Below, piece after piece: positions 1-64,000 of a stretch of DNA of 64,000 nt. Below the pieces are notes generated by a model that saw only the letters and a list, made by a program, of their open reading frames with translations, searched no databases and was not told the origin of the DNA. The DNA comes from Nocardioides bizhenqiangii (GTDB lineage Bacteria; Actinomycetota; Actinomycetes; Propionibacteriales; Nocardioidaceae). Numbering within the stretch: the first letter of the stretch is position 1; every line of letters starts with the position of its first letter. Location of the stretch: assembly GCF_034661235.1 (NCBI RefSeq), contig NZ_CP141059.1:2045501-2109500 (forward strand), written 5' to 3'. The position numbers and the translations under genes were made by a program.

Positions 1-1
1 G

Positions 2-310
2 CCGTCACTGCCGGCCAAGGTCTGGGTGGGATTGAGTGCCGGCAGCATGGTGATGACGCCGCGGATCGGTGCCGAGTTCGTTGAGTGGCCGTCGGCGCCG
101 GATGACCGCACGCTGGGTCTCGTCGACTTCTCGATCTTCCCCCACCTGAATCACGAGATGATGCCGGAGAACACCCTGCCCGTGGCTGAGAAGTGGGCTG
201 AAGGGATCGATGGTCCGGCGTACGCCATCGACGACCAGACAGCCATCGTGGTGGCAGATGGCGCGGTCGAGGTTGTTTCCGAAGGGCAGTGGAAGCTACT
301 GCACCCCTAG
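2..310 (+). CDS. Peptidase E-like (family S51) protein, 5' end outside window
   Basis: This is the C-terminal ~100 residues of a type-1 glutamine-amidotransferase-fold serine peptidase of the S51 (dipeptidase E / cyanophycinase) group. The frame is open to the first base, so the real start lies upstream. The visible GLSAGSM stretch (about positions 29-49) is the nucleophile elbow in which the serine is catalytic in this family. The later segment with a conserved Phe-Pro-His (FPHLNHE, around 137-160) fits the C-terminal half of S51 enzymes. Substrate is unknown; family members cleave N-terminal Asp-X dipeptides or act in peptide scavenging. Family assignment is fairly secure, exact function is not. 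Confidence 0.75.
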   Translation, partial: PSLPAKVWVGLSAGSMVMTPRIGAEFVEWPSAPDDRTLGLVDFSIFPHLNHEMMPENTLPVAEKWAEGIDGPAYAIDDQTAIVVADGAVEVVSEGQWKLLHP

Positions 311-375
311 CTCGGCGAGGGAACGGGCGAAGCAGTTCCGGCACAGCGACATCCCTTGATGAACCTGCAGCGCCA

Positions 376-1704
376 TCAACCTTTGAGGCCGCGGGCCATC
401 GCCGCGAGCGCGCGATCCAGCTCGGCGTCGGTGACGCCGCCGAAACCGACGACCAAGCCGCTCATCCGGTTCGAGCGGCAGTAGTTGGCGATCGGAGCGA
501 CCTCGAAGCCGGCGTCGCGCGCGGCGGCGACCGCCCGGCGCACGGCGGGGGCGGGGAGCAACCAGGTCGAGTACATGCCGGCCGCGGGACCGGCCGGTTC
601 GCCGTACGGCGCGAGCACCTCGGCCACCCGCGGAGCTCGGTCGGCGTAGACCCGCCGCGCGGTGCGCACCACCTTGTCGACCCAGCCCTCGCGGAGCAGG
701 GCCAGCAGGGCGCGTTGGGCGGGCCAGGAGGGCATGTCGTAGGTGTGCTCGCGATGCTCGACGAGAGCGGAGAGGAGTCCCGGGGGAGGGACCATCCACC
801 CCACCCGCAGGCCGGGACCGACCGACTTGGACGCCGTGCCGAGGTAGGCGACCCGGGTGCGGTCGAGGGAAGCGAGCGCCGGGATCGGCGCGACGTCGTA
901 GCGGAACTCGGAGTCGTAGTCGTCCTCGACGACGAACGCGTCGTGGTCGCGCGCCGCGGCGAGGAGGGCGAGTCTGTCGGTTGCCGGCATCACGTAGCCG
1001 AGCGGGTGCTGATGGGCCGGGGTGACGTACGCGGCGGCCAGCCCCGGCATCGCGATCGGGCCGGTCGGCGGCAGGTCGACGACGTCGCGGCCGGCGACGC
1101 GGACGCACTCGACGGCTGCGCGGTAGCCGGGGTCCTGCACGCCGATCGGGCCCGGCGGCAGGTGGGGGAGCAGCTGGCGGAGGCCGTCGGTCGTGCCGGA
1201 GGTGAGGAGCACCTCGTCCGGGTCCACGGTCAGCCCTCGGGTGCGGCCCAGCCGCTCGGCGATCGCGTCCCGGAGCTCGACGATGCCGCGCGAGTCGGGA
1301 TAGCCCAGCGGCGGTGTCGCCGCCGAGACCTCCCGCCAGGCGCGTCGCCAGCCGGCCGCGTGGCGCGGGTCGACCCACGGCGATCCGAGGTCGAGCGAGA
1401 TCAGGTCCGGAGTGGTCGGTCGGTGGACGCGCCGCCGGGCGGCGGCCTGCGGAGCGCCACCCGAGGCCACGAAGGTGCCGGCTCCCTGCTGGGCGGTGAC
1501 CCAGCCCTCGGCGAGCAGCTGGTCGTAGGCCTGCTCGGTGACCGACCGGGCCACCCCGAGGTCGGCCGCCAGTGCACGGGTGCTCGGGAGCCGGTCGCCG
1601 GGCGCGAGGGTCCCGGCGACGACGAGGTCGCGGACCTGCGTCGACAGCTGGACGCCGAGAGGCTCGGGCTGGTCGCGGTCCAGTCGGACCGGAAGCGTCT
1701 TCAT
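376..1704 (-). CDS. MocR-family PLP-dependent transcriptional regulator (GntR-HTH plus aminotransferase fold)
   Basis: A 442-residue regulator. Residues about 1-80 form a GntR winged helix (LAPGDRLPSTRALAADLGVARS), followed by a linker and a fold-type I aminotransferase-like domain. The PLP-binding lysine is visible in GTASKSVGPGLR (about K293), and the aspartate pair that contacts the pyridine ring is in EDDYDSEFRY (about 260-269). The start at 1704 is preceded by an AGGACA ribosome-binding site; a longer frame to 1752 would run into the operator. The gene is divergent from a flavin-binding oxidase-family gene. MocR proteins usually control the divergent gene and often concern vitamin B6 or amino-acid metabolism, so the neighbouring oxidase and permease are the likely targets (inference). 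Confidence 0.88.
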   Translation of the reverse strand: MKTLPVRLDRDQPEPLGVQLSTQVRDLVVAGTLAPGDRLPSTRALAADLGVARSVTEQAYDQLLAEGWVTAQQGAGTFVASGGAPQAAARRRVHRPTTPDLISLDLGSPWVDPRHAAGWRRAWREVSAATPPLGYPDSRGIVELRDAIAERLGRTRGLTVDPDEVLLTSGTTDGLRQLLPHLPPGPIGVQDPGYRAAVECVRVAGRDVVDLPPTGPIAMPGLAAAYVTPAHQHPLGYVMPATDRLALLAAARDHDAFVVEDDYDSEFRYDVAPIPALASLDRTRVAYLGTASKSVGPGLRVGWMVPPPGLLSALVEHREHTYDMPSWPAQRALLALLREGWVDKVVRTARRVYADRAPRVAEVLAPYGEPAGPAAGMYSTWLLPAPAVRRAVAAARDAGFEVAPIANYCRSNRMSGLVVGFGGVTDAELDRALAAMARGLKG

Positions 1705-1710
1705 GAGTGT

Positions 1711-1764
1711 CCTGTCAGAATCGATGAAAAGTGGCCCGTGACCACAGGCCAATACTTCGACAGG
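1711..1764. promoter_or_regulatory. Divergent operator/promoter region between MocR gene and oxidase-family gene
   Basis: The 68-bp gap contains nested inverted repeats: CCTGTC (1711-1716) pairs with GACAGG (1759-1764), and GGCC (1733-1736) pairs with GGCC (1747-1750). The half-sites read AAGTGGCC and, on the other strand, AAGTATTGGCC. AT-rich half-sites with a GTGG or TTGG core are typical of MocR targets. Binding by the adjacent MocR protein is inferred. Confidence 0.55.
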
Positions 1765-1772
1765 CTAGTCCC

Positions 1773-2453
1773 ATGTCCATCCTGTCGCCCACCCAGCGGA
1801 CCACCGTCACCCGGGAGACGAAGCGCGCCGTCGCGGGGCGGAGCCGGATGCTGGCGCTTCTCGGCGATGCCCTCGTCGCCCACCTCGGTGTCGTCGTGGT
1901 CCGCGACGGCGTGACCCATCCGGTGGTGCTGCCGATCGCCTTCGCCGTCGACCCGGACGGACCCGACGCCGACGGCACCCTCTACCTGCACGGCTCGACC
2001 GGCTCCGGCTGGCTGCGTTCCGCCCTCGACACCGACGTGTGCGTCACCGTCACCGAGCTGGACGGGCTGGTCGCCGCGCGGAGCGGGTTCAGCCACTCGA
2101 TGAACTACCGATCGGCGGTGGTCATCGGCCGCGCGCGCGTCGTCGACGACCCGGCTGAGCGGGCTCACGCGCTGGACCTGATCGTCGACCACATGATCCC
2201 GGGTCGGGCCGCGACGCTCCGGCCCCCGACCCGCAAGGAGCTGGCCGCGACCGCTGTGCTCGCGCTCCCGCTGCGGGAGGCCTCGATGAAGGAGCGCGCC
2301 GGCGGTCCCGAGGACGAGCCCGAGGACGTGGCCTCCGGTGTCTGGGCGGGCCACATCCCGCTGCAGCGGGTCGCGCTGCCCCCGGTCAGCGCGCCCGACT
2401 CCCACGACGAGGCCCCCGTCGACGTCGTCGCGCGCGCGGAGGCGCTCGGATGA
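1773..2453 (+). CDS. Pyridoxamine 5'-phosphate oxidase-like flavin-binding protein (NimA type)
   Basis: A 226-residue split-barrel FMN-binding protein of the Pyridox_ox_2/NimA group. The typical pattern is visible: an N-terminal strand region (LGVVVVRDGVTHPVVLP), HGSTGSGWLR, the central HSMNYRSAVVIGRA and the C-terminal VWAGHIPLQRV. Members are cytoplasmic flavin reductases or oxidases; the real substrate is unknown and this need not be a true PNP oxidase. It is transcribed away from the MocR regulator, and its last four bases overlap the ATG of the permease (ATGA), so the two are translationally coupled. The ATG at 1773 is preferred because the upstream in-frame codons lie in the operator. 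Confidence 0.8.
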   Translation: MSILSPTQRTTVTRETKRAVAGRSRMLALLGDALVAHLGVVVVRDGVTHPVVLPIAFAVDPDGPDADGTLYLHGSTGSGWLRSALDTDVCVTVTELDGLVAARSGFSHSMNYRSAVVIGRARVVDDPAERAHALDLIVDHMIPGRAATLRPPTRKELAATAVLALPLREASMKERAGGPEDEPEDVASGVWAGHIPLQRVALPPVSAPDSHDEAPVDVVARAEALG

Positions 2454-3775
2454 AGGCGCCGGCCGAGGGCGGCTCGCTGTCGGTCCTCCAGGGCACGGCG
2501 CTGACCCTGGCGGCGGTGCTCGGCACCGGCGTGATCTCGCTCCCCGCCCTCGCCATCGACGCAGCCGGCCCCGCGTCGCTCGTCGCGTGGGCGGCGCTGC
2601 TGCTGATCTCGGTGCCGTTGGCGGCGACGTTCGCGGCACTCGGAGCGCGCCACCCCGACGGAGGGGGCGTGTCGACGTACGCCCGGCTCGCGTTCGGTGA
2701 GCGAGCGGCGACCATGGTCGGTTGGGGCTTCTTCCTCGCGATCCCGATCGGGGCGCCGGTGGCGGCCGGCTTCGCCGCGTCGTACGTCGCCGACGCGGTC
2801 GGCGGCGGGCGGACGACCGAGGTCGTGGTGACCGCCGCAGTGATCGTGGTCGTCGCGGTCATGAACTGGATGGGCATCCAGGTGTCGGCCCGGGTGCAGC
2901 TCGGCATCGCCGCCGTGATCGCGACCCTTCTGCTGGTCGCCATCGTCGTCTCGCTGCCGCGGGTCGACGTCGACAACCTGACGCCGTTCCTGACCCACGG
3001 CTGGTCGGGCGTGGGGGCGGCGGCCGCGCTGCTGGTCTGGGCGTTCGCGGGGTGGGAGATCGTCAGCTCGCTGTCCGCGGAGTACCGCCACCCCCGTCGT
3101 GACATCGGCCGCGCCACCGCGACGACGCTCGCGGTGGTGACCGTGCTCTACCTCGGGATCGCGTTCGTGACCGTCGCCGTGCTGGGCGGCGCGGCCGGGC
3201 GGGCGCCGCTGGCCGACCTGCTGGCCGGCGCGTTCGGAGACTGGGCGCGACCGCTGACCACGGTGATCGCGGCGCTGCTCACCGTGGGCGCCATCAACGC
3301 CTACTTCGCGGGTGCGTCCCGGCTAGGGGCATCGCTGGCGATCACCGGCGCGGCGCCGCGGTGGCTGGGTTCCGACATCGGCGACGGTCGTCGTACGCCG
3401 CGGCACGCGCTGGCGTTCGTCGCCGGCCTGGGTCTGGTGGTGACCGTGGGCGAGGCCGTCCTCGGGCAGCCGACCGACGCCACGCTGCTGGTCACGACGG
3501 GGACGTTCGCGCTCGTCTACGTCGTCGGGACGGCGGCCGCCGTACGGCTCCTGCCCGGCGGCTGGCCCCGCGTCGCGGCGATCGTGTCGTTCGTCGCGTC
3601 GGTCGGGCTCGTCGTGCTGACCGGTCCCGCCGTGCTGCTGCCCATCGCGACCGGGCTGGCCGGGCTGTGCTGGACGCTGCGCCGGCCCTCGAGGGCGAGG
3701 GTCGCGTCAGCGGCGGAACCGGAGCCACACCAGGGACGCGACGTAGGCGAGGCCGCCTACTGCGCCGAGGGCTGA
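2450..3775 (+). CDS. APC-superfamily amino-acid permease
   Basis: A 441-residue integral membrane protein with about 12 hydrophobic helices. The first helix carries the glycine-rich unwound motif of the APC fold (LGTGVISLPALA, about residues 25-36), and the consensus amphipathic loop GARHPDGGGVSTYARLAFG follows helix 2. It probably imports an amino acid or related amine by cation symport in the cytoplasmic membrane; specificity cannot be read from the sequence. It is coupled to the preceding oxidase gene. The last ~23 codons overlap the convergent membrane-protein gene by 69 bp and look unlike a permease tail, so the functional C-terminus may be slightly shorter. Confidence 0.85.
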   Translation: MKAPAEGGSLSVLQGTALTLAAVLGTGVISLPALAIDAAGPASLVAWAALLLISVPLAATFAALGARHPDGGGVSTYARLAFGERAATMVGWGFFLAIPIGAPVAAGFAASYVADAVGGGRTTEVVVTAAVIVVVAVMNWMGIQVSARVQLGIAAVIATLLLVAIVVSLPRVDVDNLTPFLTHGWSGVGAAAALLVWAFAGWEIVSSLSAEYRHPRRDIGRATATTLAVVTVLYLGIAFVTVAVLGGAAGRAPLADLLAGAFGDWARPLTTVIAALLTVGAINAYFAGASRLGASLAITGAAPRWLGSDIGDGRRTPRHALAFVAGLGLVVTVGEAVLGQPTDATLLVTTGTFALVYVVGTAAAVRLLPGGWPRVAAIVSFVASVGLVVLTGPAVLLPIATGLAGLCWTLRRPSRARVASAAEPEPHQGRDVGEAAYCAEG

Positions 3776-4105
3776 GTAGGGCTCGCCGTCGTTGCCGCGG
3801 GCGATCTCGACCACGAACATCACCAGCACCGCCGCGATGACGCACATGCCGGCGAACATCGTCGCGGAGCGGTCGATCGAGGTGATCCGCTCGTCGCGCC
3901 GGTCCAGGAGACCCCGGGCGGTCTCGCTCCATCGCGCGGCGACGACGAAGACGACCCCCGCCGCGAGCATGGTCAGCAGCCCGGTCACGGCGAACGCGGT
4001 GTCGTCGCCGACGAGACCGGCGACCAGATAGGCGATCCCGATCGCCACCGCCGTCGCAGGGACGATCCAGTAGGTCAGGGTCCGCTGGGACTCACGCGTC
4101 GACAT
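3707..4105 (-). CDS. Small four-helix membrane protein partnered with an XRE regulator
   Basis: A 132-residue protein with hydrophobic segments at about residues 11-28, 33-52, 77-96 and 103-122, and no recognisable catalytic motif. It follows a 64-residue helix-turn-helix gene, with a 14-bp overlap. Such HTH plus small membrane-protein pairs (DUF2178-like) are widespread in actinobacteria and firmicutes; the pair probably forms an autoregulated two-gene operon. I cannot assign a biochemical role. The start at 4105 was chosen because earlier in-frame codons overlap the whole HTH gene. Confidence 0.65.
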   Translation of the reverse strand: MSTRESQRTLTYWIVPATAVAIGIAYLVAGLVGDDTAFAVTGLLTMLAAGVVFVVAARWSETARGLLDRRDERITSIDRSATMFAGMCVIAAVLVMFVVEIARGNDGEPYSALGAVGGLAYVASLVWLRFRR

Positions 4106-4286
4106 CGAAGACCTCCTCGACGGTCGCTCCGAAGTGTCGCGCCAGGCTGATCGCCAAGGGGAGCGACGGCAGGTAGCGGCCGTTCTCGATCGAATTGATG
4201 GTCTGCCGCGACACGCCCATCGCCGTCGCCAGGTCGGCCTGGGACAGGCCAGCCTGGGTCCGGAGGGTGCGCACGCGGTTCTGCAT
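4092..4286 (-). CDS. Short XRE/Cro-type HTH transcriptional regulator
   Basis: At 64 residues the protein is a bare HTH_3 domain: LRTQAGLSQADLATAMGVSRQTINSIENGR is a textbook helix-turn-helix of the YozG/Cro type, followed by a short helical tail. No ligand domain is present. It is the first gene of a two-gene unit with a small membrane protein. The ATG lies six bases after a -10-like CAGACT, so the mRNA is probably leaderless. A perfect inverted repeat sits across the promoter, so autoregulation is likely (inference). Confidence 0.85.
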   Translation of the reverse strand: MQNRVRTLRTQAGLSQADLATAMGVSRQTINSIENGRYLPSLPLAISLARHFGATVEEVFDVDA

Positions 4287-4292
4287 ATGACA

Positions 4293-4322
4293 AGTCTGCT
4301 TGACACACGATCCGATGTCAAG
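4293..4322 (-). promoter_or_regulatory. Promoter with overlapping CTTGACA palindrome, XRE operon
   Basis: On the minus strand a consensus -35 TTGACA (complement of 4316-4321) is 17 bp from CAGACT (complement of 4293-4298). The spacer and -35 are framed by a perfect inverted repeat, CTTGACA (4299-4305) with TGTCAAG (4316-4322), ten bases apart. This fits an operator for the XRE protein encoded just downstream. Confidence 0.65.
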
Positions 4323-4370
4323 GTTGCTTTACATCGTTCGTTGAATCGGGGGAGTTTGCCCGGCGAGTCC

Positions 4371-4492
4371 GGCCGATTCGACGGGCCAACCAGGCCGATT
4401 CGACGGGCCGACCGGGCCGATTCGACGGACGGACCGGGCCGATTCGACGGGCCGACCAGGACGATTCGACGGGCGAAGGAGGCCGATTCGCG
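4371..4492. repeat. 22-bp tandem repeat, five full units plus a partial sixth
   Basis: Units begin at 4371, 4393, 4415, 4437 and 4459, with a partial unit at 4481. The consensus is GGCCGATTCGACGGGCCGAC plus two more bases. Units differ by one to six bases, the fifth being most degraded. The array lies between the XRE promoter and the 3' end of nrtR, just beyond the nrtR stop. No gene is seen here. There are no unique spacers, so it is not CRISPR. A role in transcription termination or protein binding is possible but unproven. Confidence 0.9.
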
Positions 4493-4493
4493 G

Positions 4494-5207
4494 TCAGCCG
4501 CGGACCATCGGGGGTTGTACGACGGTCGCGGGGCCGCGGCGGTAGAGGAGGGCGCGGCGGCCGCCGGAGCCGGTGGGGGAGCCGTGCGCGTCGGTGGGGA
4601 TCACGAAGCCCTCGGTGCCGAGCACCTTGCGACGGAAGTTGCCGAGGTCGGGCGGGGTGCCCCAGACGGCGGTGTAGACCCGGCGGAGCTCGGGGAGGGT
4701 GAACGGCTCGGCGACGAACTCGGTGGCGAGAGTCGTGTACTCGAGCTTGGCGCGCACCCGCTCCCGGGCGTCGACCAGGATCTGCCGGTGGTCGAAGGCC
4801 AGCTCGGGAGCCTCCTCGGCGGCCGCGCCGGTGGGCTCGAGCAGGTCGTCGACGACCCACCAGCGGGCGTCGGCGGCGTCGGTGCCGGCGGTCGGCTCCG
4901 GGAGGTCCGGCGCCAGCGCGACGTGGGCGACCGAGACCACCCGCATCCGCGGGTCGCGGTCGGGCGCGGAGTAGGTCCGCAGCTGCTCGAGGTAGCCCGG
5001 GAACCTCTCCACCCCGGTCTCCTCGTGCAGCTCCCGCCAGGCCGCCTGCTCGGCGTCCTCGTCGGGCTCGACGAAGCCTCCGGGCAGGGCCCACTGCCCG
5101 GCGTACGGCTCCTCGCCCCGCTCGACCAGCAGCACCGACAGCGCGCCGTCGCGGATGGTGAAGATCGCGAGGTCGACGGCGACCGCGAACGGCGGGTGCT
5201 CGCTCAT
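4494..5207 (-). CDS. nrtR: NrtR-type Nudix-related transcriptional regulator of NAD metabolism
   Basis: A 237-residue protein with an N-terminal Nudix domain and a C-terminal winged helix. The Nudix box is complete (from [11 protein letters not shown] through [10 protein letters not shown], about residues 43-66), so hydrolase activity is not excluded. The C-terminal part (about 150-225: [25 protein letters not shown]) is the characteristic NrtR DNA-binding region. NrtR repressors sense ADP-ribose and control NAD biosynthesis or salvage genes. It is the last gene of pncB-pncA-nrtR, overlapping pncA by four bases, and a perfect palindrome lies at the pncB promoter. The genomic context makes NrtR a better call than a plain ADP-ribose pyrophosphatase. 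Confidence 0.88.
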
Positions 5208-5779
5208 ACGGCAACACCTGCTTCTTCCATCTCAGTGAGCGCCGCAGCGCTGGTCTCGGCCGCAACGCCGGCGTGCAGTCCGTCGAGGAGGCGTACGGCG
5301 AAGCCCTCCCGCCGCGCGTCGAGCGCGGTCGCCCGCACGCAGTAGTCGGTGGCGATCCCGGTGACCTCGACGTCGGTGACGCCGGCGGTGCGCAGGACGT
5401 CGGCGAGGGCCGCACCGTCGTCGGTGACGCCCTCGAACGCCGAGTACGCGGGGACGCCCTGCCCCTTGCGGACGTGGTGGGTGACCGCGTCGGTCACCAG
5501 CTCAGGCGCGTAGTCCGAGCCGGGTCCGTCCGAGACGCAGTGGACTGGCCAGGTCGTGACGAAGTCCGGCTCCTCGCCCGGTGCGGCGAAGTGGCCGCTG
5601 TTGGTGCCGTGGCCGTGGTGCCAGTCGCGCGACGCGGCGATCACGGCGTAGTCGTCCGCGTGCGCCGCCAGGTGCTCGCTGATCCGGGTCGCGACGTCGC
5701 GCCCGCCTGCGACGCCGAGCGAGCCGCCCTCGACGAAGTCGTTCTGCACGTCGACGACGATCAGTGCCTTGGTGGTCAT
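5204..5779 (-). CDS. pncA: Nicotinamidase (isochorismatase-like hydrolase)
   Basis: It hydrolyses nicotinamide to nicotinate and ammonia in NAD salvage. The 191-residue length is normal. The catalytic triad is visible as D10 (VDVQNDF), K105 (VRKGQ) and C147 (ATDYCV); the metal-site DWHH is at about 52-55. It is cytoplasmic. The gene overlaps pncB upstream and nrtR downstream by 4 bp each, so the three are translationally coupled. Its product is the substrate of the adjacent phosphoribosyltransferase. In other actinobacteria this enzyme also activates pyrazinamide. Confidence 0.93.
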
Positions 5780-7086
5780 GCTGTCTCCTCCTCGGTGGAT
5801 GCGGCAAGGACGGTGAGGTACGGCGTGCCGGCGGCGACCGACAGCGCCTCGGGTGGCAGTCGGCGCAGTGCCGCCGCGGTGGAGGCCCGGATCTCCTCGG
5901 GGTCCGGCGCGTGGACGGTGGCCCCGCCCCGCATGACGGGGACCTGCACGCGCTGGGCGCCGGCCGGCGCGGTCGTCCCGGGCACGGTGAAGCACTCGCG
6001 GAGCAGCAGGCCGGCGTCGTCGTACTCCCGCCAGGCGGTCTTGTGGCCGCCGACCGAGACCTTGTCCTTCGACTTCTTCGAGACCGGTCGGAGCGGTCCG
6101 CCGACGTCGTCGCTGACGGCGACCAGCTTGTAGACCATGCTCGCGGTCGGGTGACCCGAGCCGGTCGCGACCCGGGTGCCGACGCCGTAGCCGTCGATGG
6201 GGGCGTCGGCCAGGGCGCTGATCACGAACTCGTCGAGGTCGCTGGTCGCGACCACGCGGGTATCCGTCGCGCCGAGCTCGTCGAGCAGGGCACGCGCCTT
6301 CGCGGCCTCGTCGGCCAGGTCGCCCGAGTCGATCCGCACCGCGCCGAGGGCGGGCCCGGCGACCCGGACCGCGGTGCGGATGCCGTCCGCGATGTCGTAG
6401 GTGTCGACGAGGAGCGTGGTGCCGGCGCCCTGTGCCTCGACCTGGCTGCGGAAGGCCGCCTCCTCGCTCTCGTGCGCGAGCGTGAACGCGTGCGCCGCAG
6501 TGCCGACGGTCGGGATGCCGTAGCGCAGGCCCGCGGCCAGGTTGCTGGTCGACGCGAACCCGGCGAGGTAGGCGGCACGGGCAGTGGCGATCGCCGCCTG
6601 CTCGTGGGTACGACGGCCGCCCATCTCGATGATCGGTCGGCCCGCCGCGGCGGTGACCATCCGAGCCGCCGCCGACGCGATCGCCGTGTCGTGGTTGAGC
6701 ACGCTCAGGACCAGTGTCTCCAGGACGATGCACTCGCCCAAGGTGCCGCGGACGGTCAGCACCGGGCTGCCGGGGAAGTAGAGGTCGCCCTCGGGATAGG
6801 CGTCGATGTCGCCGCCGAACCGGAAGTCCCGCAGGTACGCCGCGGCCCCCTCGCCGACCACCCCCTGCTCCGTCAGCCAGGCGACGTCGTGGGCGTCGAA
6901 CGTGAACGCCTCGATCAAGGGGAGCAGCCGTCCGAGCCCGGCGAGCACGCCGTACCTCCGACCCTCGGGCAGGCGCCGCGCGAAGACCTCGAACACCGCG
7001 CCGTGGCCCGCCGAGCCGTCCCGCACCCACGAGTCGAGCATCGTGAGCTCGTAGCGATCGGTCAGCAGCCCGGTGCGTTCGGTCAC
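5776..7086 (-). CDS. pncB: Nicotinate phosphoribosyltransferase
   Basis: It converts nicotinate plus PRPP to nicotinate mononucleotide, with ATP stimulation, in the Preiss-Handler salvage route. The 436-residue protein begins at a GTG and shows the family hallmarks: LLTDRYELTM at the N-terminus, FASTSNLAAG, VRIDSGDL and the ATSDLDEF segment. The same frame stays open far upstream, but GTG 7086 is favoured by a GAGGGG ribosome-binding site eight bases before it and by the promoter/operator just upstream. It is the first gene of the NAD-salvage operon. Confidence 0.93.
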   Translation of the reverse strand: MTERTGLLTDRYELTMLDSWVRDGSAGHGAVFEVFARRLPEGRRYGVLAGLGRLLPLIEAFTFDAHDVAWLTEQGVVGEGAAAYLRDFRFGGDIDAYPEGDLYFPGSPVLTVRGTLGECIVLETLVLSVLNHDTAIASAAARMVTAAAGRPIIEMGGRRTHEQAAIATARAAYLAGFASTSNLAAGLRYGIPTVGTAAHAFTLAHESEEAAFRSQVEAQGAGTTLLVDTYDIADGIRTAVRVAGPALGAVRIDSGDLADEAAKARALLDELGATDTRVVATSDLDEFVISALADAPIDGYGVGTRVATGSGHPTASMVYKLVAVSDDVGGPLRPVSKKSKDKVSVGGHKTAWREYDDAGLLLRECFTVPGTTAPAGAQRVQVPVMRGGATVHAPDPEEIRASTAAALRRLPPEALSVAAGTPYLTVLAASTEEETA

Positions 7087-7103
7087 GGTTGCGCCCCTCG
7101 TTG

Positions 7104-7118
7104 TAGTCAATCTGACTA
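7104..7118 (-). promoter_or_regulatory. NrtR operator at the pncB promoter
   Basis: A perfect palindrome, TAGTCA-ATC-TGACTA, lies 18 bp before the pncB start codon and overlaps a -10-like TATAGT on the minus strand (complement of 7115-7120). TAGTCA/TGACTA half-sites with a three-base spacer fit NrtR boxes known from actinobacteria. Repression by the operon's own NrtR is inferred. Confidence 0.75.
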
Positions 7119-7133
7119 TAACACACGACCCCC

Positions 7134-7172
7134 GGTGGTCGAGGACGTCGCGCAGCGACCGTCTCGAGACCC
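7134..7172. repeat. REP-like palindromic element (GGTGGTCGAG...CTCGAGACC)
   Basis: The element begins GGTGGTCGAG and ends CTCGAGACCC, with an inner hairpin GTCGC-GCA-GCGAC. It resembles dispersed palindromes common in Nocardioides-like genomes. Related sequence occurs at 59733-59775, and the element's first bases recur at the end of the MFS gene near 34243-34255. It separates pncB from the methyltransferase gene. Confidence 0.6.
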
Positions 7173-7185
7173 GTAGCCTTCGGAC

Positions 7186-8655
7186 GTGACCATCGAGCGG
7201 GAGCGGGCGGAGTCGCTCGCCACCGCCTACGAGGACCGGCTCGCCGTGGACCTGACCGACCGACGACGGGCCCGGGGTGCGTTCTACACGCCACCGGACC
7301 TCGTGGGCTGGATCCTCGACCACGCCCTGGCCCCGGCTACGACCCGGGTGCTCGACCCGGCCTGCGGGACCGGCCACTTCCTGGTCGCGGCGGCCCGACG
7401 GCTCGGCGACGTGCGGGCGGTGCACGGCTCGGACCTCGATGCCGAGGCGGTCCGGATCGCCCGGCTGCGGCTGCGGGCCGAGGACCCGACCGTCCCGCTC
7501 GAGGAGATCGAGTCCCGGGTGCGGGTCGCGGACGGGCTGACGGCCTGGGAGGACGCGACGTTCGACGCCGTCATCGGCAACCCCCCGTTCCTCGGCCAGC
7601 TCAAGCGCCGGACGGCGGGCCAGCGCGGCGGACTTGCCGCCTACACCGATACGAGCGCGGCGTTCCTGCACCGGGCGCTCGATCTCGTCGTGCAGGGCGG
7701 CACGGTCGCCCTGGTCCAGCCGCTCTCCGTGCTCGGTGCACGCGACGCCGGACCGGTGCGCGAGCGGGTCGCCGAGCTCGGGGCGGTGACCGACCTCTGG
7801 GTCTCGGACCGGCCCGTCTTCCGCGGCACGTCGGTGCTCGCTTGCGTGCCCGTCGTGCGGAGCGGAGCGAGCGGTGGACCCGGTCCGGACCAGTGGGGGC
7901 GGCTCGCCGCGCCGTCCTTCGGGATCCCCGCCGTCCAGCTGGCAGCAGGCGCGGGGCGGGTGGGCGACCTGGCCGTGTGCACGGCGGACTTCCGGGACCA
8001 GTACTACGGGCTGGTGCCGCACGTCCGCGACGGCGGCGCCGGCGCGCCGCTCATCACCAGCGGCCTCATCGAGCCCGCCGCCTGCGACTGGGGCAGCAGG
8101 CCGACCCGCTTCGCTCGGCAGCGGTACGACGCGCCGGTGGTCGACGTCGCAGCCGTCCGGGCGGGTCCGCTCGGCTCCTGGGTCGATGCCCGGCTGGTGC
8201 CGAAGGTGCTGGTGGCCGGTCAGGGGCGGGTGATCGAGGCGGTGGTCGACGAGCGCGGGGAGTGGCTGCCGTCGGTGCCGGTGGTGACCGTGGTCCCGCA
8301 CGACGCGAACGACCTGTGGCGGGTCCTCGCCGTGCTGCTGGCGCCGCCGGTCGTCGCGGACGCCGCCGCCCGCTACGTCGGCACCGGCCTCACGCCGGGC
8401 TCGGTCAAGGTGAGCGCGCGGCAGCTGGCAGGGCTGCCGCTGCCGGCGGACCAGGGGGCCTGGGCGGCCGGCGCGGAGCTCGCCCGGCGGGCGCAGCACG
8501 GGAGCGTCGCCGACCGGCCGGCCCTGCTGTCCGCGGTCGGCGAGGCGATGACGGCGGCGTACGGCGCCGGTGCGGCCTCGTTGGACTGGTGGCGCGCGCG
8601 GATCGGTCGCGGCGCCGATGAGTCTCCGGGGCGTCGCCGGTCGGCACCGGCATGA
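7186..8655 (+). CDS. Solitary N6-adenine DNA methyltransferase
   Basis: A 489-residue class I methyltransferase of the type I/IIG M-subunit kind. It carries the AdoMet motif DPACGTGHFLVAA (about residues 57-69), preceded by RGAFYTPPDLV, and the catalytic NPPF (about 132-135) that marks N6-adenine enzymes. The C-terminal ~250 residues probably form the target-recognition part. No restriction endonuclease, specificity subunit or BREX/DISARM partner is adjacent, so it looks orphan or epigenetic. Start: GTG 7186, with a -10-like TAGCCT ending six bases upstream, suggesting a leaderless mRNA. It overlaps the VOC gene by four bases. Confidence 0.85.
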   Translation: MTIERERAESLATAYEDRLAVDLTDRRRARGAFYTPPDLVGWILDHALAPATTRVLDPACGTGHFLVAAARRLGDVRAVHGSDLDAEAVRIARLRLRAEDPTVPLEEIESRVRVADGLTAWEDATFDAVIGNPPFLGQLKRRTAGQRGGLAAYTDTSAAFLHRALDLVVQGGTVALVQPLSVLGARDAGPVRERVAELGAVTDLWVSDRPVFRGTSVLACVPVVRSGASGGPGPDQWGRLAAPSFGIPAVQLAAGAGRVGDLAVCTADFRDQYYGLVPHVRDGGAGAPLITSGLIEPAACDWGSRPTRFARQRYDAPVVDVAAVRAGPLGSWVDARLVPKVLVAGQGRVIEAVVDERGEWLPSVPVVTVVPHDANDLWRVLAVLLAPPVVADAAARYVGTGLTPGSVKVSARQLAGLPLPADQGAWAAGAELARRAQHGSVADRPALLSAVGEAMTAAYGAGAASLDWWRARIGRGADESPGRRRSAPA

Positions 8656-9014
8656 GCGAATTCCTCGAGGACGGCGTGGAGCTGTTCGCGACCAGCTGCG
8701 TGAGCGACTACGCCGCCGCCTACCCGTGGTGGGAGCGGCTGATGGGCGGCCCGCCGACGTTCAAGGCCCACGAGACGGAAGCGGTCTGGGAGGTGGCGGC
8801 GAGCCGCTGGCTCGTCGTCGAGGAACGGCCGGAGCGCGCCGGCTACGGGTCCGTGACGATCTTCGTGTCCGACCTCGACGACCGGGTGGCGGCGATCTCC
8901 GGTCGGGGGATCGAGCCGAGCGAGCGGGAGACCTACGACAACGGCGTGCGGAAGATCATCTACCGCGACCCCGACGGCAACGAGATCGGCTTCGGCGGCA
9001 GCCCTGCTGATTGA
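8652..9014 (+). CDS. VOC (glyoxalase/bleomycin-resistance) family protein
   Basis: A 120-residue, single-module vicinal-oxygen-chelate protein. The paired beta-alpha-beta pattern ends with YRDPDGNEIGFGG, the standard C-terminal motif of this superfamily. Its substrate is unknown. It is translationally coupled to the upstream methyltransferase by an ATGA overlap, which may be coincidental operon packing. Confidence 0.82.
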   Translation: MSEFLEDGVELFATSCVSDYAAAYPWWERLMGGPPTFKAHETEAVWEVAASRWLVVEERPERAGYGSVTIFVSDLDDRVAAISGRGIEPSERETYDNGVRKIIYRDPDGNEIGFGGSPAD

Positions 9015-9112
9015 TTGGCGCGAGCGTGTCGCGAACGGTGCATGCCGCACGGCCCATCGCAAGCTCGGGCCGCGGGCTGCGCACCGCGCGGCTTCGCCGC
9101 GGCGCGACACGC
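9011..9112. repeat. Hairpin-forming intergenic repeat, copy A
   Basis: The left end, 9011-9032, is 21/22 identical to 35529-35550 after recA. GCGTGTCGCG (9024-9033) is the exact reverse complement of CGCGACACGC (9103-9112), so the whole region can fold. An inner hairpin CGCGGC-TTC-GCCGCG lies near 9086-9100. It may act as a terminator between VOC and the convergent TOPRIM gene. Confidence 0.75.
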
Positions 9113-9119
9113 TGCCGCG

Positions 9120-9632
9120 CTACGACACGGCGGTCAGCACCCCCGCCAGCGGCGCGGGCACCCGCGTCGGCTCGAGCGCGGCGGTCAGGAGGGCGGCGTA
9201 CTTGTCCTTGCGGCCGCTCGTCGTGCCCCAGAAGCGGCGCAGCACCGCGTCCTGCGGACGTGTCCGGTGGAAGGGCTGGTTGAGCAGGATCCGCCACGCG
9301 TCGAGGTCACCGGCGGCAGCGACCACGTCGAGGACGGCTGGGATCCCGAGCGCGCGGACCAGCTCGTCCTCGAGGTCGGCGTCGCACACGAACCGCGCGA
9401 CATCGCCGTCGTGACCGGCGAGGGTGCGGTCGACGTACGTCGTCTCGCCGGCGTCGTGCAGCACCGCCACCGTGCGGTCCCCGGTCAGGTCGGCGAGGTG
9501 CCGCCGGAGGTTCGTGATGCCGCCCATGCTCACGACGTCGACGCCGCCGAGGTCGTGGCCGAGCCGACCGGCGAGGGTCAGGAGGGCGGTCCGGTCGCTG
9601 TCGCCCTCGACGAGCACGAGGGAACGGGGCAT
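9120..9632 (-). CDS. TOPRIM-domain protein (OLD-type nuclease fragment-like)
   Basis: A 170-residue protein that is little more than a TOPRIM domain. The N-terminal LVLVEGDSDRTALLTLA carries the catalytic glutamate, and CDADLEDELVRALG the acidic metal-binding cluster, as in the C-terminal nuclease half of OLD-family proteins and related ATP-grasp-independent TOPRIM proteins. The ABC-type ATPase domain of OLD is missing, so it is either a stand-alone nuclease or a regulatory TOPRIM protein. ATG 9632 was chosen because the domain begins immediately after it and a -10-like TATCGT lies eight bases upstream. Confidence 0.7.
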   Translation of the reverse strand: MPRSLVLVEGDSDRTALLTLAGRLGHDLGGVDVVSMGGITNLRRHLADLTGDRTVAVLHDAGETTYVDRTLAGHDGDVARFVCDADLEDELVRALGIPAVLDVVAAAGDLDAWRILLNQPFHRTRPQDAVLRRFWGTTSGRKDKYAALLTAALEPTRVPAPLAGVLTAVS

Positions 9633-9687
9633 CGAACGCAACGATATTCGAGGGCCTCTGTCGCCGTCGGTCCCTAGGATCGGTCGA

Positions 9688-10683
9688 GTGAGCGAAATCC
9701 TCTCGGACAGCACGGCGGCCACCGCGGGGGAGACTCCGCAGCCGGACGACGCGATGATCACCGCTCGCGGGCTGCGGAAGGAGTTCCGCCAGGCTTCCGG
9801 CGACACGTTCGAGGCGGTCAAGGGCATCGACCTCGACGTGCGCAAGGGTGAGGCGTTCGGCCTGCTCGGCCCCAACGGCGCCGGCAAGTCGTCGACCCTG
9901 CGGATGATCGCCTCGGTGTCGCCGATCAGCGGCGGCGAGCTGCGCATCCTCGGCATGGACCCGGCCGTCGACGGTCCGGCGATCCGCGGCCGGCTCGGCG
10001 TGTGCCCGCAGGAGGACAACCTCGACCAGGAGCTCAACGTCTTCGACAACCTCTACATCTACGGCCGCTACTTCGGGCTGCCGAAGCAGGTGGTGCGCGA
10101 GCGGGCCGGGGAGCTGCTGGAGTTCGCGAAGCTCACCGACAAGGCGAAGTCGAAGGTCGAGGAGCTCTCGGGCGGCATGAAGCGGCGGCTCACGATCGCC
10201 CGCTCGCTCATCAACCGCCCCGACCTGCTGCTGCTCGACGAGCCGACGACCGGCCTCGATCCGCAGGCCCGCCACGTGCTGTGGGACCAGCTGTTCCGGC
10301 TCAAGCACGCCGGAGTCACGCTCGTGCTGAGCACGCACTACATGGACGAGGCCGAGCAGCTGTGCGACCGGCTGGTCGTCATGGACAAGGGCGTGATCGT
10401 CGCCGAGGGTGCGCCGCTCGAACTGATCCGGATCCATTCGACCCGCGAGGTGGCCGAGCTGCGGTTCGGCGCCGGCGAGCACGCCGACCATGCCGAGGTG
10501 ATCGGCGACCTCGGCGAACGGGTCGAGGTGCTGCCCGACCGGCTGCTCGTCTACACCCACGACGGCGAGGAGGTCGTGGCCAAGACCCACGAACGCGGCC
10601 TGCAGCCGCTGGCCACGCTCGTGCGACGCTCCACGCTGGAGGACGTCTTCCTCCGCCTCACCGGCCGGACCCTGGTCGACTGA
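9688..10683 (+). CDS. ABC-2 type exporter, ATP-binding subunit
   Basis: A 331-residue ATPase with Walker A GPNGAGKSS, signature LSGGMKRR, Walker B LLLLDEP and a switch histidine in LSTHYMDEAE. The ~90-residue C-terminal extension matches the DrrA/NodI daunorubicin-resistance-like subgroup. It energises two ABC-2 permeases encoded directly downstream, probably exporting a lipid, polyketide or drug. GTG 9688 follows a -10-like TAGGAT by seven bases, which points to a leaderless transcript. Confidence 0.9.
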   Translation: MSEILSDSTAATAGETPQPDDAMITARGLRKEFRQASGDTFEAVKGIDLDVRKGEAFGLLGPNGAGKSSTLRMIASVSPISGGELRILGMDPAVDGPAIRGRLGVCPQEDNLDQELNVFDNLYIYGRYFGLPKQVVRERAGELLEFAKLTDKAKSKVEELSGGMKRRLTIARSLINRPDLLLLDEPTTGLDPQARHVLWDQLFRLKHAGVTLVLSTHYMDEAEQLCDRLVVMDKGVIVAEGAPLELIRIHSTREVAELRFGAGEHADHAEVIGDLGERVEVLPDRLLVYTHDGEEVVAKTHERGLQPLATLVRRSTLEDVFLRLTGRTLVD

Positions 10684-11498
10684 TGGCGGCGATCCCGCTC
10701 CCCGCGCCGCGCGACCTCCCGTTCAAGGAGGGCGTGCTGCGGCAGGTCGACTACTGGGCGACCCTGTGGGCGCGCACCTGGCGCGGAGTCGTGGTCTCCT
10801 CGTTCCTGTCGCCGTTCCTCTATGTGCTGGCGATGGGCGTGCTGCTCGGCGGTTTCGTCGAGGCAGAGCCCGACACGCTGGAGGGGGCGACGTCGTACCT
10901 CGCCTTCGTCGTGCCCGGCCTGATCGCGTCGCACGCGATGCAGACCGCGGTCTCCGAGACCACCTGGCCGGTGATGGGCATGATCAAGTGGCAGCGGATC
11001 TACGAGTCGATGCTCGCCACTCCGCTGCAGCCGCGCCACGTCGTGGGCGCACACCTGGCTTCTGTCGCGCTGCACCTGACTGCGACGTGTGCGCTGTTCA
11101 CGGCGGTGATGGCGCCGTTCGGCGTCTACGAGTCGTGGTGGGGGCCGTTCCTGGCCTTCGCGTCGCAGGTGCTCTGCGGGATGACCTTCGCGACCCTGGT
11201 CTACGCCTTCGCCACCCGAAGCCGGTCGGAGGAGAGCTTCGGTGTCCTGTTCCGGCTCGGCGTCTTCCCGCTGTTCCTCTTCTCGGGGGCGTTCTTCCCG
11301 GTGAGCAACCTCGGTGACGTCGGCTCGTGGCTGGCGCGGCTGACGCCGCTGTGGCAGGGCGTCAACCTGTCGCGGATGTTCGCCCTCGACAACGTCACCT
11401 GGTGGCTGGCCGGCGTCAACGTCGCCGTCCTCGTGGTGCTGATGCTGCTCGGGTGGCGGTGGTCGGTCTCCGGCCTGACGAAGCGGATGATCACATGA
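10683..11498 (+). CDS. ABC-2 type exporter permease, first subunit
   Basis: A 271-residue membrane protein with six predicted helices, of the NodJ/DrrB group (ABC2_membrane). Typical segments are SFLSPFLYVLAMGVLLGG and LFLFSGAFFPVSNL. The start overlaps the stop of the ATPase gene (TGATG), so the two are coupled. With the similar second permease it probably forms a heterodimeric export channel. Confidence 0.87.
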   Translation: MAAIPLPAPRDLPFKEGVLRQVDYWATLWARTWRGVVVSSFLSPFLYVLAMGVLLGGFVEAEPDTLEGATSYLAFVVPGLIASHAMQTAVSETTWPVMGMIKWQRIYESMLATPLQPRHVVGAHLASVALHLTATCALFTAVMAPFGVYESWWGPFLAFASQVLCGMTFATLVYAFATRSRSEESFGVLFRLGVFPLFLFSGAFFPVSNLGDVGSWLARLTPLWQGVNLSRMFALDNVTWWLAGVNVAVLVVLMLLGWRWSVSGLTKRMIT

Positions 11499-11529
11499 TT
11501 CACCCCACGGACTTCTTCGCTTCCCCCGC

Positions 11530-11546
11530 TTCGCTCCTCCAGCGAA
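11530..11546 (+). other. Small hairpin between the two permease genes
   Basis: TTCGCT (11530-11535) and AGCGAA (11541-11546) can pair around a five-base loop. The 70-bp gap is otherwise featureless. No T-tract follows, so this is more likely an mRNA stability or attenuation element than a terminator. Confidence 0.35.
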
Positions 11547-11568
11547 CAACTCCGCGGGGACCCCGAAA

Positions 11569-12393
11569 ATGACCGCGCCCCAGACGACACAGCTGCTCGA
11601 GTCCGACACCACCCAGGTCCATCCACTCGGCCCGGGAGCCGCCACCGGGCTGCTGGTGCTGCGCAACTACGTGGTCTACCGCGATGCGTGGAAGCTCTTC
11701 ATCACCGGGTTCCTCGAGCCGGTCTTCTACCTGCTGTCGATCGGCATCGGTGTCGGTGCGCTGGTCGAGGGCTTCGAGGTCGGCGGCAAGGAGGTCTCCT
11801 ACGCCACCTTCGTGGCGCCCGGGATGCTCGCCGCGTCCGCGTTCAACGGCGCGCTGCTCGACTCGACGTTCAATGTCTTCTTCAAGCTGAAGTACACCAA
11901 GCTCTACGACCAGATGCTCGCCACACCGCTCTCGACCGGCGACATCGCGCGCGGCGAGATCGCCTGGGGACAGCTGCGCGGGTCGTCGTACGCCGCGATG
12001 TTCCTGGTGGTCATGCTCGCGATGGGACTGATCGAGTCGTGGTGGGCGGTGCTCGCGCTGCCGGCGGTGCTGCTCATCGGCTTCGCGTTCAGCGCGGTGT
12101 GCATGGCGGCGACCACCTGGATGCGCAACTTCCAGGACTTCGACAAGATCACCCTGGTCCAGCTGCCCCTCTTCTTGTTCTCCGCGACCTTCTTCCCGGT
12201 CGACACCTACTCGGGCCCGGTGCGCTGGATCGTCGAGTGCACGCCGCTCTACCGCGGCGTCGTGCTGTGCCGGGAGCTCACGACCGGCACGGTGTCGGTC
12301 GCCTCGGCGGTTTCGGTCGTCTACCTTCTGGTCATGGGTGTAGTGGGCCTGATGGTCGTACGCCGGCGGCTCGACACCCTGCTGCTGACCTGA
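11569..12393 (+). CDS. ABC-2 type exporter permease, second subunit
   Basis: A 274-residue six-helix membrane protein, paralogous to the upstream permease; both contain an MLATPL loop and an FLFSA/GAFFPV segment before the last helices. Residues 1-40 are a cytoplasmic tail. It is the third gene of the exporter operon. Substrate specificity cannot be derived from sequence. Confidence 0.87.
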   Translation: MTAPQTTQLLESDTTQVHPLGPGAATGLLVLRNYVVYRDAWKLFITGFLEPVFYLLSIGIGVGALVEGFEVGGKEVSYATFVAPGMLAASAFNGALLDSTFNVFFKLKYTKLYDQMLATPLSTGDIARGEIAWGQLRGSSYAAMFLVVMLAMGLIESWWAVLALPAVLLIGFAFSAVCMAATTWMRNFQDFDKITLVQLPLFLFSATFFPVDTYSGPVRWIVECTPLYRGVVLCRELTTGTVSVASAVSVVYLLVMGVVGLMVVRRRLDTLLLT

Positions 12394-12406
12394 GGAGGGG
12401 TGGCCG

Positions 12407-12985
12407 ATGAGCCGCAAGAAGGCGATCTGGCTGAGTGTCGGCGTCGTGTCCCTCGTGGTCGTCGTGGTCGCGCTGCTGCTCTTCCAGCCGTGGCTGCTCC
12501 TCATCGACGACGAGGTCGACGAGGCCGATGACGCCGGTGAGGTGGTCGGCACGGCCTCGGACGGTCTGTCCCAGACCGCGTTCCCCAGTGACCAGGCCGG
12601 CGACCAGGAGGGGGACGAGCCGCGCCGGGTCGAGCTGGCCGCGGCGGAGTTCATCGACGCCGAGCACGGCACCTCCGGCCGGGCTCTGCTCTACCTCCGT
12701 GAGGACGGCAGCCGCTACCTGCGGCTCGAAGGCTTCGAGACGTCCAACGGCCCCGACGTCCACGTCTGGATCACCGACCAGCAGAGCGGCGGCGACTGCG
12801 AGGGCTGCAGCGACTCCTGGGGCATCTACGACGACGGCGACTACGTGAAGCTCGGCGCGCTCAAGGGCAACATCGGCGACCAGAACTACGAGATCCCCGA
12901 CGACGCGGATCTCTCCGGCATGAGGTCGGTCGTCATCTGGTGCGACCGGTTCAACGTCGCCTTCGGCACCGCCGCGATCGCCTGA
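12407..12985 (+). CDS. Membrane-anchored DM13-domain protein
   Basis: A 192-residue protein with an N-terminal anchor (residues about 6-32), an acidic low-complexity linker (34-75) and a C-terminal DM13 domain (about 80-190). The domain shows GPDVHVWITD, a C-x2-C pair in GGDCEGCSD, and the family end motif VVIWCDRFNVAFGTAAI. DM13 domains are proposed redox or cell-surface modules. A GGAGGGG ribosome-binding site precedes ATG 12407. It follows the exporter with 13 bp between, so probably shares its mRNA. It stops exactly where the convergent LigD-like gene ends. Confidence 0.85.
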   Translation: MSRKKAIWLSVGVVSLVVVVVALLLFQPWLLLIDDEVDEADDAGEVVGTASDGLSQTAFPSDQAGDQEGDEPRRVELAAAEFIDAEHGTSGRALLYLREDGSRYLRLEGFETSNGPDVHVWITDQQSGGDCEGCSDSWGIYDDGDYVKLGALKGNIGDQNYEIPDDADLSGMRSVVIWCDRFNVAFGTAAIA

Positions 12986-14554
12986 TCAGCTGATCTCGGG
13001 CAGGTCCTGCTCCACGCCGAGCAGCGCGCGGAACGGGTCGCCGCGGTCCTCGATCCGGTCGAGGACGGTGCGGATCGTCCACCGGTCCGGTCGCAGGTCG
13101 GGATCGTCGAGCTCGGCCCAGCCGATCGGCACGGAAACCGGCGCACCCGCCGCCGGACGCGTCGAGTACGGCGCCACCAGCGTCTTGTTGATCGCGTTCT
13201 GGGTGTAGTCGAGGCGGGCCAGGCCGCCGCGGGCCTTCTTCTCCCACTTCCAGCTGACCAGGTCGGGCAGGACCTTGCCGACGGTCTTCGACAGTCGCTC
13301 GGTCCATGCCCGGGTCTCGTCGAAGGTGTAGCCGGGGCGGATCGGGATCCAGACCTGGATGCCACGCTTGCCGGTCACCTTCGGTCGTCCGACGACACCG
13401 AGATGGTCGAGCGCTGTCCGGTGCAGGCGGGCGAGGTCGAGCAGCTCCTCCCACGAGGTCCGCTCACCCGGGTCGAGGTCGATCAGGGCGTACGTCGGCT
13501 CGTGCATCGCCGACGTCCGGGACGTCCACGGGTGCCACTCCAGCGCGCCGAAGTTGGCAGCCCAGAGGAGCGCGGCCGGCTCGTCGACCACGAGGTAGGT
13601 CGTCGTCTCGCCGGGGTCCGCCTCCGGGTTGTCCCATCGCGGCAGCCACTCCGGCGCGTGCTTCGGCAGCTCCTTGTGCCAGAACCCCTTCTTCCCCGCG
13701 CCGTCGGGGAAGCGGTTGAGGTTGATCGCGCGGCCCTCGAGGTAGGGAAGCGAGAACGGCGCGATCCGCGCGACGTACGCCAGCAGCTCGCGCTTGGTCA
13801 CCGGCGGGTCGCCGGGGAACAGCACCTTGTCGAGGTTCGTGACCTTGAGCTGTCGGCCGAAGACCTCCCAGGTGCCCTGCTTGCCGAGCCCCTCGAGTGC
13901 CGCGATCGCCTCGTCGTCCACCGGCTCGGGGAGCATCGACACCTCCGCCTCGTCGGCGGGCGCGCCGGACCGCCAGATCCGATCCGGGTCGTCCTTCACC
14001 TCGTCGTTGGTGCGACCGGTCAGCACCGAGCGCGGGTGCTCCTCGGGGTCCCAGCCTGGCACGGCGTGCTCGTCCTTCTTGTGCATGAGCAGCCACTGCT
14101 CCTTGTCGCCCGACTTGTCGTCGCGCCGCACCAGCACCAGCCTTCCGCGCAGCTTCTCACCGTGCATCTCGGCGTGCAGCTCGCCCTGCTCGAGGGCCTG
14201 CGCCGGGTCCTCGGTCTTCGCCGGCTCCCAGGTGCCGGTGTCCCAGACGATGACGTCGCCGCCGCCGTACTGTCCGCTCGGGATCACGCCTTCGAAGTGC
14301 AGGTACTCGATCGGGTGATCCTCGACGTGCACCGCCATCCGCTTGGTCTTGGGATCGAGGGTCGGCCCCTTCGGAACCGCCCAGCTCACGAGCACTCCGT
14401 CGATCTCGAACCGAAGGTCGTAGTGCAGCCGGCTCGCGCGATGGCGCTGGACGACGAACCGTCGCTCACCGTTGCCGCGGGCCGCGTCCGCACCGGCGGG
14501 CTCCGGCGTATGACCGAAGTTCCGCATGCGGCGGTACGGCGCGAGGTCGCCCAT
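12986..14554 (-). CDS. LigD-type 3'-phosphoesterase plus primase-polymerase protein without ligase domain
   Basis: A 522-residue DNA-repair protein. Residues about 30-165 form the LigD 3'-phosphoesterase domain (RHRASRLHYDLRFEIDGVL, then HVEDHPIEYLHFEGVIP). Residues about 230-515 form the archaeo-eukaryotic primase-like LigD polymerase domain (the catalytic DLDP in YALIDLDPGE). The ATP-dependent ligase domain is absent, and the domain order is phosphoesterase first, unlike the polymerase-first mycobacterial LigD. It probably processes and fills ends in Ku-dependent non-homologous end joining. No ku gene or ligase is in the window. ATG 14554 immediately precedes conserved sequence. Confidence 0.88.
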   Translation of the reverse strand: MGDLAPYRRMRNFGHTPEPAGADAARGNGERRFVVQRHRASRLHYDLRFEIDGVLVSWAVPKGPTLDPKTKRMAVHVEDHPIEYLHFEGVIPSGQYGGGDVIVWDTGTWEPAKTEDPAQALEQGELHAEMHGEKLRGRLVLVRRDDKSGDKEQWLLMHKKDEHAVPGWDPEEHPRSVLTGRTNDEVKDDPDRIWRSGAPADEAEVSMLPEPVDDEAIAALEGLGKQGTWEVFGRQLKVTNLDKVLFPGDPPVTKRELLAYVARIAPFSLPYLEGRAINLNRFPDGAGKKGFWHKELPKHAPEWLPRWDNPEADPGETTTYLVVDEPAALLWAANFGALEWHPWTSRTSAMHEPTYALIDLDPGERTSWEELLDLARLHRTALDHLGVVGRPKVTGKRGIQVWIPIRPGYTFDETRAWTERLSKTVGKVLPDLVSWKWEKKARGGLARLDYTQNAINKTLVAPYSTRPAAGAPVSVPIGWAELDDPDLRPDRWTIRTVLDRIEDRGDPFRALLGVEQDLPEIS

Positions 14555-14617
14555 GCCTCAACGGTGCCCCCTTCGCCAACGCTCACACGAGGGGGTGCCT
14601 CCCGGCAGGACCGCGAA

Positions 14618-14680
14618 TCACAGGAACACGTTGAGCAGAACGGTCAGCGCCACGGACAGCGCGACCGAAATGAGGATCAT
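14618..14680 (-). CDS. Possible 20-residue hydrophobic micropeptide
   Basis: The reading frame encodes about 20 residues that form a single membrane helix ([19 protein letters not shown] and a final Leu). It lies in a 392-bp stretch between the LigD-like gene and a DinB gene. In-frame upstream TTG/CTG codons could extend it by a few leucines. I see no strong ribosome-binding site. It is reported because hydrophobic micropeptides are often missed, but it may be chance. Confidence 0.25.
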
Positions 14681-14871
14681 CAGCAACAGCCCATCGCTCC
14701 GTCGACAGGCCGCACTCGAAGACTCATCCCTGCGCTGCTTCGGCGCGGCTGGTGTCGCCGGGCGCGCGAGAGCAATGGGGCACGATGGTCCTCCTGAGTG
14801 GTGAGGCCGCGATTCAGCGACCGGATGCCTGGGCCGGTACCCCGCGCCCGAGGACCAACACGTCCGGCCTG

Positions 14872-14946
14872 CTCCCGGTCGACGAGCTGGTCGAGCTGGG
14901 CGGCCGGACCTGGCGGTTCGTCGACACCGCGGGCATCCGGAAGCGC
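14872..14946 (+). pseudogene. Relic of der (engA): short fragment of the second GTPase domain
   Basis: Translation in the frame of 14752 gives [20 protein letters not shown] followed by IRKR. That is the G3 region of the second G domain of actinobacterial Der, from just after the conserved T-T-V-D stretch through DTAG. Nothing of the P-loop, NKxD or KH domain is nearby. Similarity stops at 14946, exactly where the convergent DinB gene ends. About 25 residues of a ~450-residue essential GTPase remain, so this is a duplicated remnant; the functional der must lie elsewhere. The rest of 14555-14871 shows no recognisable gene. Confidence 0.7.
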
Positions 14947-15678
14947 TCAACGCAGACGAGCGAGATCCCGTCGGATGTAGCGCAGGTGCGCCCACTCCTC
15001 CTCCAGGATCACGCGGATGCAGTCACCGACGCTCGGACGCCAGTCATCGCCGCCCCACGGGTTCTCGCGTTCCTCCGCGAGCAGCTCGGCAGTGGCCGTG
15101 GCCAGGAAGTCGGTCACCAGGCGCTGTCGCTCGGCACGGACCTCTAGGATCTCCTCGTAGGCCGGCGGTTCCACGCGGAAGATCGACATGTCGAAGCCCA
15201 TCTCGTCGGCACCGGTGAAGATCTGGCCGACCTCGTGGAACGGCTGCTGCATCCGCAGGATCCCGCCGCGGAGCCAGGCGTCGGTCGCCAGGATGAGGTG
15301 CCGCAGGGTCTGGGCCAAGGACCACTCGTCCTCGACGTGGGCGTCCACCAGGTCCGGCGGCGTGCCCGCCACCGTCGTCTGCCACGCGGACTGCACAGCG
15401 ACCCAAGCCTCGCGCAGGCTTTCGGGAGTCTCCGCCTTCTGCAGCTCGCGGCCTGGGAACTGCCGGTTGAGCTCGGCGTCCACGAGAGGCACCACGTCAA
15501 CCCCATTGACGAAGAGGCTGCCGAAGAACAGGTCGTGGCTGTCGATGTCGAGTCCGTCCACATCGACGCTGCGCATCGTCACACCGCTGACATCGGAGAA
15601 TCGCAGGGTGGCACCCTTGAAGCTCGCCTTGACGAAGGTCGCGCCTTCGAACTCCTTCGTGCCGGAATAGATCGTCAT
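14947..15678 (-). CDS. Pentapeptide-like N-terminus plus DinB-superfamily protein
   Basis: A 243-residue protein. The first ~60 residues ([20 protein letters not shown]) have the A(D/N)LxF-like spacing of a short pentapeptide-repeat element. Residues about 90-240 resemble a DinB/DUF664 four-helix bundle, with histidines in [13 protein letters not shown] and [14 protein letters not shown] at the usual metal positions. DinB-like proteins are commonly thiol-dependent transferases (mycothiol in actinobacteria); the substrate is unknown. A GGAG site just before ATG 15678 fixes the start. Confidence 0.75.
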
Positions 15679-15808
15679 CGCTCCATCATCACCGACGCCG
15701 GGGACAGTCCTGATCGGCAGCCTCGCAGGAGCCAGCAGCGTGCCCTCTCGGGTGTGACCTCGGCGGTTCATCTAAGTGGCGACGAGGACCGGCGGAACGA
15801 CCCTCGGC

Positions 15809-16870
15809 TCACGAAATGGGCAGGGGCAACGGCACCAGGTGCACCGCGTCGTGGTCGTGGTTGGTGATCACGAGGAGGTCGTCGGTCGCCGCTGCGCTCG
15901 CGCTGCCCGGCGGCAGGTCGATGACGTGGGTGACCGCATGGGTGCTCGGGTCGATCCTCGCGACCTGCGAGTCAGTGCGGAGCCACACCGCACCGGCTCC
16001 GACCGTGAGGTCGCCACCGCCGATGGGCTCGCCCGTGACCGGCAGTGTCTCGGCCGTGCCGGTCCGGGCGTCGATCCGGGTGACCGATCCGTCGCCCTGG
16101 TTCATCACCCACACTGCGCCGAACCCGACGTCGAGGAACCGGGGGTCCGGGCCGACCGCGATGGACTTCCAGGTCTCCTCCTTCAAGGAGTAGCGCTCGA
16201 CGGTGTGGCCGGAAGTCGGGACCCACAGTGATCCGGACCCGGCGCGGACCGCGGTCGCACCGTCCGGCGCGGGGATCTCGTCGGTGATGCGATCGCCCTC
16301 GATGACGAGGATCCGGGGGTCGAGGACATCGACGAGGACGTAGCCCACGTCGCCGTCGATGCCCACTGCGCCCTCCCGCAACGGCTCGTCCGGCAGCTCC
16401 ACCCGGGCGAGCACCTTCCCGGTGGTTCCGTCGAGCCGCAGCAGCTGGTCAGGGAAGACAACCGGGATGAGCACCTCGTCCTGGGTGGCCGCCAGAGCCT
16501 GGACCACCTCGCCGGGGACCTCGACCCGCGCCGTGATCGCGCCCGACGCGCCGTCGTACCGCACGGCGCCCGGGTCCACACCGGAGACCCACACTCCGCT
16601 GCCGGCGGCGACCGCGAAGTCCGCGAAGGGGAGGGCTTTCACCGTCCTCGCGTTGACGTCCTTGAGCCCGAGTGGGGCGGGGAGGTCGCCGGCGGGGAGG
16701 GACGACGGCAGCGGGGGCGACTCGGTGGTTGCGCTGGCCGACGGATCGGTCGAGGTCGAGGCGCTCGTCCTCGGCTCCTCGGTCGAGTCGGCGGGGTTAT
16801 CGTCCGAGCACGGACCGAGAACGGCGGTCAGCAAGGCGAGAGCGGCAACTCGCGTTGCCCCCGGAGTCAT
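15809..16870 (-). CDS. Secreted lipoprotein with beta-propeller repeats
   Basis: A 353-residue exported protein. It has an N-terminal signal sequence (ALALLTAVLG) followed by PCSDD, an atypical lipobox with proline before the cysteine; then a Thr/Ser/Pro-rich linker (about 25-60); then a YVTN/Vgb-like propeller of repeated blades (GSGVWVSGVDPGAV, GSGSLWVPTSGH, GFGAVWVMNQGDGSVTRID, GAGAVWLRTDSQVARID). It probably sits on the outer face of the membrane. Function is unknown. It is a single gene, separated by ~56 bp from the IclR gene. Confidence 0.75.
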   Translation of the reverse strand: MTPGATRVAALALLTAVLGPCSDDNPADSTEEPRTSASTSTDPSASATTESPPLPSSLPAGDLPAPLGLKDVNARTVKALPFADFAVAAGSGVWVSGVDPGAVRYDGASGAITARVEVPGEVVQALAATQDEVLIPVVFPDQLLRLDGTTGKVLARVELPDEPLREGAVGIDGDVGYVLVDVLDPRILVIEGDRITDEIPAPDGATAVRAGSGSLWVPTSGHTVERYSLKEETWKSIAVGPDPRFLDVGFGAVWVMNQGDGSVTRIDARTGTAETLPVTGEPIGGGDLTVGAGAVWLRTDSQVARIDPSTHAVTHVIDLPPGSASAAATDDLLVITNHDHDAVHLVPLPLPIS

Positions 16871-16926
16871 GCCTCAGGATCCAGCGGGCCGGGTCCGTGC
16901 GCAACCGAGATGTGGGTCGAACAGGG

Positions 16927-17676
16927 TCAGCGCCCGCCGAGCCGACGGCCCAGCTGCTCCGCAGTGCGCGCCACCGCTGCGGCGAGTACGGCGACGTCGG
17001 CCACGTCCGCCGGGAACGTGACGGCGACGCCGGCCACCGGGTGCTGGTTGTGGTCGAGCACGGGCGCGGCCACGCTCGCGAGGCCGGGGGTGACCTCGCC
17101 GTCCTCGCGGGCATGCCCACGACGCCGGGTGTCGGCGAGGACCGAACGAAGCGCGGTGAGCGACTGCGGCCCGATGCCGGTGCGATCGACGAAGGCCGAC
17201 CGGTCCGGGTAGAGCGCGCGCACCTGGGCGGCCGGCAGCCGGGCGAGGATCGCCCGGCCGCTGGCGGTGAGGTGGGCGGGCAGCCTGACGCCGACATCTG
17301 TCACCAGCGGCGGCCGGCCGGGCGCGCGCTCCTCGAGCACGTAGAGCACGTCGCGCCCGTGGAGGACCGCGAGGTGCGCCGACTGGCCGATCTGGTCGAC
17401 CAGCATCGCGAGCGGTCGCCGGGCGATCCGCTGCAGGGGCTCCTGGCGGGCGTAGCCGGAGCCGACCTCGAACGCGGCCACGCCGACGCCGTACCTCCGC
17501 TCCTCGGGCAGGTGCACGACGAAGCCCTCCTCGACCATGGCGGTGAGCAGGTGGTAGGCCGATGAGCGCGGGAGCCCGACCGCGGCCGTCACCCGCTCCA
17601 GCGGGACCGGCTCCGGCTGCGCGGCCAGGAACCGCAGCACCCGCAGGGCGCGCGTTGCGGCCGGGACCTGGCCCAT
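16927..17676 (-). CDS. IclR-family transcriptional regulator
   Basis: A 249-residue regulator with an N-terminal winged helix (ALRVLRFLAAQPEPVPLERV, then GLPRSSAYHLLTAMVEEGFV) and a GAF-like effector domain (HLTASGRAILARLP, APVLDHNQHPVAGVAVTFPAD). Its ATG shares one base with the stop of the upstream SRPBCC gene (TGATG), so it is in that operon. IclR proteins often govern catabolic genes; control of the nearby hut operon is possible but unsupported by direct evidence. Confidence 0.87.
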   Translation of the reverse strand: MGQVPAATRALRVLRFLAAQPEPVPLERVTAAVGLPRSSAYHLLTAMVEEGFVVHLPEERRYGVGVAAFEVGSGYARQEPLQRIARRPLAMLVDQIGQSAHLAVLHGRDVLYVLEERAPGRPPLVTDVGVRLPAHLTASGRAILARLPAAQVRALYPDRSAFVDRTGIGPQSLTALRSVLADTRRRGHAREDGEVTPGLASVAAPVLDHNQHPVAGVAVTFPADVADVAVLAAAVARTAEQLGRRLGGR

Positions 17677-18656
17677 CAGCCGGCGACCGGCACCGGCTTC
17701 GGGCGCCCGGCGAAGGCCGCGAACCGGTCGAGCGGCGGGGCGTCGGCCGCAGCCGGTACCTCGTCGGCGAACGAGCGGCCGCGCGCCGTCGGCAGGATCG
17801 GCTCGGAGAGGCCGCGGATGTAGCCGACGACCTCGTCCGAGACCCGGACGGTCAGCCCCATGGCCTCGGCAAGGTCCCATCCGTGCAGGAGGATCTCCGC
17901 GCTCAGCAGGGCGGCCGCGACGCTCGCGGGCATCTCGCCGACCGGGCCTTCGACGGTGCCGTCGGGATCGATGGCGTGCCAGGCGGTGATCGTCTGGGCG
18001 GCGACGGTCGACACCCGGTGCTCTGCCGAACCCTCGGTCCGCTCGACGGTGGCGCCGGCCATGGCGCCGAGGCCGGCCATCGAGGTCTCGAGGTGGTCGA
18101 CGAGCAGTCCGACCGGCAGCTCGGGGCACGGCGTACGGCGCTCCGCGTCGGCATCGGTGATCGCGCGCAGGACCGGCTGGATCGCCGCGAGTGCGGCCTC
18201 GGCGGCCACCACAGGAGTGAGGTCCTTCGGCGCCCAGTGCCACGGGTCCTGGCCCGCGTCGCCCGTGGCTCCGGCGGCTTCGAGCCGCTCGAGGAAGTGG
18301 GCCCACCCCTCGGCGTGTCCGGCCTCCTCCTCGGGCGTGAGGCCCTCGTGGACCAGGGTCACCCGGGAACCGTTGTCATCGGGCTCGACGGTCAGGATCA
18401 CGGTGGACCCGTCGACGTCCGGCGTCGCATCGCCCACCCAGCCCCAGCCGAGCACGACCCGGCGCCCGGGCTCGACCTCCCGGACGGTGCCGCCCGCGCG
18501 ATGGCCGGGGGAAACGGTCCAGCGGTAGTCGCCGCCCGCCCGCAGGTCGACGTACGCCGTCACGGTCATCCAGCGCCGCAGCCGCTCCGGCTCGGTGATC
18601 AGTGCGAACGCCTCGTCGGGTGTCACCGGCAGGACGACGGTCTTCGAGTAGGTCAT
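17676..18656 (-). CDS. Fusion of SRPBCC/AHSA1 domain and maleylpyruvate isomerase-like domain
   Basis: A 326-residue two-domain protein. Residues about 1-140 form an AHSA1-type START/SRPBCC pocket (KTVVLPVTPDEAFALITEPERLRRW, then HEGLTPEEEAGHAEGWAHFL). Residues about 145-320 match the TIGR03086/mycothiol-dependent maleylpyruvate isomerase type (PELPVGLLVDHLETSMAGLG, EILLHGWDLAEAMG, then a C-terminal FAAFAGR). The gene overlaps an upstream ArsR gene by 4 bp; ArsR-SRPBCC pairs are common. The actual substrate is unknown. Confidence 0.85.
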   Translation of the reverse strand: MTYSKTVVLPVTPDEAFALITEPERLRRWMTVTAYVDLRAGGDYRWTVSPGHRAGGTVREVEPGRRVVLGWGWVGDATPDVDGSTVILTVEPDDNGSRVTLVHEGLTPEEEAGHAEGWAHFLERLEAAGATGDAGQDPWHWAPKDLTPVVAAEAALAAIQPVLRAITDADAERRTPCPELPVGLLVDHLETSMAGLGAMAGATVERTEGSAEHRVSTVAAQTITAWHAIDPDGTVEGPVGEMPASVAAALLSAEILLHGWDLAEAMGLTVRVSDEVVGYIRGLSEPILPTARGRSFADEVPAAADAPPLDRFAAFAGRPKPVPVAG

Positions 18657-18955
18657 TGCGTGCTCCTCAGGTGGTGGGCGTCGGCAACGAGCAGGTCGAG
18701 CTCGTCGGTCCAGAACCGGTCGATCTCGGCCTGCAGCGAGCGCAGGCCCTCGGGGTCGACGCGGTAGATCCGTTGGCGGCCGACCTTCTCGGCCGTCACC
18801 AGTCCGGCGTCGGCCAGCAGCAGCAGGTGCTGGCTGACGGCCGATCGCGTCACGGGGAACTCGGCAGCGATGTCGCTGACGGTCTGCGGCGCGGACGCGA
18901 GCAGCTGCAGGATGCGGCGCCGGTTGGGCTCCGCTGCCGCACTGAACGCGTCCAT
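18653..18955 (-). CDS. ArsR-family HTH regulator
   Basis: A 100-residue winged helix: EPNRRRILQLLASAPQTVSD, then FPVTRSAVSQHLLLLADAGL and VGRQRIYRVDP. It lacks the paired cysteines of metal sensors, as is usual for ArsR proteins paired with SRPBCC genes. It probably represses its own operon. ATG 18955 lies six bases after a -10-like TAACGT on the minus strand, suggesting a leaderless mRNA, and the operator palindrome overlaps that -10. Confidence 0.88.
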   Translation of the reverse strand: MDAFSAAAEPNRRRILQLLASAPQTVSDIAAEFPVTRSAVSQHLLLLADAGLVTAEKVGRQRIYRVDPEGLRSLQAEIDRFWTDELDLLVADAHHLRSTQ

Positions 18956-18962
18956 GCCAATA

Positions 18963-18980
18963 CGTTAGTAGTCACTAACG
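18963..18980 (-). promoter_or_regulatory. ArsR autoregulatory operator
   Basis: Perfect inverted repeat CGTTAGT-AGTC-ACTAACG. It overlaps the minus-strand -10 (ACGTTA on the plus strand, 18962-18967) of the ArsR gene, the expected position for autorepression. Confidence 0.65.
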
Positions 18981-19005
18981 CGTGCGACAAGCCCTGCGGT
19001 CAAGA

Positions 19006-19023
19006 CGTCTCGTATCCGAGACG
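19006..19023 (+). promoter_or_regulatory. Candidate operator upstream of hutH
   Basis: Perfect inverted repeat CGTCTCG-TATC-CGAGACG, ending 53 bp before the hutH ATG and distinct from the ArsR site. It is a plausible site for the unknown hut regulator. Confidence 0.45.
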
Positions 19024-19076
19024 GCGACACCGGCAGGCCGCTGGTGGACCGGCCCCGAGGGGCGTTGGATGGGCGC

Positions 19077-20632
19077 ATGGAGCACAAGTACGTCGAGGTC
19101 GGTGTCGGTCCGGTCTCGTTCGCCGACGTGGTCGCGGTCGCGCGTGACGGTGCCGCGGTCCGGCTGGCCCCGGAGGCACTGACGGCGATCGACCGGGCGC
19201 GGGGAGTGGTCGAGGAGCTCGCGGCGTCGGCGACGCCGGCGTACGGCGTCTCGACCGGCTTCGGCGCGCTCGCCACCCGGCACATCGCCCCCGAGCTGCG
19301 CACCCAGCTGCAGCGCTCGCTGGTCCGGTCGCACGCAGCCGGCTCGGGACCGGAGGTCGAGCGGGAGGTCGTCCGCGGCCTGATGTTGCTGCGGCTGTCG
19401 ACGCTGGCGACCGGCCACACCGGCGTACGGCGGGAGACCGCCGAGCTGCTCGCCGGCCTGCTGACGAACGGCATCACCCCGGTGGTCTACGAGTACGGGT
19501 CGCTCGGCTGCTCCGGCGACCTGGCGCCGCTGGCACACTGCGCGCTCGCGCTGATGGGGGAGGGCGACGTCCGTGGCGCCGACGGCAACCTGGCCCCCGC
19601 CGCCGACGCGCTCGCCGCCGCCGGGCTCGCGCCGGTCGAGCTGGCCGAGAAGGAGGGCCTCGCCCTCATCAACGGCACCGACGGGATGCTCGGCATGCTC
19701 GTGCTCGCCATCACCGACCTCCGCCGGCTGCTACGCACCGCCGACATCGCCGCGGCCATGTCGGTCGAGGCCCAGCTCGCCACCGACCGGGTGTTCGCGC
19801 CGGAGCTCCAGGCGCTGCGGCCGCACCCCGGACAGGCCGACGCGGCCGCCAACCTGGTCGCCCTGCTCGCCGACTCCGGCGTCGTCGCCTCGCACCGTGG
19901 GCCGGACTGCAACCGGGTGCAGGACGCCTACTCGCTGCGGTGCTCCCCGCAGGTCCACGGCGCCGGCCGCGACACCGTGGAGCACGCCGCCGTCGTCGCC
20001 GGCCGCGAGCTGGCCAGCGCGGTCGACAACCCCGTGGTGGTCTTCGATGGGTCTCGTGACGGCCGGCTGGAGAGCAACGGCAATTTCCACGGCGCACCGG
20101 TCGCCTACGTGCTCGACTTCCTCGCGATCGTGGCAGCGGACGTCGCCTCGATCAGCGAACGGCGTACCGACCGGTTCCTCGACAAGTCCCGCAACCACGG
20201 ACTGCCGCCGTTCCTGGCCGACGACCCGGGCGTCGACAGCGGGCACATGATCGCGCAGTACACGCAGGCCGCGATCGTCTCGGAGCTCAAGCGGCTCGCC
20301 AACCCCGCCAGCGTCGACTCCATCCCGTCGAGCGCGATGCAGGAGGACCACGTCTCGATGGGCTGGTCCGCCGCCCGCAAGCTGCGCCGCTCGGTCGACG
20401 GCCTCACCCAGGTGGTCGCCATCGAGATCCTCACCGCCGCCCGGGCGCTCGACATCCGGGCGCCGCTCGAGCCCTCGCCGGCGACCGCTGCCGTCGTCCG
20501 ACGGCTGCGGGACGCCGGCATCGCCGGACCCGGGCCCGACCGTCACCTCTCGCCCGAGATCGCGACCGCCGTCTCGCTCGTCCACAGCGGCGAGGTGCTC
20601 GCCGCCGCCGCATCCGTGATCGGAGAACTGCG

Positions 20633-20636
<4 letters not shown>
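19077..20636 (+). CDS. hutH: Histidine ammonia-lyase
   Basis: It deaminates L-histidine to trans-urocanate, step one of histidine degradation. The 519-residue length is normal. The MIO electrophile forms from the C145-S146-G147 tripeptide in [14 protein letters not shown]; Cys instead of Ala at the first position is the common actinobacterial variant. The catalytic tyrosine lies in YGVSTGFG (Y56), and [12 protein letters not shown] is the active-site loop. It is a cytoplasmic homotetramer in this family. It is first in hutH-hutU-M20-hutF-hutI and overlaps hutU by four bases. Confidence 0.96.
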
Positions 20637-22290
<1,654 letters not shown>

Positions 22291-22294
<4 letters not shown>

Positions 22295-23460
22295 CGTTCG
22301 AGGCGATGTGGCGCGACCTCGCGCCGATCGGACGCTCCGCCTCCTCCGGCGGCTACTTCCGTCAGCCCTGGGCGAGCGCCGAGCTCGAGCTCCGGGCTTG
22401 GTTCCGCGAGCAGGCCGCCGCCCGCGGGCTCGCGGTCCACGAGGACCCCTTCGGCAACCTCGTGGCGTGGTGGGGCGACCCCGCCAGCGGCGGTGCCGTG
22501 CTCACCGGCAGCCACCTCGACAGCGTCCTCGACGGCGGTGCGTACGACGGACCGCTCGGTGTGGTCTCCGCGCTGGCGGCGATCGACCTGATGCGTGAGC
22601 GCGGTGTGGAGCCGGCGCGTCCCCTCGGGGTCGGGGTGTTCGTCGAGGAGGAGGGGTCCCGTTTCGGGCGGGCCTGCCTCGGCTCGCGGCTGGCCACCGG
22701 GGCGGCGGCCTGGGAGGACGTGGCAGGCCTGACCGACCGCGACGGCGTACGCCTCGGCGACCTGGTCACCGGCGGCCCGCCGACGCCGTGGCTGCAGCAG
22801 GTGGGGCAGTTCGTCGAGCTGCACGTCGAGCAGGGCCGCGGGCTCGTCGACCGGTCCGCGCCGGTCGGGGTGGCGAGCGGGATCTGGCCGCACGGGCGCT
22901 GGCGCTTCGACGTCACCGGTCGCGCCGACCATGCCGGGACCACCCGGATGGAGGACCGCGCCGACCCGATGCTCACCTACGCGATGACCGCGCTCGCCGC
23001 CAACAAGCAGGCCCGGCTGGCCGGTCAGCGCGCGACCTTCGGTCGGATCGAGGCCCACCCCAACGGCACCAACGCCGTACCCTCCCGCGTCACCGCATGG
23101 CTCGATGCCCGCGCCGACTCCGACGCCGCCCTCGCGGACCTCGTGGCTGCCGTCGAGAAACAGGCCGCCGAGCGGGCGGAGCGCGACGGCACCCGGCTCG
23201 ACGTCACCGCGGAGTCGGTCACCGGAGAGGTCTCCTTCGACCCGCCGCTCACGGCAGCCGTCGCGGCGGATCTGCCGGTGCTGCCGACCCAGGCCGGCCA
23301 CGACGCCGGTGTGCTCCAGGCCGCCGGGATCCCGTCCGCGATGCTCTTCGTCCGCAACCCGACCGGCGTCTCGCACTCGCCCGAGGAGTTCGCCGAGACC
23401 GCCGACTGCGAGGTCGGAGTGGAGGCGCTGGCGACCGCGCTGACGAGGCTCGTGTCGTGA
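22291..23460 (+). CDS. M20-family amidohydrolase (allantoate/N-carbamoyl amino-acid type), proposed N-formylglutamate hydrolase
   Basis: A 389-residue two-metal peptidase-fold enzyme of the hydantoinase/carbamoylase subgroup. Metal ligands are visible in GSHLDS, the DGPLG segment, VEEEGSRFG and a late H in VSHSPEE; the dimerisation lid includes [13 protein letters not shown]. Family members hydrolyse N-carbamoyl or ureido groups. Here it is locked between hutU and hutF by 4-bp overlaps, and no hutG is present. After HutF makes N-formyl-L-glutamate, this enzyme is the best candidate to release glutamate and formate. The family call is secure; the substrate is inferred from context. Confidence 0.8.
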
Positions 23461-24611
23461 GTGGATCGAGGGGGCTGACCGTCCCCGGGATGGCGAACGC
23501 CCACTCGCACGCGTTCCACCGGGCGCTGCGCGGACGCACGCAGCAGGGCACGGGCAGCTTCTGGACCTGGCGCGAGCAGATGTACGACCTCGCCGCGCGT
23601 GTCACGCCGGACCTCTACTTCGACCTCGCCCGCGCGGTGTACGCCGAGATGCTGGCCGGCGGGATCACCGCGGTGGGGGAGTTCCACTACCTCCACCACC
23701 AGCCCGACGGGACGCCGTACGAGGACCCCAACGAGATGGGACGCGCCGTGCTCGCGGCGGCCGACGACGTCGGCATCCGGATCCGGTTGCTCGACACCTG
23801 CTACCTGACGGCGGCGATCGGGCAGCCTGCGGAGGGCGTGCAACGGAGGTTCAGCGACGGCTCGGCCGACGCTTGGGCGGAGCGGGTTGCCGCGTTCGAC
23901 GACGACCGGGTGGGCGCGGCGATCCACAGCGTGCGTGCCGTCCCCGCCGACCAGATGGGCATCGTCGCGGCGTGGGCGGCGGACCGCCCGCTCCACGTCC
24001 ACCTGTCCGAGCAGCCGGCCGAGAACGACGCCTGCCGGGCGGCGTACGGCGTCACCCCGACCGCGCTGCTCGCCGACGCCGGCGTGCTCGGCCCGCGGAC
24101 GACGCTGGTCCACGCGACGCACGTGACCGACGACGACGTCCGGACCATCGGCGACGCGGGGTGCTTCGTGTGCCTGTGCCCGACGACGGAGCGGGACCTG
24201 GCGGACGGCCTCGGCCGGGGTGCCGACCTCCGCGCCGCCGGGACCCGGATCTCCCTCGGCAGCGACAGCCACGCGGTCGTCGACCTGTTCGAGGAGATGC
24301 GCGGCGTCGAGATGCACGACCGGCTGCGGACGGGAGTGCGCGGGCACTGGACGGCCCGGGCGCTGCTCGACTGCGCCACGACGCACGGCCACGCCTCGCT
24401 CGGGCTCGACCCGGCCGGCGCCGGCGCTGTCGCGATCGATCCGGTCAGCCCCCGGACCGCCGGCGCCGGCGCCGACGAGCACGCCACCGTCTTCGCGGCC
24501 ACCGCTGCCGACGTCGCGGAGGTGGTGGTCGACGGGCGCGTGCTCTTCGACGGCGACCATGCGCGGGTCGGCCATCACCTCGAGGCCGCGATCGAGAAGG
24601 TGTGGCAATGA
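23457..24611 (+). CDS. hutF: Formimidoylglutamate deiminase
   Basis: It removes ammonia from N-formimidoyl-L-glutamate to give N-formyl-L-glutamate. A 384-residue amidohydrolase-superfamily enzyme: metal motif [13 protein letters not shown] close to the N-terminus, [19 protein letters not shown] and [15 protein letters not shown] with the conserved aspartate. The N-terminal beta-sandwich is short compared with proteobacterial HutF (~450 residues). GTG 23457 overlaps the preceding stop (GTGA), which fixes the start. HutF marks the five-step pathway branch. Confidence 0.92.
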
Positions 24612-25798
24612 ACTCACCCCGGATGAGCACCCTCATCACCAACGTCGGCGAGCTGGTCACCAACGACCCGGACGCCGACGACCTGCTCGGCCTCCGCTCG
24701 GACGCCGCCCTGGTCCTCGACGAGGGGGTCGTCGCCTGGGTCGGCGACGCAGCCGACGCGCCCGCGGCGGACCAGGTCGTCGACGCGGGGGGTGGCGCGG
24801 TGCTGCCCGGGTTCGTGGACAGCCACAGCCACCTGGTGTTCGCCGGCGACCGGGCCGAGGAGTTCCGCGCGCGGATGGCGGGGGAGCGGTACGCCGCCGG
24901 CGGGATCCGCACCACCGTGGCGGCCACCCGCGCCGCCACCGACGACGCCCTCGCCGCCAACGTCGAGCGACTGGTGGCAGAGATGCGGCGGCAGGGCACG
25001 ACGACGGTCGAGATCAAGTCCGGCTACGGCCTCACCGTCGCCGACGAGGCGCGGTCGTTGGAGGTGGCGGCGCGGTTCACCGACGAGACGACGTTCCTCG
25101 GGGCCCACGTCGTGCCGCAGGAGTACGCCGGCGACCCGGCCGGCTACGTCGAGCTGGTCACCGGCCCCATGCTCGCCGCGGCAGCACCGCACGCCCGGTG
25201 GATCGACGCGTTCTGCGAGACCGGCGCCTTCGACGTAGACCAGGCCCGTGCGGTGCTGGCGGCCGGAGCTGCGGCCGGCCTGCGCGGCCGTCTGCACGCC
25301 AACCAGCTCGGGCGCGGGCCTGGTGTCGCGCTCGCCGCCGAGCTCGGGCTGACCGCGGTCGACCACTGCACCTACCTCACCGACGCCGACGTCGACGCAC
25401 TCCGGGAGTCGGGCACGGTCGCGACCCTGCTCCCCGGCGTCGAGTTCTCGACCCGGCAGCCCTACCCCGACGCCCGTCGCCTGCTCGACGCCGGCGTCCG
25501 GGTCGCACTCGCCAGCGACTGCAACCCGGGCTCGTCCTACACCAGCTCGATCCCGCTCTGCATCGCGCTCGCCGTGCGGGAGATGGGCATGACACCCGCG
25601 GAGGCCGTGCACGCAGCGACCGCCGGCGGCGCGGCCGCGCTCGGGCGCGCGGACGTCGGCGCGCTGGCGCTGGGAAGGCGGGCGGACGCCGTACTCCTCG
25701 GTGCGCCGAGCCACCTGCACCTCGCCTACCGGCCCGGCGTTCCGCTGGTGCGGCAGGTCTGGGTGGCGGGCGAGGCTACGCAGGCTCCATCGGGCTAG
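24608..25798 (+). CDS. hutI: Imidazolonepropionase
   Basis: It hydrolyses 4-imidazolone-5-propionate to N-formimidoyl-L-glutamate, the third hut step. A 396-residue amidohydrolase with [19 protein letters not shown] (HxH metal ligands), [26 protein letters not shown] and [13 protein letters not shown]. It is last in the hut operon and overlaps hutF by four bases. Its final 23 bases overlap the convergent GNAT gene. No histidine transporter lies within the operon. Confidence 0.96.
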
Positions 25799-26312
25799 GC
25801 ATCGGCGGCACCAGGTCCCGCTGCAGGATCGCAACGTCGTGCCACCCACCGAGCTTGAAGCCGACCCGCCGCAGCAGCCCGACCCGCTCGAAACCGAACC
25901 GCGCGTGCAGCGCGTTGCTCGCGTCGTTGGGCTGCGCGACCTTGGCGAACACGACGTGGAACCCGCGCGCCTGCAGCCGCTCGAGCAGCGCGGCGTACAG
26001 CGCGCTCCCGGTGCCCCCACCGACCCGCTCCGGGTCGAGGTAGACGCTCACCTCGCACGACCAGCGGTACGCCGGCCGCTCGGCGAAGCGGGTGCCGTAG
26101 GCGAACCCCGTGACCACGCCGTCGGTCTCCGCGACGAGAAAGGCATGACCCGCCTGGCACGCCGCGATCCGCCTGCCGATCTCCTCGACCGAAGGCGGCT
26201 CGAGCTCGAACGTCGCCGGAGTGACCCGGACGTAGTGCCCGTAGATCGCGGCGCACGCGGCGGCATCGACCGCGGTCGCGTCCCGGATCGTCGGCTCCAC
26301 CACGTCGCACAT
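25776..26312 (-). CDS. GNAT N-acetyltransferase, phosphinothricin-acetyltransferase-like
   Basis: A 178-residue protein with the GNAT fold: [20 protein letters not shown] at the N-terminus, an acetyl-CoA loop in [18 protein letters not shown] (the usual Q/RxxGxG/A), and [23 protein letters not shown] near the end. This arrangement is typical of the bar/pat/YncA subgroup that acetylates small amines such as phosphinothricin or methionine analogues. The substrate is not determinable here. Confidence 0.85.
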
Positions 26313-26348
26313 CCTGGCAGGCGGACGCGCGCACGGAGACGTCGGCCA

Positions 26349-27119
26349 TCAGCGGACCCGCACCCGGGCCAGGAGGTACTCCTCGCGAAGGATCAGCTCT
26401 CCGTCACCGTGCTCCGAGCACTCGTCCACGAGCGCTTGCAGGCGTTCACCCAGTTCGACGTACGCCGACCGCGTCAGTCTCGACCGGGCCGCCACGACGG
26501 GCGGTGCCGACGTGGAGGCCAGCTCCCACCACGCCGCCGCGCTGGGGAAGCGGTTCTCCAGCCGACCGCGACGTACCTCGACGTCGCCGGCCGGGGAGAG
26601 CGTCCGTCGGAGCGATTCGATGGAGGTCCACGCGGGCGGGATCTCTGGCACGTACTCGCCCGCCGCCGCCTCGGTCCGGGCCAGCAGAGCGCGAGCGCGG
26701 GGCTGGAAGCCGTCTTCGGCCCAGCTGCTGAGCGCGACGAAGCCCCCTGGTCGGCACACGCGGGTCGCTTCGCTCATCACGCGCGCGGGATCAGGTGCGT
26801 ACACCATCCCGAACGTCGAGAGCACGTGATCGACCGCGTCTGACGCCAGCGGGAGCGCCATGACGTCGCCGACCACGGTGGGGACGCCGCCTGCGGCAGG
26901 CGGTGGCAGCGTCCGCAACAGCGCGATCTCAAGGTCGAGGGCCACCGCCCGGCACCCGCGTCCGGCGCAGGCAAGCGCGACGTTGCCCGTGCCGGAGGCC
27001 GAATCCAGGACGATCGACCCCGACTGAGGGTCGCACCAAGCGACCAGGTCGAGTGTGGCCGGACGGAGCCGTTCAGCGACGACTCGGTAGTCGCCCTGGG
27101 CGTAGTCGGTGTCGGCCAC
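26349..27119 (-). CDS. Class I SAM-dependent methyltransferase
   Basis: A 256-residue UbiE/COQ5-like methyltransferase. The AdoMet loop is IVLDSASGTGNVALACAGRG (motif I), with motif II in VALDLE and the post-motif FGMVYAPDPARVMSEATRVCRPGG. Substrate unknown. GTG 27119 was selected because homology begins directly after it; the frame remains open further upstream but with arginine-rich, non-conserved sequence overlapping the next gene's promoter. Confidence 0.8.
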   Translation of the reverse strand: MADTDYAQGDYRVVAERLRPATLDLVAWCDPQSGSIVLDSASGTGNVALACAGRGCRAVALDLEIALLRTLPPPAAGGVPTVVGDVMALPLASDAVDHVLSTFGMVYAPDPARVMSEATRVCRPGGFVALSSWAEDGFQPRARALLARTEAAAGEYVPEIPPAWTSIESLRRTLSPAGDVEVRRGRLENRFPSAAAWWELASTSAPPVVAARSRLTRSAYVELGERLQALVDECSEHGDGELILREEYLLARVRVR

Positions 27120-27250
27120 GACCTCGAGTGTGGCAGTCCGACGCCTGTTGTGAGCGCGAACCGGCAGTCGTCTCCGGAGCCACTTTGAGCGTTTCTTGAG
27201 CGCGGACGGCAACCCTGGCGAAGAATCGACCGCCGAAGGAAGGCATCGCC

Positions 27251-28477
27251 ATGACACTCCGCCACCACGCCCTCGCCGGGGGAGCCGCCGTCCTGCTCGG
27301 CGCGGCATCGAGCACCCTCGTCCCGCTCTCGCCCGCGGTCGCCACGTCGCCCGGCGCCGAGGGAGTCATCGCCTACGTCGCGCAGAACCCCGACCACGAG
27401 GACACCCTGGACATCTACACGATCGCCCCCGACGGGACGTCGCGCACCAACCTCACCAACGACCCCGCCCGGGACCAGGACCTGTCCTGGTCACCCGACG
27501 GCACGCGGCTGGCCTTCTCCAGCACCCGTGACGGGGCGCACCTGGACATCTGGGTCGTCAACGCCGACGGCTCGGGACTCACCAACCTGACTCCGCTGGC
27601 CGACGGCACCGACTCCGGACAAGCGGGCACCGAGCCCACGTGGTCGCCGGACGGCACCAAGATCGCCTACGTCTACCAGGGCGACGTCTGGGTCATGGAC
27701 GCCACGACGGGCGCCGGCAAGCGCAACCTCACCCATGATCCCGCGCTCCCGGCCGCCGGCATCAGCCCGGCCTGGTCGCCGACCGGCAACACGATCGCCT
27801 ACGTGCGGGCAGGGGACATCTGGGTGATGAGCGCCAGTGGCGCCAACAAGCGCCAGCTGACGGCGACGTCCGGCGCCCTCACCACCGAGAAGACCCCGGA
27901 CTGGTCTCCGGACGGCCTGCGGCTGGTCTACGAGCGCAGCGGCCAGATCTGGACCATGAACCGCAACGGGACCCAGCAGACGGCCATCGTCACGGGAGGC
28001 GGGACCGGCCCGGCCTGGTCGCCCGAGGGCGACCGGGTGGTCTTCTCCTCCAGCGGCTTCACCGCACCCAACGGCCCGGACCTCTTCACGGCGCGGCCCG
28101 ACGGCCGCGACGTCCGGCGGGTGCCCAAGACCGGACCGGAGTCCGACACGGCCCCGGCCTGGCAACCGCTGCCCACCGCCGCCGCGGCGTCGTCGTACGC
28201 CTCGGTCAACGTCGCGGCGGTGACCGCAGCGAAGATCACCGTCCGGGGCGAGCTCTTCAACGCCAACCCCGGCCAGGTGGTGAGGGTCGACCTCCAGCGC
28301 CACGACGGCGTCAGGTTCCGCCTGGTCCAGCGGCTCGACGTCACGCTCACCACGTACGGCGACTTCTCGGCGACCTTCGCCAACCCGGCCGCCACGACGA
28401 CCTGCCGCGTCGCCGCCCGCTATGCCGGTGACGCCGACAGCCTCGCCACCACTACGTCGGTGGTGTTCGACTGCTGA
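27251..28477 (+). CDS. Secreted TolB/PD40-type beta-propeller protein
   Basis: A 408-residue exported protein. A Sec signal spans about residues 1-31 (ending SPAVA). Five to six PD40 blades follow (LSWSPDGTRLAFSS, PTWSPDGTKIAYVYQGDVWVM, PAWSPTGNTIAYV, PDWSPDGLRLVYER, PAWSPEGDRVVFSS), then a ~90-residue beta-rich C-terminal domain containing one cysteine near residue 391 and ending in another. A strong AAGGAAGG site precedes ATG 27251. Function is unknown; similar proteins bind cell-wall or extracellular ligands. The last 26 bp overlap the convergent LuxR gene. Confidence 0.82.
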   Translation: MTLRHHALAGGAAVLLGAASSTLVPLSPAVATSPGAEGVIAYVAQNPDHEDTLDIYTIAPDGTSRTNLTNDPARDQDLSWSPDGTRLAFSSTRDGAHLDIWVVNADGSGLTNLTPLADGTDSGQAGTEPTWSPDGTKIAYVYQGDVWVMDATTGAGKRNLTHDPALPAAGISPAWSPTGNTIAYVRAGDIWVMSASGANKRQLTATSGALTTEKTPDWSPDGLRLVYERSGQIWTMNRNGTQQTAIVTGGGTGPAWSPEGDRVVFSSSGFTAPNGPDLFTARPDGRDVRRVPKTGPESDTAPAWQPLPTAAAASSYASVNVAAVTAAKITVRGELFNANPGQVVRVDLQRHDGVRFRLVQRLDVTLTTYGDFSATFANPAATTTCRVAARYAGDADSLATTTSVVFDC

Positions 28478-29621
28478 CACGGGGGATGAGCGACCCGCCG
28501 GCGTCGAGCGGGGCGTGGCTCCCGATGGCGGGGAGGTACTCCTCGTAGAAGACCTTCGACCGCAGCTCCCGTCTGCTGTGGGTGCCGGTCTTCTCGAACG
28601 CGGCCTTGAGGTGGTCCTGCACCGTCCAGGGCGACAGTGACAGCTGTTCGGCGATGGTGGCGGTGGAGACGCCCGTCACCCCGAGCCACGCCACCTCACG
28701 TTCGCGGCCCGTCAGTCCGTACGCCTCCAGCTCGAGCCCGACGGACGCGCCGGCCCCCGCGGGTTGGATGACGACGGCCACATTGCCGTGGTCAGCGCCG
28801 CGGGGAACCGCCGCGTGCAGGGACAACCATCCACCCCCGGTCGGGACCTGGAGACTGGGTACCGGACCGGGCGCGTCCGACCGGGAGTTCCGGCGGGCCA
28901 TCGCGGCCACGGTGAGCACGGGCAGCGGTACCGGCTCGAGCGTCGCCGGGCTCTGGCCTCCCAGCCGGTCCAGGAGCGCCTCGGCAGGCGGGGTCACGAG
29001 CTGGATCTCGTTCCTGCGTCCGAGGAGGACCATGCCGGGCGCGTGCCCGTGGTCGTCCCGCAGCGCCGCGTCGACCCGGAGCGAGGCGCGGAGCGCCTCG
29101 GCTATCGGGCGCGACTGGCGAGCCAGGGTGCGTACCTCCTGCGTTGAGAAGTCCGGACCGTCGGAGCGGTGGAGCACCACGCATCCCCAGGCCCGGCCAC
29201 GGCTGACGAAGGCGACGCGCAGCTCGTACGGCAGGTCGTGAGGAGCCAGGTACTCCCGGAACCGCGCGCTGCGCTCCGGTCGACCCCGTGTGCTCTCGCT
29301 CAGCAGACCCACCGGTGCTCGGCGCCGGGCGAGGACAGCGAACCCGTTGAAGTCGTCGCGGTCGTACTCGCTGGCCAGGACCGCGCGCGCCGCGGCCGGC
29401 TCGTCCTCCGGGGCCAGGTAGCCCTTCCCGAGGAGCTCGACCGGGTCGGCCGTCGTCATCAGCAGGGTGCGGGGATCCAGGCCGTGCCAGCAGGCCGCGT
29501 CGACGCGGACCGCGCGGCGGATGCGTGCGGCCAGCTCGGCGTGGAGCTGGTCGCGGGGCAGCCCGCGGAGCGCCAGCCGCTCGACCTCGCGCGTCAGCCG
29601 ATCTGCGTCCCATCCGGCCAT
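28452..29621 (-). CDS. LuxR-family regulator with N-terminal GAF-like sensor
   Basis: A 389-residue regulator: residues about 1-290 resemble a GAF/PAS sensor (AACWHGLDPRTLLMTTADPVELLG, FREYLAPHDLPYELRVAFVSRGRAWG), and the last ~90 contain a LuxR helix-turn-helix (AYGLTGREREVAWL, then TIAEQLSLSPWTVQDHLKAAFEK). No response-regulator receiver is present. It is divergent from a small DUF6176-like gene, its probable target. Confidence 0.87.
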   Translation of the reverse strand: MAGWDADRLTREVERLALRGLPRDQLHAELAARIRRAVRVDAACWHGLDPRTLLMTTADPVELLGKGYLAPEDEPAAARAVLASEYDRDDFNGFAVLARRRAPVGLLSESTRGRPERSARFREYLAPHDLPYELRVAFVSRGRAWGCVVLHRSDGPDFSTQEVRTLARQSRPIAEALRASLRVDAALRDDHGHAPGMVLLGRRNEIQLVTPPAEALLDRLGGQSPATLEPVPLPVLTVAAMARRNSRSDAPGPVPSLQVPTGGGWLSLHAAVPRGADHGNVAVVIQPAGAGASVGLELEAYGLTGREREVAWLGVTGVSTATIAEQLSLSPWTVQDHLKAAFEKTGTHSRRELRSKVFYEEYLPAIGSHAPLDAGGSLIPRVSSRTPPT

Positions 29622-29671
29622 CCAGGATTATCCGCACGGTTGCGGGGACGGCAACAAGTCACGTGCAGAAA

Positions 29672-29694
29672 ACATCCCAGGTTCCGCGGGATGT
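29672..29694. promoter_or_regulatory. Inverted repeat between LuxR gene and small divergent gene
   Basis: ACATCCC (29672-29678) and GGGATGT (29688-29694) form a 7-bp inverted repeat with a 9-bp centre, within the 180-bp divergent intergenic region. It is a plausible LuxR-type operator. Confidence 0.45.
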
Positions 29695-29801
29695 GGCAGA
29701 GGGGTCCTGGCGCCGACGCTGGTCGTGGCCTCGCCCTCCGCGGGGACACACCGGACAGGCCGTCCCAGCCGTCCGACCGCTCGCAACCAGGAGGCAGTCC
29801 C

Positions 29802-30149
29802 ATGAGCACCCAGAGCATCGCGTTCACCGTCCCGCTGTTGCCCGGCATGACCGACGTCGACCGCTCGGCGATGCAGTCGTGCTGGCACGGCGACCGCGCG
29901 GCGGACCACCAGGCATCCCGACGGGAGCTCGGCATCACGCGAGAGTCGGTCTGGATCCAACCGACGTCGGAGGGCGACGTCGCCGTGGTCCTCCTCGAGG
30001 CCGAGGACCTCGGCAAGGCGCTGGCAGGCATCGGCGGGTCCGACGAGCCGTTCGACGTGTGGTTCAGGGCGCACTGTCTCCATGTGCACGGGATCGACCT
30101 GGCCGCCGGCTTCCCGCCGCCCGAGCAGATCTTCGACTACCAGGCCTGA
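29802..30149 (+). CDS. Small conserved protein, DUF6176-like
   Basis: A 115-residue soluble protein. The pattern (PLLPGMTD at the N-terminus; ESVWIQPTSEGDVAVVLLEAEDLGKALA; FDVWFRAHCLHVHGIDLAA at the C-terminus) resembles the DUF6176 family, whose predicted dimeric alpha-beta fold is like antibiotic-biosynthesis monooxygenases. No catalytic role is established. CAGGAGG seven bases before ATG 29802 is a strong ribosome-binding site. It is transcribed away from the LuxR gene, which may regulate it. Confidence 0.65.
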   Translation: MSTQSIAFTVPLLPGMTDVDRSAMQSCWHGDRAADHQASRRELGITRESVWIQPTSEGDVAVVLLEAEDLGKALAGIGGSDEPFDVWFRAHCLHVHGIDLAAGFPPPEQIFDYQA

Positions 30150-30218
30150 CCGGACCGGTCGGTCACGCGGCACGCGAACACACAAGATGAGCCGCTCCGG
30201 CCGGTACCGTCTGCTGCC

Positions 30219-31070
30219 ATGAAGCTGGCTGCACTCGGCGTGATCACCGCGCTCATCGGGATCGTGCTCGGCGCCCCTGGTCTGATCGGGATCGGCGCGT
30301 TCTGGATGCTGCTCGGTCCGCTGATGCGGATGTACGGGCAGCGGATCAAGGACCTCCAGGCGAGCACCCAGGCAGAGGCGACGTCAGAGGCCGCGGCAGG
30401 GACCACCGCCGAGGAGGGCTCCGCCCAGCGGCGTCCCTCGATCGACGGACGCACCTTCGCCGTCGGGACCATGCTGTGGCTGCTCCTGGGCATTCCTTCC
30501 CTGGCCGTCGGGATCCTGCTGCTCGGGATCGGCGGCGAGGACGAGAACTGGCGATGGCTCCCGATCGTCGTCGGTGGCCTGGCACTGGGCATCGGCGTCA
30601 TCAGCGCGGCCATGTACCTCGCCGGCGCATCCCTCCAGGCCGTGGCCGAGCTGGCACCCGAGACGGAGGTCCCCGCCACGCTGTGGGTCAAGTCCGTGCG
30701 GGAGACCGGCACGTTCATCAACGAGCGACCGCGCCTGGAGTTCGAGCTCCGCGTCGAGCCGGACGGGGCCACCGAGCTCCCGCCGTACGACGTCACCAAG
30801 AAGGCCACCGTGCCGTTCACCGCGATGGGCTCGCTACGGGTCGGCGACGGGTTCCGGGCCCTGGTGGCCGGGCCCGACAACCCCACCGCGATGGAGATCC
30901 GCTGGGACGAGCCCGTGGCCGGGACCACAACGGCGGCTGCGCACGGCGAGCCGGCCCGGGTGCCGGACGTGTCCGCGCGGCTGGAGGAGCTCGACGCCCT
31001 CCACCGCGCCGACCAGATCACCGCAGATGAGTACGAGGCCCAACGAGCGCGGATCCTCGGTTCGATCTGA
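30219..31070 (+). CDS. Membrane protein with C-terminal SHOCT domain
   Basis: A 283-residue protein with hydrophobic segments at about 5-37, 85-105 and 110-133, a soluble beta-rich region (140-240), and a C-terminal SHOCT helix-turn (RLEELDALHRADQITADEYE, then AQRARILGSI). SHOCT modules are thought to mediate oligomerisation. Function unknown. ATG 30219 follows a -10-like TACCGT by seven bases, so the mRNA is probably leaderless. Confidence 0.78.
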   Translation: MKLAALGVITALIGIVLGAPGLIGIGAFWMLLGPLMRMYGQRIKDLQASTQAEATSEAAAGTTAEEGSAQRRPSIDGRTFAVGTMLWLLLGIPSLAVGILLLGIGGEDENWRWLPIVVGGLALGIGVISAAMYLAGASLQAVAELAPETEVPATLWVKSVRETGTFINERPRLEFELRVEPDGATELPPYDVTKKATVPFTAMGSLRVGDGFRALVAGPDNPTAMEIRWDEPVAGTTTAAAHGEPARVPDVSARLEELDALHRADQITADEYEAQRARILGSI

Positions 31071-31095
31071 CCCTCCCGACTGGAGAGGCAGCGGA

Positions 31096-32010
31096 TCAGG
31101 CAGAAGAGCCCTCATCGAAGACGACCGAGCTCTTCGCCCGGGTGTCGACGTTGAGCGTGAAGACGTCGGGTCGCGAGTAGTGACCCACGGGGTCGAACAT
31201 GCGCCGCTGCTGCTGCACGGCGGTCAGGTCCAGGTCGGCGTAGAGGATCTCCTCACGCTCCACGACCGGTCCCGCGATCACCTTGCCGCCCGGCGCAACG
31301 ATGGTGGTGAGGCCGCGCGACATCCAGTCCTCCTCCAGGCCGTAGAGCGTCCCGCGCAGGTCCTCGGGCACGTCGGAGCCGCGCAGCAGCGGCGCCACAC
31401 CGATGACGTACTGCCTGCCCTCCTTGGCGATGTGCTGCAGCGTGCCGACCCAGGTGTCGTCCCAGGTCGGAGCCAGGTAGATGTCGCAGTGCTGCGCGTA
31501 GATCGCCGCCCGTGCCAGCGGCATGTAGTTCTCCCAGCACAGCAGCCCTCCGACGACGCCGAACGGCGTGCTCACCACGCCGAGCTCGGAGCCGTCGCCC
31601 ATGCCCCAGACCGTCCGCTCCCCGCCGGTCGGCATCAGCTTGCGGTGCCGCTGCAGGAGCCGCCCGTCCGGGCCGATGTAGAGAAGCGTGTTGTAGAGCG
31701 TGCCACCGTCGACCTCGGTCACGCCGACCACGACGTACGCGTTCGCGGCTGCCGCGGCCTCCCCGATGCGTTGCAGCACCGGGCCCGGGACGCTCACGGC
31801 ATTCGCGTAGAGGCGCTTCACGAAGTCGGAGTCGCTCCATGCCGGGGTGCGCCACACCCAGTCGGGATAGGCAGGGATGAACGACTCCCCGAAGACGATG
31901 AGCTCGGCACCCGACGCGGCCGCTTCCTTGACCAGCGAGCACACCTTGTCCGCGGTCGCCTCGCGATCGAGGAACACGGGAGTTGCCTGTACGGCGGCCA
32001 CGGTCACCAT
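31096..32010 (-). CDS. Nitrilase (carbon-nitrogen hydrolase family)
   Basis: A 304-residue enzyme of the nitrilase branch. The Glu-Lys-Cys triad is complete: E in FGESFIPAYPDW, K in QRHRKLMPTGGER and C in GLLCWENYMPLAR. The CWENYMPL and DDTWVGTLQHIAKEGRQ segments favour a true nitrilase over an amidase or carbamoylase. It would hydrolyse organic nitriles to acids and ammonia in the cytoplasm as a thiol enzyme, often in helical filaments. Substrate preference is unknown. GGAGG before ATG 32010 sets the start. Confidence 0.9.
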   Translation of the reverse strand: MVTVAAVQATPVFLDREATADKVCSLVKEAAASGAELIVFGESFIPAYPDWVWRTPAWSDSDFVKRLYANAVSVPGPVLQRIGEAAAAANAYVVVGVTEVDGGTLYNTLLYIGPDGRLLQRHRKLMPTGGERTVWGMGDGSELGVVSTPFGVVGGLLCWENYMPLARAAIYAQHCDIYLAPTWDDTWVGTLQHIAKEGRQYVIGVAPLLRGSDVPEDLRGTLYGLEEDWMSRGLTTIVAPGGKVIAGPVVEREEILYADLDLTAVQQQRRMFDPVGHYSRPDVFTLNVDTRAKSSVVFDEGSSA

Positions 32011-32227
32011 CACTGCCTCCAGTCGCGGCCATCGGGTCCGGCCTCGTTCACAGTGTGAGCCCGCGTCGCGTCCGTCGGCAGGGGTTTGCGGGAGCCCGCC
32101 GACGTGGGTCGGCCGACGAGGATCGGAGGCGCGTCGGCGGACGTGGTGCGGAGCCTTGGCAGTGGATCGTGGCCCGGTGGCGAGGATTGCGGTCGCGGCT
32201 GTCCCCGGGGGTTGCGAAGATGTGGGC

Positions 32228-32779
32228 GTGAGCACGCCCCCTGAGATCGCACCCGACACCAAGGACTGGACCTGGGTCCTCGACCGCGCCTGTGAGGACT
32301 GCGGATTCGACGCCGGCGGCGTCGACCGCTCCGACGTGGGCGCGATGATCCGCGACAACGCGGCCGCGTGGCAGCGGGTGCTGGCGACGCCGGAGGCGAC
32401 GCAGCGGCCGGAGCCGACGGTGTGGTCGCCGACGGAGTACGCCGCTCACGTCCGCGACGTGCACCGGACCTTCGCCGGGCGGGTGGGCCTGATGCTCAGC
32501 GAGGACGACCCCACCTTCGCCAATTGGGACCAGGACGAGACCGCGCTCGCGGACCGCTACGACCTGCAGGACCCCGCCCGGGTGGCGCCCGAGCTGGTGG
32601 CGGCCGCCGAAGAGGTCGCGGCGGCCTACGACGGCGTGGCCGGCGACGACTGGGAGCGGCGCGGCACCCGGAGCAACGGCAGCGTGTTCACGGTCGACTC
32701 GCTGGGTCGCTACCACCTGCACGACGTGGTCCACCACCTGTGGGACGTGCGCTGGGTCGAGTCCGGGTCGTCAGGGTGA
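32228..32779 (+). CDS. DinB-superfamily protein
   Basis: A 183-residue four-helix-bundle protein. The metal-site histidines are in SPTEYAAHVRDVHRTF and at the C-terminus in YHLHDVVHHLWDV. In actinobacteria such proteins often use mycothiol; activity here is unknown. GTG 32228 is the start; it overlaps the DUF3046 gene by four bases (GTGA). This DinB-DUF3046 pair preceding recA recurs in actinobacteria. The 217 bp upstream hold no gene, only a CGTCGGC/GCCGACG inverted repeat near 32078-32105. Confidence 0.8.
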   Translation: MSTPPEIAPDTKDWTWVLDRACEDCGFDAGGVDRSDVGAMIRDNAAAWQRVLATPEATQRPEPTVWSPTEYAAHVRDVHRTFAGRVGLMLSEDDPTFANWDQDETALADRYDLQDPARVAPELVAAAEEVAAAYDGVAGDDWERRGTRSNGSVFTVDSLGRYHLHDVVHHLWDVRWVESGSSG

Positions 32780-32970
32780 GGCACACCGAGTTCTGGGCCA
32801 GGCTCGACCAGCACCTCGGGCCGGCGTACTCGCGCACCTGGGCGGAGCAACAGGTCATCGGCGACCTCGGCCACCGGACGGCCGTCGAGGCGCTCCGGGC
32901 CGGGGTGCCACCGAAAGAGGTCTGGACCGCGGTCTGGCGGACCCTCGAGCTCCCCATGAGTGAGCGATGA
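32776..32970 (+). CDS. DUF3046 protein
   Basis: A 64-residue protein matching DUF3046 along its length (RHTEFWARLDQHLGPAYSRT, then AVEALRAGVPPKEVWTAVWR). It is restricted to actinobacteria and usually encoded near recA; the function is unknown. It begins at GTG 32776 within the preceding stop and overlaps the MFS start by four bases. Confidence 0.9.
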   Translation: MRHTEFWARLDQHLGPAYSRTWAEQQVIGDLGHRTAVEALRAGVPPKEVWTAVWRTLELPMSER

Positions 32971-34256
32971 CCGCCGCGGCGCCCACACCGGTCGAGCAGA
33001 CGGCGGAGATCGCCGTGGTGCAGCGCCGGACCGTCCGGGTGCTCGTGCTGACCCAGGCAGTGGGAGCCCTCGGCATCACGATCGGCATCGCCACCGCCTC
33101 GCTGCTCGCCAAGGACATCTCGGGCTCGGAGGCGCTCTCTGGGCTCGTCCAGACCGCGCAGGTGCTCGGCGCGGCGGTCATCTCGTTCCTGCTCGCGACC
33201 GTCATGGCACGCCGCGGCCGCCGGATCGGGCTGACCACCGGCTACCTCCTCGGCGCGGCGGGGGGCGGCCTCGCCGTGCTCGCCGGCGTGGTGGGCTCGA
33301 TGGTGCTCCTTCTCGTCGGCGCCGTCCTGCTCGGGGCCGGGACGTCGGCCAACAGCGCGGCCAGGTTCGCCGCCACCGACCTCGCCGACGACTCCAACCG
33401 GGCGCGCTCGCTGTCGGTGGTCGTCTGGGCGACCACGATCGGCGCCGTCCTCGGACCCAACCTGACCGGTCCTTCCGGTGCCTTCGCCGACGCGGTGAAC
33501 ATCCCGGAGCTGACCGGACCGTTCGCGATCGGCGCCTTCGGCATGCTCGCCGCAGCCCTGGTCGCCTTCGTCATGCTGCGCCCGGACCCGCTCTTCGTGG
33601 CCCGCGAGCACGCCGGTGAGGTCAACGTCGGCCACGTCGCCGCGGGATCCTCGGCCTCGCGGGCGTGGCGGGCGGTGCGCGAGCGGCCGGTGATCGGGTT
33701 CGCGATCGCAGGCCTGTCCCTCGCGCACGCCGCGATGATCAGCGTGATGGTGATGACGCCGCTCCACATGCAGCACGGCGGCGCCGAGCTCGACGTGATC
33801 GGCCTGGTGATCAGTGTCCACGTCCTCGGGATGTTCGCGTTCTCCCCCCTGGTCGGCATGCTCGCCGACCGGGTGGGACGGCCGCTGGTGCTCGGCATCG
33901 GCGGACTGGTGCTGGTCGTGGCGCTCCTGCTGTGCGCCTCGTCGCCGGACGGGATGTCGTGGCAGGTCACCGCCGGGCTGTTCCTGCTCGGGCTCGGCTG
34001 GTCGTTCGCGATGGTCTCGGCGTCGACGATGGTCGCCGAGCACGCGCCGCTCGACTCGCGCACGCACGTGCAGGGCACCTCCGACCTGGTCATGGGCGTC
34101 ACGGCGGCCTCGGCCGGGGCGCTCGCCGGTGTGGTCGTCGACCTTGCCGGCTACCCGGTGCTGGCGCTGGTGACGCTGGCGCTCGCGTTCGGGGTCGCCG
34201 GGTGCGCCGCGCGCGCCCAGACCGCGAGGACGACGGCGCCCGCGGTGGTCGAGTAG
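32967..34256 (+). CDS. Major facilitator superfamily transporter
   Basis: A 429-residue, 12-helix membrane protein. The MFS motif A is seen between helices 2 and 3 (ATVMARRGRRIGL) and again between helices 8 and 9 (GMLADRVGRPLVLG). It is probably a proton-driven drug or metabolite exporter. It lies in a coupled run DinB-DUF3046-MFS. The stop TAG sits inside a GGTGGTCGAGTAG sequence that resembles the start of the genome's REP-like palindromes, suggesting the element has supplied the 3' end. Confidence 0.87.
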   Translation: MTAAAPTPVEQTAEIAVVQRRTVRVLVLTQAVGALGITIGIATASLLAKDISGSEALSGLVQTAQVLGAAVISFLLATVMARRGRRIGLTTGYLLGAAGGGLAVLAGVVGSMVLLLVGAVLLGAGTSANSAARFAATDLADDSNRARSLSVVVWATTIGAVLGPNLTGPSGAFADAVNIPELTGPFAIGAFGMLAAALVAFVMLRPDPLFVAREHAGEVNVGHVAAGSSASRAWRAVRERPVIGFAIAGLSLAHAAMISVMVMTPLHMQHGGAELDVIGLVISVHVLGMFAFSPLVGMLADRVGRPLVLGIGGLVLVVALLLCASSPDGMSWQVTAGLFLLGLGWSFAMVSASTMVAEHAPLDSRTHVQGTSDLVMGVTAASAGALAGVVVDLAGYPVLALVTLALAFGVAGCAARAQTARTTAPAVVE

Positions 34257-34294
34257 ACGAGCCGCCGACACGCCGCTTCCCAATCCCAGGACTT

Positions 34295-34315
34295 CGAACA
34301 GGTGTTCGGTAGCGT
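34295..34315 (+). promoter_or_regulatory. LexA SOS box and recA promoter
   Basis: CGAACAGGTGTTCG (34295-34308) is a perfect palindrome matching the actinobacterial LexA consensus GAAC-N4-GTTC. A -10-like TAGCGT follows at 34310-34315, as in other actinobacterial recA promoters. It lies 167 bp upstream of recA. The remaining leader (34316-34474) contains a GTACGACGTAC palindrome but no gene. Confidence 0.88.
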
Positions 34316-34474
34316 CCGGATCACGACGTGTGGTGCTGGTCGCCAACCGTCCACAGGTACGACGTACTCCGGGCTTCTCCACAACCCCGATGCGGCTGAT
34401 CAGGCTGTGTCGGACCCTCGCCCTAGCGTCGCCGATGTACCTGGCTCGACCACCAGACGAAGGACGTGAGGGAC

Positions 34475-35527
34475 ATGGCGGATGACCGCCTCAAGGCGCT
34501 CGACACAGCGCTGCTCAACATCGAGAAGCAGTACGGCAAGGGCTCGGTCATGCGCCTCGGCGACGACACGCGCGCCCCGCTCGAAGTGATCCCCACCGGC
34601 TCGATCGCGCTCGACGTGGCGCTCGGTGTGGGTGGCCTCCCGCGCGGCCGCGTCGTGGAGATCTACGGACCGGAGAGCAGCGGCAAGACGACCGTGGCGC
34701 TGCACGCGGTCGCCAGCGCTCAGGCTGCCGGCGGCATCGTGGCGTTCATCGACGCCGAGCACGCCCTCGACCCCGACTACGCCAAGGCGCTCGGTGTCGA
34801 CACCGACGCGCTGCTGGTCTCGCAGCCCGACTCCGGTGAGCAGGCGCTCGAGATCGCCGACATGCTGATCCGTTCCGGCGCACTGGCCCTGATCGTCATC
34901 GACTCCGTGGCCGCGCTCGTGCCCCGGGCCGAGATCGAGGGCGAGATGGGCGACAGCCACGTCGGCCTCCAGGCCCGGTTGATGAGCCAGGCACTGCGCA
35001 AGATGACCGGTGCCCTCAACAACTCCGGCACCACCATGATCTTCATCAACCAGCTGCGCGAGAAGATCGGCGTGATGTTCGGCTCGCCCGAGACCACGAC
35101 CGGTGGCCGGGCGCTGAAGTTCTACTCCTCGGTGCGCCTCGACGTGCGCCGGATCGAGACCCTCAAGGACGGCACCGACATGGTCGGCAACCGCACCCGG
35201 ATCAAGGTCGTCAAGAACAAGGTCGCCCCGCCGTTCAAGCAGGCCGAGTTCGACATCATGTACGGCAAGGGCATCAGCCGCGAGGGCAGCCTGATCGACG
35301 TCGGTGTCGAGGCGGGCCTGGTCCGCAAGGCCGGCGCTTGGTACACCTACGAGGGCGACCAGCTCGGCCAGGGCAAGGAGAACGCCCGCCAGTTCCTGTT
35401 CGACAACCCCGACCTCGCCAACGAGCTGGAGAAGAAGATCCTCGAGAAGCTCGGCGTCGGCCCGCAGGTCGACAACGACGGCTTCGCCGACGCCCCTGAC
35501 GAGCCCATCGGCGTGGACAGCTTCTGA
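34475..35527 (+). CDS. recA: Recombinase A
   Basis: A 350-residue DNA-strand-exchange ATPase that also triggers LexA self-cleavage. Walker A is GPESSGKTT (residues 65-73), Walker [11 protein letters not shown]. The DNA-binding loops are [20 protein letters not shown] (L1) and [20 protein letters not shown] (L2). No intein interrupts it. ATG 34475 with GTGAGGG a few bases upstream is preferred over GTG 34466. It is SOS-controlled through the upstream LexA box. Confidence 0.98.
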
Positions 35528-35528
35528 G

Positions 35529-35574
35529 TTGAATGGCGCGAGCGTGTCGCAGATCGATGAGTGAGCCCGACACG
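35529..35574 (+). repeat. Repeat copy B and hairpin spanning the recX start
   Basis: 35529-35550 is 21/22 identical to the intergenic repeat at 9011-9032. CGTGTCG (35543-35549) can pair with CGACACG (35568-35574), placing the recX ATG (35557) in an 18-base loop. It may modulate recX translation relative to recA. Confidence 0.65.
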
Positions 35575-36081
35575 GAGCGGGACCTCGGACCGGAGCCGGA
35601 CCACGAGGCGGTCGCGCGCAAGATCCTGCTCGACCAGCTGACCGGTCAGGCGCGGAGCCGTCAGGAGCTCGCCGACCGGCTGGCCCGCCGCAACGTCCCC
35701 GACGAGGTGGCGGGCCGGCTGCTCGACCGGTTCGAGGAGGTCGGCCTGGTGGACGACGAGGCCTTCGCCCGGTCGTGGGTCGACAGCCGGCAGCGCACCC
35801 GCGGCCTGGCTCGACGGGCGCTGGCCCAGGAGCTGCGCCGCAAGGGCGTCGCCGACGAGACCGCCCGCGACGTGCTGGCAGAGGTCGACCCTGCCGACGA
35901 GGAGCAGGCGGCCAGGGCTCTGGTCCGCAAGAAGCTCCGCGGGCTGCGGGGCGTCGACGACACCGTCGCCGCCCGCCGCCTCGCGGGGTTGCTCGCGCGC
36001 AAGGGCTACCCGGCCGGCCTGGCCTACGCGGTGGTCAAGGACGAGCTCGCGGAAGTCGGCCGCGATGTTCCACTTGAATAG
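35557..36081 (+). CDS. recX: RecA regulator RecX
   Basis: A 174-residue helical-repeat protein that caps and inhibits RecA filaments. The three-helix repeats are visible: ARKILLDQLTGQARSRQELA, RLLDRFEEVGLVDDEAFARS, and LARRALAQELRRKGV. It lies 29 bp after recA and probably shares its mRNA. An alternative in-frame ATG at 35533 would add eight residues from the repeat; neither start has a good ribosome-binding site. In many actinobacteria recX is followed by miaB, but here a peptide-maturation locus follows. Confidence 0.92.
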   Translation: MSEPDTERDLGPEPDHEAVARKILLDQLTGQARSRQELADRLARRNVPDEVAGRLLDRFEEVGLVDDEAFARSWVDSRQRTRGLARRALAQELRRKGVADETARDVLAEVDPADEEQAARALVRKKLRGLRGVDDTVAARRLAGLLARKGYPAGLAYAVVKDELAEVGRDVPLE

Positions 36082-36116
36082 TCCTCCGCGCGACAAGCCG
36101 TGTAGTCTTTTGGAAG

Positions 36117-36131
36117 ACGCCCCGCGGGCGT
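36117..36131 (+). terminator. Hairpin after recX
   Basis: ACGCCC-CGC-GGGCGT forms a six-base-pair stem 36 bp beyond recX. No T-tract follows, so termination is uncertain; it separates recX from the peptide gene. Confidence 0.35.
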
Positions 36132-36179
36132 GACGTCGTGTGGCAACGTTCGTTGAAGAAGCGAACCGAGGGGATGATG

Positions 36180-36317
36180 ATGACCGAGCAGCATGAAGAG
36201 CGCAGGCCGTGGACTGAGCCACGCGTCGAGCCGCTCGGCACCGCAGCCGACGCCCGTAACCAGCTCTTCAGCACGCCCGACGGCCAGAACCTCGGTCACA
36301 AGAAGCTTCCTTCCTGA
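36180..36317 (+). CDS. Putative lasso-type RiPP precursor peptide
   Basis: A 45-residue peptide. Three ATGs run in tandem (36174, 36177, 36180); the third has the best spacing from GAGGGG (36168-36173). W11-x2-P14-x-V16-x3-G20 matches the lasso leader pattern Y-x2-P-x-L-x3-G that binds the RRE protein. After G20 the only acidic residues are D24 and D34. A ring to D34 would contain 7, 8 or 9 residues if the core began at Q28, N27 or R26; the usual Thr at core position -2 is absent. The peptide ends Leu-Pro-Ser, and a C-terminal serine is what paeninodin-type kinases phosphorylate. A cyclase gene follows 58 bp later. Cluster class is inferred; the exact core is unknown. Confidence 0.68.
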   Translation: MTEQHEERRPWTEPRVEPLGTAADARNQLFSTPDGQNLGHKKLPS

Positions 36318-36332
36318 CAGATGTCGGGGTGC

Positions 36333-36351
36333 TCCGTCGATTGACGACGGA
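36333..36351 (+). other. Hairpin between precursor and cyclase genes
   Basis: TCCGTCG (36333-36339) pairs perfectly with CGACGGA (36345-36351) around a five-base loop. In RiPP operons such hairpins often stabilise the precursor mRNA and limit read-through to the modifying enzyme. It lacks a T-tract. Confidence 0.5.
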
Positions 36352-36375
36352 CATCGCTGAGGATCGCGGGCGCCC

Positions 36376-38025
36376 ATGCCGTTCGAGCTGATCCACGGGC
36401 CGGGTCCTGCTGACGCCGATCAGACGCGTCGCTGGCTCGAAGAGGGATGCCGGTCGGCTGCGCCGATCCGCCAGGGGTTCGTCGCCGTACTGACCCACGC
36501 AGACGGGACGGTGCTCGCTGCGACGAGCAGTCGGTCCGAGATAGCGCTGTACTACTGGGTCGACGGCTCGGGCTTGCGATGGTCCCCAACCGTCCCCGGG
36601 CTCGTCCGGCAGCTCCGGGAGCCACCGCCGCTCGACGTGGGCAAGCTCGCGGACCTGATGGCGCTCCACGACGAGCCGGAGCGCACGGCTCTCGAGGGGG
36701 TCCGCCGGCTGCCGGTCGGCCACCGGCTCACCTGGCGGCAGGGCTGGTCCTCGCCGGAGACCGAGCGGTGGTTCACCCCCTCGGCCGAGGAAGACCGGTC
36801 GATCCGCCCGAAGGACGCCGCGGGTCTGCTGCGGGACGCGATCCGCCACGCGGTCACCGCGTCGCTGCCCTCATCCGGCCCGGTCGCAGCGACGCTGTCC
36901 GGCGGCCTCGACTCGTCGATGGTCGCGGGCACCGCGGCCTCGGTCCTGGCCGGCAGCGGAAGGACCGTGCACGCCCTCACCCACGTCCCCCTCCCCGGGA
37001 CCGCCGACCAGTCATCGACGTGGGAGGCCGATGACGGCCCCTACGCCCGGAGGATGGTCGACGAGATCCCCGGTCTGGAGTGGCACCCGATCGTGCACGA
37101 CGACCGGACCTCGCCGTTGACGACGTTGGCCGCGCTGTTCCCCACCTCGTGGTCGCCGGTGCTCAACCCGGCCAACATGGTGTGGCTGACGGCAGCGGCC
37201 GGCCGGGCTGCTGAGCTCGGCTCACCCCTCCTCCTCACCGGCGCGTCCGGCAACGCGCCGTTCTCGCGCGACCGGGACGGGCTCGTCCGCCAGCTCGTGA
37301 CCCGCGGACGACTCGACCGCCTGCCCGCCGAGGTGCTCCGCAGGCAGCGAGCAGGGGTGCCGGTCCACCGCGCGGCACGCAGCGTCCTCGCCGAAGCGGT
37401 CGGCGAGCGCACCCGCGAGCTGGTCCGGCAGCACCTTCTCCGGATCGGGCCGCCGCCGGCGTACCCCTCGTTCATCGAGGCGATGCCGCTCCGGCCGGAG
37501 ACGCTCAGTGACGCCGCCCGCCGCCGGCTGGCCGCCCTCGATGGATCGACCAGCCACAGCCAGGCGGACTGGATCGACTTCGTCCTCCGCGACGGGAGTC
37601 TCGCCACCGTGCCTCCTCCGGACGGCATCTGGTGGAGCGACCCGCTGTCGGATCCCGAGGTCGTCTCCCTCGCGCTCCGCCTGCCCCTGGAGGCCTGGCT
37701 CCAGGGCGGGTTGGATCGCGGCCTGGCCAGGGTCGCGGCCGAGGGGCTGGTGCCCGACCACATCCGCCTGCGTACGACGCGCGGAGCGCAGGCTGCCGAC
37801 GTGGGTCAATGGCTGCACGGCCGGGAGCAGGAGTACCGCGACCTGGTCGACCGGCTCCGCGCGTCGCCCGCCGCGTCGACGTTCATCGACCTCGACCGGG
37901 TCTCCCGGCAGCTGGAGAGCGGTCTGCCGTCCGGACGGGCGGCGGCGGCGTGGGAGGAGACGACCGGCCGGGCGCTCGGCCTCGGGCTCTTCGCCTCCTG
38001 GTACGAGGACGACGTGCTGCGCTGA
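36376..38025 (+). CDS. Asparagine-synthase-like lasso peptide cyclase (C protein)
   Basis: A 549-residue AsnB-family protein. Residues about 1-125 form a degenerate glutaminase-like domain without the N-terminal catalytic Cys2 (it begins MPFEL), so it cannot use glutamine. Residues about 145-545 form the ATP-pyrophosphatase synthetase domain with SGGLDSS at 175-181. Lasso cyclases of this build adenylate an Asp/Glu side chain and close a macrolactam with the core N-terminus. It lies directly downstream of the small precursor. No B1 (PqqD-like RRE) or B2 (transglutaminase-like peptidase) gene lies between recX and the phosphoribosyltransferase. A different amide-forming reaction is possible. 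Confidence 0.82.
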   Translation: MPFELIHGPGPADADQTRRWLEEGCRSAAPIRQGFVAVLTHADGTVLAATSSRSEIALYYWVDGSGLRWSPTVPGLVRQLREPPPLDVGKLADLMALHDEPERTALEGVRRLPVGHRLTWRQGWSSPETERWFTPSAEEDRSIRPKDAAGLLRDAIRHAVTASLPSSGPVAATLSGGLDSSMVAGTAASVLAGSGRTVHALTHVPLPGTADQSSTWEADDGPYARRMVDEIPGLEWHPIVHDDRTSPLTTLAALFPTSWSPVLNPANMVWLTAAAGRAAELGSPLLLTGASGNAPFSRDRDGLVRQLVTRGRLDRLPAEVLRRQRAGVPVHRAARSVLAEAVGERTRELVRQHLLRIGPPPAYPSFIEAMPLRPETLSDAARRRLAALDGSTSHSQADWIDFVLRDGSLATVPPPDGIWWSDPLSDPEVVSLALRLPLEAWLQGGLDRGLARVAAEGLVPDHIRLRTTRGAQAADVGQWLHGREQEYRDLVDRLRASPAASTFIDLDRVSRQLESGLPSGRAAAAWEETTGRALGLGLFASWYEDDVLR

Positions 38026-38862
38026 CTACAGGTCTCTGATCGCGGCCTCGACAGCGTCGGCGACGGCATCGACCGACGCACCATGCTGCGGTCGGACCAC
38101 CTCGATGACGGGGACGTGCGTGAGGAGCTCGCTCAGCCAGCTGAGGAAGGGCGCACGGTACGGCGGCAGCTGGCACAGCTCGGCCGAGTCACTCAGCACC
38201 GCGAGCATGGGCAGCGCCTCCAGCAGCGGCTGACGCCGCACGGCGACGTGGTCGTGGTCGCTGAGATCGACCCGGACGATGGCCGCGAGCGGCCGGGGCG
38301 TGGTGTCCGACGCGACGGCGTACACGCGCTTGGACGCGCCGGGCAGCTCGCGTCCGATGGCGGGATCCACCCCGAGCCGGCTGGCGAGCTCGTCGCTCGC
38401 GTGCAGCGGCCGCGGGTACGGGTGCGCCGTGACGCCGTCGGGGCCGGCGGTGGCCCCGACGATGTCGTCGCAGACAAAGCTCCAGCCGCGCTGCGCCAGC
38501 GCGACGGCGGTGGTGGTCTTCCCGACCGTGCCCGGCCCGGTGATCGCGACCGCGCGGCCGTCCGGCGACTCCACGAGCGTGGCGTGGAGGGTGAACCGGC
38601 CGCGCTGGAGGAGCAACAGGCGCAGCGCGATCGAGTACACGAGGAAGTCGTAGGCCGGCCGCTGCTCGGGCGGTACGTCGATGACCACCTCCGTGCCGTG
38701 GGCGACGTAGAGCGATGCGTCGTCCTGACGGACCAGCGCGCGGTCGTGGTCGGCCACGAAGTACCCGGTGTCGACCGCGGCCTCCCAGGGCGGCGGGGTC
38801 GGCCCCTCGACCACCGGACAGCCGAGCACCGTGGTGGTGGGACCGGGCGGGACTCCGAGCAT
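38026..38862 (-). CDS. HPr-kinase-like protein (putative RiPP serine kinase)
   Basis: A 278-residue protein similar to the C-terminal kinase half of HprK. The Walker A loop is GPGTVGKTTT (109-118), with FTLHATLV just before (H93) and the Asp pair CDDIVGA (D132-D133) after; the PTS-type HprK N-terminal domain is absent. Such proteins accompany asparagine-synthase-like cyclases in many clusters, and the paeninodin kinase phosphorylates the C-terminal serine of its lasso precursor. Here the precursor ends in serine. The gene converges on the cyclase with zero spacing. ATG 38862 follows a -10-like TACCCT by six bases (leaderless); an in-frame GTG at 38868 is the alternative. The substrate is inferred. 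Confidence 0.78.
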   Translation of the reverse strand: MLGVPPGPTTTVLGCPVVEGPTPPPWEAAVDTGYFVADHDRALVRQDDASLYVAHGTEVVIDVPPEQRPAYDFLVYSIALRLLLLQRGRFTLHATLVESPDGRAVAITGPGTVGKTTTAVALAQRGWSFVCDDIVGATAGPDGVTAHPYPRPLHASDELASRLGVDPAIGRELPGASKRVYAVASDTTPRPLAAIVRVDLSDHDHVAVRRQPLLEALPMLAVLSDSAELCQLPPYRAPFLSWLSELLTHVPVIEVVRPQHGASVDAVADAVEAAIRDL

Positions 38863-38891
38863 GGGCACAGGGTAGTGACGGGCCAGGTGAC

Positions 38892-39422
38892 ATGATCGGC
38901 TGCGTGACCACAGAGCCCACCGGCGGCGACGCGCCGGCCCGCGAGATCCTCAGCTACGAGCTCTTCGGCACCGCGGTGCGCGAGCTCGCCCAGCAGGTCG
39001 TCGACGACGGCTACGAGCCCGACATCGTCCTCGCGATCGCTCGCGGCGGCCTCGGCCTGGCGATGGGCATGGGCTACGCCCTCGACGTGAAGAACCTGAG
39101 CGCTGTGAACGTCGAGTTCTACACGGGCGTCGACGAGCGGCTCGACGTGCCGATGATGCTGCCGCCCACGCCGGCTGCCATCGACCTCACCGGGATGAAG
39201 GTCCTCATCGTCGACGACGTGGCCGACACCGGCAAGACGCTGGAGGTGGTCCGGGACTTCGTCGCCGACCACGTGGCCGAGGCCCGCACCGCAGTGATCT
39301 ACGAGAAGCCTTGGACCGTGATCCACGCCGAGTACGTCTGGCGCCGCACCGAGCGCTGGATCGACTTCCCCTGGTCGTCGACCCCGCCGCTGGTCGACCG
39401 CCGTGGGGGCCTCGCGCACTGA
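38892..39422 (+). CDS. Phosphoribosyltransferase-family protein
   Basis: A 176-residue type I PRTase-fold protein. The PRPP-binding motif is VLIVDDVADTGKT, preceded by VLAIARGGLGLAMGMGYALD. The C-terminal ERWIDFPW segment is the same as in xanthine/hypoxanthine-type PRTases of actinobacteria (Gpt-like). It probably salvages a purine base or acts as a regulator. ATG 38892 or GTG 38904 are both possible starts; AGGTGA lies at 38885-38890. It is divergent from the kinase-like gene and probably not part of the peptide locus. Confidence 0.82.
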   Translation: MIGCVTTEPTGGDAPAREILSYELFGTAVRELAQQVVDDGYEPDIVLAIARGGLGLAMGMGYALDVKNLSAVNVEFYTGVDERLDVPMMLPPTPAAIDLTGMKVLIVDDVADTGKTLEVVRDFVADHVAEARTAVIYEKPWTVIHAEYVWRRTERWIDFPWSSTPPLVDRRGGLAH

Positions 39423-39429
39423 GGGCGAC

Positions 39430-40005
39430 GTGACCGGATCCACCCTCGAGCCGCCGACGGTGTCGTTGCGTCCGATGACGCGCGCCGACTTCGGTGACCT
39501 GCTCAAGTGGCGGCTCGAGCCGCACGTCGTCCGGTGGTTCCCCTCCGCCAAGGCCGTGACCGCGGCGACGATCGAATCGTGGTACGGCCCCCGGATCGAC
39601 GGCGCCGCGCCGACCCGGATGTTCGTCGTCACCGCTGACGGCACACCGGTCGGGTTCCTCCAGGACTACCGGATCAGCGACCACCCGGACTTCGCCGTAC
39701 TGACGCCGGACCCCGACGCGATCGGGATCGACTACGCGATCGGCGACCCGGCGTGGCTCCACCGCGGGGTCGGGCTGCGGATGCTCCGGGCCTGGTTCGC
39801 CATCGCCCGCGCGGACTACCCCGACGCCACGACGTACTTCGCGGCACCGGACCATCGCAACGTCGCTTCGCGCCGCCTCCTGCTCAAGGCCGGTTTCGTC
39901 GAGGGCACCTGGTTCGACGAGGCGCAGCCGGACGGGACCACGTCGACCGTCGTCGGTCACAGTCTCGACGTGGCATCGGTGCTTGGATGGCTCCATGACC
40001 GCTGA
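39430..40005 (+). CDS. GNAT N-acetyltransferase (AAC(6')/RimJ-like)
   Basis: A 191-residue acetyltransferase. VSLRPMTRADFGDLLKWRLEPHVVRWFP is typical of the aminoglycoside 6'-acetyltransferase/IucB group, and IGDPAWLHRGVGLRMLRAW contains the acetyl-CoA loop. NVASRRLLLKAGFVEG ends the fold. The true acceptor is unknown; it may be a small amine or a protein N-terminus. GTG 39430 has a GAGGG site upstream. It overlaps the PPK2 gene by 11 bp. Confidence 0.82.
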   Translation: MTGSTLEPPTVSLRPMTRADFGDLLKWRLEPHVVRWFPSAKAVTAATIESWYGPRIDGAAPTRMFVVTADGTPVGFLQDYRISDHPDFAVLTPDPDAIGIDYAIGDPAWLHRGVGLRMLRAWFAIARADYPDATTYFAAPDHRNVASRRLLLKAGFVEGTWFDEAQPDGTTSTVVGHSLDVASVLGWLHDR

Positions 40006-40852
40006 CGCCGACCTGGTCGACGCCCTCCGGCTCCCGGCCGGACCCGTCGACCTCGCATCGATCGACACCAACGGCGCGCCCGGCTTCGCGGGCGGCAAGG
40101 AGGAAGGCAAGGCCACGCTGTACGCGCTGGGCGACACGCTCTCCGACCTGCAGGAGCGGCTCTTCGCCGAGGGCAAGGCGGGTGGCAACCGCAGCCTGCT
40201 CCTGGTCCTGCAGGGCATGGACACCTCGGGCAAGGGCGGCACCCTACGCCACACCGTCGGTCTGATGGACCCGCAAGGGGTGCGGATCACGTCGTTCAAG
40301 GCGCCGACTCCCGCGGAGCTCGAGCAGGACTTCCTGTGGCGGATCAGGAAGGCGCTGCCCACGGCGGGGTACGTCGGGGTCTTCGACCGCTCCCACTACG
40401 AGGACGTGTTGATCGCCCGGGTCCGCCAGCTCGCGCCGCTGGAGGAGATCGAGCGGCGCTACGAGGCGATCAACGCCTTTGAGGCCGAGCTGGTCGAGGG
40501 CGGCACGACCATTCTGAAGTGCATGCTGCACATCTCGGCGGACGAGCAGAAGGCGCGGCTCCTGGCCCGGCTGGACGACCCGTCGAAGCACTGGAAGTAC
40601 AACTCGGGTGATGTCGACGAGCGGGCGCTCTGGCCTGCCTACCAGGGCGCCTACCAGGTCGCGATCGAGCGCACCAACACCGATGTCGCGCCGTGGCACG
40701 TGATCCCTGCGGACAAGAAGTGGTACCGCAACCTCGCGATCGGCCACCTGTTGCTCGACGCTCTCGAGACGATGGACCCGCAGTGGCCGAAGGCCGACTT
40801 CGACGTCGCGGTGGAGAAGCGGCGGCTGACGGAAGAGGACCCGCTGTCGTGA
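39995..40852 (+). CDS. Polyphosphate kinase 2 family protein
   Basis: A 285-residue P-loop kinase that transfers phosphate between polyphosphate and nucleotides. Motifs: Walker A GMDTSGKGG (74-82), the lid GVFDRSHYEDVLIARVR (Walker B-like DRS), and CMLHISADEQKARLLARLDD with HWKYN. The single-domain length matches class I/III PPK2 enzymes that phosphorylate NDP or (d)AMP. ATG 39995 follows GGATGG; a TTG at 39983 is less likely. It overlaps the downstream HipA-like gene by four bases (GTGA). Confidence 0.92.
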   Translation: MTADADLVDALRLPAGPVDLASIDTNGAPGFAGGKEEGKATLYALGDTLSDLQERLFAEGKAGGNRSLLLVLQGMDTSGKGGTLRHTVGLMDPQGVRITSFKAPTPAELEQDFLWRIRKALPTAGYVGVFDRSHYEDVLIARVRQLAPLEEIERRYEAINAFEAELVEGGTTILKCMLHISADEQKARLLARLDDPSKHWKYNSGDVDERALWPAYQGAYQVAIERTNTDVAPWHVIPADKKWYRNLAIGHLLLDALETMDPQWPKADFDVAVEKRRLTEEDPLS

Positions 40853-41619
40853 ACCTGCCGACCGTCACGGTCACCAGGTACGTCACGCCGCTCCGGGAGG
40901 GCGGCAGCCTGCCCGGGATCGTCGAAGCCGACGACCTGGGCACCTACGTGTGCAAGTTCCGCGGCGCCGGCCAGGGCCTCCGGGTGCTGGTCGCCGAGGT
41001 GATCGTCGCGGGCCTGGCGGAGCGGATCGGGCTGCGGACGCCGCGCCAGGTGGTGCTCGACCTCGGGGCGGACCTCGCACGCTACGAGGCCGACGAGGAG
41101 GTGCAGGACCTGCTCCGCGCCAGCATCGGGCTCAACCTCGGCATCGACTTCCTGCCCGGAGCCTTCGGCTACGACGGCGACCTCGCACCGCACGCCGATG
41201 TCGCGGCGCGCGTGCTGTGGCTCGACGCGTTCTGTGCGAACGTCGACCGCTCCTGGCGCAACCCCAACCTGCTGCTCTGGCACGACGACCTCTGGGTCAT
41301 CGACCACGGCGCCGCGCTCTACTTCCACCACGCCTGGGGCAACGGCGTCACCGATCCCGAGCGCTTCGCGCGCCAGCCGTGGGACCCCTCGGACCACGTG
41401 CTCCGGACCTGTCGGCCCGGTCTGCCCGCCGCGGACGCCGAGATCCGGGGGCGTCTCGCCGACGCCGATCTGGTGGACGTCGTCGCGCAGGTGCCGGACG
41501 CGTGGCTGGAGCCGGTGCCCGGTGCGGAGTCACCGCAGGAGCTGCGCGCGGCGTACGTCGCCTTCCTCGCCGCCCGGCTCTCGACCCGCCAGTGGCTTCC
41601 GGTCGCAGGTGCAGCATGA
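40849..41619 (+). CDS. HipA-like kinase-fold protein
   Basis: A 256-residue protein resembling the HipA C-terminal kinase domain. CKFRGAGQGLRVLVAEVIVAGLA supplies a nucleotide-lysine region; LWLDAFCANVDRSWRNPNLL is the catalytic-loop equivalent (D-x-x-x-R/N); and LWVIDHGAALYFHH is the metal-binding DHG in place of DFG. It lacks the HipA N-terminal domain and has no HipB antitoxin beside it. It is coupled to DUF3037, a pairing seen repeatedly in bacteria. Substrate unknown; protein or nucleotide phosphorylation is possible. Confidence 0.75.
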   Translation: MNLPTVTVTRYVTPLREGGSLPGIVEADDLGTYVCKFRGAGQGLRVLVAEVIVAGLAERIGLRTPRQVVLDLGADLARYEADEEVQDLLRASIGLNLGIDFLPGAFGYDGDLAPHADVAARVLWLDAFCANVDRSWRNPNLLLWHDDLWVIDHGAALYFHHAWGNGVTDPERFARQPWDPSDHVLRTCRPGLPAADAEIRGRLADADLVDVVAQVPDAWLEPVPGAESPQELRAAYVAFLAARLSTRQWLPVAGAA

Positions 41620-41993
41620 GCATGCCCTACCAGTACGTCGTGCTGCGCTGCGTGCCGCGCGTCGATCGCGAGGAGTTCGTCAACGTGGGCGTCGTGCTCT
41701 ACTGCCAGGCCGCGGAGTTCCTCGACGTCACCTGGCACTGCGACGCCGACCGGCTGCACGCAGTCGACCCGTCACTCGACGTCGACCGCGTGTGCGACGC
41801 GCTGACCTTCGTCGACGGGGTGTGTGCGGGCGACGGCCGCGGGGGAGACGTGGCCGGTCAACCGCTGTCCCAGCGCTTCGGGTTCCTCAAGGCGCCGAAG
41901 TCGACGGTGCTCCAGCCCGGCCCGGTCCACGGCGGCCTCACCGCCGACCCCGCCCGCGAGCTCGACCACCTCTTCACCCGGCTGGTCGGCTGA
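41616..41993 (+). CDS. DUF3037 protein
   Basis: A 125-residue conserved protein matching DUF3037 (PYQYVVLRCVPRVDREEFVN, then VGVVLY). It is coupled by an ATGA overlap to the HipA-like gene, with which it normally occurs. No catalytic motif is known. It is the last gene of the PRTase-to-DUF3037 run and is followed by a strong hairpin. Confidence 0.85.
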   Translation: MSMPYQYVVLRCVPRVDREEFVNVGVVLYCQAAEFLDVTWHCDADRLHAVDPSLDVDRVCDALTFVDGVCAGDGRGGDVAGQPLSQRFGFLKAPKSTVLQPGPVHGGLTADPARELDHLFTRLVG

Positions 41994-41998
41994 TTTTC

Positions 41999-42032
41999 GT
42001 CGACCCGGCTGGTTTGAACGAGCCGGGTCGAC
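41999..42032. terminator. Bidirectional hairpin terminator
   Basis: GTCGACCCGGCT (41999-42010) pairs perfectly with AGCCGGGTCGAC (42021-42032), a 12-bp stem with a 10-base loop, five bases after the DUF3037 stop. A TTTT run lies at its 5' side (41994-41997), which would be a U-tract for transcripts from the right. It separates convergent operons. Confidence 0.75.
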
Positions 42033-42072
42033 TTACAGATGCGACGGGTCGACGTACAGATGCGACGGGTCG
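42031..42072. repeat. 21-bp tandem repeat, two units
   Basis: Units at 42031-42051 and 42052-42072 differ only at the third base (TTACAGATGCGACGGGTCG versus GTACAGATGCGACGGGTCG cores). The repeat adjoins the terminator and the 3' end of the chelatase gene. Confidence 0.85.
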
Positions 42073-42075
42073 GGG

Positions 42076-42819
42076 TCAGACAGGCACCAGCTCGACGGCG
42101 CCGACCGCGTAGCGCGCCAGCACGGTGCGGGCGATCTCCGGGTGGGCACCGAGCGGCTCGGACACGGCGACCGCGCCCGCCTCGAGGGCGAGCTCGGTCG
42201 CGTGGTCGAGGAGGCGACCCGGCGCGAGGAAGAGCGACGCGACGGCGATGTGCCGACGGCCCTCCGCGCGGAACGCCCGCACCGCCTCACCGGTCGCCGG
42301 CGGGGCGGCGGCGGCGTATGCCGCGGTCACCGGCAGCTTGTGGTGCGTGCCCCAGACCCGGGCGAGCCGGGCGACCGCCTGGTTGGCCAGGGGGTCCGAC
42401 GAGCCGGCGGCCGCGAGCACGAGCGCGTCGAGCTCCCGGACCCGGGCGCCGGCCAGAGCCGTGCGCATCCGCTCGTCGAGCACCTCGAGGAACCGCGGTT
42501 CGAGACCGAGCACGTCGGTCGCGCGGATCTGCAGGCCGGGGTGGCGGGTCGTCGCCTCGGCGATCTGCTCGGGTACGTCGACGCGCGCGTGGAACGCCTC
42601 GTTGAGCAGGAGGGGTACGACGACGATCTCCTCGTAGCCCGCGCGGACCAGCTTGTCGACGACGGTCTGGAAGCTGGGCTTGGCGAGCTCGAGGAACGCC
42701 TTCTCGATGCGCAGGTCAGGACGGAGCGCCTTGACCTCGTTGACGAGGGCGGTCACGGTCGCGGCGGAGCGGGGGTCCCGGCTGCCATGAGCCAGGGCCA
42801 CCAGTGCAGGAGCGGCCAT
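42076..42819 (-). CDS. Sirohydrochlorin chelatase (CbiX/SirB-like)
   Basis: A 247-residue chelatase with two tandem CbiX-like halves (ALVALAHGSRDPRS at the start, VVPLLLNEAFHARVDVPEQI; second half VLAAAGSSDPLAN and ASLFLAPGRLLDH). The first-half histidine (AHGS) and H in EAFHARVD are the usual metal ligands. Next to sulfite reductase it most likely inserts Fe2+ into sirohydrochlorin to make siroheme. It lies 58 bp after the APS reductase gene. Cobalt insertion is the alternative. Confidence 0.87.
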   Translation of the reverse strand: MAAPALVALAHGSRDPRSAATVTALVNEVKALRPDLRIEKAFLELAKPSFQTVVDKLVRAGYEEIVVVPLLLNEAFHARVDVPEQIAEATTRHPGLQIRATDVLGLEPRFLEVLDERMRTALAGARVRELDALVLAAAGSSDPLANQAVARLARVWGTHHKLPVTAAYAAAAPPATGEAVRAFRAEGRRHIAVASLFLAPGRLLDHATELALEAGAVAVSEPLGAHPEIARTVLARYAVGAVELVPV

Positions 42820-42877
42820 CAGCAGCTGTCTCCTCTCATGTGGTGCGTGGGAAGGGGGAGTGTCGTGGGGGAAGGGA

Positions 42878-43621
42878 TCACGAGTGGATTCCGCACTCGG
42901 TCTTGTTGGTGCCGGCCCAGCGCCCGCTGCGAGGGTCCTCGCCCGGGGCTACTCGGCGCGTGCACGGCCAGCACCCGATCGAGGGATAGCCGTCGTACAC
43001 CAGGGGATTCACGAGGACTCCGTTGTCCGCGATGTAACGCTCCACCTGCTCGTCGGTCCAACGAGCCAGCGGAGAAACCTTGACCTTGCCCTTCTTGGCG
43101 TCCCAGCCGATGACCGGCGCGATCACCCGGTTGTGGGTCTCGGCGCGGCGTAGGCCGGTGGCCCAGGCGTCGTACCCCGACAGCGACTCCTGCAGGGGCT
43201 TCACCTTGCGCAACTGGCAGCAGAGGTCGGGGTCACGCTTGTAGAGGTCCTTGCCGTACTCGGCATCCTGCTCGGCCACGCTCTGCACGGGCGTGATCGT
43301 GAGCAGGTTGACCGGCAACGTGTGCTTGACCGCGTCGGCGGTGCCGACCGTCTCGGCGAAGTGGTAGCCGGTGTCGAGGAAGACGACGTCGATGCCGGGA
43401 ACGACCGTCGACGCGAGGTGCGAGAGCACCGCGTCGCCCATCGACGACGTCACGCAGAAGCGCTCGCCGAACGTGGCGGCCGCCCACTCGATGATCACCT
43501 CGGCCGGAGCCAGCTCGAGCTCGGCACCCCAGTGCGACACGATCTCGCGCAGCTCCTCGGGTGACCGACCGGCGGTCTCTGCGCCGCGGGCGAGCCTGGC
43601 CTTGGCGGTGGAGACGCTCAT
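42878..43621 (-). CDS. cysH: Adenylyl-sulfate (APS) reductase, iron-sulfur type
   Basis: It reduces adenylyl sulfate to sulfite with thioredoxin. The 247-residue protein has the PP-loop start (FCVTSSMGDAVLSHLAS) and FLDTGYHFAET. Two cysteine pairs, LCCQLRK and GCWPCTRRV, identify the 4Fe-4S APS-specific class rather than the PAPS-specific class. The catalytic cysteine is in the C-terminal TECGIH. It overlaps the zinc-ribbon gene by four bases. Confidence 0.94.
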   Translation of the reverse strand: MSVSTAKARLARGAETAGRSPEELREIVSHWGAELELAPAEVIIEWAAATFGERFCVTSSMGDAVLSHLASTVVPGIDVVFLDTGYHFAETVGTADAVKHTLPVNLLTITPVQSVAEQDAEYGKDLYKRDPDLCCQLRKVKPLQESLSGYDAWATGLRRAETHNRVIAPVIGWDAKKGKVKVSPLARWTDEQVERYIADNGVLVNPLVYDGYPSIGCWPCTRRVAPGEDPRSGRWAGTNKTECGIHS

Positions 43622-43776
43622 GCCCGGTCACCACCCGGACGCACCATTCCGAGCATCTTCAGCGAGAACGCGCGCAGGCACGACCGGCACTCCCACGAGC
43701 CGTGTGCGGCCTCGTGCGGCCAGAGGTCGCCCTCGCCGCAGAAGGGGCAGTGGAACGGCACTGCGCGCTCGCTCAT
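43618..43776 (-). CDS. Small zinc-ribbon protein of the sulfite reductase operon
   Basis: A 52-residue protein with two knuckles, HCPFCGEGDLWPHE and WECRSCLRAFSLK, so four cysteines can hold one zinc. It sits between sulfite reductase and APS reductase with 4-bp overlaps on both sides. A comparable tiny protein occupies this position in other actinobacterial sulfur operons. Function unknown; a metallochaperone or assembly factor for the Fe-S/siroheme enzymes is a reasonable guess. Confidence 0.85.
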   Translation of the reverse strand: MSERAVPFHCPFCGEGDLWPHEAAHGSWECRSCLRAFSLKMLGMVRPGGDRA

Positions 43777-45506
43777 AGCGAGGACTCCAGGACCTTGTCG
43801 CCGCGCAGTGCCTCGTCGTCGGCCCGGGCGGCCCAGTCGGCGAACCGCTCGTCGTCCTTGCGGTCGGCGAGGTAGTTGGTCACCACGTTGCTGATGTAGT
43901 CGTCGAGCCCGGAGCTGGTCACCTTGTGGGCGCGCAGCTTGCGGCCGAAGTTGGCGCCGAGCCCGGTGGCACCGCCGAGGTGCACCTGGAAGCCCTCGAC
44001 CTGGTTGCCGTCGTCGTCGAGGACGAGCTGGCCCTTGAGGCCGATGTCGGCGACCTGGGTCCGGGCGCAGGCGTTGGGGCAGCCGTTGACGTTGACCGTG
44101 ATCCCTGAAGGCACTTGCTTGTCGAGGTCGGGGAACCGTCGCTCGAGCTCGGCGACCAGGTCGCGGGCGCGGTCCTTGGTGTCGACGATCGCCAGCTTGC
44201 AGAACTCGATGCCGGTGCAGGCCATCGTGTTGCGCCGCCAGTTCGACGGCCTGGCCGAGAGGCCGATCTCGTCGAGCCGGTCGACCAGTGCGTCGACCTG
44301 CTCCCCGTCGACGCCGAGCAGCACGATCTTCTGGTACGGCGTGAGCCGCGCGCCGGCGACGCCGTGCTCCTCGAGCAGGTCGGCCAGCTCCACCAGCAGC
44401 GTTCCGGAGACCCGGCCCACGGTCGGCGCGACGCCGACGTAGAACTTGCCGTCCTTCTGGGCGTGGACGCCGATGTGGTCGCGGTGGCCGACGGGCGAGG
44501 GCGGCGACGGGTTGGTGACCAGCTCCTTGCCGAGGTACTCCTTCTCGAGGACCTCGCGGAACTTCTCGACACCCCAGTCGGCGACCAGGAACTTGAGCCG
44601 GGCGCGGGAGCGGAGCCGCCGGTAGCCGTAGTCGCGGAAGATCGACGCCACGCCCTCCCAGACGTCCGGGACGTCGTCGAGCGGGATCCAGACACCGAGC
44701 TTCTGGGCGAGCATCGGGTTGGTCGAGAGGCCGCCGCCGACCCACACGTCGAAGCCCGGCCCGAGCTCGGGGTGGACGGTGCCGACGAAGGAGACGTCGT
44801 TGGTCTCCGGGCACACGTCGTGGCTCGGGTGACCGGTCAGCGCGGTCTTGAACTTGCGGGGGAAGTTCGAGAAGTCCTTGTTGCCGAGGTAGCGGCGCTC
44901 GATCTCCTCGAGCGCGGAGGTACCGTCGATGATCTCGTCGGCGGCGACGCCGGCGACGGGGGAGCCGAGGAACGGCCGCGGTGAGTCGCCGCAGGCCTCG
45001 AGCGAGTGCAGGCCGACCTCGTCCAGGCGCTCCCAGATCGTGGGGACGTCCTTGACGTCGATCCAGTGGTACTGGATGTTCTGCCGGTCGGTGACGTCGG
45101 CCGTGTCGCGGGCGAAGTCGACGCCGATCCGGCCGAGCGTCCGGACGGCGTCGGGGGAGAGCAGCTTGCCGTCGGAGCGGACCCGCAGCATGAAGTAGCG
45201 GTCGTCCAGCTCCTCCTCCTCGAGAGCTCCGGTCTTGCCGCCGTCGATCCCGGGCTTGCGCTGGGTGTAGAGGCCCATCCACCGGAACCGGCCGCGGAGG
45301 TCGGCGGGGTCGATCGAGTCGAAGCCGCGCTTGGAGTAGATGTGGAGGATCCGGTCGCGGACGTTGAGGGCGTCGTCGTTCTTCTTCGACTCCTCGTTCT
45401 TGTTGAGCGGCTCGCGGTAGCCGAACGCCCACTGTCCCTCGGCGCGGCGCGGTCGCGGCACGTCGGTGTGACGTGGCGGTTGGGAGTCGAAGCGCAGGTC
45501 AGACAT
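43773..45506 (-). CDS. sir: Assimilatory ferredoxin-dependent sulfite reductase
   Basis: It reduces sulfite to sulfide with six electrons from ferredoxin. The 577-residue hemoprotein has the duplicated nitrite/sulfite reductase architecture. The 4Fe-4S/siroheme cysteines are in ACTGIEFCKLA and GCPNACARTQ, and siroheme-contacting RDTADVTDRQNIQYHWI lies near residue 133. It is first in the operon sir, zinc ribbon, cysH, chelatase. An AAGGAC ribosome-binding site precedes the start. Nitrite reductase is the alternative, disfavoured by the cysH linkage. Confidence 0.93.
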   Translation of the reverse strand: MSDLRFDSQPPRHTDVPRPRRAEGQWAFGYREPLNKNEESKKNDDALNVRDRILHIYSKRGFDSIDPADLRGRFRWMGLYTQRKPGIDGGKTGALEEEELDDRYFMLRVRSDGKLLSPDAVRTLGRIGVDFARDTADVTDRQNIQYHWIDVKDVPTIWERLDEVGLHSLEACGDSPRPFLGSPVAGVAADEIIDGTSALEEIERRYLGNKDFSNFPRKFKTALTGHPSHDVCPETNDVSFVGTVHPELGPGFDVWVGGGLSTNPMLAQKLGVWIPLDDVPDVWEGVASIFRDYGYRRLRSRARLKFLVADWGVEKFREVLEKEYLGKELVTNPSPPSPVGHRDHIGVHAQKDGKFYVGVAPTVGRVSGTLLVELADLLEEHGVAGARLTPYQKIVLLGVDGEQVDALVDRLDEIGLSARPSNWRRNTMACTGIEFCKLAIVDTKDRARDLVAELERRFPDLDKQVPSGITVNVNGCPNACARTQVADIGLKGQLVLDDDGNQVEGFQVHLGGATGLGANFGRKLRAHKVTSSGLDDYISNVVTNYLADRKDDERFADWAARADDEALRGDKVLESSL

Positions 45507-45662
45507 GGCGGCTAGGAGGTCCTTCGCTGATGGGCGCGCAGGGCGCGCGCGGCTGGTCTGGGAGCGAGGCGGATCAGCGAGGCCAACACATCATGCTGCG
45601 GGTGCGCCCGAGGTCCACGTGGCGACGTACCACGAGGAACGCATGGGTTGCAGCAGAGACCA

Positions 45663-45743
45663 TGTCAATGAGTCTCAGTCCGCGGACGGAGCTTCCACAA
45701 ATCGGGATCTCATGATGTGGACGCGAGTCTCATGATCCGGACG
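45663..45743 (-). promoter_or_regulatory. sir promoter with three TCTCA-N5-YGGACG repeats
   Basis: On the minus strand a -35-like TTGACA (complement of 45663-45668) faces sir; no clear -10 was found. Directly upstream lie three degenerate copies of TCTCA-N5-(C/T)GGACG, at 45673-45688, 45708-45723 and 45728-45743. The last two repeat with a 20-bp period. They are placed like activator sites. The rest of the 355-bp sir-glyA gap (45507-45861) contains no gene that I can see. Confidence 0.5.
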
Positions 45744-45861
45744 AGCGAACCCGGATTCTCCCGCCTGGACGCGGCTGGTGCGACGGAGGTCACACCGATG
45801 GCGCAGGCCGGGCACGGGGGTCACGGTGATCAGAACGCCCTTCACCCCTACGATCTTCCGC

Positions 45862-47331
45862 ATGAGCGACCCGGACTCCAACAGCTCCAGCAGCAACAAC
45901 AACAGGTTGGTCAGCGGTGCCTACAACCAGGCCCTGGAGGTGATCGCGAGCGTCGAGCCGCGGATCGCCGACGCGACCCGCAAGGAGCTCGCCGACCAGC
46001 GGGGGTCCCTCAAGCTGATCGCCAGCGAGAACTACGCCTCGCCCGCGGTGCTGCTGACGATGGGCACCTGGTTCAGCGACAAGTACGCCGAGGGCACGAT
46101 CGGCCATCGCTTCTACGCGGGCTGCCAGAACGTGGACACGGTCGAGGCGCTGGCGGCCGAGCACGCACGCGAGCTGTTCGGAGCGCCGTACGCCTATGCG
46201 CAGCCGCACTCCGGCATCGACGCCAACCTGGTCGCGTACTGGTCGATCCTCGCCCACCGGATCGAGAGCCCGTGGCTGGAGAAGGCCGGCTCCAAGAACG
46301 TCAACGAGCTCAGCGACGCGGACTGGGAGAGGCTTCGTCACGAGTTCGGCAACCAGCGGCTGCTCGGCATGTCGCTCGACTCCGGTGGTCACCTCACGCA
46401 CGGCTTCCGCCCGAACATCTCCGGCAAGATGTTCCACCAGCAGCAGTACGGCACCGACCCGGAGACCGGGCTGCTCGACTACGACGTCGTGCGGGCGAAG
46501 GCCAAGGAGTTCAAGCCGCTGGTGCTGGTGGCGGGCTACTCCGCCTACCCGCGGCGGGTGAACTTCGCCAAGATGCGCGAGATCGCCGACGAGGTCGGCG
46601 CCACCCTGTTCGTCGACATGGCCCACTTCGCAGGCCTGGTCGCGGGCAAGGTCTTCACCGGTGACGAGGACCCGGTGCCGTACGCCCACATCACCGCGAC
46701 CACGACCCACAAGTCGCTGCGCGGTCCGCGCGGCGGCCTGCTGCTCGCCCAGGAGGAGTACGCGTCGTCGGTCGACCGCGGCTGCCCGATGGTGCTCGGC
46801 GGTCCGCTGTCGCACGTGATGGCCGCCAAGGCGGTGGCCCTCGCCGAGGCGCGCCGCCCGGAGTTCCAGACCTACTCCCAGAACGTCGCCGACAACGCGA
46901 AGTCGCTCGCCGAGGGCTTCCTGAGCCGCGGCGCCAAGCTGGTCACCGGCGGCACCGACAACCACATCGTGCTGCTCGACGTCACCTCGTTCGGGCTGAC
47001 CGGCCGCCAGGCCGAGTCGGCGCTGCTCGACGCCGGCGTCGTCACCAACCGCAACTCGGTGCCCGCCGACCCGAACGGCGCCTGGTACACCTCCGGCATC
47101 CGCCTCGGGACGCCGGCCCTGACCACGCGCGGGTTCGGCAAGGACGAGTTCGACCGGGTCGCCGAGCTGATCGTGCACGTGCTGCAGAACACCCAGCCCG
47201 GCTCGGCCAAGGCCGGCGGCCCGTCGAAGGCGACGTACGCCCTCGGCGACGGCGTCGCCGACAAGGTCAAGGACGCCTCGGCCGAGATGCTCGACAAGTT
47301 CCCGCTCTACCCCGGTCTCGAGCTGGTCTGA
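45862..47331 (+). CDS. glyA: Serine hydroxymethyltransferase
   Basis: It interconverts serine and glycine with tetrahydrofolate, a main one-carbon source. The 489-residue enzyme is longer than the ~420-residue norm. It has a Ser/Asn-rich N-terminal tail (residues 3-14) and an insertion of about 55 residues (about 130-190, rich in [19 protein letters not shown] sequence) seen in an actinobacterial subgroup. The PLP lysine is in [18 protein letters not shown] 45862 has no ribosome-binding site but follows TACGAT by seven bases, so it is probably leaderless. No glycine riboswitch was recognised upstream. Confidence 0.93.
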
Positions 47332-47347
47332 CGACGCCGTCGGTCGG

Positions 47348-48091
47348 TCAGCCCGGCTTCCGCCAGACCGACACGTGCTTCGTGCTCTCCTCGGTGAACG
47401 GCGTGCGGTCCCAGTCGCCATAGCGCGCCTCGAGCTGCAGTCCGGCGATCCGAGCCATCAGGTCGAGCTCGGCCGGCCAGGTGAACCGGAAGCGGCCGGC
47501 GTCGCGCCGCCAGGTCCCGTCCGCCTCGCGGGTGAAGTGGTGCGAGGTCGACTGCTGGGTGGCGAGGTCGAACGTGTCGAACCCGACGTGCTCGTCACCG
47601 ACGTCGAACGGAACGGCCGTTTGGGTGGGAGGGAGGCGGCGTAGCGGCGGCACCCCCACCTCGATCACGAACCGTCCTCCGGGGGAGAGGTGGCGCGCGG
47701 CGTTGACGACGCACTCGACCTGCTCGTCCTGGGTCCGCAGGTTCGAGATGGTGTTGTACACGAGGTAGACCAGCGTGAACGAGCCCGCGCCGTCGACGAC
47801 GGTCGTGGCCATGTCGCCGATCGTCACCGGCAGGGTCGCCTCGTCGACCTTCGCCCGCAGCCTGGCGGCCATCGGCTCGGACAGCTCGATCCCCACGACC
47901 GGCACGCCCCGCTCCCGTAGGGGCACGCCGACGCGGCCGGTGCCGATCGCGAGCTCGAGCGCCGGCCCCTCGCCGGCGAGCTCGGCCAGCAGCTCGATGG
48001 TCGGCTCGAGCACCTCCGGGGCGAACATCCCGCGGTCCTCGTCGTCGTACCTCTCGGCGGTCTCGGCGCTCCACACCTCGCTGCTGGTCAC
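47348..48091 (-). CDS. Class I SAM-dependent methyltransferase
   Basis: A 247-residue methyltransferase. Motif I is ALELAIGTGRVGVPLRERG, motif II VVGIELSEPMAARL, and LVYLVYNTISNLRTQDEQVE carries the post-motif region. The N-terminal TAERYDDEDRGMF is typical of this subgroup. Substrate unknown. GTG 48091 was chosen because homology begins there; further upstream the frame is not conserved. Confidence 0.8.
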   Translation of the reverse strand: MTSSEVWSAETAERYDDEDRGMFAPEVLEPTIELLAELAGEGPALELAIGTGRVGVPLRERGVPVVGIELSEPMAARLRAKVDEATLPVTIGDMATTVVDGAGSFTLVYLVYNTISNLRTQDEQVECVVNAARHLSPGGRFVIEVGVPPLRRLPPTQTAVPFDVGDEHVGFDTFDLATQQSTSHHFTREADGTWRRDAGRFRFTWPAELDLMARIAGLQLEARYGDWDRTPFTEESTKHVSVWRKPG

Positions 48092-48152
48092 GTCAGCCGA
48101 TCGTGCTCGCCGAGGGCGGCGCTGTCGAGGCAATTACCGGCGGGCCGTGCTG

Positions 48153-48400
48153 TCAGGCGATCGGGCTGCAGACGAGCAGGTGGTAGGGCATCCGGCCGAA
48201 GGTTCGGTGCTCGACCGTCAGCCCGCCGCTCTCCAGGGCGCCGACCACATCGGTCAACGGGCGGATCGTGAAGTGGTGCTTGGTGAACCCCTGCGTCGCC
48301 ATCCATTCCGGGTCGGCGATGCCGAGGACGCCTCGCCCGGACGGGGCGAGGACCCGCATGAGCTCCCGGGTCGCGGGCGCCAGGGCAGCGACAGCTCGAG
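48153..48400 (-). pseudogene. Truncated methyltransferase, C-terminal remnant
   Basis: About 80 residues resemble the end of another class I methyltransferase: LAPATRELMRVLAPSGRGVL, then GIADPEWMATQGFTKHHF, then EHRTFGRMPYHLLVCSP. The Rossmann motif I half is missing; the frame is cut at about 48400, where the next gene's 3' end lies. A short ORF from ATG 48359 exists but cannot encode a complete fold. It is a probable remnant of deletion. Confidence 0.65.
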
Positions 48401-48404
48401 CCGG

Positions 48405-49541
48405 TCAACCGGTCGCGTCGACCAGGTCCAGGCTGAACCGCGCGATCTCGGCGCGCGTTGTGGCCAGCGCAAAGAGCTCGGGCGTCGGCGGCGCGGCGAA
48501 GTGCTCGAACGGCATCGACGAGAGACCGGTGAAGATGAGCAGCTGGAGCGCGTGGCTGCGGGTCACCGTCGCCAGCGGGAGGTCGACGCCGACGGCGGCA
48601 AGTCCGTCGCGGTAGGCAACGGCACTCGCGGCGTCCCGCTCGGCGAGGTCATCGGCGCTGCGCCGGCCGATCTGGACGTCCCCGACCAGCAGCTGGTTGA
48701 GGTCGAACCCGGCGGGCATCGCTGCGAAGTAGCCGAAGTCGATCATGGTGAAGCCGGGGCGGTCGGGGCGGACCAGCAGGTTGTTGGGGCACGCGTCGCC
48801 GTGCGCGGCGAGGAGCGGGAGTGCCATCAGCTCCTCGACGTGTTCCGACACCTGGTCGGCGGCCGCGCGGACCCGCTCGCGGAGTGGCCCGAACGGCGCT
48901 GCGAGCGGGTGGTCCCACACGCTCTCCTCCCGCAGGACGGGGAGCACCTGGTGCGCGAGCCGGCCGTCGACGTAGGACCGCACCCCGACGGCGTGGCCGC
49001 CGAGGTCCACGAGGGCGCGGATCCCCGGGGTGCCGGCGAACCGGCCCAGCAGCCCGGCCGCGGCGACGTCCCGCTCCAAGTCCCAGGCGACGTCTTCCAC
49101 CGGCACCACCGGTACGACCTCGAGCCACACGGCGTACGACGACTCGTCGATCTCGCGCACGGCGACGGCGCGCGGGACGGCCAGCCCGTCGGGGAGGTGG
49201 TCGGCGAGGTCGGACCGGTAGATCGCGCCCTCGGTCCGCCAGGGGACGGACGCCCGGGCGAACTCGCGCAGGTGTTCCGGCACCTCCGCGAAGAACGGCG
49301 ATCGCGACCACTCCTGGACGTGCTTGACGAAGAACGCGTACGGGCGACGCTCGCCGTCGACCACCGCCTCGCCCTCGACGAGGTATCGCCCGGCGGTCGT
49401 GATCGCGGGGATGTCGTAGGCCACGTGCTCGGCGTGCGACCGCACGACGTCTGCGGCGTCGACACCCAGCAAGTCGGCGACCATCGCCGACAGGTCGTCG
49501 TCGGTGACGTCCGCGTCGCCCAGCGCGCTCCGGTCGTGCAT
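48405..49541 (-). CDS. Aminoglycoside-phosphotransferase-fold kinase
   Basis: A 378-residue protein with the APH/ChoK catalytic signature: Brenner motif LLAAHGDACPNNLLV (HGD-x4-N) and metal motif TMIDFGYF (DFG equivalent). About 240 residues precede these, an N-lobe region. Substrate unknown; small-molecule phosphorylation is likely. ATG 49541 follows -10-like TAGCGT by six bases, hence probably leaderless. Its 3' end adjoins the truncated methyltransferase. Confidence 0.82.
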   Translation of the reverse strand: MHDRSALGDADVTDDDLSAMVADLLGVDAADVVRSHAEHVAYDIPAITTAGRYLVEGEAVVDGERRPYAFFVKHVQEWSRSPFFAEVPEHLREFARASVPWRTEGAIYRSDLADHLPDGLAVPRAVAVREIDESSYAVWLEVVPVVPVEDVAWDLERDVAAAGLLGRFAGTPGIRALVDLGGHAVGVRSYVDGRLAHQVLPVLREESVWDHPLAAPFGPLRERVRAAADQVSEHVEELMALPLLAAHGDACPNNLLVRPDRPGFTMIDFGYFAAMPAGFDLNQLLVGDVQIGRRSADDLAERDAASAVAYRDGLAAVGVDLPLATVTRSHALQLLIFTGLSSMPFEHFAAPPTPELFALATTRAEIARFSLDLVDATG

Positions 49542-49597
49542 CCGGGCACGCTAGCGCTTGCGGCGTGCCACCGTCGTCGAGTCACCGGGATCGGCGC

Positions 49598-50290
49598 TCA
49601 ACGCCAGTGGTAGGCCACCTCGGGGCGGCCGCCGCCGCCGCTGTACCGCGGTTGCCGGTCGGCCAACCCGATCCCGGCGAGGTGCTCGAGGTAGCGCCGC
49701 GCGGTGACCCGGGAGATGCCGACGGTGCTCGCCGCCTCGCTCGACGACAGCCCGTCGGGCGCCGCGCGGACCGCGGTCGTCACCTCGCGGAGGGTCTCGG
49801 CGCTCATGCCCTTGGGCAGCGGCGCCGTCCCGGTCGGCCGGAGCGAGCCGAGCAGTCGGTCGACCTCGTCCTGGACGACCTCGCGCGGCGACGACGCGAG
49901 GTGCTCGCGGTAGGCGGCGTACTGCTCGAGCTTCGAGCGGAAGGTGGCGAAGGTGAACGGCTTCAACAGGTAGAGCACGACGCCCTGGGAGACGGCGTGG
50001 CGTACGACGTCGGTGTCACGGGCGGCGGTCACCGCGATCACGTCGCAGAGGTGGCCGGAGGAGCGGACGCCGGTCAGCAGCCCGAGCCCGTGGCCGTCGG
50101 GCAGGTTCATGTCGAGCAGCAGCAGGTCGACCGGTCGCCCCAGGCCGCGGGCCGCGTCGAGGAGCCGCATCGTGTCGGCGACGGAGTGGGCGACCCCGGC
50201 CACCGCGAAGCCCGGCACGCGTCCGACGTACGACGCGTGCGCCTCTGCGGTTCGCACCTCGTCCTCGACGACCAGCACCCGCACCGTCAT
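49598..50290 (-). CDS. Response regulator of the CitB/DcuR type
   Basis: A 230-residue regulator. The receiver domain (1-125) shows VLVVEDE, the phospho-acceptor aspartate in LLLLDMNLPDGHG, and the KPF lysine in LLKPFTF. The C-terminal helix-turn-helix is SSSEAASTVGISRVTARRYL, as in CitB/DpiA/DcuR regulators. It overlaps the sensor kinase gene by four bases. Control of the divergent carboxylate transporter is likely. Confidence 0.9.
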   Translation of the reverse strand: MTVRVLVVEDEVRTAEAHASYVGRVPGFAVAGVAHSVADTMRLLDAARGLGRPVDLLLLDMNLPDGHGLGLLTGVRSSGHLCDVIAVTAARDTDVVRHAVSQGVVLYLLKPFTFATFRSKLEQYAAYREHLASSPREVVQDEVDRLLGSLRPTGTAPLPKGMSAETLREVTTAVRAAPDGLSSSEAASTVGISRVTARRYLEHLAGIGLADRQPRYSGGGGRPEVAYHWR

Positions 50291-51879
50291 GCCGGCGCCT
50301 CCTGCTGCTGCAGCACGACCGAGAACCGCGCGCCGCCAAGGTCGGAGCGGCCGATCGTGACGTCGCCACCGTGCAGGCGCGCGACCTGGACGACGAGCGC
50401 GAGCCCGAGGCCGCGGTCGGTTCCCGGCGCCGCCTTGGTCGTCCACCCGCGCTCCAGCACCCGCGTCGCGGCCTCGTCGTCGAGGCCCGCGCCGCTGTCC
50501 TCCACCTGGATGGTGAGGGTGCCGTCGGTGCGGTCCAGGTGCACCCGCACCCGTCGCTCCTCTGCGTCGGCCACTGCATCGAAGGCGTTGTCCACCAGGT
50601 TCCCCAGCACCGTCACCAGGTCGCGACCGGGGAGACCGCCGGTGTCGGCGGCGCTGCCGGTTATCGCGAGCTCGATGCCGCGCTCGGCCGCCTCCGCCGA
50701 CTTCCCGAGCAGGAGCGCGGAGACCACCGGGTCGTCCACGGCACCGACCACCCGGTCGGCGAGCAGCTGGGCGAGCTGGAGCTCCTCGGTGGCGAAATCG
50801 ACCGCCTCCGCCGGCCGTCCCATCTCGATCAGCGACACCACGGTGTGCAACCGGTTTGCGGCCTCGTGGTTCTGGGAGCGGAGCGACTCGGTGAGCTGCC
50901 GGACGACGTCCAGCTCGCCGGTCACCGACCGTAGCTCGGTGTGGTCGCGCAGGCTCACCACCGAACCCACCTCGCGACCCTCCCAGCGGGCAGGAGCCGT
51001 CGAGACGACGAGCATCCGGTCGCCGGCGAGGTAGAGGTCGTCCGACTCCGCCGTCCGTCCGAGCGCGGCGCCGACCAGCCCGGGAGCGAGGCCCAGGTCG
51101 CCGACGTGACGGCCGATCACGTCGTCCGGGAGCCCGAGCAGCCGTCGCGCCTCGTCGTTGGCCAGCTCGACCCGGCCGTCCGGGTCGAGGAGCAGCAGGC
51201 CCTCCCGCACCGCGTGGAGCACGGCGGAGTAGTACTCGTACATCCGGGCGATCTCGCGCTCGCCCATCCCGTGGGTCATCCGCCGGAGACGGCGGCTGAC
51301 CAGTCCGGCCCCGAGGAGACCGACCGCGAGCACGGCTCCGGCGCACAGGAGGATCACCAGCACGTCGCGGCGGAGCTGCCGGTCGATGTCGCTCACCGTG
51401 ATGCCGACCGAGACCAGCGCCACCACCTGGTCGCCGTCGCGCACCGGCACGACCGCACGCACCGACGGCCCGAGCGTGCCGGTTGCCTCTTCGGTGAAGA
51501 CCTCGCCGTCGGGCGCGTTCCCCAGGTCACCGACGAACTGCTTGCCGATGTTGTCGGGGTTGGGGTGGGTGTACCGCGTGCGGTCGAGTCCCATGACCAC
51601 CACGAAGTCGGTATCGGTGTCGACGCGGACCTGCTCGGCGTACGGCTGGAGGGTCGCGGTGGGATCGGGGGACGCGACCGCGGTCCGCACCGTGGGGGAG
51701 TCGGCCACCGCCTCGGCAACGGCGACGGCGCGGTCCGTGGCGTGCTCCCTGACGTCCCGGCGCGCGTCGTACCACGTCAGCGCGATCGCCAATGCGACGA
51801 GGACGACGACCACACCCACCTGCAGCAGCAGGATCTGCCGGGCGACCGAGAGGTCGGCCAGGGCTCGGGGGCGACGCAC
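50287..51879 (-). CDS. Sensor histidine kinase of the CitA/DcuS type
   Basis: A 530-residue membrane kinase. One helix (about 14-36), a periplasmic-type PAS domain (about 40-175, with DRTRYTHPNPDNIGKQFVGD as in citrate/C4-dicarboxylate sensors), a second helix (about 180-205), a cytoplasmic PAS (about 220-320), then the phospho-acceptor histidine in SQNHEAANRLHTVVSLIEMG and an HATPase domain (NLVDNAFDAV, DSGAGL, GLGLALV). It probably senses an extracellular di- or tricarboxylate. GTG 51879 follows GACAAT by six bases. Confidence 0.9.
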   Translation of the reverse strand: MRRPRALADLSVARQILLLQVGVVVVLVALAIALTWYDARRDVREHATDRAVAVAEAVADSPTVRTAVASPDPTATLQPYAEQVRVDTDTDFVVVMGLDRTRYTHPNPDNIGKQFVGDLGNAPDGEVFTEEATGTLGPSVRAVVPVRDGDQVVALVSVGITVSDIDRQLRRDVLVILLCAGAVLAVGLLGAGLVSRRLRRMTHGMGEREIARMYEYYSAVLHAVREGLLLLDPDGRVELANDEARRLLGLPDDVIGRHVGDLGLAPGLVGAALGRTAESDDLYLAGDRMLVVSTAPARWEGREVGSVVSLRDHTELRSVTGELDVVRQLTESLRSQNHEAANRLHTVVSLIEMGRPAEAVDFATEELQLAQLLADRVVGAVDDPVVSALLLGKSAEAAERGIELAITGSAADTGGLPGRDLVTVLGNLVDNAFDAVADAEERRVRVHLDRTDGTLTIQVEDSGAGLDDEAATRVLERGWTTKAAPGTDRGLGLALVVQVARLHGGDVTIGRSDLGGARFSVVLQQQEAPA

Positions 51880-51897
51880 GCCGTCATTGTCGCGCAG

Positions 51898-51960
51898 CAC
51901 CGGCCCGCCGGTGTGGCGTGCGTCACGAACACAACGAACGCAACGGTGACGCAGGTCACC
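51898..51960. promoter_or_regulatory. Divergent regulatory region between sensor kinase and dctA-like gene
   Basis: CACCGGC-CC-GCCGGTG (51898-51913) and GGTGAC-GCAG-GTCACC (51945-51960) are perfect palindromes. Between them lie ACAACGAACGCAACGG short direct repeats (CAACG, AACGAACG). This is the likely binding site for the CitB-type regulator and the dctA promoter. Confidence 0.5.
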
Positions 51961-52017
51961 CCCATTGGGACGGTCGGTGCCAAGCCGGGTCAGCCGGCAT
52001 CCCCAGGAGGTCAAGCA

Positions 52018-53403
52018 ATGAGCAGCAACCAGGTCACCACCCCACCGGGCCGGCGGGCGCGCCGCGACCGCACCCACTACCTCTATCTCGCCGTCATCGC
52101 CGCCGTCGCGGCGGGCATCGCCGTCGGCCTCGTGGCGCCGGCGTTCGCGGTCGAGCTCAAGCCGCTCGGCCAGGCGTTCGTCGCGCTGATCAAGATGATG
52201 ATCCAGCCGGTCATCTTCTGCACCATCGTCATCGGCGTCGGCTCGGTCCGCAGCGCCGCGCGGGTCGGCAAGGTCGGCGGCCTCGCGATGCTCTACTTCG
52301 TGGTCATGTCGACCGCGGCGCTGGCGATCGGGCTGGTCGTCGGCAACCTGCTCAACCCCGGGTCCGGCCTGCACATCACCGAGGAGACCGCGTCCGCCGG
52401 CGCCGAGCAGGCCGCGGAGACCGGCCACGCCAGCACGACCGACTTCCTGCTCGGCATCGTCCCGGACTCCATGCTGTCGGCACTGACCTCCGGCGAGGTG
52501 CTGCAGACGCTGCTGATCGCGCTCCTGGTCGGGTTCGCCCTCCAGGCGATGGGATCGGCCGGTGAGCCGGTGCTGCGTGGCGTCGGGCACCTCCAGCGCC
52601 TGGTCTTCCGGGTGCTGGCGATGATCATGTGGGTCGCCCCGGTCGGAGCGTTCGGTGCGATCGCGGGCGTCGTCGGCGAGACCGGCGTGGACGCCCTCAA
52701 GAGCCTCGCGGTGCTGATGATCGGCTTCTACGTCACCTGCGCGCTGTTCGTCTTCGTGCTGCTCGGCACCATCCTGAAGGTGGCGACGGGCGTGAACATC
52801 TTCGCGCTGCTGCGCTACCTGGGCCGCGAGTTCCTCCTGATCCTCTCGACGTCGTCGTCGGAGTCGGCCCTGCCGCGCCTGATCGCGAAGATGGAGCACG
52901 CCGGGGTCGACAAGCCCACCGTCGGTGTCGTGGTGCCGACCGGCTACTCGTTCAACCTCGACGGCACCGCGATCTACCTGACCATGGCGTCGCTGTTCAT
53001 CGCCACGGCCATGGGCGACGCGCTGTCGATCGGCGAGCAGATCTCCCTGCTGCTGTTCATGATGATCGCGTCCAAGGGCGCGGCCGGCGTCACCGGAGCC
53101 GGGATGGCGACCCTCGCCGGCGGCCTGAGCTCGCACCGGCCGGAGCTGGTCGACGGCGTCGGCCTGATCGTCGGCATCGACCGGTTCATGTCGGAGTGCC
53201 GGGCGCTGACGAACTTCGCCGGCAACGCGGTGGCCACCGTGCTCATCGGGTCCTGGACCGGCGGCGTCGACCGCGCGCAGCTCGACCGGGTGCTCGCCGG
53301 TGACGACCCGTTCGACGAGACCACGATGGTCGACGACCACGCGTCTCCCGCGCCCGACCAGGCTGCCTCCGACGCACCGGAGAGGGCGCCCGCCCTGGTG
53401 TGA
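52018..53403 (+). CDS. dctA: DctA-like dicarboxylate/amino-acid:cation symporter
   Basis: A 461-residue member of the DAACS family (DctA/GltP). The diagnostic segments are LIKMMIQPVIFCTIVIGV, the serine-rich LILSTSSSESALPRL of hairpin HP1, PTGYSFNLDGTAIYLTMA in helix 7, and DRFMSECRALTNFAGNAVAT in helix 8. It imports C4-dicarboxylates such as succinate and malate, or glutamate. AGGAGG precedes the start. Divergence from a CitA/CitB-type two-component system favours a C4-dicarboxylate. A strong hairpin follows the stop. Confidence 0.92.
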   Translation: MSSNQVTTPPGRRARRDRTHYLYLAVIAAVAAGIAVGLVAPAFAVELKPLGQAFVALIKMMIQPVIFCTIVIGVGSVRSAARVGKVGGLAMLYFVVMSTAALAIGLVVGNLLNPGSGLHITEETASAGAEQAAETGHASTTDFLLGIVPDSMLSALTSGEVLQTLLIALLVGFALQAMGSAGEPVLRGVGHLQRLVFRVLAMIMWVAPVGAFGAIAGVVGETGVDALKSLAVLMIGFYVTCALFVFVLLGTILKVATGVNIFALLRYLGREFLLILSTSSSESALPRLIAKMEHAGVDKPTVGVVVPTGYSFNLDGTAIYLTMASLFIATAMGDALSIGEQISLLLFMMIASKGAAGVTGAGMATLAGGLSSHRPELVDGVGLIVGIDRFMSECRALTNFAGNAVATVLIGSWTGGVDRAQLDRVLAGDDPFDETTMVDDHASPAPDQAASDAPERAPALV

Positions 53404-53409
53404 GCCGCA

Positions 53410-53456
53410 CGACGCCGGGAGCCGGTCCACGCGAGGCGTGCCGGCTCCCGGCGTCG
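53410..53456 (+). terminator. Long-stem terminator after dctA
   Basis: CGACGCCGGGAGCCGG (53410-53425) pairs perfectly with 53441-53456, a 16-bp stem. The loop itself contains a second hairpin, CACGC-GAG-GCGTG (53428-53440). It begins seven bases after the dctA stop. No T-tract follows, as is common in actinobacteria. Confidence 0.8.
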
Positions 53457-53477
53457 CGTGCGACTACCGTTGCCGGC

Positions 53478-54476
53478 GTGGAGGATGAGGATCCCGGCAC
53501 GCCCGCGGCAGGCGCCGCTCCGGCCGACCGCACTCTCCTCCAGAAGGTCCTCCACACGCTCTGGCGGCTGGTCGTCACGACCGTCGGCTCGTGCCTGAAG
53601 CACCGGGTGACCGGGCTGGCCGCGGAGGGGGCGTTCTTCGCGGTGCTGTCCGTGCCGCCGCTGATCTTCGCGCTCATCGGCGGCGTCGGCTACGTGTCGG
53701 AGAACTTCAGCGCGGCGCAGATCCAGGACATCCGCGAGGCAGTCGTCGACCTGTTCTCGACCTTCCTCACCGACCGGGCCGTCAACCAGGTCATCGAACC
53801 CACGCTGAACCAGGTGCTCGGGGGCGGTCGGTTCGACGTCATCTCGCTCGGCTTCGTGCTCGCCCTGTGGTCGGGCTCCCGCGCGCTCAACGTCTTCGTC
53901 GACACCATCACGATCATGCACGGGCTCGGCGGGAGCCGGGGGATCGTCAAGACCCGAGCGCTGTCGTTCGTCCTCTACATCCTCGCGCTGATCACCGGCG
54001 CGATCTCGATCCCCCTGGTCGTGGCCGGCCCGACCCTGGTGCGCGACTGGCTGCCGAACCGTGCGGACTTCCTGATGAACTTCTACTGGCCCACGGTCAT
54101 CGTGATCTGTATCTGCTTCCTGGCGACGCTCTACCACGTGTCCGTGCCGGTCCGGACCAACTGGAGCTTCAACCTTCCCGGGGCGACCTTCGCCCTGATC
54201 GCCTGGATCCTCGGGTCCTACGTCCTGCGCTGGGTGATCACGGTGACCGCCACCGACTCCCGGTCCATCTACGGCCCGCTCGCGGCCCCGATCGCGGTGC
54301 TGCTCTGGCTCTACGTCGTGGCGCTCGCCGTCCTCATCGGCGCCGCCGTGAACGCCGCGTTCGACACCGTGTTCCCCCAGGAGATGACGTCCCGTGCCCG
54401 CCGCGAGCTGATGGCCCGGGTGCGCAACCGGGTCACGCAGGCGAGGGAGCGCGGCGGCGAGCCGACCGTCGACTAG
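53478..54476 (+). CDS. YihY/BrkB-family membrane protein
   Basis: A 332-residue protein with six hydrophobic helices, matching YihY/virulence factor BrkB (formerly mis-called RNase BN). Typical elements are AAEGAFFAVLSVPPLIFALIGG, LGFVLALWSGSRALNVFVDTI and IYGPLAAPIAVLLWLYV. Function is unresolved. GTG 53478 follows TACCGT by seven bases (leaderless). Confidence 0.87.
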   Translation: MEDEDPGTPAAGAAPADRTLLQKVLHTLWRLVVTTVGSCLKHRVTGLAAEGAFFAVLSVPPLIFALIGGVGYVSENFSAAQIQDIREAVVDLFSTFLTDRAVNQVIEPTLNQVLGGGRFDVISLGFVLALWSGSRALNVFVDTITIMHGLGGSRGIVKTRALSFVLYILALITGAISIPLVVAGPTLVRDWLPNRADFLMNFYWPTVIVICICFLATLYHVSVPVRTNWSFNLPGATFALIAWILGSYVLRWVITVTATDSRSIYGPLAAPIAVLLWLYVVALAVLIGAAVNAAFDTVFPQEMTSRARRELMARVRNRVTQARERGGEPTVD

Positions 54477-54486
54477 ATTCGCGGCT

Positions 54487-55608
54487 GTGCACGACCTTTC
54501 GTCGCCGGACAAACGCGAGGGCGCGAGCCTGGTCGCGTTGCCGGAGCGCGTGCGCTCGCCGTGGTGGGAGCTGGGCAGGCGGGTGCTCGCGGCGTTGGCC
54601 ATCCTGGTCGGCACCGTCCTGCTGGTGATGATCGACCGCGACGGCTACCGCGACGCCGGCGACGCCACGCTCGCCAACCCGTACGGGACGATCTCCCTGG
54701 TCGACGCGATCTACTACACGACCGTCACCCTCAGCACGACCGGGTACGGCGACATCGCGCCGGTCTCCGACCAGGCCCGCCTGGTCAACGCCTTCGTCAT
54801 CACGCCTGCCCGCATCGCCTTCCTGGTGCTGCTGATCGGCACCACCCTCGAGGTCCTCGCGCAGCGCGGACGCGAGATGTTCCGCATCGCCCGTTGGAGG
54901 AAGCACATGGGAAAGCACGTGGTCGTCATCGGCTATGGCACCAAGGGCCGCAGCGCCGTCGACACCCTCGTCAACAACGGGCTCGAACGTGACCACGTGG
55001 TCATCGTCGACCCCAGTCCGGAGGCGCTCGCCGACGCGCACGCCGACCAGCTCGCCGTCATCACCGGTGACGCCACCCGGCGCGACGTGCTGCGGCGAGC
55101 CGGCATCGCCACGGCCGACCAGGTCATCGTCACCACCGACCGTGACGACACCAACGTGCTGGCGACGTTGACCGTCCGCCAGCTCAACCCCGATGCGTTC
55201 ATCGTCGCGGCCGTCCGCGAGCAGGAGAACGCTCCGCTGATCCGGCAGTCCGGCGCCGACTCGGTGATCATCTCGGCCGACGCGGTCGGCCGGCTGCTCG
55301 GCCTGTCGACGTTGTCACCCACGCTCGGCACCGTGATGGAGGACCTGCTGACCTACGGCGGCGACGGGCTCGAGGTCGCCGAGCGCGAGCTGCTCGTCAA
55401 CGAGGTCGGGGTGCCGCCCCAGTCGCTGCCGGACCAGGTGATCGCCGTCGTGCGCGACGAGAAGGTCTATCGCTACTTCGACCCCGTGGTGACCCTCCTC
55501 GCCCGCGGCGACCGGCTGGTCGTCGTACGCCCGGCCAAGGAGCTGCCGTGGGCGCCGCGGCCCGGCACGCACAACGAGGACGTCGCCGCCGACGCCCAGG
55601 AGGGCTGA
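54487..55608 (+). CDS. Two-helix potassium channel with RCK/TrkA domain
   Basis: A 373-residue channel subunit. Helix 1 (about 33-50), pore helix and selectivity filter TTGYGD (84-89), helix 2 (about 98-118), then an RCK N-domain with GYGTKGRSAVDTL (Rossmann glycine loop) and a TrkA-C-like tail (about 270-350). Tetramers conduct K+ gated by a cytoplasmic ligand such as Ca2+ or nucleotide. GTG 54487 follows TAGATT by seven bases. It lies 10 bp after the YihY gene. Confidence 0.92.
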   Translation: MHDLSSPDKREGASLVALPERVRSPWWELGRRVLAALAILVGTVLLVMIDRDGYRDAGDATLANPYGTISLVDAIYYTTVTLSTTGYGDIAPVSDQARLVNAFVITPARIAFLVLLIGTTLEVLAQRGREMFRIARWRKHMGKHVVVIGYGTKGRSAVDTLVNNGLERDHVVIVDPSPEALADAHADQLAVITGDATRRDVLRRAGIATADQVIVTTDRDDTNVLATLTVRQLNPDAFIVAAVREQENAPLIRQSGADSVIISADAVGRLLGLSTLSPTLGTVMEDLLTYGGDGLEVAERELLVNEVGVPPQSLPDQVIAVVRDEKVYRYFDPVVTLLARGDRLVVVRPAKELPWAPRPGTHNEDVAADAQEG

Positions 55609-55623
55609 CGACGTCAGACCCGC

Positions 55624-56223
55624 TCAGACCGCGGCCGTCTCCGGCCGGAGCATGCACTCGTCGAGGTGGCGCGCCATCAGGTCCAGGACCTGCTCGGAGT
55701 TGCGGTCGTCCCGACGGACCAGCCAGTCGAGCGTGATGCCGTCGATCGTCGCCGCGAGGTAGCGGCCGAGCACTTCGGGCGGCACCGACGGCTGGGCGCC
55801 GATCGCGTCGAGGACCGCGAGGAACGCGTGGGCGTAGTGGTCGTACTGCTGGCGCGCGACGGCGGCGTAGCCGGGCTTGCGGAGGCAGTACTGGGTGAGC
55901 TCGTAGGTCAGCAGGTGCTGGTCGGGGTTGGTGACGACGTCCTTCCAGTACGCCGCCAGGCCGGCGCGGATCATGTCCTGACGGCTGGCTCCGACGTCGA
56001 ACGATGCCTCGGCAAGGTCGACGTTCCGGCCCACCAGGGTCTTGATGACGGCGTCGAGCAGCTCCTGCTTGGAGTCGAAGCAGTAGTGGAAGACACTCAG
56101 TGACGTCCCGGCCTCGGCCACGATCGCCCGTGTGGTCGCCTTCGGCACACCCTCCCGGGTGAGCACGGCGATGGCTGCGTCGACGAGCTGCTGCCGTCGC
56201 TGGATCAGCGGCATCCGCGTCAT
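55624..56223 (-). CDS. TetR-family regulator
   Basis: A 199-residue regulator. The N-terminal HTH reads RRQQLVDAAIAVLTREGVPK, then TTRAIVAEAGTSLSVFHYCFDS, and the C-terminal helical domain resembles BetI-like TetR_C. It is divergent from an amine oxidase gene, its likely target; the inducer may be an amine. ATG 56223 has an AGAAGGGGGA site; an upstream in-frame start at 56253 is less likely. Confidence 0.88.
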   Translation of the reverse strand: MTRMPLIQRRQQLVDAAIAVLTREGVPKATTRAIVAEAGTSLSVFHYCFDSKQELLDAVIKTLVGRNVDLAEASFDVGASRQDMIRAGLAAYWKDVVTNPDQHLLTYELTQYCLRKPGYAAVARQQYDHYAHAFLAVLDAIGAQPSVPPEVLGRYLAATIDGITLDWLVRRDDRNSEQVLDLMARHLDECMLRPETAAV

Positions 56224-56260
56224 TTGCGTTCCCCCTTCTCCCTCCAGGGTCAAACCTAGA

Positions 56261-56305
56261 GTTACTGGCGTAACGACGTGAGGGTCCGCGACGTAACGCC
56301 GTAAC
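56261..56305. promoter_or_regulatory. Tandem TetR-type operators between regulator and amine oxidase genes
   Basis: GTTAC-TGGC-GTAAC (56261-56274) is a perfect palindrome. A second cluster at 56293-56305 contains GTAAC-GCC-GTAAC; read on the opposite strand it gives GTTACGGCGTTACG, similar to the first site. Two related sites in a divergent region fit TetR autoregulation and control of the oxidase. Confidence 0.6.
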
Positions 56306-56364
56306 AGTGGTACCCCATCCTCGTTAGCGTAGTAGGACAGATGACCTGATCGCGCGAGGTGGAC

Positions 56365-57864
56365 ATGGGTGCAGCACTCGGCCGTCGGCGGCTGCTCGGC
56401 GGGATCGCCGTCGGGGCAGCGGGCGCAGCAGGCGCAGCAGGGGCCGGCGGCGGGCTGTGGAGCCCGGGTCCCGCCGCCGCCGCCACGGTCAGCGGGCCGC
56501 TGCCCGACCGCGTCGACGTGGTCGTGGTCGGCGGCGGCATCTCCGGTCTCACGGCAGCTCGGAAGCTCCGATCACGCGGTGCCAAGGTTCTCGTCGTCGA
56601 GGCGCGCGACCGGGTGGGTGGCCGCGTCCTCAACCACCACCTCCGCGCGGGCGGCGTGATCGAGGCCGGTGGCGCGTTCGTCGGGCCGACCCAGGACCGG
56701 ATCCTGCGGCTCGCCGACGACCTCGGCGTCAAGACGTTCAAGGAGTACGTCGAGGGCGAGAACGTCTACATCAAGAACGGCCAGCGCTCGACCTACACCG
56801 GCACCGTGCCGCCCGACCCGAGCATCCTGCTCGACGCCGCCCTGCTCCAGGAGCGGATCAACAACATGGCGGCGCAGATCGACGTCGATGCCCCGTGGAA
56901 CCACCCGCAGGCCGCGAGGTGGGACGCGCTCAGGGTCAGGGACTGGGTTGCGCAGCAGACCCTGTCGGCGGACACCGACTCGCTCCTCGAGTGCTACTTC
57001 CAGCCGAGCTGGGGCTCCGACGCCGGCAACGTCTCGGTGCTGTTCCTTGCCTGGTTCATCGCGACCGCCGGCAACGAGGACAACGTCGGCACGTTCCAGC
57101 GCTCGTCCAGCACGGCGGGCGGCGCGCAGGAGTCGCGCTTCAAGCTCGGGTCGCAGGCAGTGCCGAAACGGATGGCGCGCGAGCTCGGTGACCGGGTCGC
57201 GCTCCGGGCTCCGGTCCGGCGCATCGTCCAGCGGGACGGCTGGGCGCACGTGCACACCGACCGCGGCACGGTCCGTGGGAAGCGGGTGATCGTCGCCTGC
57301 CCTCCGCCGCTCGTGCTCGACATCGACTGGGCGCCCCAGCTGCCGGAACGCCGTCGCCACCTGCTCGCGAACATGCCGATGGGCAACCTGATGAAGTGCG
57401 ACGCGGTCTACAGGACCCCGTTCTGGCGGGACGCCGGGCTCTCCGGGTCCGGTCTGTCGCACTCCGGCGCGACCCGGGCGGTCTTCGACAACACCCCGGC
57501 GTCGGGCGCGCCGGGCGTGCTGCTGGCGTTCGTCGGTGGCTCGACGTGGAAGGCCTACGGTCGCCTGCCGCGGGCCCAGCGGAGACGCGCGGTCCTCGAG
57601 GGGTTCGCCGAGATGTTCGGCGAGCAGGCACTGCACCCGATCGAGTACACCGAGCACGACTGGACGCTCGAGCGGTGGACCACCGGCGGCCCGATCGCGC
57701 TGCCGCGGCCGGGCGTCATCACCAGCCACGGCTCGGAGATCCGTCGTCCGTTCGGTCGCGTGCACTGGGCCGGCACCGAGACGTCGACGTACTGGTCCGG
57801 CTTCATGGACGGCGCCGTTCGCGCGGGGGAGAGGGCTGCGCGAGAGGTCATGGAGAAGCTGTGA
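56365..57864 (+). CDS. Tat-exported flavin amine oxidase
   Basis: A 499-residue monoamine/putrescine oxidase-like flavoenzyme. The twin-arginine signal GRRRLLGGIAVGAAG lies at about residues 6-20. The FAD site follows as VVVVGGGISGLTAARKL and the conserved GGRVLNHH; VHWAGTETSTYWSGFMDGAVRAGERAA is the C-terminal FAD-binding block. The FAD-linking cysteine of mammalian MAO is not evident, so FAD is probably non-covalent. It probably deaminates an extracellular amine. GAGG five bases before ATG 56365 sets the start. The downstream propeller gene overlaps by four bases. Confidence 0.87.
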   Translation: MGAALGRRRLLGGIAVGAAGAAGAAGAGGGLWSPGPAAAATVSGPLPDRVDVVVVGGGISGLTAARKLRSRGAKVLVVEARDRVGGRVLNHHLRAGGVIEAGGAFVGPTQDRILRLADDLGVKTFKEYVEGENVYIKNGQRSTYTGTVPPDPSILLDAALLQERINNMAAQIDVDAPWNHPQAARWDALRVRDWVAQQTLSADTDSLLECYFQPSWGSDAGNVSVLFLAWFIATAGNEDNVGTFQRSSSTAGGAQESRFKLGSQAVPKRMARELGDRVALRAPVRRIVQRDGWAHVHTDRGTVRGKRVIVACPPPLVLDIDWAPQLPERRRHLLANMPMGNLMKCDAVYRTPFWRDAGLSGSGLSHSGATRAVFDNTPASGAPGVLLAFVGGSTWKAYGRLPRAQRRRAVLEGFAEMFGEQALHPIEYTEHDWTLERWTTGGPIALPRPGVITSHGSEIRRPFGRVHWAGTETSTYWSGFMDGAVRAGERAAREVMEKL

Positions 57865-58961
57865 ACCCGGTACAACGAGCACTCGCCGCGCTCCTCGCCG
57901 CGGTGCTGGTGCTGCTCACCCCCGCCGGCTCAGGAGCGGCGGAGGACCGGGAGCGGTGGCACACCAAGGTGCTGGCGATGGTCGACGCACCGGGCCGCCC
58001 GGCCAACGTCGTCCTCCACCCGAACGGGCGGGTGTACGCCGGCACCTTCGCCAGTCCCCAGACCGACGGCGTGCCTTCGGTCGTGCGCGAGTGGACGCGG
58101 GCAGGGCGCCTGCTGCGCTCGTGGGAGGTGCCCGGCCAGGACCTCGAGGTCAGTCACGGCGTGCAGGTGGCCAACGTGGACTCACGCGGCAGGCTCGTCG
58201 TCCTCGAGAAGAGCACCGGCGGCGTGCTTCTCCTCGACCTGCGCACCGACCGCTGGTCGACGTACTCACGACTGCCGGACCTGCCCGCCTGTGCCCTGGG
58301 CCAGACCGGCGAGGGCTGCACGCCCAACCTGGTCGACGCCGCCCCGATCCCGAACTACGCGACGTGGGGCCCGGGTGGGGCGCTCTACGTCAGCGACTAC
58401 GGCCAGGCCGTCCTGTGGCGGGTCCCGCCCGGTGGCGGGAAGGCGCGACCGTGGCTCGTGGACAAGCGGCTGGACGGAGTCGAGTTCGGGACGGCGGGGC
58501 TGGTGCTCGGGCCGCAGCGGCGCTCGCTCTACGTGATGCAGCAGACCTCGCTGGGTCTCGGCGAGGCGACCGTCGCCCTGGGCAAGCTCTACCAGGTCCC
58601 GCTGAAGGGCGAGCGCACGCTGACCAGGCTCTGGCAGTCGCGGCCCATGGACCTGCCGGACGGCTTCAGCTTCGCCCGCTCCGGACGGGTCTACGTGGCG
58701 AACGCCGGCAGCAACCAGCTGGTGGTCCTCGACGAGGACTTCAAGGAGGTGGAGCGGGTGCCGGCGCTGCCGCTGACCGGTGACAACGGGTCGCCGGTGC
58801 CGTTCGACACCCCGTCGAACATGACCTTCGCGGGCACCAGCGTGCTCGTGGCCAACCAGGGGTTCTTCGGCAACCCGGCCCACCACGCGATCCTCGACGT
58901 CCACGTCGGCGAGCGGGGTGTCCCGGTGTTCATCCCCGAGGGCGCAGGCGTACGGCGCTGA
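57861..58961 (+). CDS. Secreted beta-propeller protein coupled to the amine oxidase
   Basis: A 366-residue exported protein. A Sec signal spans about 1-26 (ALAALLAAVLVLLTPAGSGA). Then an SMP-30/NHL-like six-bladed propeller is suggested by VVLHPNGRVYAGTFAS, VDSRGRLVVLEKS, WGPGGALYVSDYGQAVLWRV and FARSGRVYVANAGSNQLVVLD. A cysteine pair lies at about 139 and 150. GTG 57861 overlaps the oxidase stop (GTGA), so the two are made together; it may be a partner, lactonase or aldehyde-handling enzyme. Function inferred only from context. Confidence 0.75.
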   Translation: MNPVQRALAALLAAVLVLLTPAGSGAAEDRERWHTKVLAMVDAPGRPANVVLHPNGRVYAGTFASPQTDGVPSVVREWTRAGRLLRSWEVPGQDLEVSHGVQVANVDSRGRLVVLEKSTGGVLLLDLRTDRWSTYSRLPDLPACALGQTGEGCTPNLVDAAPIPNYATWGPGGALYVSDYGQAVLWRVPPGGGKARPWLVDKRLDGVEFGTAGLVLGPQRRSLYVMQQTSLGLGEATVALGKLYQVPLKGERTLTRLWQSRPMDLPDGFSFARSGRVYVANAGSNQLVVLDEDFKEVERVPALPLTGDNGSPVPFDTPSNMTFAGTSVLVANQGFFGNPAHHAILDVHVGERGVPVFIPEGAGVRR

Positions 58962-58976
58962 CGGGTCGCCGCCGGT

Positions 58977-59681
58977 TCAGGAGTCGAGGATCCGGGCCTT
59001 CTCGGTCTCGAACTCGGCGTCGGTGATCACACGGCTCGCCTTCAGCGCGGCCAGCCGCTCGAGGGCGGCGACCCGGTCGTCGGCCGCGCCGGGCCGGTCG
59101 GCTGGCGCGCCCTCCTGAGGTGGCGGCTGCATCCCGCCCATCGCGCTGGCGATGAGCCCTTGCACGAGGCCGCCGCCGGGAGCCGCGGCGCCGCCGGCGA
59201 CCCGGCCGTCGCCGTCGAGGTCCATGCCGACCATGCCCTCGTACTGCTTCAGCTCCTCGGGCGTCGCCGGCCGGCCGTTGATCATCACCGTCGGCGACCC
59301 CGGCTGTCCGGTGTACGGCGGATACTGCGGGTCGCCCTCGCCCTGGGGCGGCGGCTGCTGGTTCATCGCGGCCGCGAGCTGTGCGGCCCGCGCGGACGCG
59401 GCCGTGTCCCAGTCCGCGATCTCGTCCCACAGGATCTTGAACTTCGTCGGGTCCGACTGCGACGCCACGATCGGCAGTGTCTGGCCGGGATGGGGCCACT
59501 TCTTCACCTTGACGATGAACTGGTCGTCGATCGCGAACGACTGGTGCCCCGGCACGCTGACGACCAGGTGCATCCGGCAGGTGCCGGAAGTGGCGGCGTC
59601 CGGCGCGCGGGTGGACGACACGATCTGCGCCGCGCCGCGGACCGGGTCCTTGATCCGCTTGAAGCCGTCGAACCAACCCAT
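58977..59681 (-). CDS. SHOCT-domain protein with central disordered linker
   Basis: A 234-residue soluble protein. Residues about 1-100 form a beta-rich domain (RMHLVVSVPGHQSFAIDDQF); a Pro/Gly/Gln-rich linker spans about 105-190 and includes MVGMDLDGDGRVAGG, an EF-hand-like D-x-D-x-D loop; the C-terminus is a SHOCT element (LERLAALKASRVITDAEFET). GGAGG precedes ATG 59681. Function unknown. Confidence 0.72.
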   Translation of the reverse strand: MGWFDGFKRIKDPVRGAAQIVSSTRAPDAATSGTCRMHLVVSVPGHQSFAIDDQFIVKVKKWPHPGQTLPIVASQSDPTKFKILWDEIADWDTAASARAAQLAAAMNQQPPPQGEGDPQYPPYTGQPGSPTVMINGRPATPEELKQYEGMVGMDLDGDGRVAGGAAAPGGGLVQGLIASAMGGMQPPPQEGAPADRPGAADDRVAALERLAALKASRVITDAEFETEKARILDS

Positions 59682-59732
59682 GCTGCCCTCCAGGTCATCC
59701 GGTCCTCGGATTGTGCCCCAGCGTCACATCGA

Positions 59733-59775
59733 TGGTCGAGTGGGAGCGAGCTCAGCGAGCGCCGGTATCGAGGCC
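59733..59775. repeat. REP-like palindromic element
   Basis: TGGTCGAG at the left and GGTATCGAGGCC at the right surround GCGAGCTCAGCGAGCGC. The pattern matches Nocardioides-type dispersed palindromes and the element at 7134-7172. Otherwise the 231-bp stretch 59682-59912 holds no recognisable gene. Confidence 0.5.
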
Positions 59776-59912
59776 GTCTCCGTCGCCGTGTTGCGGATGA
59801 CGACGCTTGCAAGACGACCGGGTATGGCGGCGCGCCGGCGCCTTGCGATGCACGCACCCTGAACGCGCGAACCGTCCAGAGACTTCACACGCACGCCACT
59901 AGGCTGAGGCGC

Positions 59913-59951
59913 ATGGTCCCGGCCGGCTTCGTCGCCATCCACGGCCGCTGA
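59913..59951 (+). CDS. 12-codon leader ORF upstream of carbamate kinase
   Basis: ATG 59913 begins exactly seven bases after a -10-like TAGGCT (59900-59905), the spacing of leaderless starts in this window. It encodes MVPAGFVAIHGR and stops one base before the carbamate kinase GTG (TGA-C-GTG). Termination there could re-initiate at 59953, so translation of the kinase may depend on it. Confidence 0.5.
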   Translation: MVPAGFVAIHGR

Positions 59952-59952
59952 C

Positions 59953-60939
59953 GTGCGCATCGTCGTCGCGCTCGGAGGCAACGCGCTGCTGCGGCGCGGC
60001 CAGAAGCCGGACGCCGCCGTCCAGGAGGAGAACGTCCGGCGTGCCATCGCCGCCCTGGCCCCGCTCGCCGCGGAGCACGAGCTCGTCGTCACCCACGGCA
60101 ACGGCCCGCAGGTCGGCGTCCTCGCGCTGCAGAGCGCGTCCGACCCGCACCTGTCGACGCCGTACCCGTTCGACGTCCTCGGAGCCCAGACCCAGGGCAT
60201 GATCGGCTACTGGCTGCTCCAGGCGATGCAGAACAACGTGCCCGGGCGGCAGGTCGCCGCGATCATCAACCAGACCCTGGTCGCGGCCGCCGACCCGGCG
60301 TTCGAGAGCCCGACGAAGTTCGTCGGCGAGGTCTACGAACAGGCGGAGGCCGAGCGGCTCGCCAAGGAGCGTGGGTGGACGGTCCGGCCGGACGGCGACG
60401 GCTGGCGGCGGGTGGTGGGCTCGCCGCGTCCGCAGCGGGTCGTCGAGACCCGGTTGATCCGGCTGCTCCTGGAGAGCGGCGCGGTCGTGGTGTGCGCCGG
60501 CGGCGGGGGAGTGCCCGTCGTACGGGACGAGCACGGCGACCTCCGCGGGGTCGAGGCCGTGGTCGACAAGGACCTGACCAGCGCCGTGCTCGCCGAGGCG
60601 CTCGACGCCGACGTGCTGCTGGTGCTCACCGACGTGCCGGCAGTTTTCACGGGCTTCGGGACGCCGGAGCAGGCGCCGATCCGGCGGGAGACACCGGCCG
60701 GGCTGCGCGAGGTCGACTTCGCGGGCGGATCGATGGGACCGAAGGTCGACGCGGTGTGCCGGTTCGTCGAGCTGACCGGCGGCATGGCGGCCATCGGGGC
60801 GCTCGAGGACGCCGTCGCCATCCTGGCCGGTCGCGCCGGGACCGTGGTCACGCCGACCGGGAGCTACGACGGCCGGTCGGTCGACGGCCCGTTTCGGCGG
60901 GCTCGGTCGGTGCCGGACGAGGGCGCGACGCCGACCTGA
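59953..60939 (+). CDS. arcC: Carbamate kinase
   Basis: It makes ATP from carbamoyl phosphate and ADP, or the reverse. The 328-residue protein matches ArcC: VVALGGNALLRRGQKPDA, VTHGNGPQVGVLALQ, GAQTQGMIGYWL, VVCAGGGGVPVV, VVDKDLTSAVLAE and FAGGSMGPKVDA. The dimer is cytoplasmic. arcA and arcB are not nearby, so the carbamoyl-phosphate source may be purine/allantoin or other catabolism. A 12-codon leader ORF precedes it. Confidence 0.94.
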   Translation: MRIVVALGGNALLRRGQKPDAAVQEENVRRAIAALAPLAAEHELVVTHGNGPQVGVLALQSASDPHLSTPYPFDVLGAQTQGMIGYWLLQAMQNNVPGRQVAAIINQTLVAAADPAFESPTKFVGEVYEQAEAERLAKERGWTVRPDGDGWRRVVGSPRPQRVVETRLIRLLLESGAVVVCAGGGGVPVVRDEHGDLRGVEAVVDKDLTSAVLAEALDADVLLVLTDVPAVFTGFGTPEQAPIRRETPAGLREVDFAGGSMGPKVDAVCRFVELTGGMAAIGALEDAVAILAGRAGTVVTPTGSYDGRSVDGPFRRARSVPDEGATPT

Positions 60940-60952
60940 GCACGCGGTCACC

Positions 60953-61165
60953 TCAGCCGTACGCCGACCCGGTCCGCGGCTCGGCCTCGACCGGCCGCAG
61001 CTCGTCGGCAGGCACCCAGGCGGTGACCACGCGCCCGCGTGACTCGACCCAGGTGACCAGCGCCTGCCAGCCGCCGTCGCTCCCGCGGCGCCACTCCAGG
61101 ACCAGGCCCGGCATCTCGGCGGGCGCGAACGCCGGCCGCACCCACACGAACCGCGTCCTCGCCAT
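60953..61165 (-). CDS. Small conserved hypothetical protein
   Basis: A 70-residue basic protein of beta-strand character (PGLVLEWRRGSDGGWQALVT, then WVPADELRPV) with no known motif. ATG 61165 follows TATTGT by six bases, a good leaderless promoter, which supports it being real. It is convergent to arcC. Confidence 0.6.
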   Translation of the reverse strand: MARTRFVWVRPAFAPAEMPGLVLEWRRGSDGGWQALVTWVESRGRVVTAWVPADELRPVEAEPRTGSAYG

Positions 61166-61232
61166 CGACCCACAATAGAACAGATGTGCGAAACAGGCGC
61201 GAAGTGAGGCCAGCCTGACTTAAGGTGCCGAC

Positions 61233-61625
61233 ATGCACCCGTTCCGCAAGGCAGTCGAGTCCCGGGACCTCGACGCGATGACAGCCCTGCTCGCCGACGA
61301 CGTCATCTTCATCAGCCCGGTGGCGTTCAAGCCCTACGCAGGCAAGGCGATCACCTCCGCGATCCTGGCCACCGTGATGGAGGTCTTCCAGGACTTCCAC
61401 TACGTGCGCGAGATCGGCGACGAGACCTCCAACGACCACGCCCTGGTGTTCGAGGCCAAGGTGGCCGGGAAGGCCATCACCGGCTGCGACTTCATCCGCA
61501 CCAACAGCGACGGTCTCATCAACGACTTCATGGTGATGGTCCGCCCGCTCCGCGCCGCGCAGGCGCTGTCGGAGCAGATGAGCGCCCGGTTCGACGACAT
61601 CGTGCGCCGCGCGTCCGGCCGCTGA
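61233..61625 (+). CDS. SnoaL-like (NTF2-fold) protein
   Basis: A 130-residue cone-fold protein. It begins HPFRKAVESRDLDAMTALLADDVIF, the typical NTF2/SnoaL start, and continues through VFEAKVAGKAITGCDFIRTNSDGLI. Many members are isomerases or have no known activity. ATG 61233 follows TAAGGT by six bases (leaderless). It is followed 4 bp later by the aldolase-like gene, so they are co-transcribed. Confidence 0.8.
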   Translation: MHPFRKAVESRDLDAMTALLADDVIFISPVAFKPYAGKAITSAILATVMEVFQDFHYVREIGDETSNDHALVFEAKVAGKAITGCDFIRTNSDGLINDFMVMVRPLRAAQALSEQMSARFDDIVRRASGR

Positions 61626-61629
61626 TCCG

Positions 61630-62886
61630 GTGACCTCGATCGACGCGCTGCTCCGTGACCTCGATGCGCGCCTCGCCACCGCCGACCACGAGCTCGCGAG
61701 CCGATACCCCGGCGACCGGGGCGTGCGGCAGCCCGTGCACACGGTCTACGTCCCTGCCGACAGGTTCGGCGCGGAGACCGTCCCGGCCTGGGGCCGGCAG
61801 GCTCGCGCGGTCCTCGAGGAGCACGGCGGCGGGCCCGGGGCGTTCGCGGACCTGCTCGGTCTCCCGGCGGACCTGGCCGAGGAGGTCCACGAACGGGTCC
61901 GCGCCAAGCTCGGGACGGAGCCGGTCGAGGACCTGAGGATCGACTTCGAGGACGGTTACGGCGCCCGGTCCGACGAGGACGAGGACGCGGCACTGACAGC
62001 GGCCGCGGCGGCGCTCGCGCGGTCGCTGGCGGACGGCGACGCGGCGCCGTTCCACGGCATCAGGTTCAAGAGCTTCGAGGCGCCCACCCGCGCCCGTGGC
62101 GTCCGCACCCTGCACCAGTTCGTCGGCGAGTTCGCGGCGGCGGCCGGGGCTCTGGGGGAGGGCTTCGTGCTGACGCTGCCCAAGGTGACCTCGGTGGACC
62201 AGGTGGAGGCGATGGTGGTCGCCTGCGCCGCCGTCGAGGAGGCGCATGGCCTTGCTCCCGGGGCCCTCCGGTTCGAGATCCAGGTCGAGACCCCGCAGTC
62301 CGTGCTCGGCGCCGACGGCACCGTCCTCGTCGCGCGCATGATCCACGCCGCCGACGGGCGGTGCACCGGCCTGCACTACGGCACCTACGACTACTCCGCC
62401 TCGTGCGGCATCGCCGCGGGATACCAGAGCATGGAGCATCCCGCCGCCGACCACGCCAAGGCGGTGATGCAGGTCGCCGCGGCCGGCACCGGCGTCTTCG
62501 TGTCCGACGGCTCCACCAACGTGCTCCCGGTGGGAGACAGGGACGCCGTCCACGCGGGCTGGCGGCTGCACGCCCGGTTGGTCCGCCGGTCGCTGGAGCG
62601 GGGCTTCTACCAGGGGTGGGACCTGCATCCCGCACAGCTGCCGAGCCGGTTCGCCGCAACTTATGCGTTCTACCGCGAGGGACTTCCCAGCGCGGCCGCC
62701 CGGCTGCGCGCCTATCTCGGCGGCGGCGACTCCGGTTTCCTGGACGAGCCCGCGACCGCGACGGCCCTCGCCGGTTTCGTGCTCCGAGGCGTCGAGTGCG
62801 GGGCGGTCGACGACTCCGAGGTCGAGCGACTAGTCGACGCCGACCGCGACCGGCTCGCGGGGCTCGCCCGCCGCCGGCAGGGCTAG
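61630..62886 (+). CDS. DUF6986 protein, HpcH/HpaI aldolase/citrate-lyase-like TIM barrel
   Basis: A 418-residue protein resembling malate synthase/citrate-lyase-beta TIM barrels: LRIDFEDGYGARSDEDEDAA has the acidic metal-binding segment, GIRFKSFEAPTRARGVRTL the arginine that binds the carboxylate, and RFEIQVETPQSVLGADG the catalytic-type E. Members have been labelled as PEP-utilising or aldolase-like proteins without proof. It starts at GTG 61630, four bases after the SnoaL-like stop. It overlaps the convergent cyclase gene by 4 bp. Confidence 0.72.
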   Translation: MTSIDALLRDLDARLATADHELASRYPGDRGVRQPVHTVYVPADRFGAETVPAWGRQARAVLEEHGGGPGAFADLLGLPADLAEEVHERVRAKLGTEPVEDLRIDFEDGYGARSDEDEDAALTAAAAALARSLADGDAAPFHGIRFKSFEAPTRARGVRTLHQFVGEFAAAAGALGEGFVLTLPKVTSVDQVEAMVVACAAVEEAHGLAPGALRFEIQVETPQSVLGADGTVLVARMIHAADGRCTGLHYGTYDYSASCGIAAGYQSMEHPAADHAKAVMQVAAAGTGVFVSDGSTNVLPVGDRDAVHAGWRLHARLVRRSLERGFYQGWDLHPAQLPSRFAATYAFYREGLPSAAARLRAYLGGGDSGFLDEPATATALAGFVLRGVECGAVDDSEVERLVDADRDRLAGLARRRQG

Positions 62887-64000
62887 GAGCCCGAGCGGGC
62901 GCCGCGGGCCCGCGTCGTACGACGCAGCGCGTGCCCGAACTGCGCACTCAGCCGCGGTGAGGCTCGGCCGATCTTCGCCGCCCGCGCGACCGCACGGTCC
63001 GAGGCGGTCGAGCTCGGGGCATTGGGTGCCACCGGGTAGGCCGCCTCCGGCGCGGTCCGTACGCCGGACACGCCCTCGCTGGCAGCCAGCAGCTGCCAGG
63101 TGCCGGGGACCCCCTTGAGCTCGTGGACACCGCGGTCCTCGAACCCGATGGGCGAGCCGAGCACCAGGTCGCGGACGGCAGCGGAGACGAGCACCTCCCC
63201 GCCCCTCGCCTTCGCGGCGATCCGCGCGCCGAGGTGCACGGCCATGCCCCCGAGGTCGTTGCCGAGCAGCTCGCACTCCCCGGTGTGGACACCAGCGCGG
63301 ATCTGGACACCCAGCTCGTCCTGCGCATCGCGCACGATGCTCAGCGCAGCCCGGATCGCCCGGGCCGGGCCGTCGAAGCGCGCGAACGCTCCGTCACCCA
63401 TCGACTTCACGACGGCGCCACCGGCTTGCGCGACCTCCCGGCGTACCAGCGCGTCGTGGCGCTCGAGGAGGGAGCGCCAGCGGGCGTCGCCCAGCTCGCC
63501 GGCCAGGTCGGTGGAGCCGACGATGTCGGTGAACAGCATGGTGACGAGCGCCCGGGTCACCTCGTGGGGGACCTGGGCCCCGGTGAAGAACTCCTCCAGG
63601 GCGTCGAGCATCGTCTCGGACTCGCCGAGCCACGGTAGGTGGCTGGTGCCCGGCAGCTCCAGCATCCGCGCACCCGGGATCCGCTCCGCGAGGTCGCGCC
63701 CCGCATCCAGCGGGACGGCCTCGTCGCGCCGGTGGACCACCAGGGTCGGACAGGTGATCGACGACAGCACATGGGTCACGTCGATGGCCACTGCCGCCTG
63801 GAGGAGTGCGCTGGCCATCGCCGGACTGGCGGCGAGGCGCTCGTACAGACCGAGGCTCTCGCGCATCGCCGTGTCGTGGGCGAGGTCCGGCGCGAACAGG
63901 TCGAGCATCCGTCCCTCGCCCCAGTGCTCGTGGATGTCGGCGAAGGTCGCGAGCACCTCGTCCACCCTGGGGAGCAGATGTGGGAGGTAGTCGTCGCCCG
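62883..64000 (-). CDS. Class III adenylate/guanylate cyclase fused to an alpha/beta-hydrolase, N-terminus outside window
   Basis: The frame runs to the window edge, so the N-terminal part is missing. Visible first is the end of an alpha/beta-hydrolase (PTLVVHRRDEAVPLDAGRDL, then LPGTSHLPWLGE with the catalytic-type histidine). A class III cyclase domain follows: VTMLFTDIVGSTDLAGELGD (first metal Asp), GGAVVKSMGDGAFARFDG (second metal Asp), and IRAGVHTGECE. The C-terminal ~50 residues are basic and low complexity. Fusions of this kind are frequent in actinobacteria; the hydrolase may sense a small molecule and tune cyclic-nucleotide production. Confidence 0.85.
   Translation of the reverse strand, partial: GDDYLPHLLPRVDEVLATFADIHEHWGEGRMLDLFAPDLAHDTAMRESLGLYERLAASPAMASALLQAAVAIDVTHVLSSITCPTLVVHRRDEAVPLDAGRDLAERIPGARMLELPGTSHLPWLGESETMLDALEEFFTGAQVPHEVTRALVTMLFTDIVGSTDLAGELGDARWRSLLERHDALVRREVAQAGGAVVKSMGDGAFARFDGPARAIRAALSIVRDAQDELGVQIRAGVHTGECELLGNDLGGMAVHLGARIAAKARGGEVLVSAAVRDLVLGSPIGFEDRGVHELKGVPGTWQLLAASEGVSGVRTAPEAAYPVAPNAPSSTASDRAVARAAKIGRASPRLSAQFGHALRRTTRARGARSGS

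Follow-up and report, generated by a model that had tools for sequence, protein, structure and literature searches.

Nocardioides bizhenqiangii probably has a lasso peptide pathway that is split over two loci and is of hybrid ancestry: a foreign block of precursor (A), cyclase (C) and kinase (K) would be served in trans by a resident pair of B1 and B2 proteins. The block lies between recX and a phosphoribosyltransferase gene (PRT) in the window, the 64,000-base stretch that was analysed (positions 2045501 to 2109500 of a 4,546,893-base genome in a single contig), and the B1 and B2 genes are found 1.75 Mb away. The usual, though not obligatory, co-encoding of A, B1, B2 and C is here replaced by genes at two loci. 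Judged from the sequences, the strain's own A-C-K together with the distant B1 and B2 is best read as a variant of a lasso pathway and not as a new class of RiPP. Lasso genes are commonly mined through the co-localisation of A, B and C, so that a split pathway would be scored as incomplete and missed.

On its left the block adjoins recX (35569 to 36081, plus strand; RecX_HTH1-3) and on its right PRT (38904 to 39422, plus strand), homologues of which carry PF00156. Precursor gene A (36180 to 36317, plus strand) encodes 45 amino acids with a W-x2-P-x-V-x3-G leader. The first-pass annotation had described it as a small gene of 45 codons with a ribosome-binding site, a leader motif, an Asp and a C-terminal Ser, and this description holds: the motif reads W-TE-P-R-V-EPL-G, and GAGGGG stands six bases 5' of the ATG at 36180, with further in-frame ATGs at 36174 and 36177. 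The stretch between A and C (36318 to 36375, plus strand) had been described as a hairpin. It can indeed fold as one, but positions 36316 to 36378 do so only weakly better than chance (MFE -27.1 kcal/mol, z -1.9; 8 of 200 shuffles were equally good). The lasso-type macrolactam cyclase C (36376 to 38025, plus strand, 549 amino acids) is, as had been noted, AsnB-like with SGGLDSS; it matches Asn_synthase (PF00733) with 87.7 bits and is the only ORF in the genome to do so at E<=0.001. The front of its glutaminase-like domain is missing, its fold is of the AsnB/beta-lactam-synthetase type according to a structure search (1jgt), and it scores below the cut-offs of both lasso cyclase models (73.9 vs 525 for NF033535; 74.2 vs 300 for NF033561). 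The Foldseek/VIA matches listed include no solved lasso cyclase, an absence that carries no weight there. The HprK-like kinase K (38026 to 38868, minus strand) converges on C with the zero spacing reported earlier, the two stops abutting. Its profile matches are weak (Hpr_kinase_C, PF07475, 2e-5 and 24.6 bits, under the Pfam cut-off of 33.3; HprK_rel_A, 6e-6, below cut-off), and the His, GxxxxGK[ST] and DD are kept in all five homologues.

That the B proteins might be encoded in trans was among the explanations first offered, together with a proposal to search the whole genome for an RRE and a transglutaminase-like B2 gene. The search, at E<=0.001, returned one of each: a single PF13471 (Transglut_core3) at 3835462 to 3835800 and a single PF05402 (PqqD) at 3835167 to 3835358, both on the minus strand. 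The two genes are adjacent in locus L002, B2 at positions 7439 to 7876 and B1 at 7156 to 7428 of that locus (minus strand), and on the plus strand L002 also holds an ABC exporter, D (PF00005), and a nucleotidyltransferase, N (PF14907, 117 bits). B2 exceeds the cut-off of NCBIfam lasso_biosyn_B2 (59.4 vs 33). The model closest to B1 is the Bacillota-type lasso PqqD model, at 62 and below its cut-off of 80, and B1 also matches solved lasso B1 chains (9x90, 3.9e-10; TbiB1, 5.7e-7). The genes after B1-B2, named by eye, we take to be DUF4395, a thioredoxin-like protein, DUF1416 and a sulfurtransferase. A tblastn search of the window itself, using five proteins each for B1 and B2, gave no match at E<=0.01, so the reported absence of B1 and B2 stands for the window and fails for the genome. 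No remnants of A, C and K came up by tblastn at the resident locus, where the best E was 0.03, and a motif scan of L002 found no precursor-like ORF. The genes of the pathway have open frames, with catalytic and nucleotide-binding residues kept.

The two halves also keep company across genomes. Counted at E<=1e-25, the C family is present in 4 of 215 genomes of the genus, a set to which our strain belongs. Widening to 341 genomes of the family brings one more, and a sample of 391 from the order brings no further case. Close B2s (58-99%, E<=2.3e-40) occur in the same four genomes, which together with the adjacent B1 and B2 favours B proteins in trans, while seven other same-genus genomes have weaker B2s (36-49%, E 3e-14 to 3e-6). 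An initial sample of 147 genomes of the genus had given cyclase matches of no more than 49.1 bits in 33 besides our strain and G115, and these weak matches are taken for other Asn_synthase proteins.

In four relatives (G115, G184, G212 and G323) A, C, K, B1, B2, D and N stand together, and comparison with these clusters backs the reading of the window's precursor, cyclase and kinase as lasso-type. Writing > for plus and < for minus strand after turning, G115 has N-D > < K-B1-B2, A-C >, followed by DUF4395, thioredoxin, DUF1416 and sulfurtransferase on the minus strand, and its cluster occupies the site of the strain's own B1-B2-D-N. Two contig ends interrupt the cyclase gene of G115, and the N there is partial. 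G184 and G212 have N-D-A-C > < K-B1-B2, with A-C-K as a single block between D and B1, and G323 (L038/L123) has N-D > < B1-B2, C > < K with a precursor ORF between C and K. About 6 kb or less separates the cluster from a sulfurtransferase or DUF4395 gene in G115, G212 and G323; the G184 stretch yielded neither. In all four relatives and in the more distant L040, no more than roughly 7 kb lies between the cyclase and B1 and B2, and in L040 K, B1, B2 and N lie within 6 kb of C. Among the five genomes read, the halves are apart in our strain alone, and the cyclase of the window, used by itself as query against named genomes, gave nothing.

The small ORF recurs in the four clusters, giving five precursors with the [YW]xxPx[LV] leader motif. 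Aligned gap-free on the leader Trp, all five have an acidic residue at W+23 (Asp or Glu; Asp in our strain), and a common acidic column arose in 3 of 100,000 shuffles; [DE]-A at +13/+14 and the final Ser are likewise found in 5/5. Gly occupies +17 in G212 and G323 (2/5) and, by eye, in two Aeromicrobium precursors, so W+17 is taken as core position 1, with a ring of seven. Provided that the core begins there, the acceptor Asp or Glu would be core position 7, within the range of 7-9 expected for lasso peptides, and a seven-residue ring is predicted for all five. The strain's own precursor would comprise a leader M1-N27 and the core QLFSTPDGQNLGHKKLPS, with a Q1-D7 ring and a C-terminal Ser. Xanthomonins are lasso peptides with a ring of this size. 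A seven-residue lasso ring has been reported, as stated in part of one source (PMC4675943). With the core starting at W+17, position -2 holds R, Q, E, Q and Q in the five precursors; the lack of a Thr at -2 remarked on earlier is therefore confirmed in a register backed by all five, and the odd residue characterises the subfamily and does not mark the strain's own copy as decayed. The precursor matches no Pfam or NCBIfam model (NCBIfam at E<=1), and that of G115 scores 11 bits against NF033524 lasso_PadeA_fam (cut-off 27). No precursor was recognised beside the more distant cyclases of L040, L041 and L042.

The evidence for two ancestries comes from identities and trees. Our strain and G115 share 76% identity in D, the same in B1 and 67% in B2, vs 47% in C and 45% in K; between G115 and both G184 and G212, C and K are 53-58% identical. 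A five-taxon tree of D+B1+B2 joins our strain and G115 (100/100) and rejects the grouping {G115,G184,G212} (p 7e-5), whereas the tree of C+K supports {G115,G184,G212} (100/100), places our strain with G323 and rejects its union with G115 (p 1.6e-4). Taken singly, D and C reject the alternative topology (p 2.5e-4 and 3.6e-4), and B1+B2 and K do not (p 0.12 and 0.07). In a quick tree of 56 cyclases, the strain's own clade (P0001-P0005) falls outside a 30-row clade with G115, G184, G212, MH1 and the remaining contig-matched cyclases, with G323 further out, and forcing it to join G115 costs 263 lnL (p 0.031). In a quick tree of 51 B2s, the own clade (P0111-P0115) falls within a 16-row group with G115 and MH1 (SH-aLRT 86). 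Thirteen cyclase-B2 pairs could be compared (our own, nine paired by genome name or equal-sized contigs, and three at one locus). The identity of C is far below expectation from that of B2 in our strain, the sole outlier of the set (mean z -2.56; -0.33 to 0.60 in the other 12 taxa), and in the 13-taxon test B2 does not reject the C topology (p 0.372). Since neither B1+B2 nor B2 with 13 taxa rejects the alternative, the ancestry conflict on the D/B1/B2 side rests mainly on D.

At recX the block looks like an addition. A recX locus could be compared in 24 relatives of the genus. PRT lies downstream in 16 of them, at a distance estimated as -22 to 257 bases in 15 and 1159 in one; the first match after recX is GNAT or PPK2 in seven more, and one has none. 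The recX loci of all 24 gave no match to C or K, and our strain's recX-PRT interval measures 2.8 kb and holds A-C-K. Five further recX loci outside the family have no PRT, GNAT or PPK2. A foreign base composition of the block was considered and rejected (GC 0.730, similar to the 0.718 of the window).

There is a hint that the split is common to several species. The closest cyclases (81-83%) and the closest B2s (80-88%) form small clades of similar depth. The lengths of their longest contigs do not coincide (4951, 153496 and 3203 for cyclases of at least 81%; 1053, 25607, 3455, 898 and 1108 for B2s of 79-88%), as those of other cyclase/B2 pairs do (2528, 4126, 955847, 308582, 533107, 7942, 10732 and 5812), although small contigs may simply be cut. 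The best 120 of 8000 PRT matches include no 153,496-base contig.

The main rival, which we consider unlikely, is that the resident A-C-K, once located between D and B1, was excised and moved to recX, giving a split pathway that is not a hybrid. G184 and G212 hold A-C-K as an exact block at that very place, its removal yields the strain's own D-B1-B2 order, the GC of the block resembles that of the window, and a single history is compatible with B1+B2 alone and with K alone. Such a move is hard to reconcile with the C and C+K trees, which put our strain outside {G115,G184,G212} and reject its union with G115, or with the cost of that union among the 56 cyclases. Nor is the strain's C simply fast, being 50% identical to that of G323 where G115 reaches 41%. 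Rather improbable in our estimation is a second account, in which A-C-K and B1-B2-D-N are the remains of two decayed clusters with no joint product. The halves are physically separate, and B1/B2 of different ancestry may fail to recognise a foreign leader. Against decay speak the open frames and kept residues; A retains its leader motif, acceptor and C-terminal Ser, no pseudogene fragments of A, C or K persist at the resident place or of B1 or B2 in the window, and the 81-83% cyclase and 80-88% B2 clades, similar in depth, hint at a split in several species.

The first-pass annotation had also raised a minimal locus without B proteins, a product needing no cleavage, and a new amide-forming RiPP class. 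C would then act on an uncut or host-cut precursor, and we regard this as very improbable. In its favour, no B genes lie beside C, and a title cited in PMC13381572 has pseudomycoidin produced with neither leader nor leader peptidase. Against it, B1 and B2 stand close to the cyclase in the four relatives whose clusters are readable, as well as in L040, and C and close B2s co-occur in the same 4/215 genomes.

Under the preferred reading of a hybrid pathway, a foreign A-C-K cassette would have settled at recX after loss of the resident A-C-K and would supply precursor, ring-closing cyclase and kinase, while the resident locus at 3.83 Mb would supply B1, B2, D and N in trans. B1 would bind the W-x2-P-x-V leader, and K should phosphorylate the C-terminal Ser before cleavage. 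B2 would then cut ahead of Gln28 (N|Q), and C would adenylate core Asp7 and close a seven-residue ring around the tail. The phosphorylated Ser may be decorated by N, and D would export the product. The roles of K and N are drawn by analogy with PadeK and PsmN (part of PMC9266682). BsfB1 is described, in part of PMC10368454, as accelerating the kinase and assisting the peptidase, so the strain's K, too, may depend on the B1 encoded far from recX. The relaxed specificity of RREs outside Bacillota such as FusB1 (part of PMC13381572) would favour cross-recognition of the foreign leader. It is conceivable, at somewhat under an even chance, that A-C-K is an exchangeable cassette that plugs in trans into a resident B1/B2/D/N platform in several species, with successive cassettes possible and cutting after Arg, Gln or Glu at -2. 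The findings suggest that halves of lasso pathways are exchangeable in the manner of plug-in modules. Should the hybrid be functional, a precursor and cyclase of foreign origin have already been combined in nature with the RRE and peptidase of another cluster, the modularity of lasso enzymes becomes directly testable, and a B1/B2 pair for W-leaders with R/Q/E at -2 is available for engineering.

Paeninodin and pseudomycoidin of Bacillota share with our strain the W-type leader and a kinase with a conserved C-terminal Ser, and pseudomycoidin, like our strain, has a nucleotidyltransferase (parts of PMC9266682 and PMC13381572). Unlike them, the present pathway is actinobacterial, has Arg at -2 and is spread over two loci of different ancestry. 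The HprK-like kinase and C-terminal Ser (5/5) of the paeninodin family are present, but the precursor does not match NF033524. The bsf cluster of Bradymonas sediminis has the same A, B1, B2, C, D, K and N and a non-Thr residue at -2; it differs in that this residue is Ile, the kinase acts on core Ser3 and the genes are clustered. That report treats Thr(-2) as conserved and Ile(-2) as an exception that has been validated (PMC10368454). The clusters of G115, G184, G212 and G323 share cyclase family, precursor architecture, kinase, B1, B2, D and N with our strain, all in one place. Among the titles and abstract openings listed from the openly licensed literature, none describes a lasso pathway with B1/B2 unlinked from the cyclase. 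Citrulassins likewise need an unlinked gene, their deiminase being encoded elsewhere in the genome (part of PMC12971885); there a tailoring enzyme is unlinked, and here B1 and B2 are. Unlinked proteases are described for lanthipeptides (part of PMC8960859).

More distant loci were collected in alignment A1, which holds 80, L038-L042 being the closest (35-50% best segment); L076 and L088 were examined from the other 75. In L042 C and K are present, and B1 and B2 gave no match. The L042 contig stops some 0.7 kb past K, and B1 starts about 0.9 kb past K in L040, so B1/B2 of L042 were probably cut off. L041 covers only 3.3 kb. L076 and L088 are the two Aeromicrobium clusters, with a Y-type leader and an Asp at +24, counted by eye.

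The members of the cyclase family (P0001-P0058), mostly 500-600 aa long, contain PF00733 and lack the GATase_7 domain PF13537; a structure model of the cyclase encoded in the window predicts that the GATase_7-domain front is absent.

Genes for a sulfurtransferase, DUF1416, thioredoxin and DUF4395 are found near lasso genes in several Nocardioidaceae. The stretches concerned are 7876-9965 of L002 (the distant B1-B2-exporter locus of the source genome), 1107-3207 of locus L036, 17539-19501 of locus L121, 1-3270 of L123 (the clustered relative in G323), and 12863-15151 and 12889-15178 of the Aeromicrobium clusters L076 and L088, respectively. The cyclases of the lasso loci near it are of two quite different types. 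It is perhaps a recurrent site for lasso genes.

A further same-genus genome, G196 (assembly 69% complete), carries B2 (38%) and exporter (37%) genes at 412-2299 of a 2.3 kb contig (C313, read as L128), and no cyclase match was found in it at E<=1e-25. In the window, an ABC-transporter ATPase region (9706-10338) matches lasso exporters at 28-35%, and is related to them just as an ABC protein. At 42076-45506 (minus strand) lie what we take, by eye, to be assimilatory sulfate reduction genes (CbiX-like, PAPS-reductase-like and sulfite-reductase-like).
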